Positions 1-40,231 of a stretch of 40,231 bases of DNA are shown here, one piece after another. The translations under genes and the position numbers were made by a program. The notes beneath the pieces are model-generated. The model was given only the letters and a program-made list of their open reading frames with translations. It ran no database searches and was not told where the DNA came from. This stretch comes from Bacteroidales bacterium (GTDB taxonomy: Bacteria > Bacteroidota > Bacteroidia > Bacteroidales > UBA932), in assembly GCA_017454265.1 (NCBI GenBank), contig JAFTDJ010000057.1, forward strand, positions 1-40,231. The letters run 5' to 3'. Position 1 is the stretch's first letter. The number at the start of each line of letters is the position of its first letter.

Positions 1-354
1 GGTGCGTACAGCCAGAGCTATTACAGGTGATTGACAAGAAGTCATGCAAAATTCACAGTCCCTCCGAGCTGCCTACACCACTTAGGAACAAAGATAAAAA
101 GAACACCGTAACCCCACATTGGAATCACAGTGCAAATCTAGAAGCATAATTCCGTGTCTTTGTGCAGGACCTGTGCCAGCTGCAGCGGCAACTCGTCCAC
201 AAAAACGCCCCCTGGTGTGGATGGGAAGCGAAAACATCTTTTTCTGGAAGCTATTTGATGCGTGTGAGGTGTCTACGGCCAGACTACCACCTGTCAGCAA
301 TGAGGCCGCCCGGTGTGCGGGCGGCCTCTTGAAAGGAGTATAGTTACCGTAATG
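1..354. other. Left-edge region without a supported gene
   Basis: I find no convincing gene here. A plus-strand frame is open from the window edge (base 3) to a TAA at 147-149, about 48 codons, and could be the tail of a gene entering from the left, but its composition resembles nothing I know. On the minus strand an ATG at 45 opens a frame that runs off the left edge. Two TAnnTTTG-like boxes (89-96 and 133-140, minus) lie upstream of that ATG, so a leftward gene could begin here. Neither reading is strong. Confidence 0.3.
302..328 (-). terminator. GC-rich hairpin downstream of the FISUMP lipoprotein gene
   Basis: A perfect 10-bp stem (GAGGCCGCCC pairing with GGGCGGCCTC) encloses a 7-base loop, 26 bases beyond the stop codon of the minus-strand FISUMP gene. 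The position suits a transcription end. No T-run follows on the minus strand, so it may act as an mRNA 3'-end stabiliser or a weak terminator. Confidence 0.45.
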
Positions 355-2205
355 CTATTCCACTACGCAGCGGACGGAACCGGCTTTTGCTTTATTAAAA
401 TTAGATGAATACATCTTAGGACTTTTATCATCTCTAAAATACATGCAATAGGCAGTAGTTGCACTTCTGTTTGTCGCAGACCAGATGTGGCTTCGCGCAT
501 TTACATTTGAGTATGAAGCGCCCCAGCAATCAATATATCCGGCAATAGGGAACACAAATGTGCCATTATATATAAATCTACTGCTCAATGAGTAATCCCA
601 ATCTGTGTCTTCCTGTTTCCACATGGGCTTCGATTCATCTCTGACAGGGACGCGATAACCCGGAGGACAGGGATCATAAATGGTTTTCCCGGAATTCTCC
701 CACAGGTCCGTTGGATCATCTTCATTCCATTTGCCGTCATCCACACTATAGACGTACACATAATCAAGAGGGTGGGAAATTGAGTACTCAGTGTTGACAA
801 GGCCATTATGCTTTACCATCTGGGTCCCGGAAACAGTAATAGGAGTGGAACCGGAGAATGCAGAATTGCTGGGAAATGGATCCTTTCGTCCCCATTGATA
901 ATAAAGGCCGATAGAAGTAGGGTTGGCGTCACCGGCGGACGCTGTTGCGTCAATGGCACCGAGGTTACGATCCATAATGTATGATGCTCCACAAAAATCT
1001 GTAGCGCTGATGTCAGAAATTGAACTATTGGGCACCCATATATGCCAACTCCATGAAATAGCACCTAACGCATTTCTCGCAGCAATAACTGCATTTCCGG
1101 CGTGAGGGCTGGCAGGCATCTTGAAATAGATGTAATCGCTGTCATAATCAACCTCGTCTATGACATCGATGCTTGAGGCTTCAGTTTTGTCATTATATGA
1201 TTCCCAAAGGACCTCAACACTCGATACAACTACTTTTGTATTGCTATTACCTTGTACGGATTTGAAACGGAATACCTTTTCTGAGTTTCCGGTGGGGTAG
1301 ACGATGTAACTATTAGCGCTCTTGTTTCCATTGCTCACATACAAATCATAACTGTCACTCTCGATTGACAGTGATGAAACATGCAAGGGTGCAACATAGT
1401 CGTGAAGATCACCGGCGGAAATAGTGGGAAGACTCAAATAGTCGTTTCTGCTTAGCGAGAAGGATTTATTTGTGGTAACATATTTTTTTATCTCGCCACC
1501 TTTGGTAAACTTGATTGTGAATCCTTCGCTGAAGGAGACGCCATTGGGGAAGTATGCGAAGTTTCTTTCGCCAGATTTAAAGGCTCCTGTAATTTCGGTC
1601 TTTGGCCCGTCTGTGCTGCGTTTATAATTCCATTCTTCACTATTTGCCTTTACTTGATAATAACCATAGCCTACTACTTCGCCATTATTGCCTGAAAAAA
1701 GATAAGCATCAAAATCTCCCACAGCCGAGAAAGATATAGCACTGCAGAGGTTACGCATAATAAAAGAGCTTCCGCTCAGATAACCGGCCATTAAAGGTCG
1801 GTTAGTATTTGAAAACTCACCGTAATAATATATGCTGTTATTTGCACTGCTCAAGGCATCGGCAGGGAAGTCTGCATAGTATGAGTCCGGGTCGTATGTT
1901 GTTACGCCTGTTAAATCTACTGTAATAGTTGCTGTCTTATCGTCAATGATATCGCCGGCGGTTAGGGTTACTGTTTTACCTTCATTTAGATAGCGTCCAT
2001 GAATAAATATTTGATCTCCAGCCTCCCAAGCGGTTTTCCCTGCATTATCAATTCCAAACTTGGTATCTTCATCGGCAATAGTAAAAGTGAAAGTGCGAAT
2101 CACAGAATCATAAGCGGGGGCGAGATCTATTTCAACTTTTTTATCACAGGAAACAGTCAATGCAGCGGCGCCCAATGCCAATGCAAAATATTTATAAAAT
2201 CTCAT
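355..2205 (-). CDS. FISUMP-domain lipoprotein with fimbrillin-like N-terminal region
   Basis: A predicted outer-membrane lipoprotein of 616 residues. I chose the ATG at 2205: it gives a signal peptide ending in the lipobox LTVSC and has GGGAGG upstream, while an ATG at 2232 would overlap the preceding small gene. The first half (with KTAWEAGDQI) resembles fimbrillin-like domains. The last third has FISUMP (Fibrobacter succinogenes major paralogous) landmarks: MDRNLGA, YYQWGRKDPF, YDPCPPGYRVP, an SATN segment and a terminal SVRCVVE. FISUMP proteins are surface proteins with no proven enzymatic role; binding is the usual guess. It is homologous to the FISUMP gene at 3761-5554. Its DNA is clearly AT-richer than that copy and the operon. 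It is co-transcribed with the 44-residue peptide gene just upstream. Confidence 0.85.
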   Translation of the reverse strand: MRFYKYFALALGAAALTVSCDKKVEIDLAPAYDSVIRTFTFTIADEDTKFGIDNAGKTAWEAGDQIFIHGRYLNEGKTVTLTAGDIIDDKTATITVDLTGVTTYDPDSYYADFPADALSSANNSIYYYGEFSNTNRPLMAGYLSGSSFIMRNLCSAISFSAVGDFDAYLFSGNNGEVVGYGYYQVKANSEEWNYKRSTDGPKTEITGAFKSGERNFAYFPNGVSFSEGFTIKFTKGGEIKKYVTTNKSFSLSRNDYLSLPTISAGDLHDYVAPLHVSSLSIESDSYDLYVSNGNKSANSYIVYPTGNSEKVFRFKSVQGNSNTKVVVSSVEVLWESYNDKTEASSIDVIDEVDYDSDYIYFKMPASPHAGNAVIAARNALGAISWSWHIWVPNSSISDISATDFCGASYIMDRNLGAIDATASAGDANPTSIGLYYQWGRKDPFPSNSAFSGSTPITVSGTQMVKHNGLVNTEYSISHPLDYVYVYSVDDGKWNEDDPTDLWENSGKTIYDPCPPGYRVPVRDESKPMWKQEDTDWDYSLSSRFIYNGTFVFPIAGYIDCWGASYSNVNARSHIWSATNRSATTAYCMYFRDDKSPKMYSSNFNKAKAGSVRCVVE

Positions 2206-2222
2206 TTTATTATCCTCCCTCT

Positions 2223-2357
2223 TTAAATCCACGTTATGTCAATGTCATCGCGTTTGTTGTAATCCGGGGCTCCAGCAGAATCGCATAGCACCTTCTGAGT
2301 CTTAATCTCAACCACCCTGCAATCGGGCGCGGTGTAAGTGGTGTCTAATTCTTTCAT
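2223..2357 (-). CDS. Small 44-residue protein, unknown function
   Basis: An open frame of 44 codons plus TAA begins MKELDTTYTAPDCRVVEIKT and ends DIDITWI. It has no signal peptide. The pattern (short polar N-terminus, APxxxVVEIKTQ, Asp-rich end) resembles small proteins often found just upstream of surface lipoprotein genes in Bacteroidales; I do not recognise a named family. It is the first gene after a -7 box at 2392-2399 and ends 17 bases before the ATG of the FISUMP lipoprotein, so the two form an operon. It may be a real peptide or a leader whose translation affects the next gene. Confidence 0.6.
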   Translation of the reverse strand: MKELDTTYTAPDCRVVEIKTQKVLCDSAGAPDYNKRDDIDITWI

Positions 2358-2391
2358 ATTTTTGAGTTTTAGTGATTTGACGGTTGATTAA

Positions 2392-2399
2392 CAAAGCTA
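2392..2399 (-). promoter_or_regulatory. -7 promoter box of the small-protein/FISUMP unit
   Basis: On the minus strand this reads TAGCTTTG, matching the Bacteroidota -7 consensus TAnnTTTG, about 34 bases before the ATG at 2357. No good TTTG sits at the normal -33 distance. An AraC-type operator lies 28 bases upstream, as expected for an activator-dependent promoter. Confidence 0.65.
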
Positions 2400-2415
2400 C
2401 GCATTAAAACTTCAT

Positions 2416-2424
2416 GGGGGGGGG
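2416..2424. repeat. Nine-base G homopolymer between operator and -7 box
   Basis: An uninterrupted run of nine G (C on the transcribed strand) sits in the 28-base gap between the putative operator (2428-2454) and the -7 box (2392-2399). Tracts like this slip during replication, and a length change here would alter operator-promoter spacing and helical phase. The tract is seen; the regulatory effect is inferred. Confidence 0.7.
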
Positions 2425-2427
2425 TAA

Positions 2428-2454
2428 ATTGCGAATAAACACCTGCAATTTGCG
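2428..2454 (-). promoter_or_regulatory. Putative operator site A of the XylR-like regulator
   Basis: On the minus strand: CGCAAATTGC, seven bases, TATTCGCAAT. Two CGCAAWTT half-sites in direct repeat start exactly 21 bp (two helical turns) apart. The same layout occurs at 26029-26055 and 28531-28557. The gap to the -7 box is 28 bases. AraC/XylR-family activators typically bind direct repeats with about this spacing next to the promoter, so the regulator at 26038-27204 is the likely ligand. Confidence 0.65.
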
Positions 2455-2455
2455 C

Positions 2456-2483
2456 AAAAATGGCGGCCTCAGCAGGGGCCGCC
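2456..2483 (-). terminator. Rho-independent terminator at the end of the PUL operon
   Basis: On the minus strand a GGCGGCC/GGCCGCC stem with an 8-base loop is followed by ATTTTT, 24 bases beyond the stop codon of the last GH18 gene. This ends the 14-gene operon and separates it from the small-protein/FISUMP unit, whose operator begins two bases beyond the T-run. Confidence 0.75.
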
Positions 2484-2507
2484 ACCGAAAAAAAACACAA
2501 AAAGCGC

Positions 2508-3776
2508 TTATTCCGCAGTCATCATCCCGTACAGGGCCTTACGCTGGGTGCCGGCGGAATCGTCTTCTCGGTATTCCCAGATGAAGCAGCCCAGCAGCCC
2601 CGTCTTCTTGAGGTACTCTACGCGGCAGCGGATAGACTCGGCGTCTTCGTAACTGGCGTACATGATGCCCGTGGCATTGCCCAGGAAGCAGCTCTTGCTC
2701 TCCTCGTCCCACCAGCGTATGTTGTACCCGGCCACGCTCCTGCCTTTGGCCGTGCCCTTCTCGAGGGCCTCCCTGGCCATGGCATAAGATACCGAAGACG
2801 GATACACGTCGCCGTCTCCGTGGCCGTAGAAGCCTATGCCGTAATTCATCCTGTCGTATGGGATGCCCTGCTCCTTGTGATACCCCTCTATGCAGTCGGC
2901 CCCGCCCCTTGCATTGTTGAACCTTGAGCTGCGGTACAACGGAGAGTTGTGCCTTTGCTTGCCCGGATCCTTGGGATAAGGGTCGCCCATGGAATAAGTC
3001 ATCACGTTGATGTAATCGACCCATTCCAGCACCTCCTTGTAGTTGATGTAGTCTGCCGAATGGTAGTCGTCGGAGGAGGCTGCAAAGGTAATGAGCTTGT
3101 CTTTGCCCAGGGCCTCGCGCAAATCCTTCACAAGCGTAGAGAAGTTCTTCTTGTCCGCCTTGTCGGCGCCGTTGTAGTAGATGCTGCCGTCGTCGAGGTA
3201 AGTCTTGGCCGCATAGGTGGGGTACTCCCAGTCCAGGTCCACCCCGTCCAGGTTGTACTCGTTGCAAATGCGTACGCATTCGCTGCAGAACAGGGCCCGC
3301 TTGGTATCGTCTTTGGCCATCTCAGAGAAGCCGTCGGCATTCTTGCCCCAGCCGCCGATGAAAAGCAGCAGCTTGAGTTCAGGGTAATCGTTCTTGTACG
3401 CGGCGAGCCGCTTGAGGTAAGAAGGCCCCGGGCTCTTGATTTCGAGTCCGCCGTCGCCGCTCTTGGGATTCACAAAGCGGGCGTGTCCCACGTTGATATG
3501 CGTAAAGCATTTGACGTCTTCCAGCGTGGGAAAGTCCTCGGACGGGGTGTACTCGGTAAAGTAACAGCAGATTACCGGAGTCTTGCCAAGGCGCGCAAGC
3601 CGTTCCGCATCAGGCCCCGAAGGTTCATCGGGCCCCGAGGGCTCATCGGGCCCGGACGGCTCGTCCGGAACCACGGGATCCGGTCCCGGAGGCGGCGGAA
3701 CTACGGGGTCCACTTTGGGCCCGCATCCCGCCGCCAGCAGGAACAGAAGTGTGAGTAATGCTATTCGGCAACGCAT
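2508..3776 (-). CDS. GH18 chitinase-like surface lipoprotein (second copy, last gene of operon)
   Basis: A 422-residue secreted glycosidase of family GH18 (chitinases and endo-beta-N-acetylglucosaminidases). A lipobox LAAGC (Cys18) gives an anchored lipoprotein. A Pro/Glu/Asp/Gly linker with three EPSGPD repeats (residues 39-56) is followed by the GH18 barrel: HINVGHARF, LLFIGGWG, then the catalytic DxxDxDxE motif in LDGVDLDWEYP (D177, D180, D182, E184), and YINVMTYSMGD. The general acid is therefore intact. The start overlaps the end of the FISUMP gene by 16 bases, suggesting coupled translation. It probably makes endo-cuts in a GlcNAc-containing glycan at the cell surface before SusCD import. 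The family alone does not separate chitin from N-glycan or other GlcNAc polymers. Confidence 0.9.
   Translation of the reverse strand: MRCRIALLTLLFLLAAGCGPKVDPVVPPPPGPDPVVPDEPSGPDEPSGPDEPSGPDAERLARLGKTPVICCYFTEYTPSEDFPTLEDVKCFTHINVGHARFVNPKSGDGGLEIKSPGPSYLKRLAAYKNDYPELKLLLFIGGWGKNADGFSEMAKDDTKRALFCSECVRICNEYNLDGVDLDWEYPTYAAKTYLDDGSIYYNGADKADKKNFSTLVKDLREALGKDKLITFAASSDDYHSADYINYKEVLEWVDYINVMTYSMGDPYPKDPGKQRHNSPLYRSSRFNNARGGADCIEGYHKEQGIPYDRMNYGIGFYGHGDGDVYPSSVSYAMAREALEKGTAKGRSVAGYNIRWWDEESKSCFLGNATGIMYASYEDAESIRCRVEYLKKTGLLGCFIWEYREDDSAGTQRKALYGMMTAE
3609..3662 (-). repeat. Three 18-bp tandem repeats encoding EPSGPD linker units
   Basis: Three consecutive 18-bp units encode EPSGPD in the linker between the lipid-anchored N-terminus and the GH18 domain. 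They are nearly identical at DNA level, so linker length could vary between strains and change how far the enzyme reaches from the surface. Confidence 0.75.
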
Positions 3777-5554
3777 CGCACTGAACCGAGTCTTGCTTTG
3801 GGGGCGCTTCCAAGCTTGAATGTGCCCTTGTCATATCGCAGGTCGGCACAGGCCGCTTTTGCCTCACTCCCGTGAGCCGTCCAGTAGAGAGTACGTGCGC
3901 CAACTTTGGCCATTCCCTTGACATCGTAGTCGTCGCGGTAGCCGGCGATGGGGAACACCGCAACGGGCTCGCCGATGGTAAGCCATCCGTTGGTGCCGTC
4001 GGCCTTCCAGCCGGCCGCAGCAGTGAGGTTGCCGCTCCAGAAAGGCTTGTTAGTGTTGCGCGCAGGCACGCGGTATCCCGGAGGACAAGGGTCATAGATG
4101 CTCTTCTCGTCGTTGCTCCAGAGGGTCTCATCCACTTCGTCCATCCAGTTGCCATCGTTGGTGTGGCCCAACAGGCGCGGGTTCCCGATGGCGTCGGCGA
4201 GCGAAATCTGCCCGGCTGCCACTTCTTCCGCAGCGCCCACGTATGCCGCCAGGTCGTTCTTGAGCGCCGTGGGAGAATTCACGAACGGATCTTTGCGCCC
4301 CCACTGGTACACCAAACCGTAGGAAAGCGGATCCACCATGCCCTCGGCCTTGGTGTCCACCAGCGCGCCCAGATTGCGGCTCATTACCGCGGCCCCCATG
4401 ATGTCGCCGTAGGAGTCGGCCGTGACGGGTGTCTGCGGCACCCAGATGTGCCAGCTCCAGAGGATGGCTCCGTCGGCGTCGCGGGCTGCTACCACGGCGT
4501 TGCCGGGATGCAGGGCGGCGGGCATATGGATGATGATGTAGTCGTCGGCATAAGCGGCAGAAGCCACTACGCTGCCCGATGCAGGCTCCTCTGTGGTATT
4601 CCAGGTCTCCCAGAGCACCTCGGCGGAGGCGGGCTCGCCTATCTCCTGCTTGCTGCCGCCCTTCAGTGCCTTGAACTTGTAGGCGCCGGGAGCAGAAACG
4701 ATGTAGCAGTTGGCTCCGCCGGCGGCATCGAGGCTGATGATGTCGTCCGACAGAGGGTCGTCGTAATCTTCCAGAGCTGCGGTGATGTCGCCCAGATCGA
4801 GCACTCCTCCGCGCACCAGCGATACCGCGTTGTGCACGAAGTAGGCCTTCACTGCCTTGCCTCCTTTGCGGAGCTTGAGGGCGAAGCCCTTCTCAAGTTC
4901 GATGTCTCCGGGGAAGCAGACCAGGTTTGCACCCTTGACGAAGGGGGCGGTAACGGCCTGGATGGGGTCTCCCTTGTACTGCAACAGGTTCTCCACGGCA
5001 TCTGTAACCTTCACCTGGAGGAACTCGTAACCGAGCACGGCCTTCTTGTTGCCGGAGAAGGCATACTCCTCGTAGTCACCGTTTACGGTAAAGCTGACGG
5101 CGGAGCATACGGGCTTGAAGGTGAAGGTGTCGCCCACGTTGCAGGCCGCCATTATCTCGCGGTTGGTGGTGTTGAACTTGCTGTAGAAGAAACAGTGGGG
5201 CAGGTTGTCCACAGCTTCTGCGGGCCAGGCTGCGTAGAGCGTGCTCTTGCAGTCTTCGCGCTCGTAGGGGAACAGGTTCTCAACGCTCTTGGTGGCGGTG
5301 CGTCCTTTGATGTCGCCCGCCTCAAGGGTTACGGTAACCTGCGTGGAAGCATATTCTCCGTGGATGACTATCTTGTCACCTGCCGCCCAGGCCGTCTTTG
5401 CTCCGCCTTCCGGCAGCACAAAGTTCAGCGTCAGGGTCACAGGCTCAGGTTCCGGCTCGGGTTCCGGCTCGGGGTTGACGGGATTGCACGAAGCAAGCAT
5501 CGCCGCCGCGCTTACAGCGGCGATGGCATATAGGAATTTCTTAGGATCGAACAT
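3761..5554 (-). CDS. FISUMP-domain lipoprotein with fimbrillin-like N-terminal region (operon copy)
   Basis: A 597-residue predicted surface lipoprotein. Signal peptide and lipobox (LASC), then a Pro-Glu repeat linker (PEPEPEPEPEP). An N-terminal part with KTAWAAGDKIVIHGEY resembles fimbrillin-type domains. The C-terminal FISUMP region has MSRNLGALVDT, YQWGRKDPF, YDPCPPGYRVP, AGYRDD and terminal SVRCVAE. Domain order matches the lipoprotein at 355-2205, so they are paralogs; this copy has the high GC of the operon. It sits between the BACON lipoproteins and the GH18 gene, where PULs usually encode surface glycan-binding proteins. A role in binding the operon's glycan is inferred from position; no catalytic motif is visible. 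Confidence 0.85.
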   Translation of the reverse strand: MFDPKKFLYAIAAVSAAAMLASCNPVNPEPEPEPEPEPVTLTLNFVLPEGGAKTAWAAGDKIVIHGEYASTQVTVTLEAGDIKGRTATKSVENLFPYEREDCKSTLYAAWPAEAVDNLPHCFFYSKFNTTNREIMAACNVGDTFTFKPVCSAVSFTVNGDYEEYAFSGNKKAVLGYEFLQVKVTDAVENLLQYKGDPIQAVTAPFVKGANLVCFPGDIELEKGFALKLRKGGKAVKAYFVHNAVSLVRGGVLDLGDITAALEDYDDPLSDDIISLDAAGGANCYIVSAPGAYKFKALKGGSKQEIGEPASAEVLWETWNTTEEPASGSVVASAAYADDYIIIHMPAALHPGNAVVAARDADGAILWSWHIWVPQTPVTADSYGDIMGAAVMSRNLGALVDTKAEGMVDPLSYGLVYQWGRKDPFVNSPTALKNDLAAYVGAAEEVAAGQISLADAIGNPRLLGHTNDGNWMDEVDETLWSNDEKSIYDPCPPGYRVPARNTNKPFWSGNLTAAAGWKADGTNGWLTIGEPVAVFPIAGYRDDYDVKGMAKVGARTLYWTAHGSEAKAACADLRYDKGTFKLGSAPKARLGSVRCVAE

Positions 5555-5569
5555 AGTCTTGCAGATTAA

Positions 5570-7111
5570 TTATTCTTCGTCCCAATTCATAGGTGCGGTA
5601 AATTCGTACCACTCCAGAACGGCTGTGCCGGGGTCCTGGCCCGATACCTGGTCGTTACCTATGTACATATTTATCTTGCTGCCCCACTTGCAAGTGTGCA
5701 GGATGTCGTCGGAAGTGTCGAACGAACCCATTTCCACTCCGTTGCAGAGGTAGGTCACATGGCAGTAGTCGGCGCCGCTCGGGTCGAACTTGTAGGTAAT
5801 CTCGATGGGTTTGCTGAAGTCCACCGCCGTGTAGCCGTCGAGCGAGGGCTTGCCGCTCTTGCCGGAGCCGGATGCATTGAAGTCGAAGCTGATCTTGCCG
5901 TCTATGGGACGTACGTCAACCTTGAACTCGATGCCGTCGCTGAAGCAGAACCAGTGGCGTACCCGCGAGCCGCCGGCAATATTGCTCCAGCGGAAGGTGT
6001 AGGTGCCGAAGGGCATGTCTCCCTGGTTCAGACGGGCTTTGGCGCTGAACAGCGTGCCCACGTCTTTGGTGTATGCCGGGGGATTGGCCCAGTCGCTCTT
6101 CCAGGCACCCATCTCATCGTTGTCCATAAGCTTGCGCACGGGCGAGATAGGATACGCCTGCTTGAGCACTATGTCTTTCACCGCCACCGCGTCGCCCGGA
6201 TTGGCAGCCACGGTCTTGAGGGTTATGGTGCTCTTTCTCATGGCGCTGCCTGCCGAGTTATCCTTGAGGGTGAGCTTAAGCACATCGTCTCCGTCGTGCC
6301 CGTCGGGATTCACGATCTCGAACCAGTCTTCGCCGCCCTTCTCGGCAGTCCACCTGGCGTTGGACACCACGCTCAGCTCCACGCTCAGCTGGTCGAATCC
6401 GGCGCGTATCTCAAAGGTGTCGGGGTCGAGCTGCACACCGTCCTGGGTGACTTTCACCAGGCCGCGCTCCTCGTCGTGACGATCGTAAATTGCCACGGCT
6501 GCGTAGCGTTTCTCCCCGGAGTTCTCTCCGGCGCTGAGCTTCACTACGCCGTCCAGGGTACCGGAGGCTCCTTCGGTGATGCTCAGCCAGTTGCCTTCTA
6601 TGACCTTGGCGGTCCAGTTCTGGTTGGAGAGCACATTGACGGTAAGAGAGCCGCCGGCTTTTTCGAGCATCAGGCCCTCGTCAAGCCCCGCTTCGGGCAC
6701 GTTGAGGTAGGCTATACCCTTCTGGTACACCGGCACGGTCTTGCCTATCCAGCCGCCGCTCGCGATTTCTATGTAGTCGGTGCGGTCGTCGAGCTGATCG
6801 TTGTCGTAGTACTGTACGCGTACGGAAGTGCTCTCACCCTTGCCGGTATGCACCAGTGAATCGGCCACGGCCTCTCCTTCCTCAACTTCTATGATGCACC
6901 AGTCGGGGTGGTAGCTCCGGATTGTCCACTTCTGGGTAGATTTCACCGTAATGGTGAAGGCCTTGGGCGAGATGGCGTCCAGGCTGTAGCTGTCGGCCAC
7001 CCTGTAGCGCAGATCTACGGAAGGAAGTGTATCGTCCGGCTTCTGGCCGCAGGCGCACAGCCCTGCAATGAGGGTTGCGGCCGCGCAGAATAAGGAAATA
7101 TACTTTTTCAT
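5570..7111 (-). CDS. BACON-domain lipoprotein, probable surface glycan-binding protein
   Basis: 513 residues, signal peptide with lipobox LCAC. Three BACON-like Ig repeats follow (roughly residues 45-130, 145-225 and 235-315), each with the typical hydrophobic-W-T/S-A segments: STQKWTIRS, SNQNWTAKV with GNWLSI, and SNARWTAEK with DWFEI. The C-terminal about 180 residues form a different, aromatic-rich domain (GTYTFRWSNI, HWFCFSDG, VLEWYEF) that could be a beta-sandwich carbohydrate-binding module. BACON domains are spacers common in PUL surface proteins. The gene is three bases from the preceding BACON gene and 15 from the next, so it is part of the operon. It takes the place of SusE/SusF-type binders. 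The ligand is unknown. Confidence 0.85.
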   Translation of the reverse strand: MKKYISLFCAAATLIAGLCACGQKPDDTLPSVDLRYRVADSYSLDAISPKAFTITVKSTQKWTIRSYHPDWCIIEVEEGEAVADSLVHTGKGESTSVRVQYYDNDQLDDRTDYIEIASGGWIGKTVPVYQKGIAYLNVPEAGLDEGLMLEKAGGSLTVNVLSNQNWTAKVIEGNWLSITEGASGTLDGVVKLSAGENSGEKRYAAVAIYDRHDEERGLVKVTQDGVQLDPDTFEIRAGFDQLSVELSVVSNARWTAEKGGEDWFEIVNPDGHDGDDVLKLTLKDNSAGSAMRKSTITLKTVAANPGDAVAVKDIVLKQAYPISPVRKLMDNDEMGAWKSDWANPPAYTKDVGTLFSAKARLNQGDMPFGTYTFRWSNIAGGSRVRHWFCFSDGIEFKVDVRPIDGKISFDFNASGSGKSGKPSLDGYTAVDFSKPIEITYKFDPSGADYCHVTYLCNGVEMGSFDTSDDILHTCKWGSKINMYIGNDQVSGQDPGTAVLEWYEFTAPMNWDEE

Positions 7112-7114
7112 GGT

Positions 7115-8563
7115 TTACTCGGCTATTGCGGTGATTTCGCAGGATTTTACAACGTATGAAGTTCCGGCGTCGAAACTGTTCCAGCCGCCGAACCAGTACT
7201 TGGTGCTGCCGGAATCCACTGCAAACGGGTCGGGTCCGGCCTGGGTGCCGCGGACTTCACCGTTGTAAAGGAATTCGAAGCGGAGCTTGCCTTCCTCTGG
7301 ACGCAGGCTGATGCCGTAGGTCTTCATGCTCTCAAGTTCCGCCTGGGTGAGGGCGGTGCCGTAGCTGGTGCTCTTGTAGGAGCTTGCGCCGTCGGCCATG
7401 TAGCCGTCCAGACGGGTGCGCTGGTTGCCGCCCAGGGTGAGCTGGTTGTAAATGTTTACCTGGCCCAGAGCCCCGCAGAACCAGAATTCTCCCTTGTTGC
7501 TGAATTTCACTTCTCCCAAGGTGATAACTGCATTGATGTAGCGGTATTCATCCAGGGTGGTGACCCTGCTCTTGGCCCCTCCGCTAATCTTCACGCTGCC
7601 GTCGGAAAGCACCTCGCAGTTGCCCTCGAGCTTGAAATTGATGCCCTGGCTTACGGTGATGCTGCTGGACACGTCGCCAAAGTCGTCGGAAACGGGCTTG
7701 ATGGTGACGGTAGCGCTTTTTTCTGCAAATGAGCCGTTGAAAGGAGCGGATACTTTTACCTGGTTGTCTCCAACCTTCTCCACGGTAATGTCGGCGTTGT
7801 CGCACTCGACCTTCCAGGGCATTGTAGCTTTGACTCCAAGCAGCAGCTCGCCGCCCTTGCGGTCTATTACAGGCTCATCCACGGGAAGGAATTCAAGGCT
7901 CTGGCCCTTCTGGTTCACATCGAAGCTGAACTTCTCGTCGCCTGCGCTCACGGTAACCGTGGTGCTGCGGGTGATGGAATTGTTCTGTGCGGCGATGGCC
8001 TGGATGGTCTTTACGCTGCCGTCGCCGGTGCCGGAGGCCTCGCTGAAACTCAGCCACTGGTCTGCGGAGCGCACTTCCCATGCAAGGTTGGTCTCTACCG
8101 TGAAGGGCAGGGAGTTGCCGGCCGCCTCGAACACGTCGGTCACGGGCTGTACGAAGAGCTTGCCCTTGCGGGACTGGGTTATGAGCACGCTGCGGGCAGG
8201 CAGCTTCTTGTCGTCGTCCTGGATGGTGAGGGTTACGCTGCGGTCTGCATAATCGGGGTTGGCGGCAGCCGTAATAACTATGTCCTCGCTCAGGCTGGAA
8301 AGGGCGCTGGAAGCTGGAGACACTTTGATCCACTCGGCTTTTTCCCATCCGCTGATGTTCCAGGGGGTGGTGGACGCAATGCTGAAGGATACCGACTGCG
8401 GTTTCTCTCCCTGGATGGTGTATGCGTCCAGGGCGTCGCATTCCAGCTTAAGGGAAGCGGCGGCCTTTTCGGGAGTCATCTGTGTATCCACATAGAACTG
8501 CTGGCAGGAAACTGCAAAGAGTCCGGCGCACAGACTTGCGATAATCTTGACTATGGTTTTCAT
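7115..8563 (-). CDS. BACON-domain lipoprotein, probable surface glycan-binding protein
   Basis: 482 residues; signal peptide and lipobox FAVSC. Three BACON-type repeats are visible: STTPWNIS with AEWIKVSP and VTLTIQDDDK; ETNLAWEVRS with DQWLSFSEASGTGDGSV; and ATMPWKVEC. The C-terminal part (about residues 310-482) is distinct, starting near EGNCEVLSDGSVKISGG, and contains EFWFCGALGQ and KYWFGGWNSF. It shares its overall plan with the next gene (5570-7111), with a related but diverged C-terminal domain. It follows the second SusD by 29 bases, the standard place for surface glycan-binding proteins. Ligand not known. Confidence 0.85.
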   Translation of the reverse strand: MKTIVKIIASLCAGLFAVSCQQFYVDTQMTPEKAAASLKLECDALDAYTIQGEKPQSVSFSIASTTPWNISGWEKAEWIKVSPASSALSSLSEDIVITAAANPDYADRSVTLTIQDDDKKLPARSVLITQSRKGKLFVQPVTDVFEAAGNSLPFTVETNLAWEVRSADQWLSFSEASGTGDGSVKTIQAIAAQNNSITRSTTVTVSAGDEKFSFDVNQKGQSLEFLPVDEPVIDRKGGELLLGVKATMPWKVECDNADITVEKVGDNQVKVSAPFNGSFAEKSATVTIKPVSDDFGDVSSSITVSQGINFKLEGNCEVLSDGSVKISGGAKSRVTTLDEYRYINAVITLGEVKFSNKGEFWFCGALGQVNIYNQLTLGGNQRTRLDGYMADGASSYKSTSYGTALTQAELESMKTYGISLRPEEGKLRFEFLYNGEVRGTQAGPDPFAVDSGSTKYWFGGWNSFDAGTSYVVKSCEITAIAE

Positions 8564-8592
8564 ATGCTATTGTATTTATTTCGGTTAAACTG

Positions 8593-10293
8593 CTACCAAC
8601 CGCTGTTCTGCGGATTGAGGTTAGTATTGCAGAAGAGTTCCTTCTGGGGGATGGGGTAGAGGTTCATGCGGTCTGCCCAGGTACGGCGTTCCACCATCTG
8701 GCGGCTGTACTCGTAGTTTCCGCCCACGCGCAGTATCTGTACCCCGTCTATCTGAGCCTGCGTAGAGGCTCCGATCTGCCAGCGGCGTACATCCCAGAAA
8801 CGGTGGTCTTCGAAGGCGAATTCCACTCTCCATTCCCTTTGTACCGCAGCTTTGAAGGCGTCGTAGCCGTTCACGGTTACTGCCGGCATTCCGGCATTCG
8901 TGCGTACCTGGTTGAGGGCCTCACGTGCACTGAGGTGCAGCGTGCCGTCGGTGCGGTCGGGGTCGCGGAAGTATTCGTTGGCAGCTTCTGCGTAACTGAG
9001 GAGCGCCTCTGCATAGCGATAAACTATCCAGCTGTGCTGGCAGGAGACCTCCGCTTCGGGGGTGAAGCTGGTGAGCTCCTGAACGTGCTTGCGAAGGTAG
9101 TAGCCGGTGGGGCTGCCAAGGTCGGCACGGGTTGCAGAGTAGTCTGCGCCGCCCACGAAAGTCTCTATCGTACTGCCCTTGAAGGTCATTCCGTTGGCCA
9201 GGATGGAGCGCGCAAAGCGGGGGTCGCGGCCCTCGTAGGGATTGCTCACGTCGAAGGCCGGGTCTGCCGTCTCCCATCCGTTTGCTCCGAGCGTAATGTC
9301 GTAGCCTCCGGCAGTCTGGAAAGCGTCTACCAGGTTCTGGGTGGGATATGTTCCCGACATATAGGTGCGCTTGCCCTCCGTGAAGCGTACGGGAAAGTTG
9401 TAGCGTTCGAAGCTCTGGCTGGCGGAGCGTCTTGCGGCCAGGATAACCTCAGGGGAGGCGAACCATTTGTCCTGAGTGTCGGCGCTGCCCTGGTACAGGG
9501 CCGGATCGAGCCTGTAGAGGCCTGAATCTATTATGTCCAGTGCTGCCTTTGCAGCCTCCTGCCACTTGGCCGCATCTGCTGCGCCGTTGTGCAGGGGACT
9601 GGCGGCGTAGAGCAGGGCTTTGGCCTTGACTGCCATTGCGAATCCCTTGGTCACGCGGCCGTACTCGTCGTCGAGCATGCCTATGTAAGTCGTGGGCAGG
9701 TTCGCGGCGCACTCGTCGCACTCTTCTACGATGTATTTGATTACGTCGTTGAAGGGGGTCTTTTCTATGGAGTTGGCCTCTTCTATGCTGAGCATCTTCA
9801 TGGGTACGGGTATGTCGCCGTAGCGGCGTGCCAGCTCAAAGAGGTAGTAGGCCTTGAGCAGCCGTGCCTCGTACGGATAGTACTTGAGATGCTCAAGCCA
9901 CTGGGAATATTTTACGTCGTAGCGGTACTTGGAGATGTCTATGGTCTGGATGGACTCTAGGAACTCCCAGGTGCTGCGTATGGCGTTGTAGAGGCTCCAT
10001 TGGGTATCTACCGTGGAAAGGGCGGACCAGTTGCCGTTTCCGTAACGCTGTACGGTGGCGGAAGGGTCGCCGAATTCGGCGTCGTCGCAGCCGCATTCGC
10101 GCATTGCGTCGCTCACGGCCACGATGTCCTTTCCGGGCATATATCCGTAGATGTTGGTAAGCATCCTCTGGATATATGAGTAGTTCTGGTACATATTCTC
10201 CCGGCTGTTCAGAGAGGAGGTCTCGTCGAAATCCAGGAAGGTGCAGCCTGCTGCGAGCAGTGCGGCGGAAATAAGGATAAATATCTTTTTCAT
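8593..10293 (-). CDS. SusD/RagB-family nutrient-binding lipoprotein (pair 2)
   Basis: 566 residues. Signal peptide ends at lipobox LAAGC, followed by the usual SusD start (FLDFDETSSLNSRENMY). Helical TPR-like segments include YPYEARLLKAYYLFELARRYGDIPVP and, near the C-terminus, SYAEAANEYFRDP, RTNAGMPAV and an ERRTWADRMNLYPIPQKE segment, all typical of the family. SusD proteins form the lid on a SusC porin and capture oligosaccharides. It lies 13 bases downstream of its SusC partner and precedes the BACON proteins. Confidence 0.93.
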   Translation of the reverse strand: MKKIFILISAALLAAGCTFLDFDETSSLNSRENMYQNYSYIQRMLTNIYGYMPGKDIVAVSDAMRECGCDDAEFGDPSATVQRYGNGNWSALSTVDTQWSLYNAIRSTWEFLESIQTIDISKYRYDVKYSQWLEHLKYYPYEARLLKAYYLFELARRYGDIPVPMKMLSIEEANSIEKTPFNDVIKYIVEECDECAANLPTTYIGMLDDEYGRVTKGFAMAVKAKALLYAASPLHNGAADAAKWQEAAKAALDIIDSGLYRLDPALYQGSADTQDKWFASPEVILAARRSASQSFERYNFPVRFTEGKRTYMSGTYPTQNLVDAFQTAGGYDITLGANGWETADPAFDVSNPYEGRDPRFARSILANGMTFKGSTIETFVGGADYSATRADLGSPTGYYLRKHVQELTSFTPEAEVSCQHSWIVYRYAEALLSYAEAANEYFRDPDRTDGTLHLSAREALNQVRTNAGMPAVTVNGYDAFKAAVQREWRVEFAFEDHRFWDVRRWQIGASTQAQIDGVQILRVGGNYEYSRQMVERRTWADRMNLYPIPQKELFCNTNLNPQNSGW

Positions 10294-10306
10294 TGCATTT
10301 CCCGGT

Positions 10307-13018
10307 TTAGAAGTTGAACTTTACGCTTCCCCAGAATACCCGGGTGGAAGGATACACGGCTCCCAGTTGCTCGGGGTCGGCAAACTGTATGTTGTCGAGG
10401 CTGAAGAGATTGGTACCGTTGACTGATATGGTGGCGTCGCACAGTTTAAGCACTTTCCTGGAAATGGTATAGGAGATTCCCGCGTTTCTCAGCTTGATGA
10501 ACGAACCGTCGCGGTACCACAGGGAATTGCTGCGGTAGTTGTTGTCTCCTTCCAGGGTTGTGAGACGCGGCATGGTGGCCCTGTCGGCCGTTTCCGGCGT
10601 CCAGGGAATTTCGCGGCTCAGGAAAGTGTCCGAGATAGTGCTGTTGCCTGTAAGAGGCTGATACAGAGGGGAGTCAAGCAGGCTCACCGTAACGCCGGTG
10701 ACGCCCTGGAAGTCTGCGAAGATCTTGAATCCTTTGTACTCCAGGTGCAGGCCGAATCCGAACTCCAGCAGCGGAGTGCTGCTTCCGAACATCTTCACTA
10801 CGTCCTGGCTGTCTATTATGCCGTCCCCGTTCTGGTCGCGGTACTTAAGGTCGCCGGGGCGCACGTCGCCGAAGGTCTGGCGGGGCGAATTGTTGATTTC
10901 CAGCTGGTTCTGGAAGATGCCTATCACCTCGAGGCCGTAGCGCTGCCCCACCGGATTGCCCTTGTGGTAGAGGTAGTCGTATGCCTGATAGGCCTGTCCG
11001 TCGTCTATGACCTTGCTGAACAGCCAGCCTCCGTTGGCGTACAGTCCGTAGTTGAAGTCACCGATCTTGTCGTCCCAGGCAAGGGCGGCGTCGAAGCCTG
11101 CGTAACGGTACTCTCCCAAACTCTGCTCGTTCATTCCGATACCGATGACCTCGGATACGTTGGACGGGGAGATGAGGATGTTGCTGCGCTGCTCAAGGAA
11201 CCCGTCCACACTGGCACTCAGGCGATTGCGCAGGAGTTTGGTTTCTACGCCCAGAGTGGCTTTGTTGGAACGTTCGGGAGCCAGGGTGAGGGCGGCCATG
11301 TCGCCTTCTGCACGTCCGGAATAGCTGGTGGGATTGTCTCCCGCGCCAAAGTAATAGCTGTGGCCGTTGCTGGAGCCGTAGGCCTGGCGCCAGAGTTCGT
11401 GCTCCAGGTCTTCGTCTGAGCCGGAAAGTCCCCACGAAGCCGCCACCTTTACGTAGGGCTCATTGGAAACGATGGCGCCCACGCTCACTGCCGGATAAAG
11501 GTTGAAGCGCTTTCCGGGCTGCAGGTATGCGGAACCGGCGTAGTTGAGAACTGCGTCGGCAAAGATACGCTCGTTCCAGTTCCAGCTTGCCGTGGCAAAG
11601 ATTTCCTGGGTCTTGGAAGAGGCGTTGCGCTCATTTTCCACCCAGGAGCGCTGGCGGTAGCCGACGTGGGTCTCGAAGTGGTTCTTGCCGAAGTCGCGCT
11701 GCCAGTTCAGCCGTCCCTGGATCTCGGCCTTCATCTGCAGGCTGCTGAACCAGTGGCTGAAATCTACTGTCTTGGAGTTGGTGCCGTAGTACTTGAGGGA
11801 GCCTCCGACGAGTTCGGCATACTGGAACTCCTTCTGTGCCACCTCTGTGAGTTTGCCGATGTAGTCGAAAGCTACGGAAGCATCTGCACTGAGTCCCGGG
11901 AGAAGCCCTCCGAGGTCCTGGCGCAGGTCCAGGTTGGCGAGCACTTTGGTGTTGGAATACTGGTGCTGGCCGCTCTCCTGGAACAGGGCCACTGGGTTGT
12001 TGTTGCCGAAGATGGAAGACCCTCCGTAGGTGCCGTCTGCGTGCTTGATGGGGAAGGCTGCTGCCGGAATGCGGTAGAGCAGCTTCTCCATAGCGTTGCT
12101 GCTGCGCATGAAGTACGGCTTGTTGCTCTCCGACAGCCGGGCCATCACACCTATCTTCATGGCGGTCGTCCTGGTGATGTTCACATCGACGTTGGCCCTG
12201 ATCCCCAGGCGGTTGTCGTAAACGTGCCCGTTGTAGCGGTCGTCGCTGGAAGGAGTTACGAACATAGCGTTGTCCTTGAGGTAGTCAACTGAGGTGAAGT
12301 AACGGAAGTTCATGTTGCCTCCGGAGAAGGTGAACTCCGCGCGATGTTTGTCCCCGTGGTCACGGAAAATCTGGTTCCACCAGTCCACGTTGGGGTATGC
12401 GTACGGGTCGGAGTTGTTGTAGAAGCCGTTCAGCTCCTCGTTGGTGTAACGGGGGGCCAGTCCGTCCAGGGCGCGTGCCTGGTTCATATAGTACGCATAA
12501 GTGTAGGAATCGGAGAATTCGGGATTCCGGAACGCGGTGGCAAAACCATATTGGTACTTTGCAGTCACGTGCAACGGGGAGGCCGTGCCGCGTTTGGTGG
12601 TGATCATCACCACTCCGTTGGCACCCTTGACTCCGTAAATGGCTGCGGCTACCGCATCTTTGAGTATGGAGACGGATTCGATTTCCACGCCTGTGAGGTC
12701 GTTCAGGTCTCGCGGGTATCCGTCAACCAGCACCAGCGGGCTGTGCCCGTGGAGCCGGAGCTTGGACTGGTTGTCTTCGCTGCGGCCGGAACCCTGCTTC
12801 ACCAGGAGGCCCGAGAACTGGCCGTACAGCGCCTTTGCAATATCAACTTCCGGGCTTTTCTGGAAGACTGCATCGTCCAAAGATGCGCTCGTGGCGGCCC
12901 GCACGTGGTAAGGATTGCCGAGTATGATGGAATCCAGCTGCGAGGCGGTTTCCTGGGCTGCGGCGAACGTGCAGACCAGAAGAAGCGGAAGGATTATGTA
13001 TGTAGATAATTTTTTCAT
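10307..13018 (-). CDS. SusC/RagA-family TonB-dependent transporter without N-terminal carboxypeptidase-like domain (pair 2)
   Basis: Outer-membrane oligosaccharide importer of 903 residues from the ATG at 13018, chosen because it gives a clean signal peptide (MKKLSTYIILPLLLVC then AAAQ); an in-frame ATG at 13030 is an alternative. The plug domain carries the SusC signature region LVLVDGYPRDLNDLTGVEIE, SILKDAVAAAIYGVKGANGV and MITTKRG, then a long beta-barrel ending in SVKFNF. Most SusC proteins have an extra carboxypeptidase-regulatory-like domain before the plug, as the first SusC here does; this one goes almost straight from signal peptide to plug. It begins 19 bases after SusD 1 and is followed by its own SusD after 13 bases. 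Confidence 0.92.
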   Translation of the reverse strand: MKKLSTYIILPLLLVCTFAAAQETASQLDSIILGNPYHVRAATSASLDDAVFQKSPEVDIAKALYGQFSGLLVKQGSGRSEDNQSKLRLHGHSPLVLVDGYPRDLNDLTGVEIESVSILKDAVAAAIYGVKGANGVVMITTKRGTASPLHVTAKYQYGFATAFRNPEFSDSYTYAYYMNQARALDGLAPRYTNEELNGFYNNSDPYAYPNVDWWNQIFRDHGDKHRAEFTFSGGNMNFRYFTSVDYLKDNAMFVTPSSDDRYNGHVYDNRLGIRANVDVNITRTTAMKIGVMARLSESNKPYFMRSSNAMEKLLYRIPAAAFPIKHADGTYGGSSIFGNNNPVALFQESGQHQYSNTKVLANLDLRQDLGGLLPGLSADASVAFDYIGKLTEVAQKEFQYAELVGGSLKYYGTNSKTVDFSHWFSSLQMKAEIQGRLNWQRDFGKNHFETHVGYRQRSWVENERNASSKTQEIFATASWNWNERIFADAVLNYAGSAYLQPGKRFNLYPAVSVGAIVSNEPYVKVAASWGLSGSDEDLEHELWRQAYGSSNGHSYYFGAGDNPTSYSGRAEGDMAALTLAPERSNKATLGVETKLLRNRLSASVDGFLEQRSNILISPSNVSEVIGIGMNEQSLGEYRYAGFDAALAWDDKIGDFNYGLYANGGWLFSKVIDDGQAYQAYDYLYHKGNPVGQRYGLEVIGIFQNQLEINNSPRQTFGDVRPGDLKYRDQNGDGIIDSQDVVKMFGSSTPLLEFGFGLHLEYKGFKIFADFQGVTGVTVSLLDSPLYQPLTGNSTISDTFLSREIPWTPETADRATMPRLTTLEGDNNYRSNSLWYRDGSFIKLRNAGISYTISRKVLKLCDATISVNGTNLFSLDNIQFADPEQLGAVYPSTRVFWGSVKFNF

Positions 13019-13037
13019 ATTCGGGTACATTTAAATA

Positions 13038-14918
13038 TTACCAACCCGGATTCTGAGTCATTCCGTAGCCTTTGTTGATTTCAACGGCGGGAATGGGGGC
13101 GAGATACCATTTGGTGTCCCAGCTGTTGTACCATACTCTTGGAGGATAAGCATCCTTGAGCTTGTAGGTAAAGCTGGTGGCGTTCTTCTGCTTGTTGCCG
13201 GTGACTTCCAGACCCTGGAGCTTGGTTGTAAATGCGCCGGTAAGTCCCCAGCGTACCATATCGAACCAACGCACTTCCTCGAATCCGAACTCGAGGTCTC
13301 GCTCCAGCAGGACCGCTTCCCGGAACTGTTCCTTGCTCATACCTTCTGCAATGGCGGGAAGGCCTACGCGGGCGCGTACTGCGTTTACCCACGAATAAGC
13401 TTCAGCAGAGGGACCTCCGTCGGCCTCGTTGTATGCCTCGGCGGCGTTAAGCAGCACTTCTGCAAGACGCATAAGGCACCAGTGGGGAGCCACGTTGCGG
13501 TCTGCCTCGGTCTGGTAGATGAACTTCATCTGCAGGAAGCCGCTGTTGCCGTCCTGGAAGTTGGGGCTCTTGGCGTTCACGTAGTTTGCGCCCACTACGC
13601 CGTTCTTCCAGAGGTCTCCGGGAACGCAGAGGTTCTCGTACAGGCGGGGGTCGCGGGTCTCCGTGAAGGTGGCGTTGTCCACTTTGAGGTCACCTGCAGG
13701 GTCGCTCTTGAAGAAGGGCTGGCGGTCTGCTCCGGCGGCGGAAGGATGGTCCCAGTCGAAGTCGGCGGGGAAGGGGGTGCCGTCGGCGTAAGGGAAGCGG
13801 TTTACCCAGTTGAGGGTGCCGCTGCAGCCGAAGTCGTCCTGCAGCTTCATGTTCTTGTTGTGATAGCTGCTGCTGTTGCTCTTGCGGGTGGAGATAATGG
13901 TCTCGGTCGTGCCGCGGTCTCGGTAAGACTTCCTGTATGCAAGGCGGTAGTCCGCAGGCTGGCAGAACGTCGTGCCCGTAACCGGATCGACTCCCGTGGG
14001 CACTGCACTCACAAGCGAGTAGAAACCTCCTGTGCCCCAGGCGCCCATGAATTCGTCTGCCGCCTTCTTGGCCGAGGCCCACAGGGAGGCGTCGTATTTC
14101 TCGCCGTAGCTAACGTACTTGCCCATATTGTCCCAGTCTGCGGCATCTGCGTGCCAGGGCGTGTTGGAGTTGAAGGTGGGAGATGCTGCAAAGCAGAGTA
14201 TGCGAAGCTTGAGGCCCAGGGCGGCAGCCTTGGTAAGACGTCCGTCCTCCGCTCCGGTTACGTACCAGGGAAGGTCCGGCGCCGCTTCGTCGCACAGTTC
14301 CACGATGTAGTCTATGGTCTCCTTGAATGTGTTGCGGGGATACACCATCTTCTCGTCGGTCTGTACAGCGTGCTTGAGCAGGGGAACTCCTCCCAGGTAG
14401 CGTACCATATTGGCGTAGCCTATAGCTATGCACATCTTCGCCTCGGCCTTTTTGCGTGCGAGCTGTACCGGGTCGGGGTCGGGAATGCGGTCGGCGTTCT
14501 CCAGGAAGAGCCAGCCGTAACGGATGGCAGTGTAGTCTTTCTCGCTGCCGAAGCGGTAGGTCTCCCCGCCTGCCCCGTCACCGGAAATATTGGCGCCGAG
14601 AGCGCCTGTGTAGTACAAGTCGTTGGGGCCGTCTCCCTCTGTGTGCTTGTTGGATACAAAGTGATCCGTGATGGATTCGAGGATGTCTGAACCCATCTTG
14701 CTGTCCCAATCTGTTATGAGACCGTACGGAAGATTGTAATATGCGGTAGCCAGCACCTTGTCTGCGTCTTTGAGGGTTGCAAACAGGGTGTCCAGCGTGG
14801 CGCCGGATGTCTCGGGAGCCTTGCTCAGGCCCTCGTCACCGAGTTTGAGGCTTTCACAAGCGGCCGAACCCGCGACAGTCATCGCGAGGATGGCGAATAT
14901 CTGGATAAATCTTTTCAT
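13038..14918 (-). CDS. SusD/RagB-family nutrient-binding lipoprotein (pair 1)
   Basis: 626 residues. Signal peptide with lipobox GSAAC, mature N-terminus ESLKLGDEGLS. Family landmarks include AKMCIAIGYANMVRYLGGVPLLK, NAAEAYNEADGG, VNAVRARVGLPAI and LERDLEFGFEEVRWFDMVRWG, with a final YLAPIPAVEINKGYGMTQNPGW typical of SusD C-termini. It forms the cap of the transporter encoded 12 bases upstream. The two SusD proteins here are only distantly alike, so the pairs likely take different oligosaccharides or sizes. Confidence 0.93.
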   Translation of the reverse strand: MKRFIQIFAILAMTVAGSAACESLKLGDEGLSKAPETSGATLDTLFATLKDADKVLATAYYNLPYGLITDWDSKMGSDILESITDHFVSNKHTEGDGPNDLYYTGALGANISGDGAGGETYRFGSEKDYTAIRYGWLFLENADRIPDPDPVQLARKKAEAKMCIAIGYANMVRYLGGVPLLKHAVQTDEKMVYPRNTFKETIDYIVELCDEAAPDLPWYVTGAEDGRLTKAAALGLKLRILCFAASPTFNSNTPWHADAADWDNMGKYVSYGEKYDASLWASAKKAADEFMGAWGTGGFYSLVSAVPTGVDPVTGTTFCQPADYRLAYRKSYRDRGTTETIISTRKSNSSSYHNKNMKLQDDFGCSGTLNWVNRFPYADGTPFPADFDWDHPSAAGADRQPFFKSDPAGDLKVDNATFTETRDPRLYENLCVPGDLWKNGVVGANYVNAKSPNFQDGNSGFLQMKFIYQTEADRNVAPHWCLMRLAEVLLNAAEAYNEADGGPSAEAYSWVNAVRARVGLPAIAEGMSKEQFREAVLLERDLEFGFEEVRWFDMVRWGLTGAFTTKLQGLEVTGNKQKNATSFTYKLKDAYPPRVWYNSWDTKWYLAPIPAVEINKGYGMTQNPGW

Positions 14919-14930
14919 TGTGAGCCTGGT

Positions 14931-17900
14931 TTAGAAGTTGATGTTGAGGGCTATGTTGTAAGTCTTCACGAGAGGGTAGGTACCGTCGGAGTCGCTGGAC
15001 TTGGCCTCCGGATCCTGCAAGGTCATCTTGGAGAATGTGAGGAGGTTGTAGCCTGTGAACATTATTCCCACCGAGCCTATGCCCAGCTTGTCGAAGAACT
15101 TGTTGCGCCCGAAGGTGTAGCCGAAGCTGGCGCTCTTGAGGCGCAGGTAGCTGGCGTCTACGACCCACAGGGTGCTGTTTTCGGAGTTCCAGGGATAGTT
15201 GGTCTTGGTGAAGCGGGGAAGAGTTCCGTCTTCGCGCCCGGGGGCCCAGGGATTGTCGTTGTCTATCCAGCTGTTCTCTGCGAATATCTGAAGCAGTCCG
15301 CGGTGTCCCGAGTTGGTGAACGGTATGCGGTAGTCGGCGTTCCATACGCGGTTCACGTTGGTAGCCGCGAGCCAGTTGAGGCTCAGGTTGAAGCCCCTCC
15401 AGTTGAATTTCCAGTTGGAACCGAATACGTACTCCGGGCGGTCGGGATAGCCGGTGTACATTTTATCCAGGCCGTCCACCTTTCCGTCGGGAACGGGATT
15501 GCCGTTCTCGTCGAGCGCACCGCCTATGTCCTTGTACTTGCAGTCACCGGGATACACGGTGGTGGAAGGCTGCGGCAGCTCTGGCTTGAGGCGCTGGACA
15601 CCGTTTTCGTCGATGTAGAAGTCGTCTTTCTGGTACAGGCCGTCGTAGATGTACAGGAGGTGCCTGTTGGTCGGACCGCCGGTCTGAGCCTGGTAAGGCA
15701 TTGCGGGTGTAACCTCGTCCATGTTCACTATAGTGTTGCGGGCGAAGGTCACGTTGGCGTCTATGTCGTAGTAAAACTCGCCGATATGGTCTCTCCAGCC
15801 CACTTCCACTTCGTAACCCCTGTTTATCACTTCTCCGAGGTTCATATTGGGAACGCTGGTGGCGATGATGCCGGGTAGCGAGCGGGGCGAGATAAGGATG
15901 CCGGTGCGGTCTTCCCAGAACAGGTCTCCGCTGAAGTGGAGGCGCTTGCGGAACATGTCGAAATCTACACCCACGTTGGCTTTGAGTGCGGTTTCCCAGG
16001 TTACGCCGAGGTTGCCGGGAGTGCCCATGGCATAGCGGGGCACGCCGCTGGAGCCTGCGTCTCCGAAGTAGTAGGAGCCGTCCTCGTTCCATACGCCCTC
16101 CATATACATGAAACGGGCGGAGCTGCCGAGGTCGTTACCCACCTTACCTACTGAAGCGCGCAGCTTGAGGTAATCCATCCAGCTTGCCTTCTTGGCCCAG
16201 GGCTCTTCCGAGATGACCCATCCCAGGGAGATGGAGGGGAAGAAACCGTAGCGGGTCTTGCCTGGAGCGAAGTTCTCGCTTCCGTTGTAGCCGGCGCTCA
16301 CGTCCACAAGGTACTTGTCCATATAGCTGTAGGTGGCGCGTCCCACCCAGCCCACGTAACCGCGGGGCAGCCAGGTATAGTAGCTAGGGTAGTAGTCGCG
16401 GCTCTGGTTGTAGAGCAGCAGTCCGCTCACGTAGTGCCGTCCGCCGAACTTGCGGGCGTAGTCGAGGCGGGCCTCAAGGTACCAGGCCTTGTCGTCGTCT
16501 GAAGACTCGCTGTAGCTCAGTGGAGCGTTGCTGCCGGTAACCACATAGACATAGCTCTTGTCGAAGTCGGGATCGTTGATGGCCAGGCCGGAATCGTCGG
16601 CCCAGGACGCATATTCGAAAGTATAATGCAGGCCGCTGCCGCCGGTGTGCTTCTTGGTTATCTGCATGGAGGTGTCGTAACTTCCCTTGATGCCTGCGCT
16701 GAGGCCTTCGGTGATGAAGTCGAGCCTCTGGGTGAGGGTGACGTCCATGCCCAGGGTAGTCTTGTACTTGTTGGTATAGCCGGTCCAATAGTAGTATTCC
16801 CAGCCGTTCCACTTGGTGAGTCCGGAAGGGAGGGCGCTGGTGGATACGCTCGTGAAGGGCATTCCTTCGAGCACTCCGGGGCTTCCTACCGGGTGGGCCC
16901 AGAGCATCGTGAGGGTCCATATATTGTCCCTGTCTGTGTAGGGAGCCTGCGTGTCGCCTATGACTCCGCTGATGTTGAACTTCATGTCGGTGGTCTCCGT
17001 GAGCTTGAAGTCCAGGTTCGCGCGGTAGTTGTAACGGTTGTAGGCGTAGTTGTTGTTGTAAGTGACACCGGGAATCTGCTTTAGCAGACCGTTCTGGTAC
17101 ATGAAGCCCATGGAAACGAAGTAGCGCACTTTGTCGGAGCCGCCTGAGATGTTGATATTGTTCTTGGTCTGCAGGAAGGCCTTGCGGAACATCTCTTCGT
17201 TCCAGTTTGTACTGGGGAACATGATGGGGTCTGAGCCCGTGCGGTAGGCTTCGATTGCCTCAGGGGTGAAGTACAGCCCCTTGTCGGTCTTGCCGTCGTT
17301 CCACTGGTAAACATTGTAATAGCGGGCAAAGTCGTAGCCGGAGCTTTGCTTGATGTAAGACAGCGGTACCTGGGCGCCGGTGATGGAACTGACGGAAATC
17401 TTGGGTTTGCCGGCGTCGCCGCGCTTGGTGGTGACGATAATCACACCGTTGGCGCCTCGCACACCGAACACGGCGGTAGATGCTGCGTCTTTGAGGATGG
17501 ACAGGCTCTCGATTTCGTTTGGATCGACCGTGTTGATAGGACGCTCGACTCCGTCAACGAGGATGAGAGGGGTTGATGCACTCTCGCTCAGCGAACTCAC
17601 GCCTCGGATGTAAATCTTGGCGTAGTCCTCACCGGGCTGGCCGGTCTCCTGGACCGTCGAAACACCCGGCATCTGGCCGGCGAGCACGTTGGTAACGTCG
17701 GCTACAGGCGCTTTTACAAGAGCTTTCGCGTCGATGGTGGTAAGGGCTCCGGTTACCGTTGCCCTCTTCTGCGTACCGTAAGCGACGACTACCGTAGCTT
17801 CCAGAGACTCGGAATCCTCCTCGAGAATAATCACGATATCGCTTTGCTTCCCGACCTTTACCTCTTTGGAGACATAGCCCAGGGAAGCTGCTACGAGGAC

Positions 17901-18137
17901 GGAGTTCTCTCCGGGCACGGTAATCGAGAAGGCGCCGTCGATGTCTGTAGCGACACCGGTGGTCGTCCCCTTGATGGTTACGCCTGCACCGATGACCGGC
18001 AGCGACTGGTTGTCAAGCACCTTGCCTTTTACGGTAAAGCCGCGCTGCTGTGCATACGCGCCGCTTCCGCCGAAAAGTGTCAGCACCAGACATACCGCTG
18101 TTGCCAGCCATAAGAATCGTACTGCTTTTGGATTCAT
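14931..18137 (-). CDS. SusC/RagA-family TonB-dependent transporter (pair 1)
   Basis: 1068 residues, full family length. Signal peptide ends near GAYAQQ; a carboxypeptidase-regulatory-like domain follows (residues about 33-115: VKGKVLDNQSLPVIGAGVTI, ATDIDGAFSI). Next come the VVVAYGTQKRATVTGA signature and the plug domain (LILVDGVERPI, SILKDAASTAVFGVRGANG, VTTKRG) and a 22-strand-type barrel ending in YNIALNINF. It imports oligosaccharides across the outer membrane with TonB energy. It starts 28 bases after the GH18 gene ends, and I see no separate promoter in that gap. Confidence 0.95.
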   Translation of the reverse strand: MNPKAVRFLWLATAVCLVLTLFGGSGAYAQQRGFTVKGKVLDNQSLPVIGAGVTIKGTTTGVATDIDGAFSITVPGENSVLVAASLGYVSKEVKVGKQSDIVIILEEDSESLEATVVVAYGTQKRATVTGALTTIDAKALVKAPVADVTNVLAGQMPGVSTVQETGQPGEDYAKIYIRGVSSLSESASTPLILVDGVERPINTVDPNEIESLSILKDAASTAVFGVRGANGVIIVTTKRGDAGKPKISVSSITGAQVPLSYIKQSSGYDFARYYNVYQWNDGKTDKGLYFTPEAIEAYRTGSDPIMFPSTNWNEEMFRKAFLQTKNNINISGGSDKVRYFVSMGFMYQNGLLKQIPGVTYNNNYAYNRYNYRANLDFKLTETTDMKFNISGVIGDTQAPYTDRDNIWTLTMLWAHPVGSPGVLEGMPFTSVSTSALPSGLTKWNGWEYYYWTGYTNKYKTTLGMDVTLTQRLDFITEGLSAGIKGSYDTSMQITKKHTGGSGLHYTFEYASWADDSGLAINDPDFDKSYVYVVTGSNAPLSYSESSDDDKAWYLEARLDYARKFGGRHYVSGLLLYNQSRDYYPSYYTWLPRGYVGWVGRATYSYMDKYLVDVSAGYNGSENFAPGKTRYGFFPSISLGWVISEEPWAKKASWMDYLKLRASVGKVGNDLGSSARFMYMEGVWNEDGSYYFGDAGSSGVPRYAMGTPGNLGVTWETALKANVGVDFDMFRKRLHFSGDLFWEDRTGILISPRSLPGIIATSVPNMNLGEVINRGYEVEVGWRDHIGEFYYDIDANVTFARNTIVNMDEVTPAMPYQAQTGGPTNRHLLYIYDGLYQKDDFYIDENGVQRLKPELPQPSTTVYPGDCKYKDIGGALDENGNPVPDGKVDGLDKMYTGYPDRPEYVFGSNWKFNWRGFNLSLNWLAATNVNRVWNADYRIPFTNSGHRGLLQIFAENSWIDNDNPWAPGREDGTLPRFTKTNYPWNSENSTLWVVDASYLRLKSASFGYTFGRNKFFDKLGIGSVGIMFTGYNLLTFSKMTLQDPEAKSSDSDGTYPLVKTYNIALNINF

Positions 18138-18165
18138 TTTGAATAGTTATTGGTTAGTATTGTGA

Positions 18166-19401
18166 TTATTGTATAGTAGTTTCTTTTCCGTACATGGCTT
18201 TCACCAGCGCCTTGAGCAGGCTCTGCTGGTCGTCGTCGTGGCGGTATTCCCAGAACATTGCGCCGAGGAGCCCCTTGCTCATGGCAAACTCTCCCTTGCA
18301 GGCAACGGATTCCGGGTCGTCGTAGCTGAGCAGGTTGTGTCCGGCTATGTCGGTAAGATATGGCACTTTGGCCACGTCGTCCCATTTGCGGATATTATAG
18401 CCGGTGACGTCTTTCTTGCCTTTTGCGTAGTAATTCTTTTCCAGGATGCTGGCCATTTCGTTGTAATTCACCTCGTACTCGTAAATCTTGACTGCCGGGT
18501 TTTTCTCTGCCTTGCCGTAGAAGGGGACTCCCAGGTTCTGCCTGTTCAGGGGAATGCCGGCCTTGAGGTGAAGCTCCACGCTTTCTTCGCAGCTGCGCTG
18601 GTTGAAAATGGTGCTGCGGTGCAGCGGGGAATTGTGCCCGCTCGGAGCGGCACCCATGTCGTAGGTCATCACGTTCACGTAATCTATGTACTGGATGGCT
18701 GTTTTCCAGTCTACGTACTTGGCGCTGGCAGAAGATGCGAAAGAGATGATTTTGCCCGTGCCTATGGTCTCGCGCAGCTCCTTCAGGAGGGTGTTGAAGT
18801 TGCGTGTGTCATTCGGGTCGGCTCCGGTCCCTTCTGCAGAATAGGTGGGGTACTCCCAGTCTATGTCGACTCCGTCCAGGCCGTATTTGTCCAGATGGCC
18901 CTTGACGCTCTCGCAAAACTCCTTGCGCTTGTCGGGATCCTTTGCCATCATTGAGAAACCGTCTGCCCTCATGCCCCATCCGCCAATCATCAGCATCACT
19001 TTGAGCTTGGGATTCCTGCTCTTGAGGTCCAGTACCTTCTGCATCAGCTCCGGCTTGGCGATTACAATGCCTCCGGTGCCGTTCGTAGGGTCTGCGAAAC
19101 GCCCGTGAGCGTAGTTGATGTGGGTAAGCAAGGTAACGTCGGGAAGACTGGGGGAGTTCTCGGTGTAGTATGCCAGCACGATTGGTGTCTGGCCTATGTC
19201 GGTACACAGGGTGCCGGTGCTTCCGGAGTTTTCGTTGTTGCCGTTGCCCGTATTGTCTTCTCCGTTGTCGCCGCCGGGAGTCTCGGTGCCGGGATCGGGG
19301 GGCGGCGGCAGGGTATTGCCGTTATCCGGCTTGTCGCAGGAAGATGCGCACAGAAACAGGGCCGCAAGGGCGCTGACCGTAATATACAGGAGTCTCTTCA
19401 T
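18166..19401 (-). CDS. GH18 chitinase-like surface lipoprotein (first copy)
   Basis: 411 residues. Signal peptide with a lipobox-like CASSC (Cys22), then a Gly/Asn/Pro/Asp-rich linker to about residue 64, then the GH18 barrel: LLTHINYAHGRF, VMLMIGGWG, catalytic DxxDxDxE in LDGVDIDWEYP (D176, D179, D181, E183), YVNVMTYDMG and MFWEYRHDD near the end. All catalytic acids are present. It is a paralog of the GH18 at 2508-3776, with a different linker and loop lengths. It follows GH20 with a one-base gap. Likely role: endo-cleavage of beta-1,4-linked GlcNAc at the cell surface. Confidence 0.92.
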   Translation of the reverse strand: MKRLLYITVSALAALFLCASSCDKPDNGNTLPPPPDPGTETPGGDNGEDNTGNGNNENSGSTGTLCTDIGQTPIVLAYYTENSPSLPDVTLLTHINYAHGRFADPTNGTGGIVIAKPELMQKVLDLKSRNPKLKVMLMIGGWGMRADGFSMMAKDPDKRKEFCESVKGHLDKYGLDGVDIDWEYPTYSAEGTGADPNDTRNFNTLLKELRETIGTGKIISFASSASAKYVDWKTAIQYIDYVNVMTYDMGAAPSGHNSPLHRSTIFNQRSCEESVELHLKAGIPLNRQNLGVPFYGKAEKNPAVKIYEYEVNYNEMASILEKNYYAKGKKDVTGYNIRKWDDVAKVPYLTDIAGHNLLSYDDPESVACKGEFAMSKGLLGAMFWEYRHDDDQQSLLKALVKAMYGKETTIQ

Positions 19402-19402
19402 A

Positions 19403-21544
19403 CTATTCGAGGGTCTTTAGGGTTTTCCATTCTTTGCTTCCCGGCCCAAGTACCGACACGTCGGTTTTGTTGCGCAGGGGATTCCAGCCGCCTTTGATAT
19501 TGAAGATGAAAACGGCTTCTACTTTGTGTACACCCTTTTCCAGAGCCAGTTCCGTATCCTGTCGGGAGTAGCGTTTTACGCTTCCGCGGGAATTGTCTAT
19601 AATCAGCTGGCCGTCAATCCAGACGGCGTCGCTGTCGGAGGAGAAGCGGTACACGCCTGTTTCCTTCACTTTGAAGCAGCCCTCTGCCCGTGCGGCATAG
19701 AAGCGGGTGGTGTCGGGCAGGTTGCGGTTGTAGGGCTCCAGAGCCACGAGGTCGCGGAGGCGCTCCAGTTCCACCTTGTGCCATTCCGCTCCCTGCAGGT
19801 CGTCTATGGTCCAGAACTTGCCGTCGGTGCGGCTGGCGCGAAGACCGCCGAAGACTTCTGCTTCCGGCAGGGCCGCCATCGGCTTCATCTTGCGCAGCCT
19901 GATGGTGCGCACCGGGCTCATCCGGCCGTAAGAAGTTATGGAAGCGGTTTTTACCAGGGCCTCTGAGCTGAAAGAAAGGGGGCCTGCATATTCTTCGGAT
20001 GCCGCCGAGGGCTCAGTGCCGTCCAGGGTATATACAATGCGCTCCGGGCGGGTGGTGGTGAGCTCAAGCGTGGTTTCGTCTGTAAAGGCAAGCTTGTCGC
20101 AAGAACCGCCCGGCTGCTCCGGAATGGGAATGTGGTAGTTGATTCCGCGTGCGTCGAGGTCCATGCAGGCATAATCTACCCGGCGGTTGAAGTCTGCCCA
20201 GTCCTTGCGCTCCGGCTGCGTCCAGGCAATTTCGGCAAGGGCGAAAGCACGGGGGAAGAGCATATACTGGCGGTGGCTGTCGGAATAAATGTACTCAGAC
20301 CAGTTGTTGCACTGCACGCCTTTCACGTGGTGGCCTTTGCCTTGTTTCTGCAGTTCTTCGGGTACGGGGTCGTAGGAATACACCTTTTCCAGGGTCGTGT
20401 AGTGGCCGATGGAGGCCGGTTCTACCTTGGGGTCGCCCTGAAAATGGTCGAAATACATACCGTCGGTACCGGGAGTCATAATGACGTCGTGCCCCTCGCC
20501 GGCCGCCTTGATGCCGCCCTTCTCGCCTCTCCAGCTCATCACGGTGGCGTTGGGACTCAGGCCTCCCTCGAGTATTTCGTCCCAGCCGATGAGCTTGCGG
20601 CCGTATTTGGCCAGTATGCCCTCCATACGGTGTACGGCATAGCTCTGGAGCTTTTCTTCCGCGGTGCCCTGGGCGTCGCTCACAAGCCCGAGTTCCTTGA
20701 TGCGGGCCTGGCAGAGCGGGCAGTTCTCCCAGCGGCCCTTGCGGCACTCGTCGCCGCCGATGTGTATGTATTCGCCCGGGAACAGCTCAACTACTTCCGC
20801 TATTACGTCTTCCAGGAATTCGAAGGTGCTTTCCTTGCCGGGGCAGAGCGAGATGTCCGGCGTGCCCCAGGTGTAGAAAGTGCTCACATCCTCGCCCGTG
20901 CAGCTCAGGTGCGGGTACGCGCGTATGGCGGAAATGGCATGCCCGGGCATCTCAATCTCCGGCACCACCGTCACGTGGCGCTCGGCTGCATAGGCAACCA
21001 CGTCCCGTATCTGCTCCTGGGTGTAGAACCCACCGTACACGCTGCCGTCGAACTCGGTCCTGTAGGCGCCCACTTCCGTAAGCCGGGGGTATTTCTTGAT
21101 TTCTATGCGCCACCCTTGGTCGTCGGTGAGGTGCCAGTGCATGGTATTCATCTTGTATCGGGACAGGATGTCTATTTGCTTCTTCACCTCATCTACCGGG
21201 AGGAAATGGCGGCACGGGTCTATATGGAAGCCCCTCCAGGAGAAGCGCGGAGCGTCTTTTATCTTGACGCAAGGCACCTTGCCGTCGGGTCCGGTAAGCT
21301 GGTCCAGGGTCTGGCGTGCGTAGAAGAGTCCGGCTTCGTCTGCGGCTACGGCTTTTACTCGGCAGCGGCTGACGGTGAGGGTATATCCCTCGGGCGCTAT
21401 CCCCGATGCGGGGTCCAGTTTGAATTCCACTTTTCCCTTCGAACGGTTCATGTCAAAGACGCCTTCGCCCACTTCGACGGAAGCGGGCTTGGGGATAACA
21501 TTTATCATAGCTGCAGAGAGCAGTGTGAGAAGCAGTTTCATCAT
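19403..21544 (-). CDS. GH20 beta-N-acetylhexosaminidase with C-terminal PA14-like domain
   Basis: 713 residues. N-terminal GH20b-type domain (to about 95), then the catalytic barrel starting WRGFHIDPCRHFLP with WHLTDDQGWRIEIKKYP; the catalytic pair D265-E266 lies in HIGGDE. Residues about 505-555 form a chitobiase-type C-terminal domain (VYTLDGTEPS) and about 570-705 a PA14-like module (GVYRFSSDSDAVWIDGQLI). PA14 modules often bind glycan. The enzyme removes terminal GlcNAc (or GalNAc) from oligosaccharides made by the GH18 enzymes. A hydrophobic N-terminus suggests export to the periplasm, although the signal peptide is short. The start overlaps the stop of the fusion gene by 4 bases (ATGA), so translation is probably coupled. 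Confidence 0.92.
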   Translation of the reverse strand: MMKLLLTLLSAAMINVIPKPASVEVGEGVFDMNRSKGKVEFKLDPASGIAPEGYTLTVSRCRVKAVAADEAGLFYARQTLDQLTGPDGKVPCVKIKDAPRFSWRGFHIDPCRHFLPVDEVKKQIDILSRYKMNTMHWHLTDDQGWRIEIKKYPRLTEVGAYRTEFDGSVYGGFYTQEQIRDVVAYAAERHVTVVPEIEMPGHAISAIRAYPHLSCTGEDVSTFYTWGTPDISLCPGKESTFEFLEDVIAEVVELFPGEYIHIGGDECRKGRWENCPLCQARIKELGLVSDAQGTAEEKLQSYAVHRMEGILAKYGRKLIGWDEILEGGLSPNATVMSWRGEKGGIKAAGEGHDVIMTPGTDGMYFDHFQGDPKVEPASIGHYTTLEKVYSYDPVPEELQKQGKGHHVKGVQCNNWSEYIYSDSHRQYMLFPRAFALAEIAWTQPERKDWADFNRRVDYACMDLDARGINYHIPIPEQPGGSCDKLAFTDETTLELTTTRPERIVYTLDGTEPSAASEEYAGPLSFSSEALVKTASITSYGRMSPVRTIRLRKMKPMAALPEAEVFGGLRASRTDGKFWTIDDLQGAEWHKVELERLRDLVALEPYNRNLPDTTRFYAARAEGCFKVKETGVYRFSSDSDAVWIDGQLIIDNSRGSVKRYSRQDTELALEKGVHKVEAVFIFNIKGGWNPLRNKTDVSVLGPGSKEWKTLKTLE

Positions 21545-24500
21545 TTGATATATTTACGTACAAGCTGTCCTATCTCGGCATTTTCGTGTATTCCGGCAAA
21601 GTCCTCGGCGTGAGGCCCGTATGCATACACCGGCACAAGTATTCCGTTGTGCCCTTTGGTGGAAAAGTGTACCTGCACCTTGCGCTCTTCCAGGCTTCCC
21701 TTGAGCAGGGTGAGGCCGCCGCAGGCATGGTCGGCCGTTACCACTACGAGCGTCTGCCCGTCTTTCTCGGCCCACTTGAGCACTTCCCCTATGGTGCGGT
21801 CGAAGTCGAAGAGTTCTTCTACCACGTTGCCTATCTTGTGGCGGTGGCCGTAGTCGTCTATTTGCGAGCCTTCCACCATCAGGAAAAAGCCTTTGGGGTT
21901 GTCGAGCATCTCGATTGCCTTCATTGTGCATTCGGGAAGAACGGGACCGCGCTCAGTCACGGGAGGAAGGTCCAGCGGGCCGAAGAGTCCGAGGAACTTG
22001 TCGCCGCCGGCGCCCCGTATGTCTTCCAGCTTGTCCACGAAAGTGTACCCCCTGGCCTTCATCTCTTCCACGAGGTTGCGGCCGTCGGACCGGGAGGTCC
22101 AGAACTGGAGGCCACCGCCGGAGATGAAATCCACTCCGGAATCTACATATTGGGCGGCGAGGCCTTCCTCGTCACGTACGGTCGGAGAGTGTCCGCAATA
22201 GTCGGCAGGGGTGGCGTCGTTGATACGGCATACCACGGCTACTCCTGTTTTCTTGCCCTTCTTCTGGGCCGCCTTGAGCACGGATTCCGCGGGGTTGCCC
22301 TCTTTGTCGAGACCTATGTAGTAGTAATTTGTCTTCTCGCCTATGGCCAGGGCCGTGCCGCCGGCGCAGGAATCGGTGACCAGGGCGTTGGCGGCCGTGG
22401 TGCGGGAAGTGCCGAAATAAGGCATCTGTTCCATGTTGAGCTTTCCGCCGTTGCATACCCAGCCGCAGCTTACCTGCTCGAAGCCCATGCCGTCGCCTAT
22501 CATGAAGATGATGTTCTTGACCTTCTTGCCCTTGGGCTGTTGCACGCTCACCACGTCGTAGGTCTCTTCTTTGGAGTACTGGTCGTCTTTGCTGAAGTTG
22601 TAAGTCGCGAAGGCCGAACGGTCGCGGCGGAGCGAGTCGGGAGAACTCACCATGGCGGCGCTTGCGTTCCAGCCGTCAAGTGTGAGCACGGCGCTCTTGT
22701 GCCCCTCGGGCAGGCGGCAGCGCAGGACTTTCTTCTGTCCGGGGTACAAGGTTACGAAATTGTCTGACCACAGCACGGCCGGAATGAGCTCGCCGGCGCT
22801 GTCTTTGGCTTTCACAATGTTCTGGTATGCAATGGTTTGCGTCTCGTTGGAGAGAGTTACTTCATAGCCTCCTGGTACGGCGGACGTCTGCATGGACACC
22901 TTGGTGGCGGGAAGTGCGGAGACGAAACACAGGTCGGGGTACTTTGCCACGGGAGTGCCTGCCCAGTCTGTCTTGTCCCACGCGTGCACGGTGTTCTCTG
23001 CGGGCAGGCAATAGAAATTGTCTGCAACGCTCCTGCCCTCCGCGTCCAATATCTCCAGGCTGAGGAAGCAGGGGCCCGTTACGTTCTCGAATATCTTGCG
23101 GGGACTGCGGCGGCGGAATTTGGCCGTCTTGCTCTCCTCGCGCACGAGCGTACCTTCGGGGGAGAAAACTTTCATGCGGGCGGTGAGTTCGCAGCCGGAA
23201 ACCGCATCATCTACGCTGTAAACGCACGCGTCTTTATAGTTGTAAACCAGCTGCAGCGGCGCGCATGCCTTCTTGGTGCCGTAGTATCCGGCGGTAGGTA
23301 CAAGATACCAGTCGTATAGCTGCCAGTACAGCGAGGGCCAGGCCGAGTTGAGCATCCACTGCACTATGCCGGTGGTTTCGGGCACGTTGCACCTGAATGC
23401 CTCGAACATCGCGCGGGTTCCGTCATAATCCACGGCGTGTGCCCTGTGCATGAATTCACCAATGTTCTCAGCGGCACCATACTCGCCTGCGACGGTGCGC
23501 GCAATGGTGGCGGTGGTGTTCATATGGGAAGCGGACGCTGTGCAGTGATAGTCCCACACTTCGTCCAGCGGCCACAGATGGTCCTCGCCTACCATACGGC
23601 GCACAGACTCCAGCTGGGGGATGTTGGTGCCGATTCCGGTCTCGGTGTTGAAGCCGTAGGCGCCGCCGTGTCTGGTGTCGGTGTACCAGTAATCCGGACC
23701 CACGTACTCGTAGGGCCCGGCCATTTTCATTCCGGAGGGCCCGCCGAACTTGCTTGTGAGGCCCTTGGCGGAGCATACGTACGAACGGTATTCGAGTTTG
23801 TTGAATTCTGCCATGTAGGCTTCTTCCAGGCGGGCGTTGGGGATGCGGTCGCTGCCCGTGAGCCAGCAGATGAGCGAAGGGTGGTTGCGCAGGCGCACTA
23901 TCTGGTCGTGGAAATAACGTACGGCCAGAGCTTCCCATGCCGGTTCGTTTATGCAGCCGAAGCCCTTTGTGACGGGGAGTCCGCAATATTCTTCCCATTC
24001 CCACTGGCAGCTGAAGCCCATGACGGCCAGGATGCCGAGTTCGTCGCAAAGGTCATAGACCGAGTCGTCTTTGCCCCACACGTTCTCGAAGCGTATGCTG
24101 TTGAGGCCCATGTCGGCTACGAATTCAACTTGTGCGCGTATGCTCTCGGGAGTGTCCTGCATAAAGATGTCGTCTGTCCAGCCGGCAGATTTTATCAGCA
24201 CCTCACGGCCGTTGAGCACGAACTGGCGGTGGCCGTTTCCGTCTATGCGGGAGCGTATGTCGCGCAGTCCGAAGCGCACGCTCCTGCTGTGCGAAACGCT
24301 CCCGGAGCCGGCGGGAATGAATGAAACCTTGAGCGTGTACATCTCCGGCCTGCCCATTTCGCGGCTCCACCAGATGCGGGGGTAACGCACTTCTTCAGTG
24401 ACGGTTACGACCTTGCTTTCACCTGCCGCCAGCTCCACTTCCTTGCGGTATCCGCCCCCGTCGAAAACCCCCTGCATCACACCCTTCACGGCTGCGTTGC

Positions 24501-25134
24501 TGCGGTTTACGAGACTTGCCTGTACGGTTATGGATGCGTGCTTGAGGTCCTCAGGGTTTACATTGGGGCGCACGAATACGTCCTGAACCTGCACGTCGGG
24601 AGTGGTAATAAGCTCCACCTTTCGCAGTATGCCCATGGTTTCGTCCACCGGCCGGGGGTTCCAGTCTACATATCCGTGGTTGAGAGAAACCGCGGGTGCC
24701 TTGAATACCGTAACCTGCAATTTGTTCTGCTTCTTGGCGAGAAGCGTCGTAACGTCGAACTCACGTACGCAGAAGGGTCCCACGGTAGTGTCTGCCGAGG
24801 CTATGAGCTTGCCGTTGAACTTGATTTCCGCACTGTAGCCCAAAGATTCGAAGCGCAGTATGTGCTTCTGCCCTTTCTTTGTGGGGAAACTTGTGCTGAA
24901 AACCCATGGGCTGTCGAATACGGACTTGTCTATTTCTTTGTATTTAAGGCCTTCCAGTACGTTTCCGGAGCCCAGTGCGCCGGCTTCGTTGAGCGCCCCT
25001 GCAACCGTGCAGGGTACTGTTACGTCGTAGGAACGGGAATCGCCCTGGCGCTGCATTTTCCAGTTCACAAGATCTTCTGCAAAGCCGGAAAGGCAGATGC
25101 AGAGAAGTACAAGCAGGGAAATAGTTCGTTTCAT
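21541..25134 (-). CDS. Fusion of GH2 exo-beta-D-glucosaminidase-like enzyme and alkaline phosphatase
   Basis: 1197 residues in one uninterrupted frame. Signal peptide (about 1-19), GH2 sugar-binding domain (25-180), Ig-like domain (185-290), GH2 barrel (295-615), further beta domains (620-830), alkaline phosphatase (about 868-1197). In the barrel, W424-LTGSD has an Asp (D429) where most GH2 enzymes have the acid/base Glu, as in CsxA-type exo-glucosaminidases; E498 in FNTETG is the expected nucleophile. The phosphatase half keeps the core set: D881 in IGDGMG, nucleophile S922 in VTDSCAGGTA, DATPA, E1088, D1093 and H1097 in VEGSQIDDYGH, D1135-H1136 in TADH, and H1162. Both halves look active and periplasmic. 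It lies between the ROK kinase (6 bases) and GH20 (4-base overlap). A fused phosphatase suggests a phosphorylated glucosamine-containing substrate; that step is inference. Confidence 0.9.
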   Translation of the reverse strand: MKRTISLLVLLCICLSGFAEDLVNWKMQRQGDSRSYDVTVPCTVAGALNEAGALGSGNVLEGLKYKEIDKSVFDSPWVFSTSFPTKKGQKHILRFESLGYSAEIKFNGKLIASADTTVGPFCVREFDVTTLLAKKQNKLQVTVFKAPAVSLNHGYVDWNPRPVDETMGILRKVELITTPDVQVQDVFVRPNVNPEDLKHASITVQASLVNRSNAAVKGVMQGVFDGGGYRKEVELAAGESKVVTVTEEVRYPRIWWSREMGRPEMYTLKVSFIPAGSGSVSHSRSVRFGLRDIRSRIDGNGHRQFVLNGREVLIKSAGWTDDIFMQDTPESIRAQVEFVADMGLNSIRFENVWGKDDSVYDLCDELGILAVMGFSCQWEWEEYCGLPVTKGFGCINEPAWEALAVRYFHDQIVRLRNHPSLICWLTGSDRIPNARLEEAYMAEFNKLEYRSYVCSAKGLTSKFGGPSGMKMAGPYEYVGPDYWYTDTRHGGAYGFNTETGIGTNIPQLESVRRMVGEDHLWPLDEVWDYHCTASASHMNTTATIARTVAGEYGAAENIGEFMHRAHAVDYDGTRAMFEAFRCNVPETTGIVQWMLNSAWPSLYWQLYDWYLVPTAGYYGTKKACAPLQLVYNYKDACVYSVDDAVSGCELTARMKVFSPEGTLVREESKTAKFRRRSPRKIFENVTGPCFLSLEILDAEGRSVADNFYCLPAENTVHAWDKTDWAGTPVAKYPDLCFVSALPATKVSMQTSAVPGGYEVTLSNETQTIAYQNIVKAKDSAGELIPAVLWSDNFVTLYPGQKKVLRCRLPEGHKSAVLTLDGWNASAAMVSSPDSLRRDRSAFATYNFSKDDQYSKEETYDVVSVQQPKGKKVKNIIFMIGDGMGFEQVSCGWVCNGGKLNMEQMPYFGTSRTTAANALVTDSCAGGTALAIGEKTNYYYIGLDKEGNPAESVLKAAQKKGKKTGVAVVCRINDATPADYCGHSPTVRDEEGLAAQYVDSGVDFISGGGLQFWTSRSDGRNLVEEMKARGYTFVDKLEDIRGAGGDKFLGLFGPLDLPPVTERGPVLPECTMKAIEMLDNPKGFFLMVEGSQIDDYGHRHKIGNVVEELFDFDRTIGEVLKWAEKDGQTLVVVTADHACGGLTLLKGSLEERKVQVHFSTKGHNGILVPVYAYGPHAEDFAGIHENAEIGQLVRKYIK

Positions 25135-25140
25135 TGTTCT

Positions 25141-25965
25141 TTAGTTCAGGAGTGATGCGCCGAGCAATGCCACGTCTTCCTGGGGCATGACCTGGATCTG
25201 GAGCTTTTCCAGTACGTGGCTGTAGGGGTAGCTGTTGCGCAGGGATTTGTTCATGGATTCTTTAAAGTGCTTGTATGTGTTGGCGATTCCGCCGCCGAGC
25301 ACGATGCAACCCGGGTCGTATGCATACATCACAACGGAGAGCAGTTCTCCAAGGTGCCTTCCGAACTCCTCGAAGAAGGAAAGGGCTTCCTTGTCGCCGG
25401 ACTCCGCCGCATTGCTTGCGTCTTTGGGCATCCAGCCGTTGCTCTCGAAAAATTTCTTGGAACAGAACGATTCGTAGTCTTTGCCGTTGTAGGGTATGGA
25501 CCCCACCTCGCCGGCGCCGCAGTTTGCCCCGCAAAGCAGCTGGCTGCCCACCATGATACCGAGTCCGGTGCCCGTGCCGAGCGTAACCCCGGCTATTACA
25601 TCGTGCTTTTCTCCCAGCCGTGCCGCTGCTCCGAGCGCAAAGCAGTTGGCGTCGTTGTTCACGCTCACCGGGATGCCGAAATGCCACTCCAGGATTTCCT
25701 TCAACGGGACTTCTTTCCATGAGGCAATGTTCATGGCGTTGTAAACTATGCCGCGCTTTACGTCGACAAGGGTTGGTACGCCTATGCCTATGCTTTTAAC
25801 TTCCGGTGTGATTATTTCCTCTATACGCTGCGTGAGGTAGTCGATGGTTTCTTCCAGTACGGCGTCTTTGGGGAAGGACGGCACGCGGTTCATCTTTACA
25901 ATCCGGGTACCCTCGACCAGGCCCAGACTGATTGTGGTGCCGCCAATGTCTATTCCGAGTAGCAT
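25141..25965 (-). CDS. ROK-family sugar kinase (probable GlcNAc/glucosamine/glucose kinase)
   Basis: 274 residues, short of the usual 290-320. The ATP-binding LGIDIGGTT motif is at the N-terminus; GIGVPTLVD, NNDANCFALGAA with the conserved catalytic Asp, and GVTLGTGTGLGIMV follow. The usual ROK zinc-binding CxCGxxGCxE segment is replaced by CGANCGAGEVGSIPY, a form known for some Bacteroidota ROK kinases. No signal peptide, so cytoplasmic. It would phosphorylate the monosaccharide released by the GH2/GH20 enzymes, most likely GlcNAc or GlcN. Besides read-through it has its own promoter (TAAATTTG at 25993-26000) with a regulator site upstream. Confidence 0.88.
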   Translation of the reverse strand: MLLGIDIGGTTISLGLVEGTRIVKMNRVPSFPKDAVLEETIDYLTQRIEEIITPEVKSIGIGVPTLVDVKRGIVYNAMNIASWKEVPLKEILEWHFGIPVSVNNDANCFALGAAARLGEKHDVIAGVTLGTGTGLGIMVGSQLLCGANCGAGEVGSIPYNGKDYESFCSKKFFESNGWMPKDASNAAESGDKEALSFFEEFGRHLGELLSVVMYAYDPGCIVLGGGIANTYKHFKESMNKSLRNSYPYSHVLEKLQIQVMPQEDVALLGASLLN

Positions 25966-25992
25966 AACAGTAAGGTTATAGTTGTGTCAGTG

Positions 25993-26000
25993 CAAATTTA
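25993..26000 (-). promoter_or_regulatory. -7 promoter box of the ROK kinase gene
   Basis: Minus strand TAAATTTG, an exact TAnnTTTG match, 27 bases before the ATG at 25965. Operator C lies 28 bases upstream, the same spacing as at the other two sites. It would allow expression of the kinase, fusion enzyme and downstream genes separately from the operon's main promoter. Confidence 0.65.
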
Positions 26001-26028
26001 GGAATTGCACGCGCGCGAGGGTTGGGGA

Positions 26029-26055
26029 TTTGCGTATTTATGCACCCAATTTGCG
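26029..26055 (-). promoter_or_regulatory. Putative operator site C of the XylR-like regulator
   Basis: Minus strand: CGCAAATTGG, seven bases, AATACGCAAA. Half-sites starting with CGCAA lie 21 bp apart in direct repeat, as in sites A and B. The first half-site overlaps the last codons and stop of the regulator gene (R-K-L-G-A-stop), so the regulator's own coding end doubles as its putative binding site. Confidence 0.55.
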
Positions 26056-27204
26056 CAATTCTCTGCGTCTGAATTCAGATGGAGTGCAGCCTTTTATGGC
26101 TTGGAAACGGCGGGAAATGCTTTTGGTGTCGGGCTCGTCGAGACGGGCCGCGATATTGGCTATGGAGTCTTTGCTGGAGAGCAGGAGCTCGGCAAAGCGG
26201 TTCATGCGCAACTCGCTGATATAGCGGTAAATGGTTGTTCCTGTCACCTTCAGGAAGCGCTGCTCCAGGAGTCTCCTGGAAAGGGGTACCTGCCGCAGGA
26301 CGTCTTCTACCAAAATCTTGTGGTCCACATTGGCTCCGATGTATTGCAGCGCGGTAAGGATGGCGCTGTCCTTTGTGGCGAAGATGTTCGACGACATTCG
26401 CGGCACTATGCTGAGCGGCCGCAGGATTACGTCTTCTCCAAGGTAAGAAGGGTCTTTTGTCATCCGTTCCGCCATCTTTGCGGCTATATAGCCTCCGCCT
26501 TCTATGTCTATATTCACTGATGTGAGGGCCGGATTGGACATGTTGCACAGCACTTCGTCGTTGTCTACTCCCATAATTGCCACTTCACCGGGAATCTTGA
26601 TGCCGAAGGAGTTGCAAGCCTGTATGAGGATACTTCCCTGGTTGTCGTCGCATGCCATTATGGCCACGGGCTTCGGCAGGCTCTGCAGCCATTCCTGGAG
26701 CATGGGCAGGTCGTATGCCCAGAGGGCGTCTATGCGCTGTTCGTTGTAAAGCGAAAAACTGTCTCCGAAGCCTGCCTCGTTTATACGTTTGCGAAAACCG
26801 TTGCAGCGCTCGTCGGACCAGCATACGTCGCGATAGCCGAAGAATGCGAAATTCTTGAATCCGCGCGACAGGAAACGGCGCGCCACTATCTCTCCGGTCT
26901 GGTCGTAGTCTGCGGTGATATTCGGTATGCTGTCGAATTTCTTGATATAATCCTGTGCCATCGCCACTATGCCTTCGCGCCGGAATACCGTTACGTCGTC
27001 CTGTGGGTCGAACTGACCTATCACCACGTCTGCTTTCCATTGCTTGGCCCATTCCACAACCCCATCCAGGCCGACTTTGTGCTTATATGCTGGCGGCATT
27101 TTACAAACGACCCACGGCTCGGTCTGCTCGGCATACTGCATTACGCCGCGCAGTAGCCTGTATGCGAACTGTTCCGTAAAGTCGGTAATGAAAAGCAGTC
27201 TCAT
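26038..27204 (-). CDS. XylR-like transcription regulator: sugar-binding domain plus AraC-type DNA-binding domain
   Basis: 388 residues, close to E. coli XylR (about 392). Residues 1 to about 275 resemble the periplasmic-binding/LacI-type ligand domain (FITDFTEQFAYRLLRGVMQYA, FAFFGYRDVCWSDERCNGF, AIMACDDNQGSILIQACNSF, EVAIMGVDNDEVLCNMSNPALTSV). Residues about 285-388 are an AraC-type double helix-turn-helix (VPLSRRLLEQRFLKVTGTTIYRYISELRMNRF, IANIAARL, SISRRFQAIKGCTPSEFRR). This architecture senses a sugar and usually activates transcription. It is encoded inside the operon, three bases after the phosphatase gene, so it is likely autoregulated. Three matching direct-repeat sites in the window are its probable targets. 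Confidence 0.9.
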   Translation of the reverse strand: MRLLFITDFTEQFAYRLLRGVMQYAEQTEPWVVCKMPPAYKHKVGLDGVVEWAKQWKADVVIGQFDPQDDVTVFRREGIVAMAQDYIKKFDSIPNITADYDQTGEIVARRFLSRGFKNFAFFGYRDVCWSDERCNGFRKRINEAGFGDSFSLYNEQRIDALWAYDLPMLQEWLQSLPKPVAIMACDDNQGSILIQACNSFGIKIPGEVAIMGVDNDEVLCNMSNPALTSVNIDIEGGGYIAAKMAERMTKDPSYLGEDVILRPLSIVPRMSSNIFATKDSAILTALQYIGANVDHKILVEDVLRQVPLSRRLLEQRFLKVTGTTIYRYISELRMNRFAELLLSSKDSIANIAARLDEPDTKSISRRFQAIKGCTPSEFRRRELRKLGA

Positions 27205-27207
27205 GGC

Positions 27208-28470
27208 TCAAAGGTTTTTAACGTCGTTTCTGAGTATGGATTCCCTGAGGTCTTCCCACTTGTAATAGGGACCGCCCTCCAGCGTAATGATAGTGGCTTC
27301 CTGCTCGTTGAGAAAGCATTTTACCAGCACGTCTCCTTTGCAGTTGCGGTAAAACACCATCTGCAGATTGCAGGCGAAGGGACAGCGGAGCACTCCGGGC
27401 CAGTCGCGGCTGCCCACCGCGTCGAGTCTTTCGGCTATGCCCTTGATTCCTATCCTGGAAGAAAAGGCAAGCAGCTGGTACTCATGGCCGTAGCGAAGGT
27501 CTGCGGCACAATCTTGGGTGGCAATTGCCTCGTCTGCCTTGGCGATTACGTCTTCTACAAGGTAGTGTACCGGCTCCATACGCTTGTCTCCGTACTCGCG
27601 CGAGTTGCACTGGCGCAGGTACATGTTCATTCCTATCACTTGCGAGTACCAGTACAGGTCGTCTTCCGTGAAGCAGCGCAGCAGGCTGTCGTCCATGTCG
27701 CAGGCGGCGCTCACGGAGGCCAGGTCGAAGGTGTCCTGCATAAGCTTCACGGGGTTGCCGGAAAGCTCACGGGCCCTGGACGGATCTTTAAGGAGTTTTG
27801 CCAGGAAGGCGGCGGTATCGGGAACGTGGGATGCGCGCCTCTCGTCCAGGGTGGCATAAACCTGCTTCTTGATGTCTTTGGTGTCTTCCGTGCTGCAGAT
27901 GAGCATTATCTTTTCTCCGGTGTCCCAGCTGAGGTCCAGGCGCGGGTCGAGCGAGAGCAGCTCGGCGGTGGCGGCAGCCATACTTACAAGGCACCTCGGA
28001 GCAGTGCTGGATATTGCCCGCACCCGGCGGCTGCCCTTGCGGAATACGCTTTTGTATTTGCGGTACATCCGGGCTGCAATTTCCCTGTGCTCGCGGGCTC
28101 CGCGTGGCGTGAGGCGTCCGTCCATTCCGTTGTGCACAGCCACCAGACGGTTCACCATTCCGTGCGCCGCCTCTCCTTCCGGGGTGAGGTTGCCGGCGTC
28201 GGCCAGTCTGTCCCAGCGTTCCACAAGGCTTGCATAATTGTCCCTGGACCACTCGGTACGGCTGCCGTGGCGGCCATAGTGGCTGATATAGAAAGGCTTA
28301 TAGCCGGCGGGTACGGGGGTTTCCGGCGTTTTGACGTATTCGTAAGGACTGGTATTTACGCCTGCGCGGTGCAGGTTGCCGTGTATAAGGGCAACTATTT
28401 CGGGATTTTTCTGCTCCTGCGCCACCGCCGCAAGCGGTACCAGAAGGAGCAGCGCCAAGAGTTTCTTCAT
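27208..28470 (-). CDS. Secreted histidine-type acid phosphatase (histidine phosphatase superfamily, branch 2)
   Basis: 420 residues from the ATG at 28470, chosen for its standard signal peptide (MKKLLALLLLVPLAAVAQ); an in-frame ATG at 28482 is also possible. The catalytic RHG motif (R67, H68, G69 in HYGRHGSR) carries the phospho-accepting His. H329-E330 in RYGHE probably corresponds to the proton-donor HD/HAE motif seen in histidine acid phosphatases and inositol-phosphate phosphatases. It acts in the periplasm or at the surface on an organic phosphate ester. It is the first gene of the PUL, so phosphate removal seems to be part of the pathway. The exact substrate cannot be read from the sequence; phytate-like and sugar phosphates are both known for the superfamily. 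Confidence 0.85.
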   Translation of the reverse strand: MKKLLALLLLVPLAAVAQEQKNPEIVALIHGNLHRAGVNTSPYEYVKTPETPVPAGYKPFYISHYGRHGSRTEWSRDNYASLVERWDRLADAGNLTPEGEAAHGMVNRLVAVHNGMDGRLTPRGAREHREIAARMYRKYKSVFRKGSRRVRAISSTAPRCLVSMAAATAELLSLDPRLDLSWDTGEKIMLICSTEDTKDIKKQVYATLDERRASHVPDTAAFLAKLLKDPSRARELSGNPVKLMQDTFDLASVSAACDMDDSLLRCFTEDDLYWYSQVIGMNMYLRQCNSREYGDKRMEPVHYLVEDVIAKADEAIATQDCAADLRYGHEYQLLAFSSRIGIKGIAERLDAVGSRDWPGVLRCPFACNLQMVFYRNCKGDVLVKCFLNEQEATIITLEGGPYYKWEDLRESILRNDVKNL

Positions 28471-28493
28471 CGGTATCAGCATTAGTCGTTATG

Positions 28494-28501
28494 CAAATAT
28501 A
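28494..28501 (-). promoter_or_regulatory. -7 promoter box of the 14-gene PUL operon
   Basis: Minus strand TATATTTG, exact TAnnTTTG. The predicted start of transcription is only a few bases before the ATG at 28482 and about 20 before the preferred ATG at 28470. No TTTG lies at the -33 distance; the operator at 28531-28557 sits 29 bases upstream instead, which fits an activator-dependent promoter. Confidence 0.65.
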
Positions 28502-28530
28502 GATAATAGATTCCACTCTTATTTTCGCAA

Positions 28531-28557
28531 ATTGCGTTAAAATATTCACAATCTGCG
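28531..28557 (-). promoter_or_regulatory. Putative operator site B of the XylR-like regulator
   Basis: Minus strand: CGCAGATTGT, seven bases, TTAACGCAAT, giving direct-repeat half-sites 21 bp apart. The plus strand also matches the motif (28526-28552: CGCAAATTGC, seven bases, TATTCACAAT), so the region is a near-palindrome with 8-base arms TTTTCGCA/TGCGAAAA. It lies between the PUL operon and the divergent small membrane protein gene. Confidence 0.65.
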
Positions 28558-28596
28558 AAAAACAGACTTGATTTCCGCAGATACGAAAATATTCAC

Positions 28597-28604
28597 TATT
28601 TTTG
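28597..28604 (+). promoter_or_regulatory. Promoter of the small membrane protein-mutL unit
   Basis: TATTTTTG matches TAnnTTTG; a TTTC at 28572-28575 lies 21 bases upstream at the -33 position. The box ends seven bases before the ATG at 28612, so the mRNA would have almost no leader. An 11-bp repeat, AAAATATTCAC, occurs at 28539-28549 and again at 28586-28596 directly before the box. Confidence 0.6.
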
Positions 28605-28611
28605 TAGGATT

Positions 28612-28914
28612 ATGGGACTATTTAACTTTTTTGGCGAAAGCGAGCACCGCGTCTTTAATTACAAGCCTATTTATTACGACAAAGACGAGGAGGAGCGCAA
28701 ACGTATGTTCGGTGCCGTGGACGGCAGCCTCGACAAGGAAAAGGAGAAGGGGACCTACGTACCCGGCTCCTACATCAAAGGTTCCATGCGCGACGGTGCA
28801 TACAAGCGCTCCCGTTCGCATATGGGCAAGACCCAGACTATCATCGGTATCATTACTATGCTGCTGATATTCGCCGTGTTGTTTTTCATAGCCAAGTTCT
28901 ACCAGATGCTTTAA
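28612..28914 (+). CDS. Small membrane protein of unknown function upstream of mutL
   Basis: 100 residues. The N-terminal two thirds is charged and cytoplasmic in character (YYDKDEEERKRM, SLDKEKEKGTY), followed by one membrane helix at about residues 75-97 (TIIGIITMLLIFAVLFFIA). No signal peptide or lipobox. I do not recognise a named family. It ends four bases before mutL and shares its promoter, so it heads this operon. Confidence 0.75.
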   Translation: MGLFNFFGESEHRVFNYKPIYYDKDEEERKRMFGAVDGSLDKEKEKGTYVPGSYIKGSMRDGAYKRSRSHMGKTQTIIGIITMLLIFAVLFFIAKFYQML

Positions 28915-28918
28915 AAGT

Positions 28919-30730
28919 ATGGGACGCCTGAAAGTACTGCCTGCCAGGATATCCAATATGATTGCCGCCGGGGAAGTGGTCCAGAGACCTGCTTCGGTGG
29001 TGAAAGAGCTGATGGAGAATGCCGTGGATGCGGGAGCGGACCAGGTTGACGTGGTTGTCACCGATTCCGGCCGCACCCTCGTGCAGGTGATAGACAACGG
29101 TTCGGGAATGAGTCCTTCCGACGCCGTGCTGTGCTTCGAACGTCACGCCACGTCCAAAATAAGCAATGCGGCAGACCTTGAGAGGATACAGACCTACGGC
29201 TTCCGCGGAGAGGCGCTGGCCAGCATAGCCGCGGTTTCCCAGGTTACGCTGCGTACGCGCCGGCAGAGCGACGAAACTGCCACCCGGGTTACCATTGGAC
29301 CGGATGAAGCCGTGAAGACTTCTTCCGTAAGCGGCCCTGTCGGCTCCAACTTCGCGGTCCGCAACCTCTTTTTCAACACTCCGGCCCGCAGGAAGTTCCT
29401 GAAGAGCGACCAGGTGGAATTCAAACATATCGTAGAAGAGTTCACCAGGGTTGCTATTCCCCGCCCGGACGTAGGCTTCAGCCTCACCCACAACGGCAAG
29501 GAAGTTTTCGTCCTCAAGAAGGCCAAATCGCTGAAATTCCGCATACTGGATTTGCTTGGACGGAATGTGGCGGGAGAGATGGTAGATGTGGGTGCGGATA
29601 CCACGGCCGTAAAGATAAACGGATTTACAGGCCGTCCGGGGAGCGCCCGCAGGATGCCCGGCAACCAGTATTTCTTTGTGGGAGGACGCTACTTCCGCAG
29701 CCCTTATCTGCACAAGGCGGTGATGAGGGCTTATGAAGACTTTATTCCGGAGGGCCTTACCCCGTCCTACTTCATCTTCCTGGATGTGGACCCGCAGGCG
29801 GTGGACGTCAACATCCATCCCACCAAGACGGAAATCAAGTTCGAAGACGACAACGTCATTTTCCAGGTGCTTTTCGCTTGCGTGCGGGAAGCGCTGGGGC
29901 GCAACAACTTTGGCGCAAGCCTCGATTTCGAGCGGGAGGGGGCGGTAGAACTGCCTCAGCTCGGACGCAGTTTCGAGGAGTACAAGGCGGGGGGGCTCTC
30001 ACCGGAGGCCGCTCCGGATCCGTCGTACAATCCGTTCGAGGCTTTCAAATCGGAGGGTAACGCCGCCGGAGCTTCAGCTCCGCCTGCACATGCTCCCGCC
30101 TACGCTGGAGGTGGCCTTTCCGCAGGCCGTCAGGATTACGGCAGGCTCTTCCAGCAGGCGCCTTCCGAGCAGGACGTGCTGATAGTTCAGGGAAAGTATA
30201 TCGTAAAAAAATCCCCTTCCGGGCTGATGATATTCAGCATACGCAGGGCGTGGGAAAGGATACTCTACGAGCGCGCCCTGAAAGCTCTTGCCGGCGGCGG
30301 GCACGTATCGCAGACGGCTCTCTTCCCGGTTGAGGTGAAGGTGGGAGTGCAGCAGCGGCTGCTTATCGAGGAATATGCGGAGATGCTCCGCAGCCTCGGC
30401 TTCGACATCGCCCTTTCCGGCGACGACGGCATCACTGTGGGCGGCGTTCCGGAAGGTTACAGTTGCGAGGCTGGAAAAGTGGAGCAGATGGTGGGAGACC
30501 TGCTGCTCATCCTGTCCGATTTCCAACCCGCGCTGGAGGAGGTGATGCGCCAGAAGACCGCCGCGAAATTTGCCATGCTGGGCGCCCTGAACGCCGAGGC
30601 GCCCCAGACCCGGCAGAGCGCGCTTCATCTGCTCGACACGCTTTTTACTTGCGACAACCCTGAGTTTACGTTCAACGGCAAGCGCACGGTATCCGTAATG
30701 CCTGCCGATGAAATAGAAAAGAGATTTTAG
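28919..30730 (+). CDS. mutL: DNA mismatch repair protein MutL
   Basis: 603 residues. The N-terminal GHKL ATPase is complete: ISNMIAAGEVVQRPASVVKE, ELMENAVDAGA, DNGSGM, FERHATSKI, GFRGEALASI, then the transducer domain with FFNTPARRKFLKS, VGGRYFR and VNIHPTK. The C-terminal dimerisation domain starts near residue 415 after a flexible Pro/Ala/Gly-rich linker. Where endonuclease-type MutL has DQHA(x2)E(x4)E, this protein has SIRRAWERILYE (S440 to E451): both Glu are kept but the DQH part is lost. It couples MutS recognition of mismatches to repair. It lies between the small membrane protein and a rhomboid gene in a compact operon. Confidence 0.95.
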   Translation: MGRLKVLPARISNMIAAGEVVQRPASVVKELMENAVDAGADQVDVVVTDSGRTLVQVIDNGSGMSPSDAVLCFERHATSKISNAADLERIQTYGFRGEALASIAAVSQVTLRTRRQSDETATRVTIGPDEAVKTSSVSGPVGSNFAVRNLFFNTPARRKFLKSDQVEFKHIVEEFTRVAIPRPDVGFSLTHNGKEVFVLKKAKSLKFRILDLLGRNVAGEMVDVGADTTAVKINGFTGRPGSARRMPGNQYFFVGGRYFRSPYLHKAVMRAYEDFIPEGLTPSYFIFLDVDPQAVDVNIHPTKTEIKFEDDNVIFQVLFACVREALGRNNFGASLDFEREGAVELPQLGRSFEEYKAGGLSPEAAPDPSYNPFEAFKSEGNAAGASAPPAHAPAYAGGGLSAGRQDYGRLFQQAPSEQDVLIVQGKYIVKKSPSGLMIFSIRRAWERILYERALKALAGGGHVSQTALFPVEVKVGVQQRLLIEEYAEMLRSLGFDIALSGDDGITVGGVPEGYSCEAGKVEQMVGDLLLILSDFQPALEEVMRQKTAAKFAMLGALNAEAPQTRQSALHLLDTLFTCDNPEFTFNGKRTVSVMPADEIEKRF

Positions 30731-30732
30731 TT

Positions 30733-31425
30733 ATGTCATACTATTATCAGGAAAACAGGAGAGGTTTTTTCTCCAATATGCCCAAGGTTACCAAGAATCT
30801 GATTCTGGTGAATCTTGTAGTATTCGTTGCAACCCTGTTTAACGAGAATTATATGGTCGGGACCTTCGGCATGTTCTATCCGAGTTCCCCCTACTTTCAC
30901 TGGTGGCAGCCGGTTACGCATATGTTCATGCACGGCGGCTTCTGGCACATATTCTTCAATATGTACACCCTGTTCATCTTCGGAACTGTGGTGGAGCGTA
31001 TAATAGGCAGCAAGAAGTTCCTGCTGTTTTATTTCGTCTGCGGCCTCGGAGCGGCTGCGCTTCAGATGGGAACGCAGTACCTTGAGATGCAGTCTTTCCT
31101 TGCGTCCGACTCCCAGACCGCGCTGCAAGGTATGATGGCTCTCAAGAGCACTCCTACCGTGGGCGCGTCGGGAGCCATCTACGGTGTGCTCATAGGTTAT
31201 GCCATGCTCTTCCCCGAGTCCAGGATGACCTTGATATTCCCTCCTGTTACGCTGAGCGCCAAGTGGATGGTGATAATATTTGCAGCCATCGAACTCTTTA
31301 CCGGAGTTGTGGGATGGGCCGATGGAATAGCTCATTTCGCCCATCTCGGCGGTATGCTCATCGGATGGATAATGATTCGCTGGTGGCGTAAAAGAGGAGT
31401 CTTGTTCGATCGTGACGTGCTATGA
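30733..31425 (+). CDS. Rhomboid-family intramembrane serine protease
   Basis: 230 residues with six hydrophobic segments. Family motifs: WWQPVTHMFMHGGFWHIFFNMYTL, GASGAIYG with the catalytic Ser, and AHLGG with the catalytic His. It cleaves membrane proteins within or near their helices. It starts two bases after mutL, and its stop overlaps the start of the next gene (ATGA), so translation is coupled. The natural substrate is unknown. Confidence 0.92.
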   Translation: MSYYYQENRRGFFSNMPKVTKNLILVNLVVFVATLFNENYMVGTFGMFYPSSPYFHWWQPVTHMFMHGGFWHIFFNMYTLFIFGTVVERIIGSKKFLLFYFVCGLGAAALQMGTQYLEMQSFLASDSQTALQGMMALKSTPTVGASGAIYGVLIGYAMLFPESRMTLIFPPVTLSAKWMVIIFAAIELFTGVVGWADGIAHFAHLGGMLIGWIMIRWWRKRGVLFDRDVL

Positions 31426-31985
31426 AAGAGATAATTGAAGAGGCTGTTAAAATACTCAAGGATGGCGGAGTGATTTTATATCCCACCGATACTGTGTGGG
31501 GAATAGGCTGTGACGCCACCAACGAGGAGGCGGTACGGAAGGTGTTTGCCATCAAGCGCCGCAGCGAGGCAAAGTCGCTGGTGCTGCTTGCCTGCGACCT
31601 GGATATGGTGGCGCGCCACGTGAAGCAGATCCCCTCCATCGCTATAGACCTGGTGGAGGTGAACGATGCTCCGATGACTATCATTTACCCTGGTGCCCAG
31701 GGACTTGCGCCGTCCGTGACAGCCGAGGACGGGTCGGTCGGAATAAGGATACCCATGAGCGATTTCTGCCGCGAACTGGTCCGCCGCCTGCGCCGGCCGC
31801 TGGTATCGACTTCCGCGAACATCTCCGGTGAACCTGCACCTTCGTCTTTTTCTGAAATCTCTCCGGAACTGCTTTCTGCCGTGGATTGGTGCGCTCCGCG
31901 CAAACTTGAGGCCGGAGCCACGGGGCGCGCTTCCCAGATTATCAAGCTGGGCCTTCGCGGCGAGGTGGAAATCATAAGGGCGTAA
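31422..31985 (+). CDS. tsaC: L-threonylcarbamoyladenylate synthase, TsaC/Sua5/YrdC family
   Basis: 187 residues, the short form without the C-terminal Sua5 domain. Motifs: LYPTDTVWGIGCDA, VFAIKRRSEAKSLVLL, the nucleotide-binding segment GSVGIRIP, and STSANISGEPAP. It makes threonylcarbamoyl-AMP from Thr, bicarbonate and ATP for t6A37 in tRNAs reading ANN codons. It overlaps the rhomboid gene by four bases and is followed one base later by a phosphoesterase gene. Confidence 0.92.
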   Translation: MKEIIEEAVKILKDGGVILYPTDTVWGIGCDATNEEAVRKVFAIKRRSEAKSLVLLACDLDMVARHVKQIPSIAIDLVEVNDAPMTIIYPGAQGLAPSVTAEDGSVGIRIPMSDFCRELVRRLRRPLVSTSANISGEPAPSSFSEISPELLSAVDWCAPRKLEAGATGRASQIIKLGLRGEVEIIRA

Positions 31986-31986
31986 T

Positions 31987-32499
31987 ATGTACGTAGGGTT
32001 GATTTCCGACACCCACGGGGTGTTCGACGATGCGTTCCGCGAGTTTCTCTCCCCGGTAGATGTGATCTGGCATGCAGGCGACTGGGGAGGAGATGCCGCC
32101 TTTGCGGAGGATATTGCCGGGTTCAAGCCCGTAGTGGGGGTGCATGGCAATTGCGACGGTTCGGGCATACGATATCTGTACCCTGAAACTCAGCTGCTTA
32201 AATTTCAGGGTATTACTGTGCTTATGACACATATCGGAGGCTCTCCGGGGCACTATTACCCGTTCGCAAAGTCGCTCATAGAGATGCATAAACCGGACAT
32301 TTTCATCTGTGGCCATTCGCACATTCTCAAAGTGATGCACGACGAAAAGTACGGCCTGCTTTACATAAACCCCGGCGCTGCAGGCCTCCAGGGATGGCAA
32401 ATTGTGCGTACCGCGCTGAGATTCAGGATAGAAGAAGGGCAGGTTAAGGATATGGAAGTATTTGAATATCCGAAAAAACTTTCTACCTTTGCGGGTTAG
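31987..32499 (+). CDS. YfcE/MJ0936-type metallophosphoesterase
   Basis: 170 residues, a full small calcineurin-like phosphoesterase. Metal-binding motifs are all visible: SDTHG near the start, HAGDWGG, GNCDG, THIGG and GHSH, then a conserved LLYINPGAAG. Such enzymes hydrolyse phosphodiesters or phosphomonoesters in the cytoplasm with Mn or Ni; the cell substrate is mostly unknown. It follows tsaC by one base. The promoter of the next gene lies inside its last codons. Confidence 0.88.
   Translation: MYVGLISDTHGVFDDAFREFLSPVDVIWHAGDWGGDAAFAEDIAGFKPVVGVHGNCDGSGIRYLYPETQLLKFQGITVLMTHIGGSPGHYYPFAKSLIEMHKPDIFICGHSHILKVMHDEKYGLLYINPGAAGLQGWQIVRTALRFRIEEGQVKDMEVFEYPKKLSTFAG
32461..32491 (+). promoter_or_regulatory. 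Promoter of the Cys-rich lipoprotein gene
   Basis: TTTG (32461-32464), 19 bases, TACCTTTG (32484-32491): both consensus elements of a Bacteroidota promoter at the right spacing. It lies inside the 3' end of the phosphoesterase gene and would start transcription near 32498, about 28 bases before the ATG at 32526. Confidence 0.75.
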
Positions 32500-32525
32500 T
32501 TGGTTTAACTTAAAATTTTTCAAAG

Positions 32526-32747
32526 ATGAAGAAGGTTATCATTTCTCTTGCAGTAGCGGCACTCTTCCTGAGTTCCTGTTGCTGTAACAATTCTGGCAAC
32601 AAGGCCGCCGAGGGCGAAGCCGCCGCCACTGAAGAAGTCTGCGATTCCACCAAGGCTTGCTGCGGCAAGTGCGAGGAAGGCCAGACCTGCGAGAACTGCG
32701 AGAAGGCCGAGGGCCAGGCTTGCGAGAACTGCGAGAAGGCTGAATAA
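32526..32747 (+). CDS. Small Cys-rich lipoprotein with CENCEKAEGQ repeats
   Basis: 73 residues. Signal peptide with lipobox LSSC (Cys18) directly followed by two more Cys, then a Glu/Ala-rich stretch and a C-terminal half with CCGKC and two CENC motifs in an 11-residue repeat. No family name known to me. The paired Cys motifs could bind metal or be oxidised; this is a guess from composition. It has its own strong promoter and its own terminator, so it is a monocistronic, probably highly expressed gene. Confidence 0.75.
   Translation: MKKVIISLAVAALFLSSCCCNNSGNKAAEGEAAATEEVCDSTKACCGKCEEGQTCENCEKAEGQACENCEKAE
32679..32744 (+). repeat. Two 33-bp tandem repeats encoding the CENC units
   Basis: Two 33-bp units encode GQTCENCEKAE and GQACENCEKAE. 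A 20-bp core (32688-32707 and 32721-32740) is identical in both. Copy number could differ between strains. Confidence 0.8.
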
Positions 32748-32776
32748 TTATTCAGACAACTTTAAGCAGAAGAAGA

Positions 32777-32802
32777 CGCGAGGAATCCCGCGCCTTTTTT
32801 TT
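32777..32802 (+). terminator. Rho-independent terminator of the Cys-rich lipoprotein gene
   Basis: A CGCG/CGCG-based hairpin is followed by CC and eight T (32795-32802). It lies 29 bases after the lipoprotein stop codon. The T-run merges directly into the -7 box of the next gene. Confidence 0.7.
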
Positions 32803-32809
32803 ATCTTTG
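32802..32809 (+). promoter_or_regulatory. -7 box of the fucose-isomerase-like gene
   Basis: TATCTTTG matches TAnnTTTG and ends four bases before the ATG at 32814, so the transcript would be leaderless or nearly so. No TTTG is seen at -33, where the terminator hairpin lies. Confidence 0.55.
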
Positions 32810-32813
32810 CACT

Positions 32814-34040
32814 ATGAGACTATACACACTCACCTCCGATTTGCACGGCGAACTTGCCCACAGCGCTCACAATGAGCAGTTTATAAAGGACATCGAGGAA
32901 TCTTTGGGCGAAAACTTCGACTATCGCGAGAACGATTTTTCCGACTACGGTGCTGCAGGCGACATCATTTATGTACGTACCGGCGGTACCGAGGGAATTT
33001 TCCGACAGGTTTTCAAGGGACACGAGGGGGCACGCGTGCGCCTGCTTACCAGCGGTCAGAGCAATTCCCTTGCCGCTTCCATGGAAATCCTGAGCTGGCT
33101 GGGCCAGCAGGGGCTGGACGGTGAGATCATTCATGGTTCCATCAAGGAGATTGTGGGCGAACTGCAGCGCTATTATCCGTCCCGCCATGCGGCCGGGCCT
33201 TCGTTGGTGAAGCATTTCTCGGGCCGCAAGGCACTTGCCGGCAAGCGCTTCGGGGTCATAGGACAGCCCTCCGACTGGCTCATCAGCAGCGCTGTAGATT
33301 ATACCCGTGCCAAGTCGCTGCTGGGCGCCGAGCTGGTTGACATTCCGATTTCAGAGCTCATAGCGGCCGTATCCGAAGTAAGCACCGATGGTGCCCCTGA
33401 GTCCCTTAAGCCGCTGAACGAGCCGAAGTTCGGAAAACTTATATCGCAGGCCGACATGGACGGCTCGCTGCGGATTTACGCGGCGCTCAAGCAGATAATT
33501 GCAAAATACAAGCTGGACGGATTCACGCTGCGCTGCTTCGACCTCCTCACCGCACTTCACAACACCGGATGCCTCTCGCTGGCGCTGCTTAATTCCGAGG
33601 GTTATGTGGCCACCTGCGAGGGCGACATTCCTGCCATGCTCTCCATGGCCATAGTGCGCCAGAAATACGGAAAATCAGGTTTTCAGGCCAACCTGTCGCG
33701 TATTTCCGGCGGCAATTTCCTGTTCGCACACTGCACCGTGCCGCTGGATATGGTCTCCGACTACTGCTACGACACTCATTTCGAATCCGGCATAGGTGTT
33801 GCCCTTCACGGAGTCCTTCCGGTGGGGCCGGCTCGTCTGTTCAAGCTCGGTGCAGACCTGGAACACTGCTTGGACGAGAGGATTAACATTATAGACAACC
33901 CCTACGGCGAAAACCTTTGCCGCACCCAGATAGTGGTACGCAGCTGGGCAGACAGGGACAAGGAAGTGGGAAAGGAAGCCCTGCGTAACTATATGCTGAG
34001 GGAGCCTCTCGGCAACCACCACATCATTATTCCTCAGTAA
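32814..34040 (+). CDS. L-fucose/L-arabinose isomerase-like fold protein
   Basis: 408 residues, no signal peptide. The C-terminal half resembles the FucI/AraA-type fold: LDGFTLRCFDLL, the conserved ATCEGDIPAMLSMA segment, and GGNFLFAHCTVP. N-terminal half: YVRTGGTEG, LLTSGQSNSLAASMEIL, RFGVIGQPSDWLISS, all compatible with the Rossmann-like part of these isomerases. Related proteins of unknown activity are widespread in anaerobes, so isomerase activity is not assured. It has its own -7 box, overlaps the convergent rsmE gene by 14 bases at the 3' end and has no sugar genes beside it. Confidence 0.65.
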   Translation: MRLYTLTSDLHGELAHSAHNEQFIKDIEESLGENFDYRENDFSDYGAAGDIIYVRTGGTEGIFRQVFKGHEGARVRLLTSGQSNSLAASMEILSWLGQQGLDGEIIHGSIKEIVGELQRYYPSRHAAGPSLVKHFSGRKALAGKRFGVIGQPSDWLISSAVDYTRAKSLLGAELVDIPISELIAAVSEVSTDGAPESLKPLNEPKFGKLISQADMDGSLRIYAALKQIIAKYKLDGFTLRCFDLLTALHNTGCLSLALLNSEGYVATCEGDIPAMLSMAIVRQKYGKSGFQANLSRISGGNFLFAHCTVPLDMVSDYCYDTHFESGIGVALHGVLPVGPARLFKLGADLEHCLDERINIIDNPYGENLCRTQIVVRSWADRDKEVGKEALRNYMLREPLGNHHIIIPQ

Positions 34041-34752
34041 AGAACTCCGAATATACCATTGTCGCCGCAACTACGGCGGCTGTTTCCGTGCGCAGGCGGC
34101 TTGGGCCGAGTGTGACTGCTTTCCAGCCGCGGCTGAGTGCAAGTTGCGCTTCGGATGGAGAGAAGTCTCCCTCCGGGCCGACCAGAACCATAATGTTCGG
34201 GTTCTGGCAGGACAGCGGCTTCAGAAGAGATGGGATCGTGTACTTTTCTCCGTCGAAGCAATAGCAAATCATTTTCAATGCGTCTTCCGGTGCGCCAAGG
34301 ATGAAGTCGCGTACGCTCACCGGCTCCGCCACTTGGGGAATGGCGCCTTTGAGCGACTGCTTTGCCGCAGAACGAACCAGCCTCTCCAGCCTTTCGGTCT
34401 TGAGTACACGCCGCTCCGAGCGCTCCCCGATTACCGGGGCAATCACATCTACGCCTATTTCCGTAGCTTTTTCTGCAAACCACTCGTAGCGATCTGTGTT
34501 TTTGGTGGGACACACCGCCATCGTAAGCTTGTATGGATGGGCGCCGAATCCCTTCTCGCACGTCTCGATGTGAGCGGTGGCGCCTTTGGGGTCTGCATCC
34601 GTCAGCGAGCAGCGCATAAGCGTCCCGCGGCCGTCGATCACCAGTATTTCGTCTCCCTCGCGGTGCCTCAGCACCCTCACGCAATGGCCGGATTCTTCCG
34701 AATCGAGTCGGACGATATCGCCTTCAATGTCGAAACTGTAGAAAATTTCCAT
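34027..34752 (-). CDS. rsmE: 16S rRNA (uracil-1498-N3)-methyltransferase RsmE
   Basis: 241 residues, normal for the family. N-terminal PUA-like domain (HCVRVLRHREGDEILVIDGRG), then the SPOUT knot domain with KATEIGVDVIAPV, SERR, AAKQS, VLVGPEGDFSPSEAQLA and the signature LGPSRLRTETA. It methylates U1498 of 16S rRNA using SAM. Its start is 40 bases from the divergent SH3-NlpC gene; its end overlaps the convergent isomerase-like gene by 14 bases. Confidence 0.95.
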   Translation of the reverse strand: MEIFYSFDIEGDIVRLDSEESGHCVRVLRHREGDEILVIDGRGTLMRCSLTDADPKGATAHIETCEKGFGAHPYKLTMAVCPTKNTDRYEWFAEKATEIGVDVIAPVIGERSERRVLKTERLERLVRSAAKQSLKGAIPQVAEPVSVRDFILGAPEDALKMICYCFDGEKYTIPSLLKPLSCQNPNIMVLVGPEGDFSPSEAQLALSRGWKAVTLGPSRLRTETAAVVAATMVYSEFFTEE

Positions 34753-34760
34753 ACAGTCTG

Positions 34761-34768
34761 CAAATATG
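34761..34768 (-). promoter_or_regulatory. -7 box of rsmE
   Basis: Minus strand CATATTTG, one mismatch to TAnnTTTG, ending eight bases before the rsmE ATG at 34752. It lies back to back with the plus-strand -7 box at 34780-34787. Confidence 0.45.
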
Positions 34769-34779
34769 GGAAAGTTTTA

Positions 34780-34787
34780 TAAATTTG
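34780..34787 (+). promoter_or_regulatory. Promoter that fixes the start of the SH3-NlpC gene
   Basis: TAAATTTG matches TAnnTTTG exactly, with TCTG at 34757-34760 (19-base spacing) as a possible -33 element. It lies downstream of the in-frame ATG at 34766 and five bases upstream of the ATG at 34793, so the latter must be the start if this is the only promoter. Confidence 0.65.
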
Positions 34788-34792
34788 CAATT

Positions 34793-35713
34793 ATGATATT
34801 GTCAACAATTCTCTCCTGGGCCGTTGTGACCCTTTCTTCAAGTTTCATGCGCTCCGCGCCGGATTATGAGGCCCCCCTGGACAACCAGATGCTTATGGGA
34901 GCTCTCGTTGAAACCCTTGATACAGACCGTTACTGGGTTAAGGTCAAGGCGGAAGACTATACCGGATGGGTTACCGATCTTGGGCTCAAAGTGCTGAGCG
35001 ACAGCGAAAAGGATGCTTATCTGAAAGCCCGCAAGTGGATATGTGTCACAGATTATACCCGTGTTCGGGAAAAACCGTCCGAGCGGGCGGGTGTGCTCTC
35101 AGACCTCACCATGGGCGACCTGCTCAGGCAGACCGGTGTCGAGGAAGGCGGATGGACACAGGTGCTCCTGCCGGACGGTCGCTGCGGATGGGTCCTGTCG
35201 TACGAATTGATGGATTTCCGCCTTTGGGCGGAAAGTCGCAGCGGAGCGGCCCTTGGTGCCGGTTCCGATGAAACGGAGCGTTCTTTCTGCGCCCGTGAGA
35301 TATGCGACCTGGCCTGCAGTTTCGCCGGCGTTCCCTATATGTGGGGCGGCAACTCGGTGAAGCACTTCGACTGCAGCGGATTGGTTAAATTCTGCTATTT
35401 CATGAACGGAATCTTGCTGCCGCGCAACGGCAGCCAGCAGGCCAAATGCGGCACTCCGGTTACTGACGGGAAGTACAAGCCGGGCGACCTGCTTTTTTTC
35501 GGTTCTCGCAAGCCTTTGAAAATCACTCATGTGGCTATATACATCGGGGAGGGGCGCATAGTGCACTCTTCTCACGCGGTGCGTATAATGAGCCTGGATG
35601 AGTATGCACGGGACGTGGTTGCAGCAACCCGAATCCTCACAGATATAGACAACGGGAAAGGTGCCCGTACCGTGCTCACCAGTCCGTATTACTTTGAGCA
35701 AGATGGCGAATAG
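34793..35713 (+). CDS. SH3-domain NlpC/P60 cell-wall endopeptidase
   Basis: 306 residues from the ATG at 34793, chosen because a consensus -7 box lies just before it; an ATG at 34766 is upstream of that box. A hydrophobic N-terminal export signal is followed by a degenerate SH3-like segment (VETLDTDRYWVKVKAEDYTGWV), an SH3b domain (DYTRVREKPSE, GWVLSYEL) and the NlpC/P60 peptidase (YMWGGNSVKHFDCSGLV with catalytic Cys, ITHVAIYIGEG with His, VHSSH). Such enzymes cut between D-Glu and the diamino acid of peptidoglycan stem peptides. The 3' end overlaps radA by 11 bases. Confidence 0.92.
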   Translation: MILSTILSWAVVTLSSSFMRSAPDYEAPLDNQMLMGALVETLDTDRYWVKVKAEDYTGWVTDLGLKVLSDSEKDAYLKARKWICVTDYTRVREKPSERAGVLSDLTMGDLLRQTGVEEGGWTQVLLPDGRCGWVLSYELMDFRLWAESRSGAALGAGSDETERSFCAREICDLACSFAGVPYMWGGNSVKHFDCSGLVKFCYFMNGILLPRNGSQQAKCGTPVTDGKYKPGDLLFFGSRKPLKITHVAIYIGEGRIVHSSHAVRIMSLDEYARDVVAATRILTDIDNGKGARTVLTSPYYFEQDGE

Positions 35714-37067
35714 GAGCAAAACTGTTTGGTACTGTACCAGTTGCGGCAACGAAAGTCCCAAATGGATGGGGCGATGCCCTGCGTGCGGCGAGTGGAACAC
35801 TATGGTGGAGGCGCCGGCCGGGGCGGGGAAGGGCGCTTCTCCGTCCAAGGCACGTACGGAAGATCGCCGGCCCCGCAGGCTGTCCGAGATAGATCATAGT
35901 TCGGAAGAGCGTATCAGTTTGGGAATGAAGGAATTGGACCGTCTGCTCGGAGGCGGTCTGGTACGCGGCTCCCTGGTACTGATAGGCGGCGAGCCAGGGA
36001 TAGGCAAGTCCACGCTGAGCCTGCAGATTCCGCTCGGCTGCCCGCAGCTGCGTACGCTGTACGTTACGGGAGAGGAAAGTGAGAAGCAGGTAAAGATGCG
36101 CGCCGAACGCTTGTCCGGCGGCTCCGGGCCGGACTGTCTGATTTTTTGCGAAACCCGCATAGAAGAGGTTTTGGATCAGGCACGCGCCATTCAGCCGGAC
36201 CTCATGATTGTGGACTCCGTGCAGACTATGTATACCGACTCCGTGGAGTCCGCACCAGGCTCCGTGAGCCAGATAAAGGAAGTGGCGGCCTCGCTGCTCC
36301 GTTACTCCAAGGAAAGCGGAGTGCCGGTTTTCCTCATCGGCCATATCACCAAGGACGGCTACATTGCAGGCCCGAAGATTCTGGAACATATAGTTGACGT
36401 GGTGCTACAGTTCGAGGGCGAGAACCGCGGCTCGTACCGCATCCTTCGCAGCATAAAGAACCGTTTCGGCAGCACTGCCGAGCTGGCGGTGTTCGAGATG
36501 ACGGGGAAGGGCCTGCGGGAAGTTGAAAACCCCTCGGAGATGCTTATCCCCATGCACGAGGAGGGCCTGAGCGGGGCGGCGGTTTCGGTGATGCTGGACG
36601 GCACCCGTCCGCTGCTCATCGAGGTGCAGGCGCTGGTGTCTTCGGCGGCATACGGTACCGCGCAGCGTTCTGCGACGGGCTTCGACGTGAGACGCCTTAA
36701 CATGCTGCTGGCGGTGCTCGAGAAGCGTGCCGGCTTTCACTTGAGCGCCAAGGACGTGTTCCTGAACATGGCCGGCGGGCTTAAGGTAAGCGACCCTGCC
36801 TGCGACCTTGCGGTGATTGCCGCTGTGCTTTCCAGCAACTTCGATTATGCCCTTCCAGGCGACAGCTGCTTCGCCGGAGAAGTGGGCTTGAGCGGGGAAA
36901 TCCGCCCCGTAGGGCAGACCGACCGCCGCATAGGTGAGGCTGCCCGCCGGGGCTTCAAACGTATCTATGTCAGCGCCTACAGCGCACTGGACGCACCGGT
37001 TCCTTCCGGCATTCGCGTGGTGAAGGTCTCCGACGTCCCGGAACTTGTAAAATCTTTATTCAAATAA
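35703..37067 (+). CDS. radA: DNA repair protein RadA
   Basis: 454 residues from the ATG at 35703, which gives the standard RadA start MANRSKTVWYC; the upstream in-frame ATG lies deep in the previous gene. Zinc finger C11-x2-C14...C25-x2-C28, Walker A GGEPGIGKST (95-104), the RadA-specific KNRFGSTAE motif, and a Lon-protease-like C-terminal domain (LNMLLAVLEKRAGFHL, DVFLNMAGGLKV, GEVGLSGEIRPV). RadA is a RecA-like helicase that helps branch migration in recombinational repair. It overlaps the NlpC gene by 11 bases. Confidence 0.96.
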   Translation: MANRSKTVWYCTSCGNESPKWMGRCPACGEWNTMVEAPAGAGKGASPSKARTEDRRPRRLSEIDHSSEERISLGMKELDRLLGGGLVRGSLVLIGGEPGIGKSTLSLQIPLGCPQLRTLYVTGEESEKQVKMRAERLSGGSGPDCLIFCETRIEEVLDQARAIQPDLMIVDSVQTMYTDSVESAPGSVSQIKEVAASLLRYSKESGVPVFLIGHITKDGYIAGPKILEHIVDVVLQFEGENRGSYRILRSIKNRFGSTAELAVFEMTGKGLREVENPSEMLIPMHEEGLSGAAVSVMLDGTRPLLIEVQALVSSAAYGTAQRSATGFDVRRLNMLLAVLEKRAGFHLSAKDVFLNMAGGLKVSDPACDLAVIAAVLSSNFDYALPGDSCFAGEVGLSGEIRPVGQTDRRIGEAARRGFKRIYVSAYSALDAPVPSGIRVVKVSDVPELVKSLFK

Positions 37068-37106
37068 CAGTATGGGAACTATTATAATATTAACACATAA
37101 CCGCAT

Positions 37107-37724
37107 ATGAAAAAGAAACTTTCCAGCCGCCTGGGCGATATCAGCAAAATAATGAACCGGGCCGCTTTTGCCGACGTTGACAGCCAGATCGTGAAGTACA
37201 AGTATGGGTCCGATGCGTTTATGCGCATTCTTGAGAGCCGCTATTCCTGCCACGCATTTACAAACGCCCACGTATCTGATTCCAAACTTAAAATGATACT
37301 CGAGGCGGGCCGTATGGCACCTTCTGCAATGAATCTCCAGCCTACGCGCGTGTGGGTGATCAAGAGCGAGGAAGCGCTTGCCCGCTTACGTGACGTACAT
37401 CCTTGCTACGGCGCGCCTGTAGTGCTGGTGGTAGGTTGCCGCAACGAGGAAGCCTGGACGCGCGAGAGCGACGGGGTAAATGCTGCAAAGACAGATGCCG
37501 CCATAGTGCTCGCCCACCTTATGCTCACCGCCACGGATGCCGGACTTGCGAATATGTGGATATGGGATTTTGACCCCGGTAAGATTCGCGAAGCCTTCCC
37601 GGAAATGAAGAATCACGGTATCTACGGCCTTCTTGCAATCGGCCACCCGGCAGCCCACGGCGGCAAGCCCACCGAACTGCATACTTCCCGCAAGTCACTG
37701 GAAGAGATGGTAGTTACGCTGTAG
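37107..37724 (+). CDS. Nitroreductase-family flavoprotein
   Basis: 205 residues. After an N-terminal extension of about 35 residues the nitroreductase fold begins: ILESRYSCHAFTN, AGRMAPSAMNLQPTRVWVI (FMN-binding), DAAIVLAHLMLTATDAGLANMWIW and GLLAIGHPA. Members bind FMN and reduce nitro compounds, quinones or flavins with NAD(P)H; the physiological substrate is not visible. It lies 39 bases after radA and is convergent with the cysteine synthase gene. Confidence 0.87.
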   Translation: MKKKLSSRLGDISKIMNRAAFADVDSQIVKYKYGSDAFMRILESRYSCHAFTNAHVSDSKLKMILEAGRMAPSAMNLQPTRVWVIKSEEALARLRDVHPCYGAPVVLVVGCRNEEAWTRESDGVNAAKTDAAIVLAHLMLTATDAGLANMWIWDFDPGKIREAFPEMKNHGIYGLLAIGHPAAHGGKPTELHTSRKSLEEMVVTL

Positions 37725-37728
37725 GGAG

Positions 37729-37786
37729 GGGCCTCAGAACTTCTACCGGAGGCCCGGCCCGCTGCCTGCAAGCTTGCTCTGCAGGC
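37729..37786. terminator. Two hairpins between convergent nitroreductase and cysteine synthase genes
   Basis: GGGCCTC/GAGGCCC (37729-37755, 13-base loop) and GCCTGCA/TGCAGGC (37764-37786, 9-base loop) fill most of the 67-bp gap between two converging genes. Neither has a T-run, but both could block or stabilise transcripts from either side. Confidence 0.45.
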
Positions 37787-37791
37787 GGATG

Positions 37792-38697
37792 TTACCGTCC
37801 AGGCTCGAATAACGCCGTAGAGATATACTTTTCTCCGCGGTCGGGGAAAATGACCACGATATTTCCCTTGTCTATGCGCCGGGCGACACGCTGGGCGGCC
37901 ACCATGGCGGCGCCGCTGCTCATTCCTACGAAAATACCCTCGTTCCGGATAATCTGACGGGCCATCTTGAAGGCGTCCTCGGTTTCAATCATCTCCTGGA
38001 TGTCGATGAGGGCTGGATTGTAGATGGCAGGCACAATGGCTTCCTCCAGGTTTTTGAGCCCCTGGATGTAGTGCCCGCGGGTGGGCTGTGCGCAGACTAC
38101 CTTTATATCGGGATTGCTGGTTTTCAGGTATTTGGCCAGCCCCATGAGGGTGCCGGAGGTCCCGATGGCGCTCACAATGTAATCTACTTTTCCCATCGTT
38201 TGCTGCAGGATTTCCGAAGCCGTGGAGAAAAAATGCGCCATATAGTTGCCTTCGTTGGAGAATTGGTCTGGCATATAGTACTTATCGGGCTCCGAGGCTA
38301 CCAGCGCCCGGGCCCGCCGGATGGCTCCGTCCGTGCCTTCGCCGGCCGGGGTCAGGACCACATCGGCTCCGTAGGCCGCCAAAATTTTCCGGCGTTCGGC
38401 CGAGACTGCCTCGCTCATGAAGATACGAACACTGTAGCCTTTGACGGCACCGATCATGGCCAGGCTGATTCCCATATTGCCCGATGACGCTTCCACTATG
38501 GTTTTCCCGGGGATGAGTTTTCCGCTGGCCTCCGCCAGTTCGATCATCCTCAGCGCCGGCCTGTCCTTGATGCTGCCCGAGGGGTTGGTCCCCTCCAGTT
38601 TGGCATAGACGTTTACCTGGTCTCCCTTGGAAAAGCTTCTAAGTTTTACAAGCGGAGTATTACCTATCGTCTCCAGTATGTTCTGCGCTATCATCAT
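37792..38697 (-). CDS. Cysteine synthase (O-acetylserine sulfhydrylase)
   Basis: 301 residues, a fold-type II PLP enzyme. PLP lysine K44 in NPSGSIKDRPA, the substrate loop EASSGNMGI, the phosphate-binding GTSGTLMG, and a late FPDRGEKYIST segment. It makes L-cysteine from O-acetylserine and sulfide. It resembles CysM/CysK-type enzymes; I cannot separate the two with certainty, so no symbol is given. It has its own promoter at 38744-38774. Confidence 0.92.
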   Translation of the reverse strand: MMIAQNILETIGNTPLVKLRSFSKGDQVNVYAKLEGTNPSGSIKDRPALRMIELAEASGKLIPGKTIVEASSGNMGISLAMIGAVKGYSVRIFMSEAVSAERRKILAAYGADVVLTPAGEGTDGAIRRARALVASEPDKYYMPDQFSNEGNYMAHFFSTASEILQQTMGKVDYIVSAIGTSGTLMGLAKYLKTSNPDIKVVCAQPTRGHYIQGLKNLEEAIVPAIYNPALIDIQEMIETEDAFKMARQIIRNEGIFVGMSSGAAMVAAQRVARRIDKGNIVVIFPDRGEKYISTALFEPGR

Positions 38698-38743
38698 CTT
38701 TTCTATTATTATTCCAAATCTGGCAAGACCTCAAAAATTCCTG

Positions 38744-38774
38744 CAAAGTTAATCCAAAAGCATATCGATTGCAA
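38744..38774 (-). promoter_or_regulatory. Promoter of the cysteine synthase gene
   Basis: Minus strand TTG (38772-38774), 20 bases, TAACTTTG (38744-38751), a good Bacteroidota promoter. It would start transcription near 38738, about 40 bases before the ATG at 38697. Confidence 0.65.
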
Positions 38775-38795
38775 GTGTTGACGGAATATCTTTCT

Positions 38796-38828
38796 TTTGG
38801 TTTATTTTCTGAACTTTTTATATATTTG
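38796..38828 (+). promoter_or_regulatory. Promoter of the Ig-repeat lipoprotein gene
   Basis: TTTG (38796-38799), 21 bases, TATATTTG (38821-38828), a full match to the Bacteroidota promoter pattern, 36 bases before the ATG at 38865. It diverges from the cysteine synthase promoter within the same 167-bp gap. Confidence 0.75.
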
Positions 38829-38864
38829 TAAAGTTTAAAATATAAACCTTGTTGCATTGGCACT

Positions 38865-40231
38865 ATGAGTTTCAGAAAGCTTTTCTTTGTACCTTTTGTG
38901 CTGTTTGCCGCCCTTCTTGCCGGATGCAAGGAGGAGGACAACGGAACCAACCGGATTGTGGCTACCAATTCCCCCCAGACTATAAACGAGCAGGGAATAG
39001 CCTCACTTACGTTCAACGTAGTATGGCAGTGGAAAATGAGCGGGAATCTTCCGGCATCCGGAATGACGGTCAACTTCAAGACCACCAACGGCTCCTGCAC
39101 TTCCAGCGCCGTTACCGATTCCCAGGGGAATGTCACCTGCGTGTTCACGGCAAACGACCCTTATACGTTTGACGGGGCCACCGTAACCGCCTCGATGAAA
39201 CACCTTCTCAATACAGGCGGCGTAGGCACGGAAGAGATGGGAGGCGTAATCACGGCAGAGGCTGTAGTGCTGCCGCTGCTGCGCCCGAGCAAGAGCAAAG
39301 TGAAGCCAAAAATAACCCGTGTGGGCGATCCTCCCGTAGTAGAAGATGGAAAGACCGTTTTCAGGGTGCGCCTTACCGAGTCGGAAGATGGCACCGTCTA
39401 TGATGTACCCCTGCCGGGACGTGAGATACGGTTCGAAACGGATCAGTCGAAGGGCAGTTGCACGGAAAAAGCCATCACCGACGAAAACGGCGAGGCGGGC
39501 TGCGAATACAAGTCCAACGATCCCGATAATTTCGAGGGTGCGGATGTCATTGCCAAGGCCAGCGTGAAGTACTCCGACGGCAGCGTGGACGTGGAAGAGA
39601 AGATTACCGTAGCCAAGCCGGATGAAATAACCTACCGGCTCACTCCGACGGAATCCCCCCAAAAAGCGCTGCGCCTTGGCAACGACTGCATTTTCCTGCT
39701 GGAGAAAGTTACCAATGGAAATGCTGCGCCTCTGGGCGGAGCGGCGGTCACCTTTACCGCGGAAAACGGCACCATAGCTGGCGGGTACGCGGAGGGCACC
39801 ACCACCGCCGACGGCCTTGTGAGAACCTATTTCACTACTGACGACATTATCAACTTCGAGGGTGGAAAAGTGCTCGCCAGCGCTACGGTGGAAGGAGAAC
39901 AGGTTCAGGGTACATTGGAAATCGAGCCGGCCGACGTTTATGTGAAACTCATATGGTCCTCGTCTGAAAACAGGCCCAGATATGAAGACGGGCAGGCGAG
40001 TTTTATGCTGGATATCAGTTTGATACTCAATGAAAAAGGGCAAGAAGTGGCCCTGTCGAACGGAGGCGGGGGCACGATTAAGGCGGATACGGACGGGAAC
40101 GGTGCCATCATCTCCATTAAAGATACCGGGCAATCGGGCGGCGCATCGCAGTCCGGTACCGGCGCCACCAGCCTGCAGTACGATTTCAAGTTGGGCTTGT
40201 TGGATATAGGTTACTCTATAGATAAACAGCA
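38865..40231 (+). CDS. Lipoprotein with repeated invasin-like (Big-1) Ig domains, cut by the window edge
   Basis: The frame is open from 38865 to the window end (at least 455 codons). It starts MSFRKLFFVPFVLFAALLAG and continues with Cys21, the lipobox Cys (LLAGC). At least three Ig-like repeats of about 90-110 residues follow, each with the Big-1 pattern of a buried strand (VNFKTTNG, IRFETDQSKG, VTFTAENG), then VTDSQGNVTC / ITDENGEAGC / TTADGLVRTYF and a domain end in FDGATVTAS / FEGADVIAKAS / FEGGKVLASATV. Big-1 domains build rod-like surface adhesins. Anchoring to the outer membrane and a role in attachment are inferred. The missing C-terminus may carry a binding domain. Confidence 0.85.
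   Translation, partial: MSFRKLFFVPFVLFAALLAGCKEEDNGTNRIVATNSPQTINEQGIASLTFNVVWQWKMSGNLPASGMTVNFKTTNGSCTSSAVTDSQGNVTCVFTANDPYTFDGATVTASMKHLLNTGGVGTEEMGGVITAEAVVLPLLRPSKSKVKPKITRVGDPPVVEDGKTVFRVRLTESEDGTVYDVPLPGREIRFETDQSKGSCTEKAITDENGEAGCEYKSNDPDNFEGADVIAKASVKYSDGSVDVEEKITVAKPDEITYRLTPTESPQKALRLGNDCIFLLEKVTNGNAAPLGGAAVTFTAENGTIAGGYAEGTTTADGLVRTYFTTDDIINFEGGKVLASATVEGEQVQGTLEIEPADVYVKLIWSSSENRPRYEDGQASFMLDISLILNEKGQEVALSNGGGGTIKADTDGNGAIISIKDTGQSGGASQSGTGATSLQYDFKLGLLDIGYSIDKQ

Follow-up and report, generated by a model that had tools for sequence, protein, structure and literature searches.

One minus-strand gene in the window (the whole 40,231-nucleotide stretch of Bacteroidales DNA analysed here) joins a glycoside hydrolase of family GH2 to an alkaline phosphatase of family PF00245. 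The residues that mark both halves are conserved, the gene lies in an amino-sugar locus, and fused forms of the same two genes are scattered over the tree of its relatives. We propose, with a probability of about 0.48, that the product would be a bifunctional periplasmic enzyme trimming glucosamine and phosphate from imported chitin- or chitosan-like oligosaccharides. Three observations support a functional tie of the phosphatase to amino-sugar hydrolysis: the adjacency of the two genes, their repeated fusion, and, in relatives, a second, unrelated fusion of a chitinase with a phosphatase.

The open reading frame (21541–25134, minus strand, ATG start) translates into 1197 codons without an internal stop, and Pfam finds domains of both enzymes in it. 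This confirms the single frame for two enzymes described in a sequence-only reading of the DNA, which had not given the strand. The GH2 half covers residues 1–823 (22666–25134), the junction residues 824–850 (22585–22665) and the phosphatase half residues 851–1197 (21541–22584). In the first half, Pfam places a GH2 N-terminal domain (residues 25–152), a GH2 Ig domain (181–291), a weakly matched GH2 TIM barrel (304–443, 22.8 bits against a cut-off of 21) and an Ig_GlcNase domain (724–823). The second contains an Alk_phosphatase domain (873–1142 in the better of two stretches, E 3e-68), and the protein scores 231 bits for PF00245 against a gathering cut-off of 24.4. Because it begins with a stretch that we judged by eye to be signal-peptide-like, MKRTISLLVLLCICLSGFAE, the protein is probably secreted into the periplasm. 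A check for a frameshift or an assembly join found neither, and we reject both artefacts because the same full-length fused frame recurs in separate assemblies from the genus.

The protein matches CsxA of Amycolatopsis orientalis (PDB 2vzs) over residues 64–830 (E 3e-107) and TAB5 alkaline phosphatase (PDB 2w5v, an entry that we take to be TAB5) over residues 858–1194 (E 4e-59), values that together exclude chance similarity. CsxA aligns to the GH2 part alone, whereas in the window protein a phosphatase directly follows the Ig_GlcNase domain. In the alignment, E350, S428, D429 and E498 are the equivalents of CsxA E394, S468, D469 and E541, and all four are invariant across the 80 GH2 rows, a few of which are duplicates. 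Roles for E394, S468 and D469 are given in passages of PMC6566704; that paper and PMC12243196, in the parts cited here, have E394 contacting the C2 amine, and the latter uses a Glu at this position to mark the glucosaminidase subfamily GH2_16. GH2 and Ig_GlcNase homology, a Ser-Asp acid/base, a Glu nucleophile and an amine-contacting Glu are all present, so that assignment as a CsxA-type exo-β-glucosaminidase of GH2_16 is well supported by sequence; the earlier reading had reached the same enzyme without E350. We do not favour a β-mannosidase, because the E394 position holds Glu rather than Trp (PMC12243196, same parts).

Like TAB5, the phosphatase half is a small PF00245 enzyme with the same serine and metal ligands. 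The set S922, D881, T975, E1088, D1093, H1097, D1135, H1136 and H1162 is found in 57 of 57 rows, namely those of the 59 phosphatase rows that exceed 330 residues. All ten residues named in the sequence-only reading were correct and are identical in eight of eight aligned fused proteins. Its description of a complete alkaline phosphatase holds for the serine and the metal ligands but not for the active-site Arg (Arg166 of the E. coli enzyme): TAB5, a separate chain of 375 residues, has this Arg, as do 51 of the 57 rows, whereas the window and five close relatives have Val (V986). These six rows all fall within one fully supported clade, and the position after the Val is Arg in five of them and His in L067. 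In the parts of PMC3145672 cited here, the Arg binds phosphate, its loss strongly cuts activity, and it is one factor separating alkaline phosphatases from NPP diesterases; SPAP, an alkaline phosphatase without it, still prefers monoesters. Because V986 replaces a phosphate-binding Arg, the window half may differ from a standard monoesterase, which lowers that claim for the window enzyme and not for the fusion family as a whole.

Purifying selection acts on both halves. Against L023, L024, L025 and L031, four measured pairs of the V986 clade, dN/dS is 0.11–0.21 for the GH2 half and 0.05–0.07 for the phosphatase half; in comparison with L026 and L027, which are more distant, the GH2 half is saturated or at 0.25 and the phosphatase half at 0.14–0.17. 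The linker, like both halves, is also well below 1. The phosphatase of this subclade might therefore have changed its specificity, for example towards phosphodiesters, since its low ratios argue against decay, the Val is confined to one clade that keeps every metal ligand, and the lost Arg helps to discriminate the two enzyme classes. The neighbouring Arg might substitute for the missing one in five of the six proteins, however, and SPAP manages monoesters without it (PMC3145672, same parts), so we hold such a change, which would be compatible with the proposed bifunctional enzyme, to be possible but on the unlikely side.

The fusion gene belongs to an operon of 15 genes, all on the minus strand, with gaps of −16 to 72 bases save one of 275. 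A GH20 β-N-acetylhexosaminidase gene (19403–21544) overlaps it by 4 bases; the best solved relative of its product is 6q63, which we take to be B. thetaiotaomicron BT0459, from an N-glycan and not a chitin locus. Beyond lie a GH18 chitinase-like lipoprotein (18166–19401, motif DGVDIDWE), a first pair of SusC-like transporter (14931–18137) and SusD-like protein (13038–14918), and a second pair, whose SusC (10307–13030) has an NCBIfam match and no Pfam match at 0.001 and whose SusD lies at 8593–10293. Three probable surface glycan-binding lipoproteins come next, two with BACON domains (7115–8563 and 5570–7111) and one without clear family (3761–5554, 597 residues, sub-threshold Pfam matches only), and then a second GH18 lipoprotein, GH18b (2508–3776, motif DGVDLDWE). 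The last gene (355–2232), for a lipoprotein of 625 residues with no Pfam match and no clear family, may lie outside the operon because the 275-base gap separates it from GH18b. On the other side of the fusion gene are a ROK-family sugar kinase of glucokinase or GlcNAc kinase type (25141–25965), a regulator with a sugar-binding Peripla_BP_3 domain and an AraC-type HTH (26038–27204), and a MINPP-like histidine phosphatase (27208–28482). The last, a histidine phosphatase by sequence, resembles MINPP (PDB 4fdu and kin; 4fdu is presumably from B. thetaiotaomicron) in its RHGSR motif and is a distant relative of it: matches to MINPP chains of solved structure have E values of about 1e-29, and the score for His_Phos_2 is 21.7 bits, below the cut-off of 23.6. 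GPI anchors and plant GIPCs, substrates suggested by this gene, are not favoured, their GlcN(Ac) being α-linked.

The clustering of two SusC/D pairs with catabolic enzymes and a regulator makes this a polysaccharide utilization locus (PUL). As for its target, the lipid A backbone (GlcN β-1,6 GlcN bisphosphate), teichoic acid with β-GlcNAc and phosphate-bearing poly-N-acetylglucosamine each combine β-linked GlcN or GlcNAc with phosphate and would match the trio of GH2, GH20 and phosphatase. Any of them as the substrate seems to us very improbable, however: both GH18 proteins carry chitinase-type motifs, the best solved matches of the one tested are chitinases, among the 15 operon genes (two without clear family) we saw no Pfam family that we would assign to the hydrolysis of lipid A acyl chains or of Kdo, and the two SusC/D pairs resemble ChiUL, the chitin locus of Flavobacterium johnsoniae (PMC5127042, in the parts cited here). 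ChiUL as presented there shares with the window locus the two pairs, GH18 and GH20 (its chitobiase), but differs in having NagB, a two-component system and a secreted ChiA of multimodular build, where the window locus has a sugar-binding AraC-type regulator, a GH2 glucosaminidase and phosphatases. Because no multidomain ChiA, two-component system or NagB was found among the 15 scanned operon genes, we regard the locus as one that would work like ChiUL without filing it as one. The word phosphatase does not occur in the text of the ChiUL paper (PMC5127042). CE15-GH8 and other multicatalytic enzymes of PULs (PMC8417218, in the part cited here) likewise place two catalytic domains in one polypeptide, but the partner in the window fusion is a phosphatase and not a glycosidase or carboxylic esterase.

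The company of the GH2 gene differs with the presence of a phosphatase. We compared 76 GH2 loci, having first taken out 14 stretches that were duplicates or overlapped others; 20 have no PF00245 phosphatase in the fetched stretch, some of these being cut by contig ends. GH18 was present in 29 of the 56 stretches with a phosphatase and in 0 of the 20 without, GH20 in 48 against 9, and SusC in 43 against 4. For MINPP-like genes the contrast (31 of 56 versus 6 of 20) is not significant (p 0.07), and their co-occurrence with PF00245 is too weak to serve as proof of a phosphorylated substrate; the window's own genome has four PF00328 matches.

The phosphatase half might instead serve phosphate supply, freeing phosphate from any periplasmic organic phosphate with no substrate common to the two halves; the pairing would then reflect phosphate demand, also of the ROK step, during growth on chitin-rich material. 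TAB5-type phosphatases are broad, the MINPP-like neighbour would fit phytate or inositol phosphates, and the window's PF00245 enzyme could be the general phosphatase of the cell, because just one such gene was found in its genome, which is 76% complete. The adjoining regulator, on the other hand, has a sugar-binding domain and no phosphate sensor, and relatives fuse two unrelated phosphatase families to two amino-sugar glycosidases. Several relatives, G027 and G028 for instance, also carry a further PF00245 gene elsewhere, so that the GH2-linked one is not their sole copy. Taken with these points, supply as the whole explanation appears unlikely.

Of the 400 genus genomes scanned, 21 have a full-length GH2-PF00245 frame among the matches listed, best first; samples of 395 genomes each from the phylum and from the class yielded no such fusion beyond the window's. 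In the genus, phylum and class scans no more than two candidates were scored in each genome, at cut-offs of 1e-60, 1e-60 and 1e-150, respectively. Fusion is the minority state in these genomes and also among the tree rows chosen (22 of 59), where loci were picked from the best GH2 matches and fractions describe those loci, not the genus. Most of the genomes are incomplete and contigs break off within loci, so that a gene missing close to the end of a contig does not count as evidence.

The tree holds 59 of the 80 GH2 rows, those that are not fragments and whose fetched stretch includes a phosphatase (57 of the 59 are distinct, two being duplicates). Its 22 fused and 37 unfused rows need six changes of state, all six forced by starred branches. 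A single fused clade, as expected from one origin, was rejected by the tree test, and within one sub-branch, too, the six fused rows fail to form a single clade (p 3e-6). Because the fused forms are not one clade and six changes are required, the fusion probably arose repeatedly. A history of fewer gains followed by re-splitting is formally compatible with the tree, though demanding, because re-splitting requires a new stop, a new start and a new signal peptide.

The concern that homologs might always be separate proteins with unrelated neighbours does not hold, since fusions recur and the halves are adjacent genes in 33 of the 37 unfused rows, the phosphatase having its own signal peptide. 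Four of the adjacent pairs (L098, L104, L116 and L119) overlap by 67–256 bases through upstream start calls; in L041, L042, L118 and L123 the two genes are not adjacent in that order. The adjacency survey passed over L035, L064, L065, L066, L070, L071 and L058. Where the window protein has its junction, adjacent split relatives have a stop codon and, after a few bases, the phosphatase signal peptide, and alignment gaps in the DNA of four other fused lineages, set against their split kin, remove the stop, the spacer and the signal-peptide start. Spacing of −13 to +31 bases in 29 of the 37 unfused rows makes such fusion mechanically easy, and small in-frame deletions might occasionally join tight, co-transcribed neighbours without benefit, as the coexistence of fused and split forms in the close sisters L078 and L087 would suggest. 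Yet the adjacency is itself widely retained, dN/dS stays well under 1 in the linker as in both halves, and the window's fused group (12 rows, support 81, not starred) extends down to 63% identity among the matches listed and so is not fleeting. We consider near-neutral joining improbable also in view of other fusions in the genus, a GH2-GH20 protein found once and a GH18-PF13350 protein that covers both domains and occurs in 29 of 300 genomes. An intact HCSAGRDRTG motif is present in the one GH18-PF13350 protein inspected; 14 of the 29 share a contig with a GH2 gene among the GH2 matches listed, 13 of them within 32 kb. This second fusion is a feature of relatives only, because the window's own genome has no PF13350 match.

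For the proposed bifunctional enzyme we infer the following order of steps, together with the cell location, activities and phosphorylated substrate that it assumes. Surface GH18 lipoproteins would cleave a chitin- or chitosan-like polymer of β-linked GlcNAc and GlcN, and the two SusC/D pairs would bring the oligosaccharides in. GH20 would take off terminal GlcNAc and the GH2 half terminal unacetylated glucosamine, with D429 as acid/base, E498 as nucleophile and E350 as amine contact by analogy with CsxA. The phosphatase half would strip off phosphate that these oligosaccharides, or the products made from them, carry or are associated with; the exo-glycosidases could then continue, and the free sugar would be taken up and phosphorylated again by the ROK kinase. 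Phosphate may be carried by glucosamine residues or block the glycosidase, the two options raised in the sequence-only reading.

No rumen glycan with phosphorylated GlcN is known to us, and to our knowledge phosphate has rarely been considered as a decoration of chitin-like polymers for gut bacteria to remove. Titles and abstract openings in the open literature searched, outside which most subscription journals lie, describe no GH2-phosphatase or GH18-phosphatase fusion. From the side of evolution, the repeated fusion of the same two genes, alongside that of a chitinase with an unrelated phosphatase, is evidence that removing phosphate and releasing amino sugars go together, and it hints at phosphate-bearing amino-sugar material. 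Tentatively, members of this Bacteroidales genus, some of which come from ruminant stomachs, might live on an undescribed gut glycan, chitin- or chitosan-like and phosphorylated or tightly complexed with phosphate, using a dedicated glycosidase-phosphatase set: GH2-PF00245 fused several times, GH18-PF13350 in about a tenth of sampled genomes, and a phosphatase of shifted specificity in the window's clade after loss of the Arg. The question becomes concrete: which phosphate-bearing amino-sugar polymer do these bacteria meet, chitosan-phosphate of fungal walls being one candidate, and are carbon, nitrogen and phosphate harvested from it at once?

Stand-alone PF00245 loci have mixed contexts, with neighbours such as DUF4832/DUF4874, AXE1 and a sugar-phosphate mutase, and one of them (L128) carries GH92 and Exo_endo_phos.

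The GH2 exo-glucosaminidase-phosphatase fusion proposed by the sequence-only reading is confirmed: the joined frame is genuine, it recurs among relatives and it sits in an amino-sugar locus; relatives also carry a parallel chitinase-phosphatase fusion. The gene is one stop-free frame of 1197 residues on the minus strand (25134-21541). The GH2 half (residues 1-823) consists of an N-terminal sugar-binding domain, a GH2 Ig domain, a TIM barrel and an Ig_GlcNase domain, and its closest solved relative is the exo-beta-D-glucosaminidase CsxA. The PF00245 alkaline phosphatase half (residues 851-1197) is closest among solved structures to 2w5v, which we take to be TAB5 alkaline phosphatase. Every domain comes from a known family; we know of no precedent for the GH2-phosphatase combination or for its recurrent origin. 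Searches of an open-access library, judged by titles and the opening lines of abstracts, listed no description of a GH2-phosphatase or a GH18-phosphatase fusion. All ten active-site residues named beforehand are correct in the window protein. A residue alignment adds E350, which corresponds to CsxA E394; in excerpts of two papers, that CsxA residue contacts the amine of glucosamine (PMC6566704; PMC12243196). All 80 GH2 sequences compared (a few of them duplicates) share E350, S428, D429 and E498, whether or not a phosphatase partner is present.

A frameshift or an assembly join between two genes could also have produced such a frame. The fused frame is real, however: it recurs, identical in position and gene order, in loci L023-L027 and L031, fetched from public assemblies of relatives, two of which come from yak omasum and water buffalo reticulum by their assembly titles. 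Red deer is among the sources of relatives with two separate genes. With at most two candidates scored per genome, a stop-free frame spanning both halves was found in 21 of 400 genomes of the genus, the window's included; in two more (G395 and G084) it is cut by a contig end, and in nine others a match over both halves with one internal stop proved to be separate neighbouring genes. Also with at most two candidates scored per genome, the phylum and class samples (395 genomes each) yielded no fused match besides the window's, and there was none in 24 genomes from other families of the order.

How the fusion arose can be read from the unfused relatives. We built a tree from 59 GH2-plus-phosphatase sequences (57 distinct; 22 fused, 37 unfused) by a quick IQ-TREE search under LG+G4. 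In 29 of the 37 unfused cases the two genes lie -13 to +31 bases apart; in four more they are adjacent, the overlap being an artefact of the ORF finder's choice of start, and in four they are apart. The separate phosphatase carries a signal peptide of its own, after which the mature protein starts with a sequence like DSLDRNRSKYATY; in the fused forms the end of GH2 reads directly on into this mature start. In DNA alignments of the junction, covering four fused lineages other than the window's (L075, L077, L078 and L079) and their split kin, gaps fall over the stop, the spacer and the first part of the signal-peptide region. The tree requires six state changes, and six are forced by its starred branches alone; the window's group of 12 fused sequences (support 81) is not starred. 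A single fused clade was 1190 log-likelihood units worse (p-AU 6e-58), and although the exact p is not to be relied on, the group having been seen beforehand and the search being quick, its rejection is not close. In locus L100 (genome G135) the GH2 gene crosses the junction and stops ~29 residues beyond the phosphatase's mature start; it looks like a once-fused gene that has lost its second half. No GH20, GH18 or SusC of this locus lies alongside within the fetched stretch.

The phosphatase half had been called complete. Its serine, its Thr975 and every metal ligand are indeed present and identical in 57 of 57 sequences, but the position of TAB5's active-site arginine is occupied by V986. The window shares this valine with L023, L024, L025, L031 and L067; the remaining 51 sequences have arginine, which we read from the alignment as the Arg166 of the E. 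coli enzyme. Excerpts of one paper report that mutating the active-site arginine strongly lowers alkaline phosphatase activity, that this residue is one factor setting these enzymes apart from diesterases, and that SPAP, which lacks it, still favours monoesters (PMC3145672). Between the window and L023, L024, L025 and L031, dN/dS is 0.05-0.07 in the phosphatase half, below the 0.11-0.21 of the GH2 half, which argues that the phosphatase is not decaying.

The fusion lies in a run of 15 genes, all on the minus strand between 28482 and 355, spaced -16 to 72 bases apart with a final gap of 275. In order, these encode a MINPP-like histidine phosphatase (RHGSR motif; under the Pfam cut-off, E ~1e-29 to solved MINPP chains), a regulator with a sugar-binding domain and an AraC-type HTH, a ROK kinase, the GH2-phosphatase, a GH20, a GH18, SusC, SusD, SusC, SusD, two BACON lipoproteins, a 597-aa lipoprotein, a second GH18 and a 625-aa lipoprotein. 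By eye, lipoprotein-like signal sequences are present on the two GH18, two SusD and two BACON proteins and on those of 597 and 625 aa, while the GH2-phosphatase, the MINPP-like protein and probably the GH20 have ordinary ones. As described in excerpts (PMC5127042), the F. johnsoniae chitin locus likewise has two SusC/D pairs, GH18 and GH20; the window locus differs in including a GH2 glucosaminidase together with phosphatases, and in having no multimodular ChiA, two-component system or NagB.

We then compared gene company in 76 fetched loci with such a GH2, drawn from best hits after exclusion of 14 duplicate or overlapping stretches; the counts are rough, given contig ends and kinship among loci. 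GH18 was present in 29/56 loci with the phosphatase vs 0/20 without, GH20 in 48/56 vs 9/20 and SusC in 43/56 vs 4/20, so the phosphatase partner accompanies the polymer-degrading form of the locus. The MINPP-like gene (31/56 vs 6/20) did not differ significantly (p 0.07).

In such a locus GH18 would act at the cell surface, SusC/D would bring in the oligosaccharides, GH20 and the GH2-phosphatase would work in the periplasm, and the ROK kinase would act inside the cell. Phosphate carried by the oligosaccharides, or by material bound to them, would best fit phosphate removal here. In nature, the zygomycete wall is one precedent for chitosan that tightly retains phosphate: in excerpts of one study, the alkali-insoluble wall of Rhizomucor pusillus contains at least 17% phosphate, and its authors suggest a chitosan-phosphate complex (PMC2996746). 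Alternatively, the phosphatase half may serve phosphate supply, a serious rival because the window genome shows only one PF00245 gene.

A second phosphatase fusion occurs in relatives. At L041:10297-12447 (G026), a locus of this type has a GH18 that runs on into a PF13350 tyrosine-phosphatase-type domain with its HCSAGRDRTG motif intact. GH18-PF13350 matches over both domains occur in 29 of 300 genus genomes (G026, G080, G265, G258, G260 and 24 others); 14 of the 29 share a contig with a GH2 among the matches listed, and in 13 of these the two are no more than 32 kb apart. No PF13350 match turned up in the genome of the window. Two different amino-sugar glycosidases are thus each tied to a phosphatase, and the two phosphatase families are unrelated.

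Other joins were seen in relatives. A single 1422-aa frame (L093:8398-12666, G243) combines two exo-enzymes, GH2 glucosaminidase and GH20 hexosaminidase, and a 1269-aa frame next to a SusC gene (L124:6479-10288, G723) combines a SusD domain with a PF00245 phosphatase. A phytase-like/SdiA-regulated domain is added to the MINPP-like phosphatase in L121:15208-17166 and L075:780-2702, and to a GH2 in L127:8766-11963 (G260); in L069:15832-17790 this domain is above the Pfam threshold and the MINPP-like part is matched by BLAST only. Two 608-aa phosphatases adjoining SusC-like genes (L129:9434-11260 and L138:9495-11321) have an N-terminal extension with a weak GDPD_2 match. Three MINPP-like genes stand in tandem beside the locus regulator in L121:15208-19738. 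Finally, a SusC locus with a PF00245 phosphatase, an Exo_endo_phos protein and a GH92 alpha-mannosidase (L128:8632-13681, G653) is possibly a phosphomannan locus.
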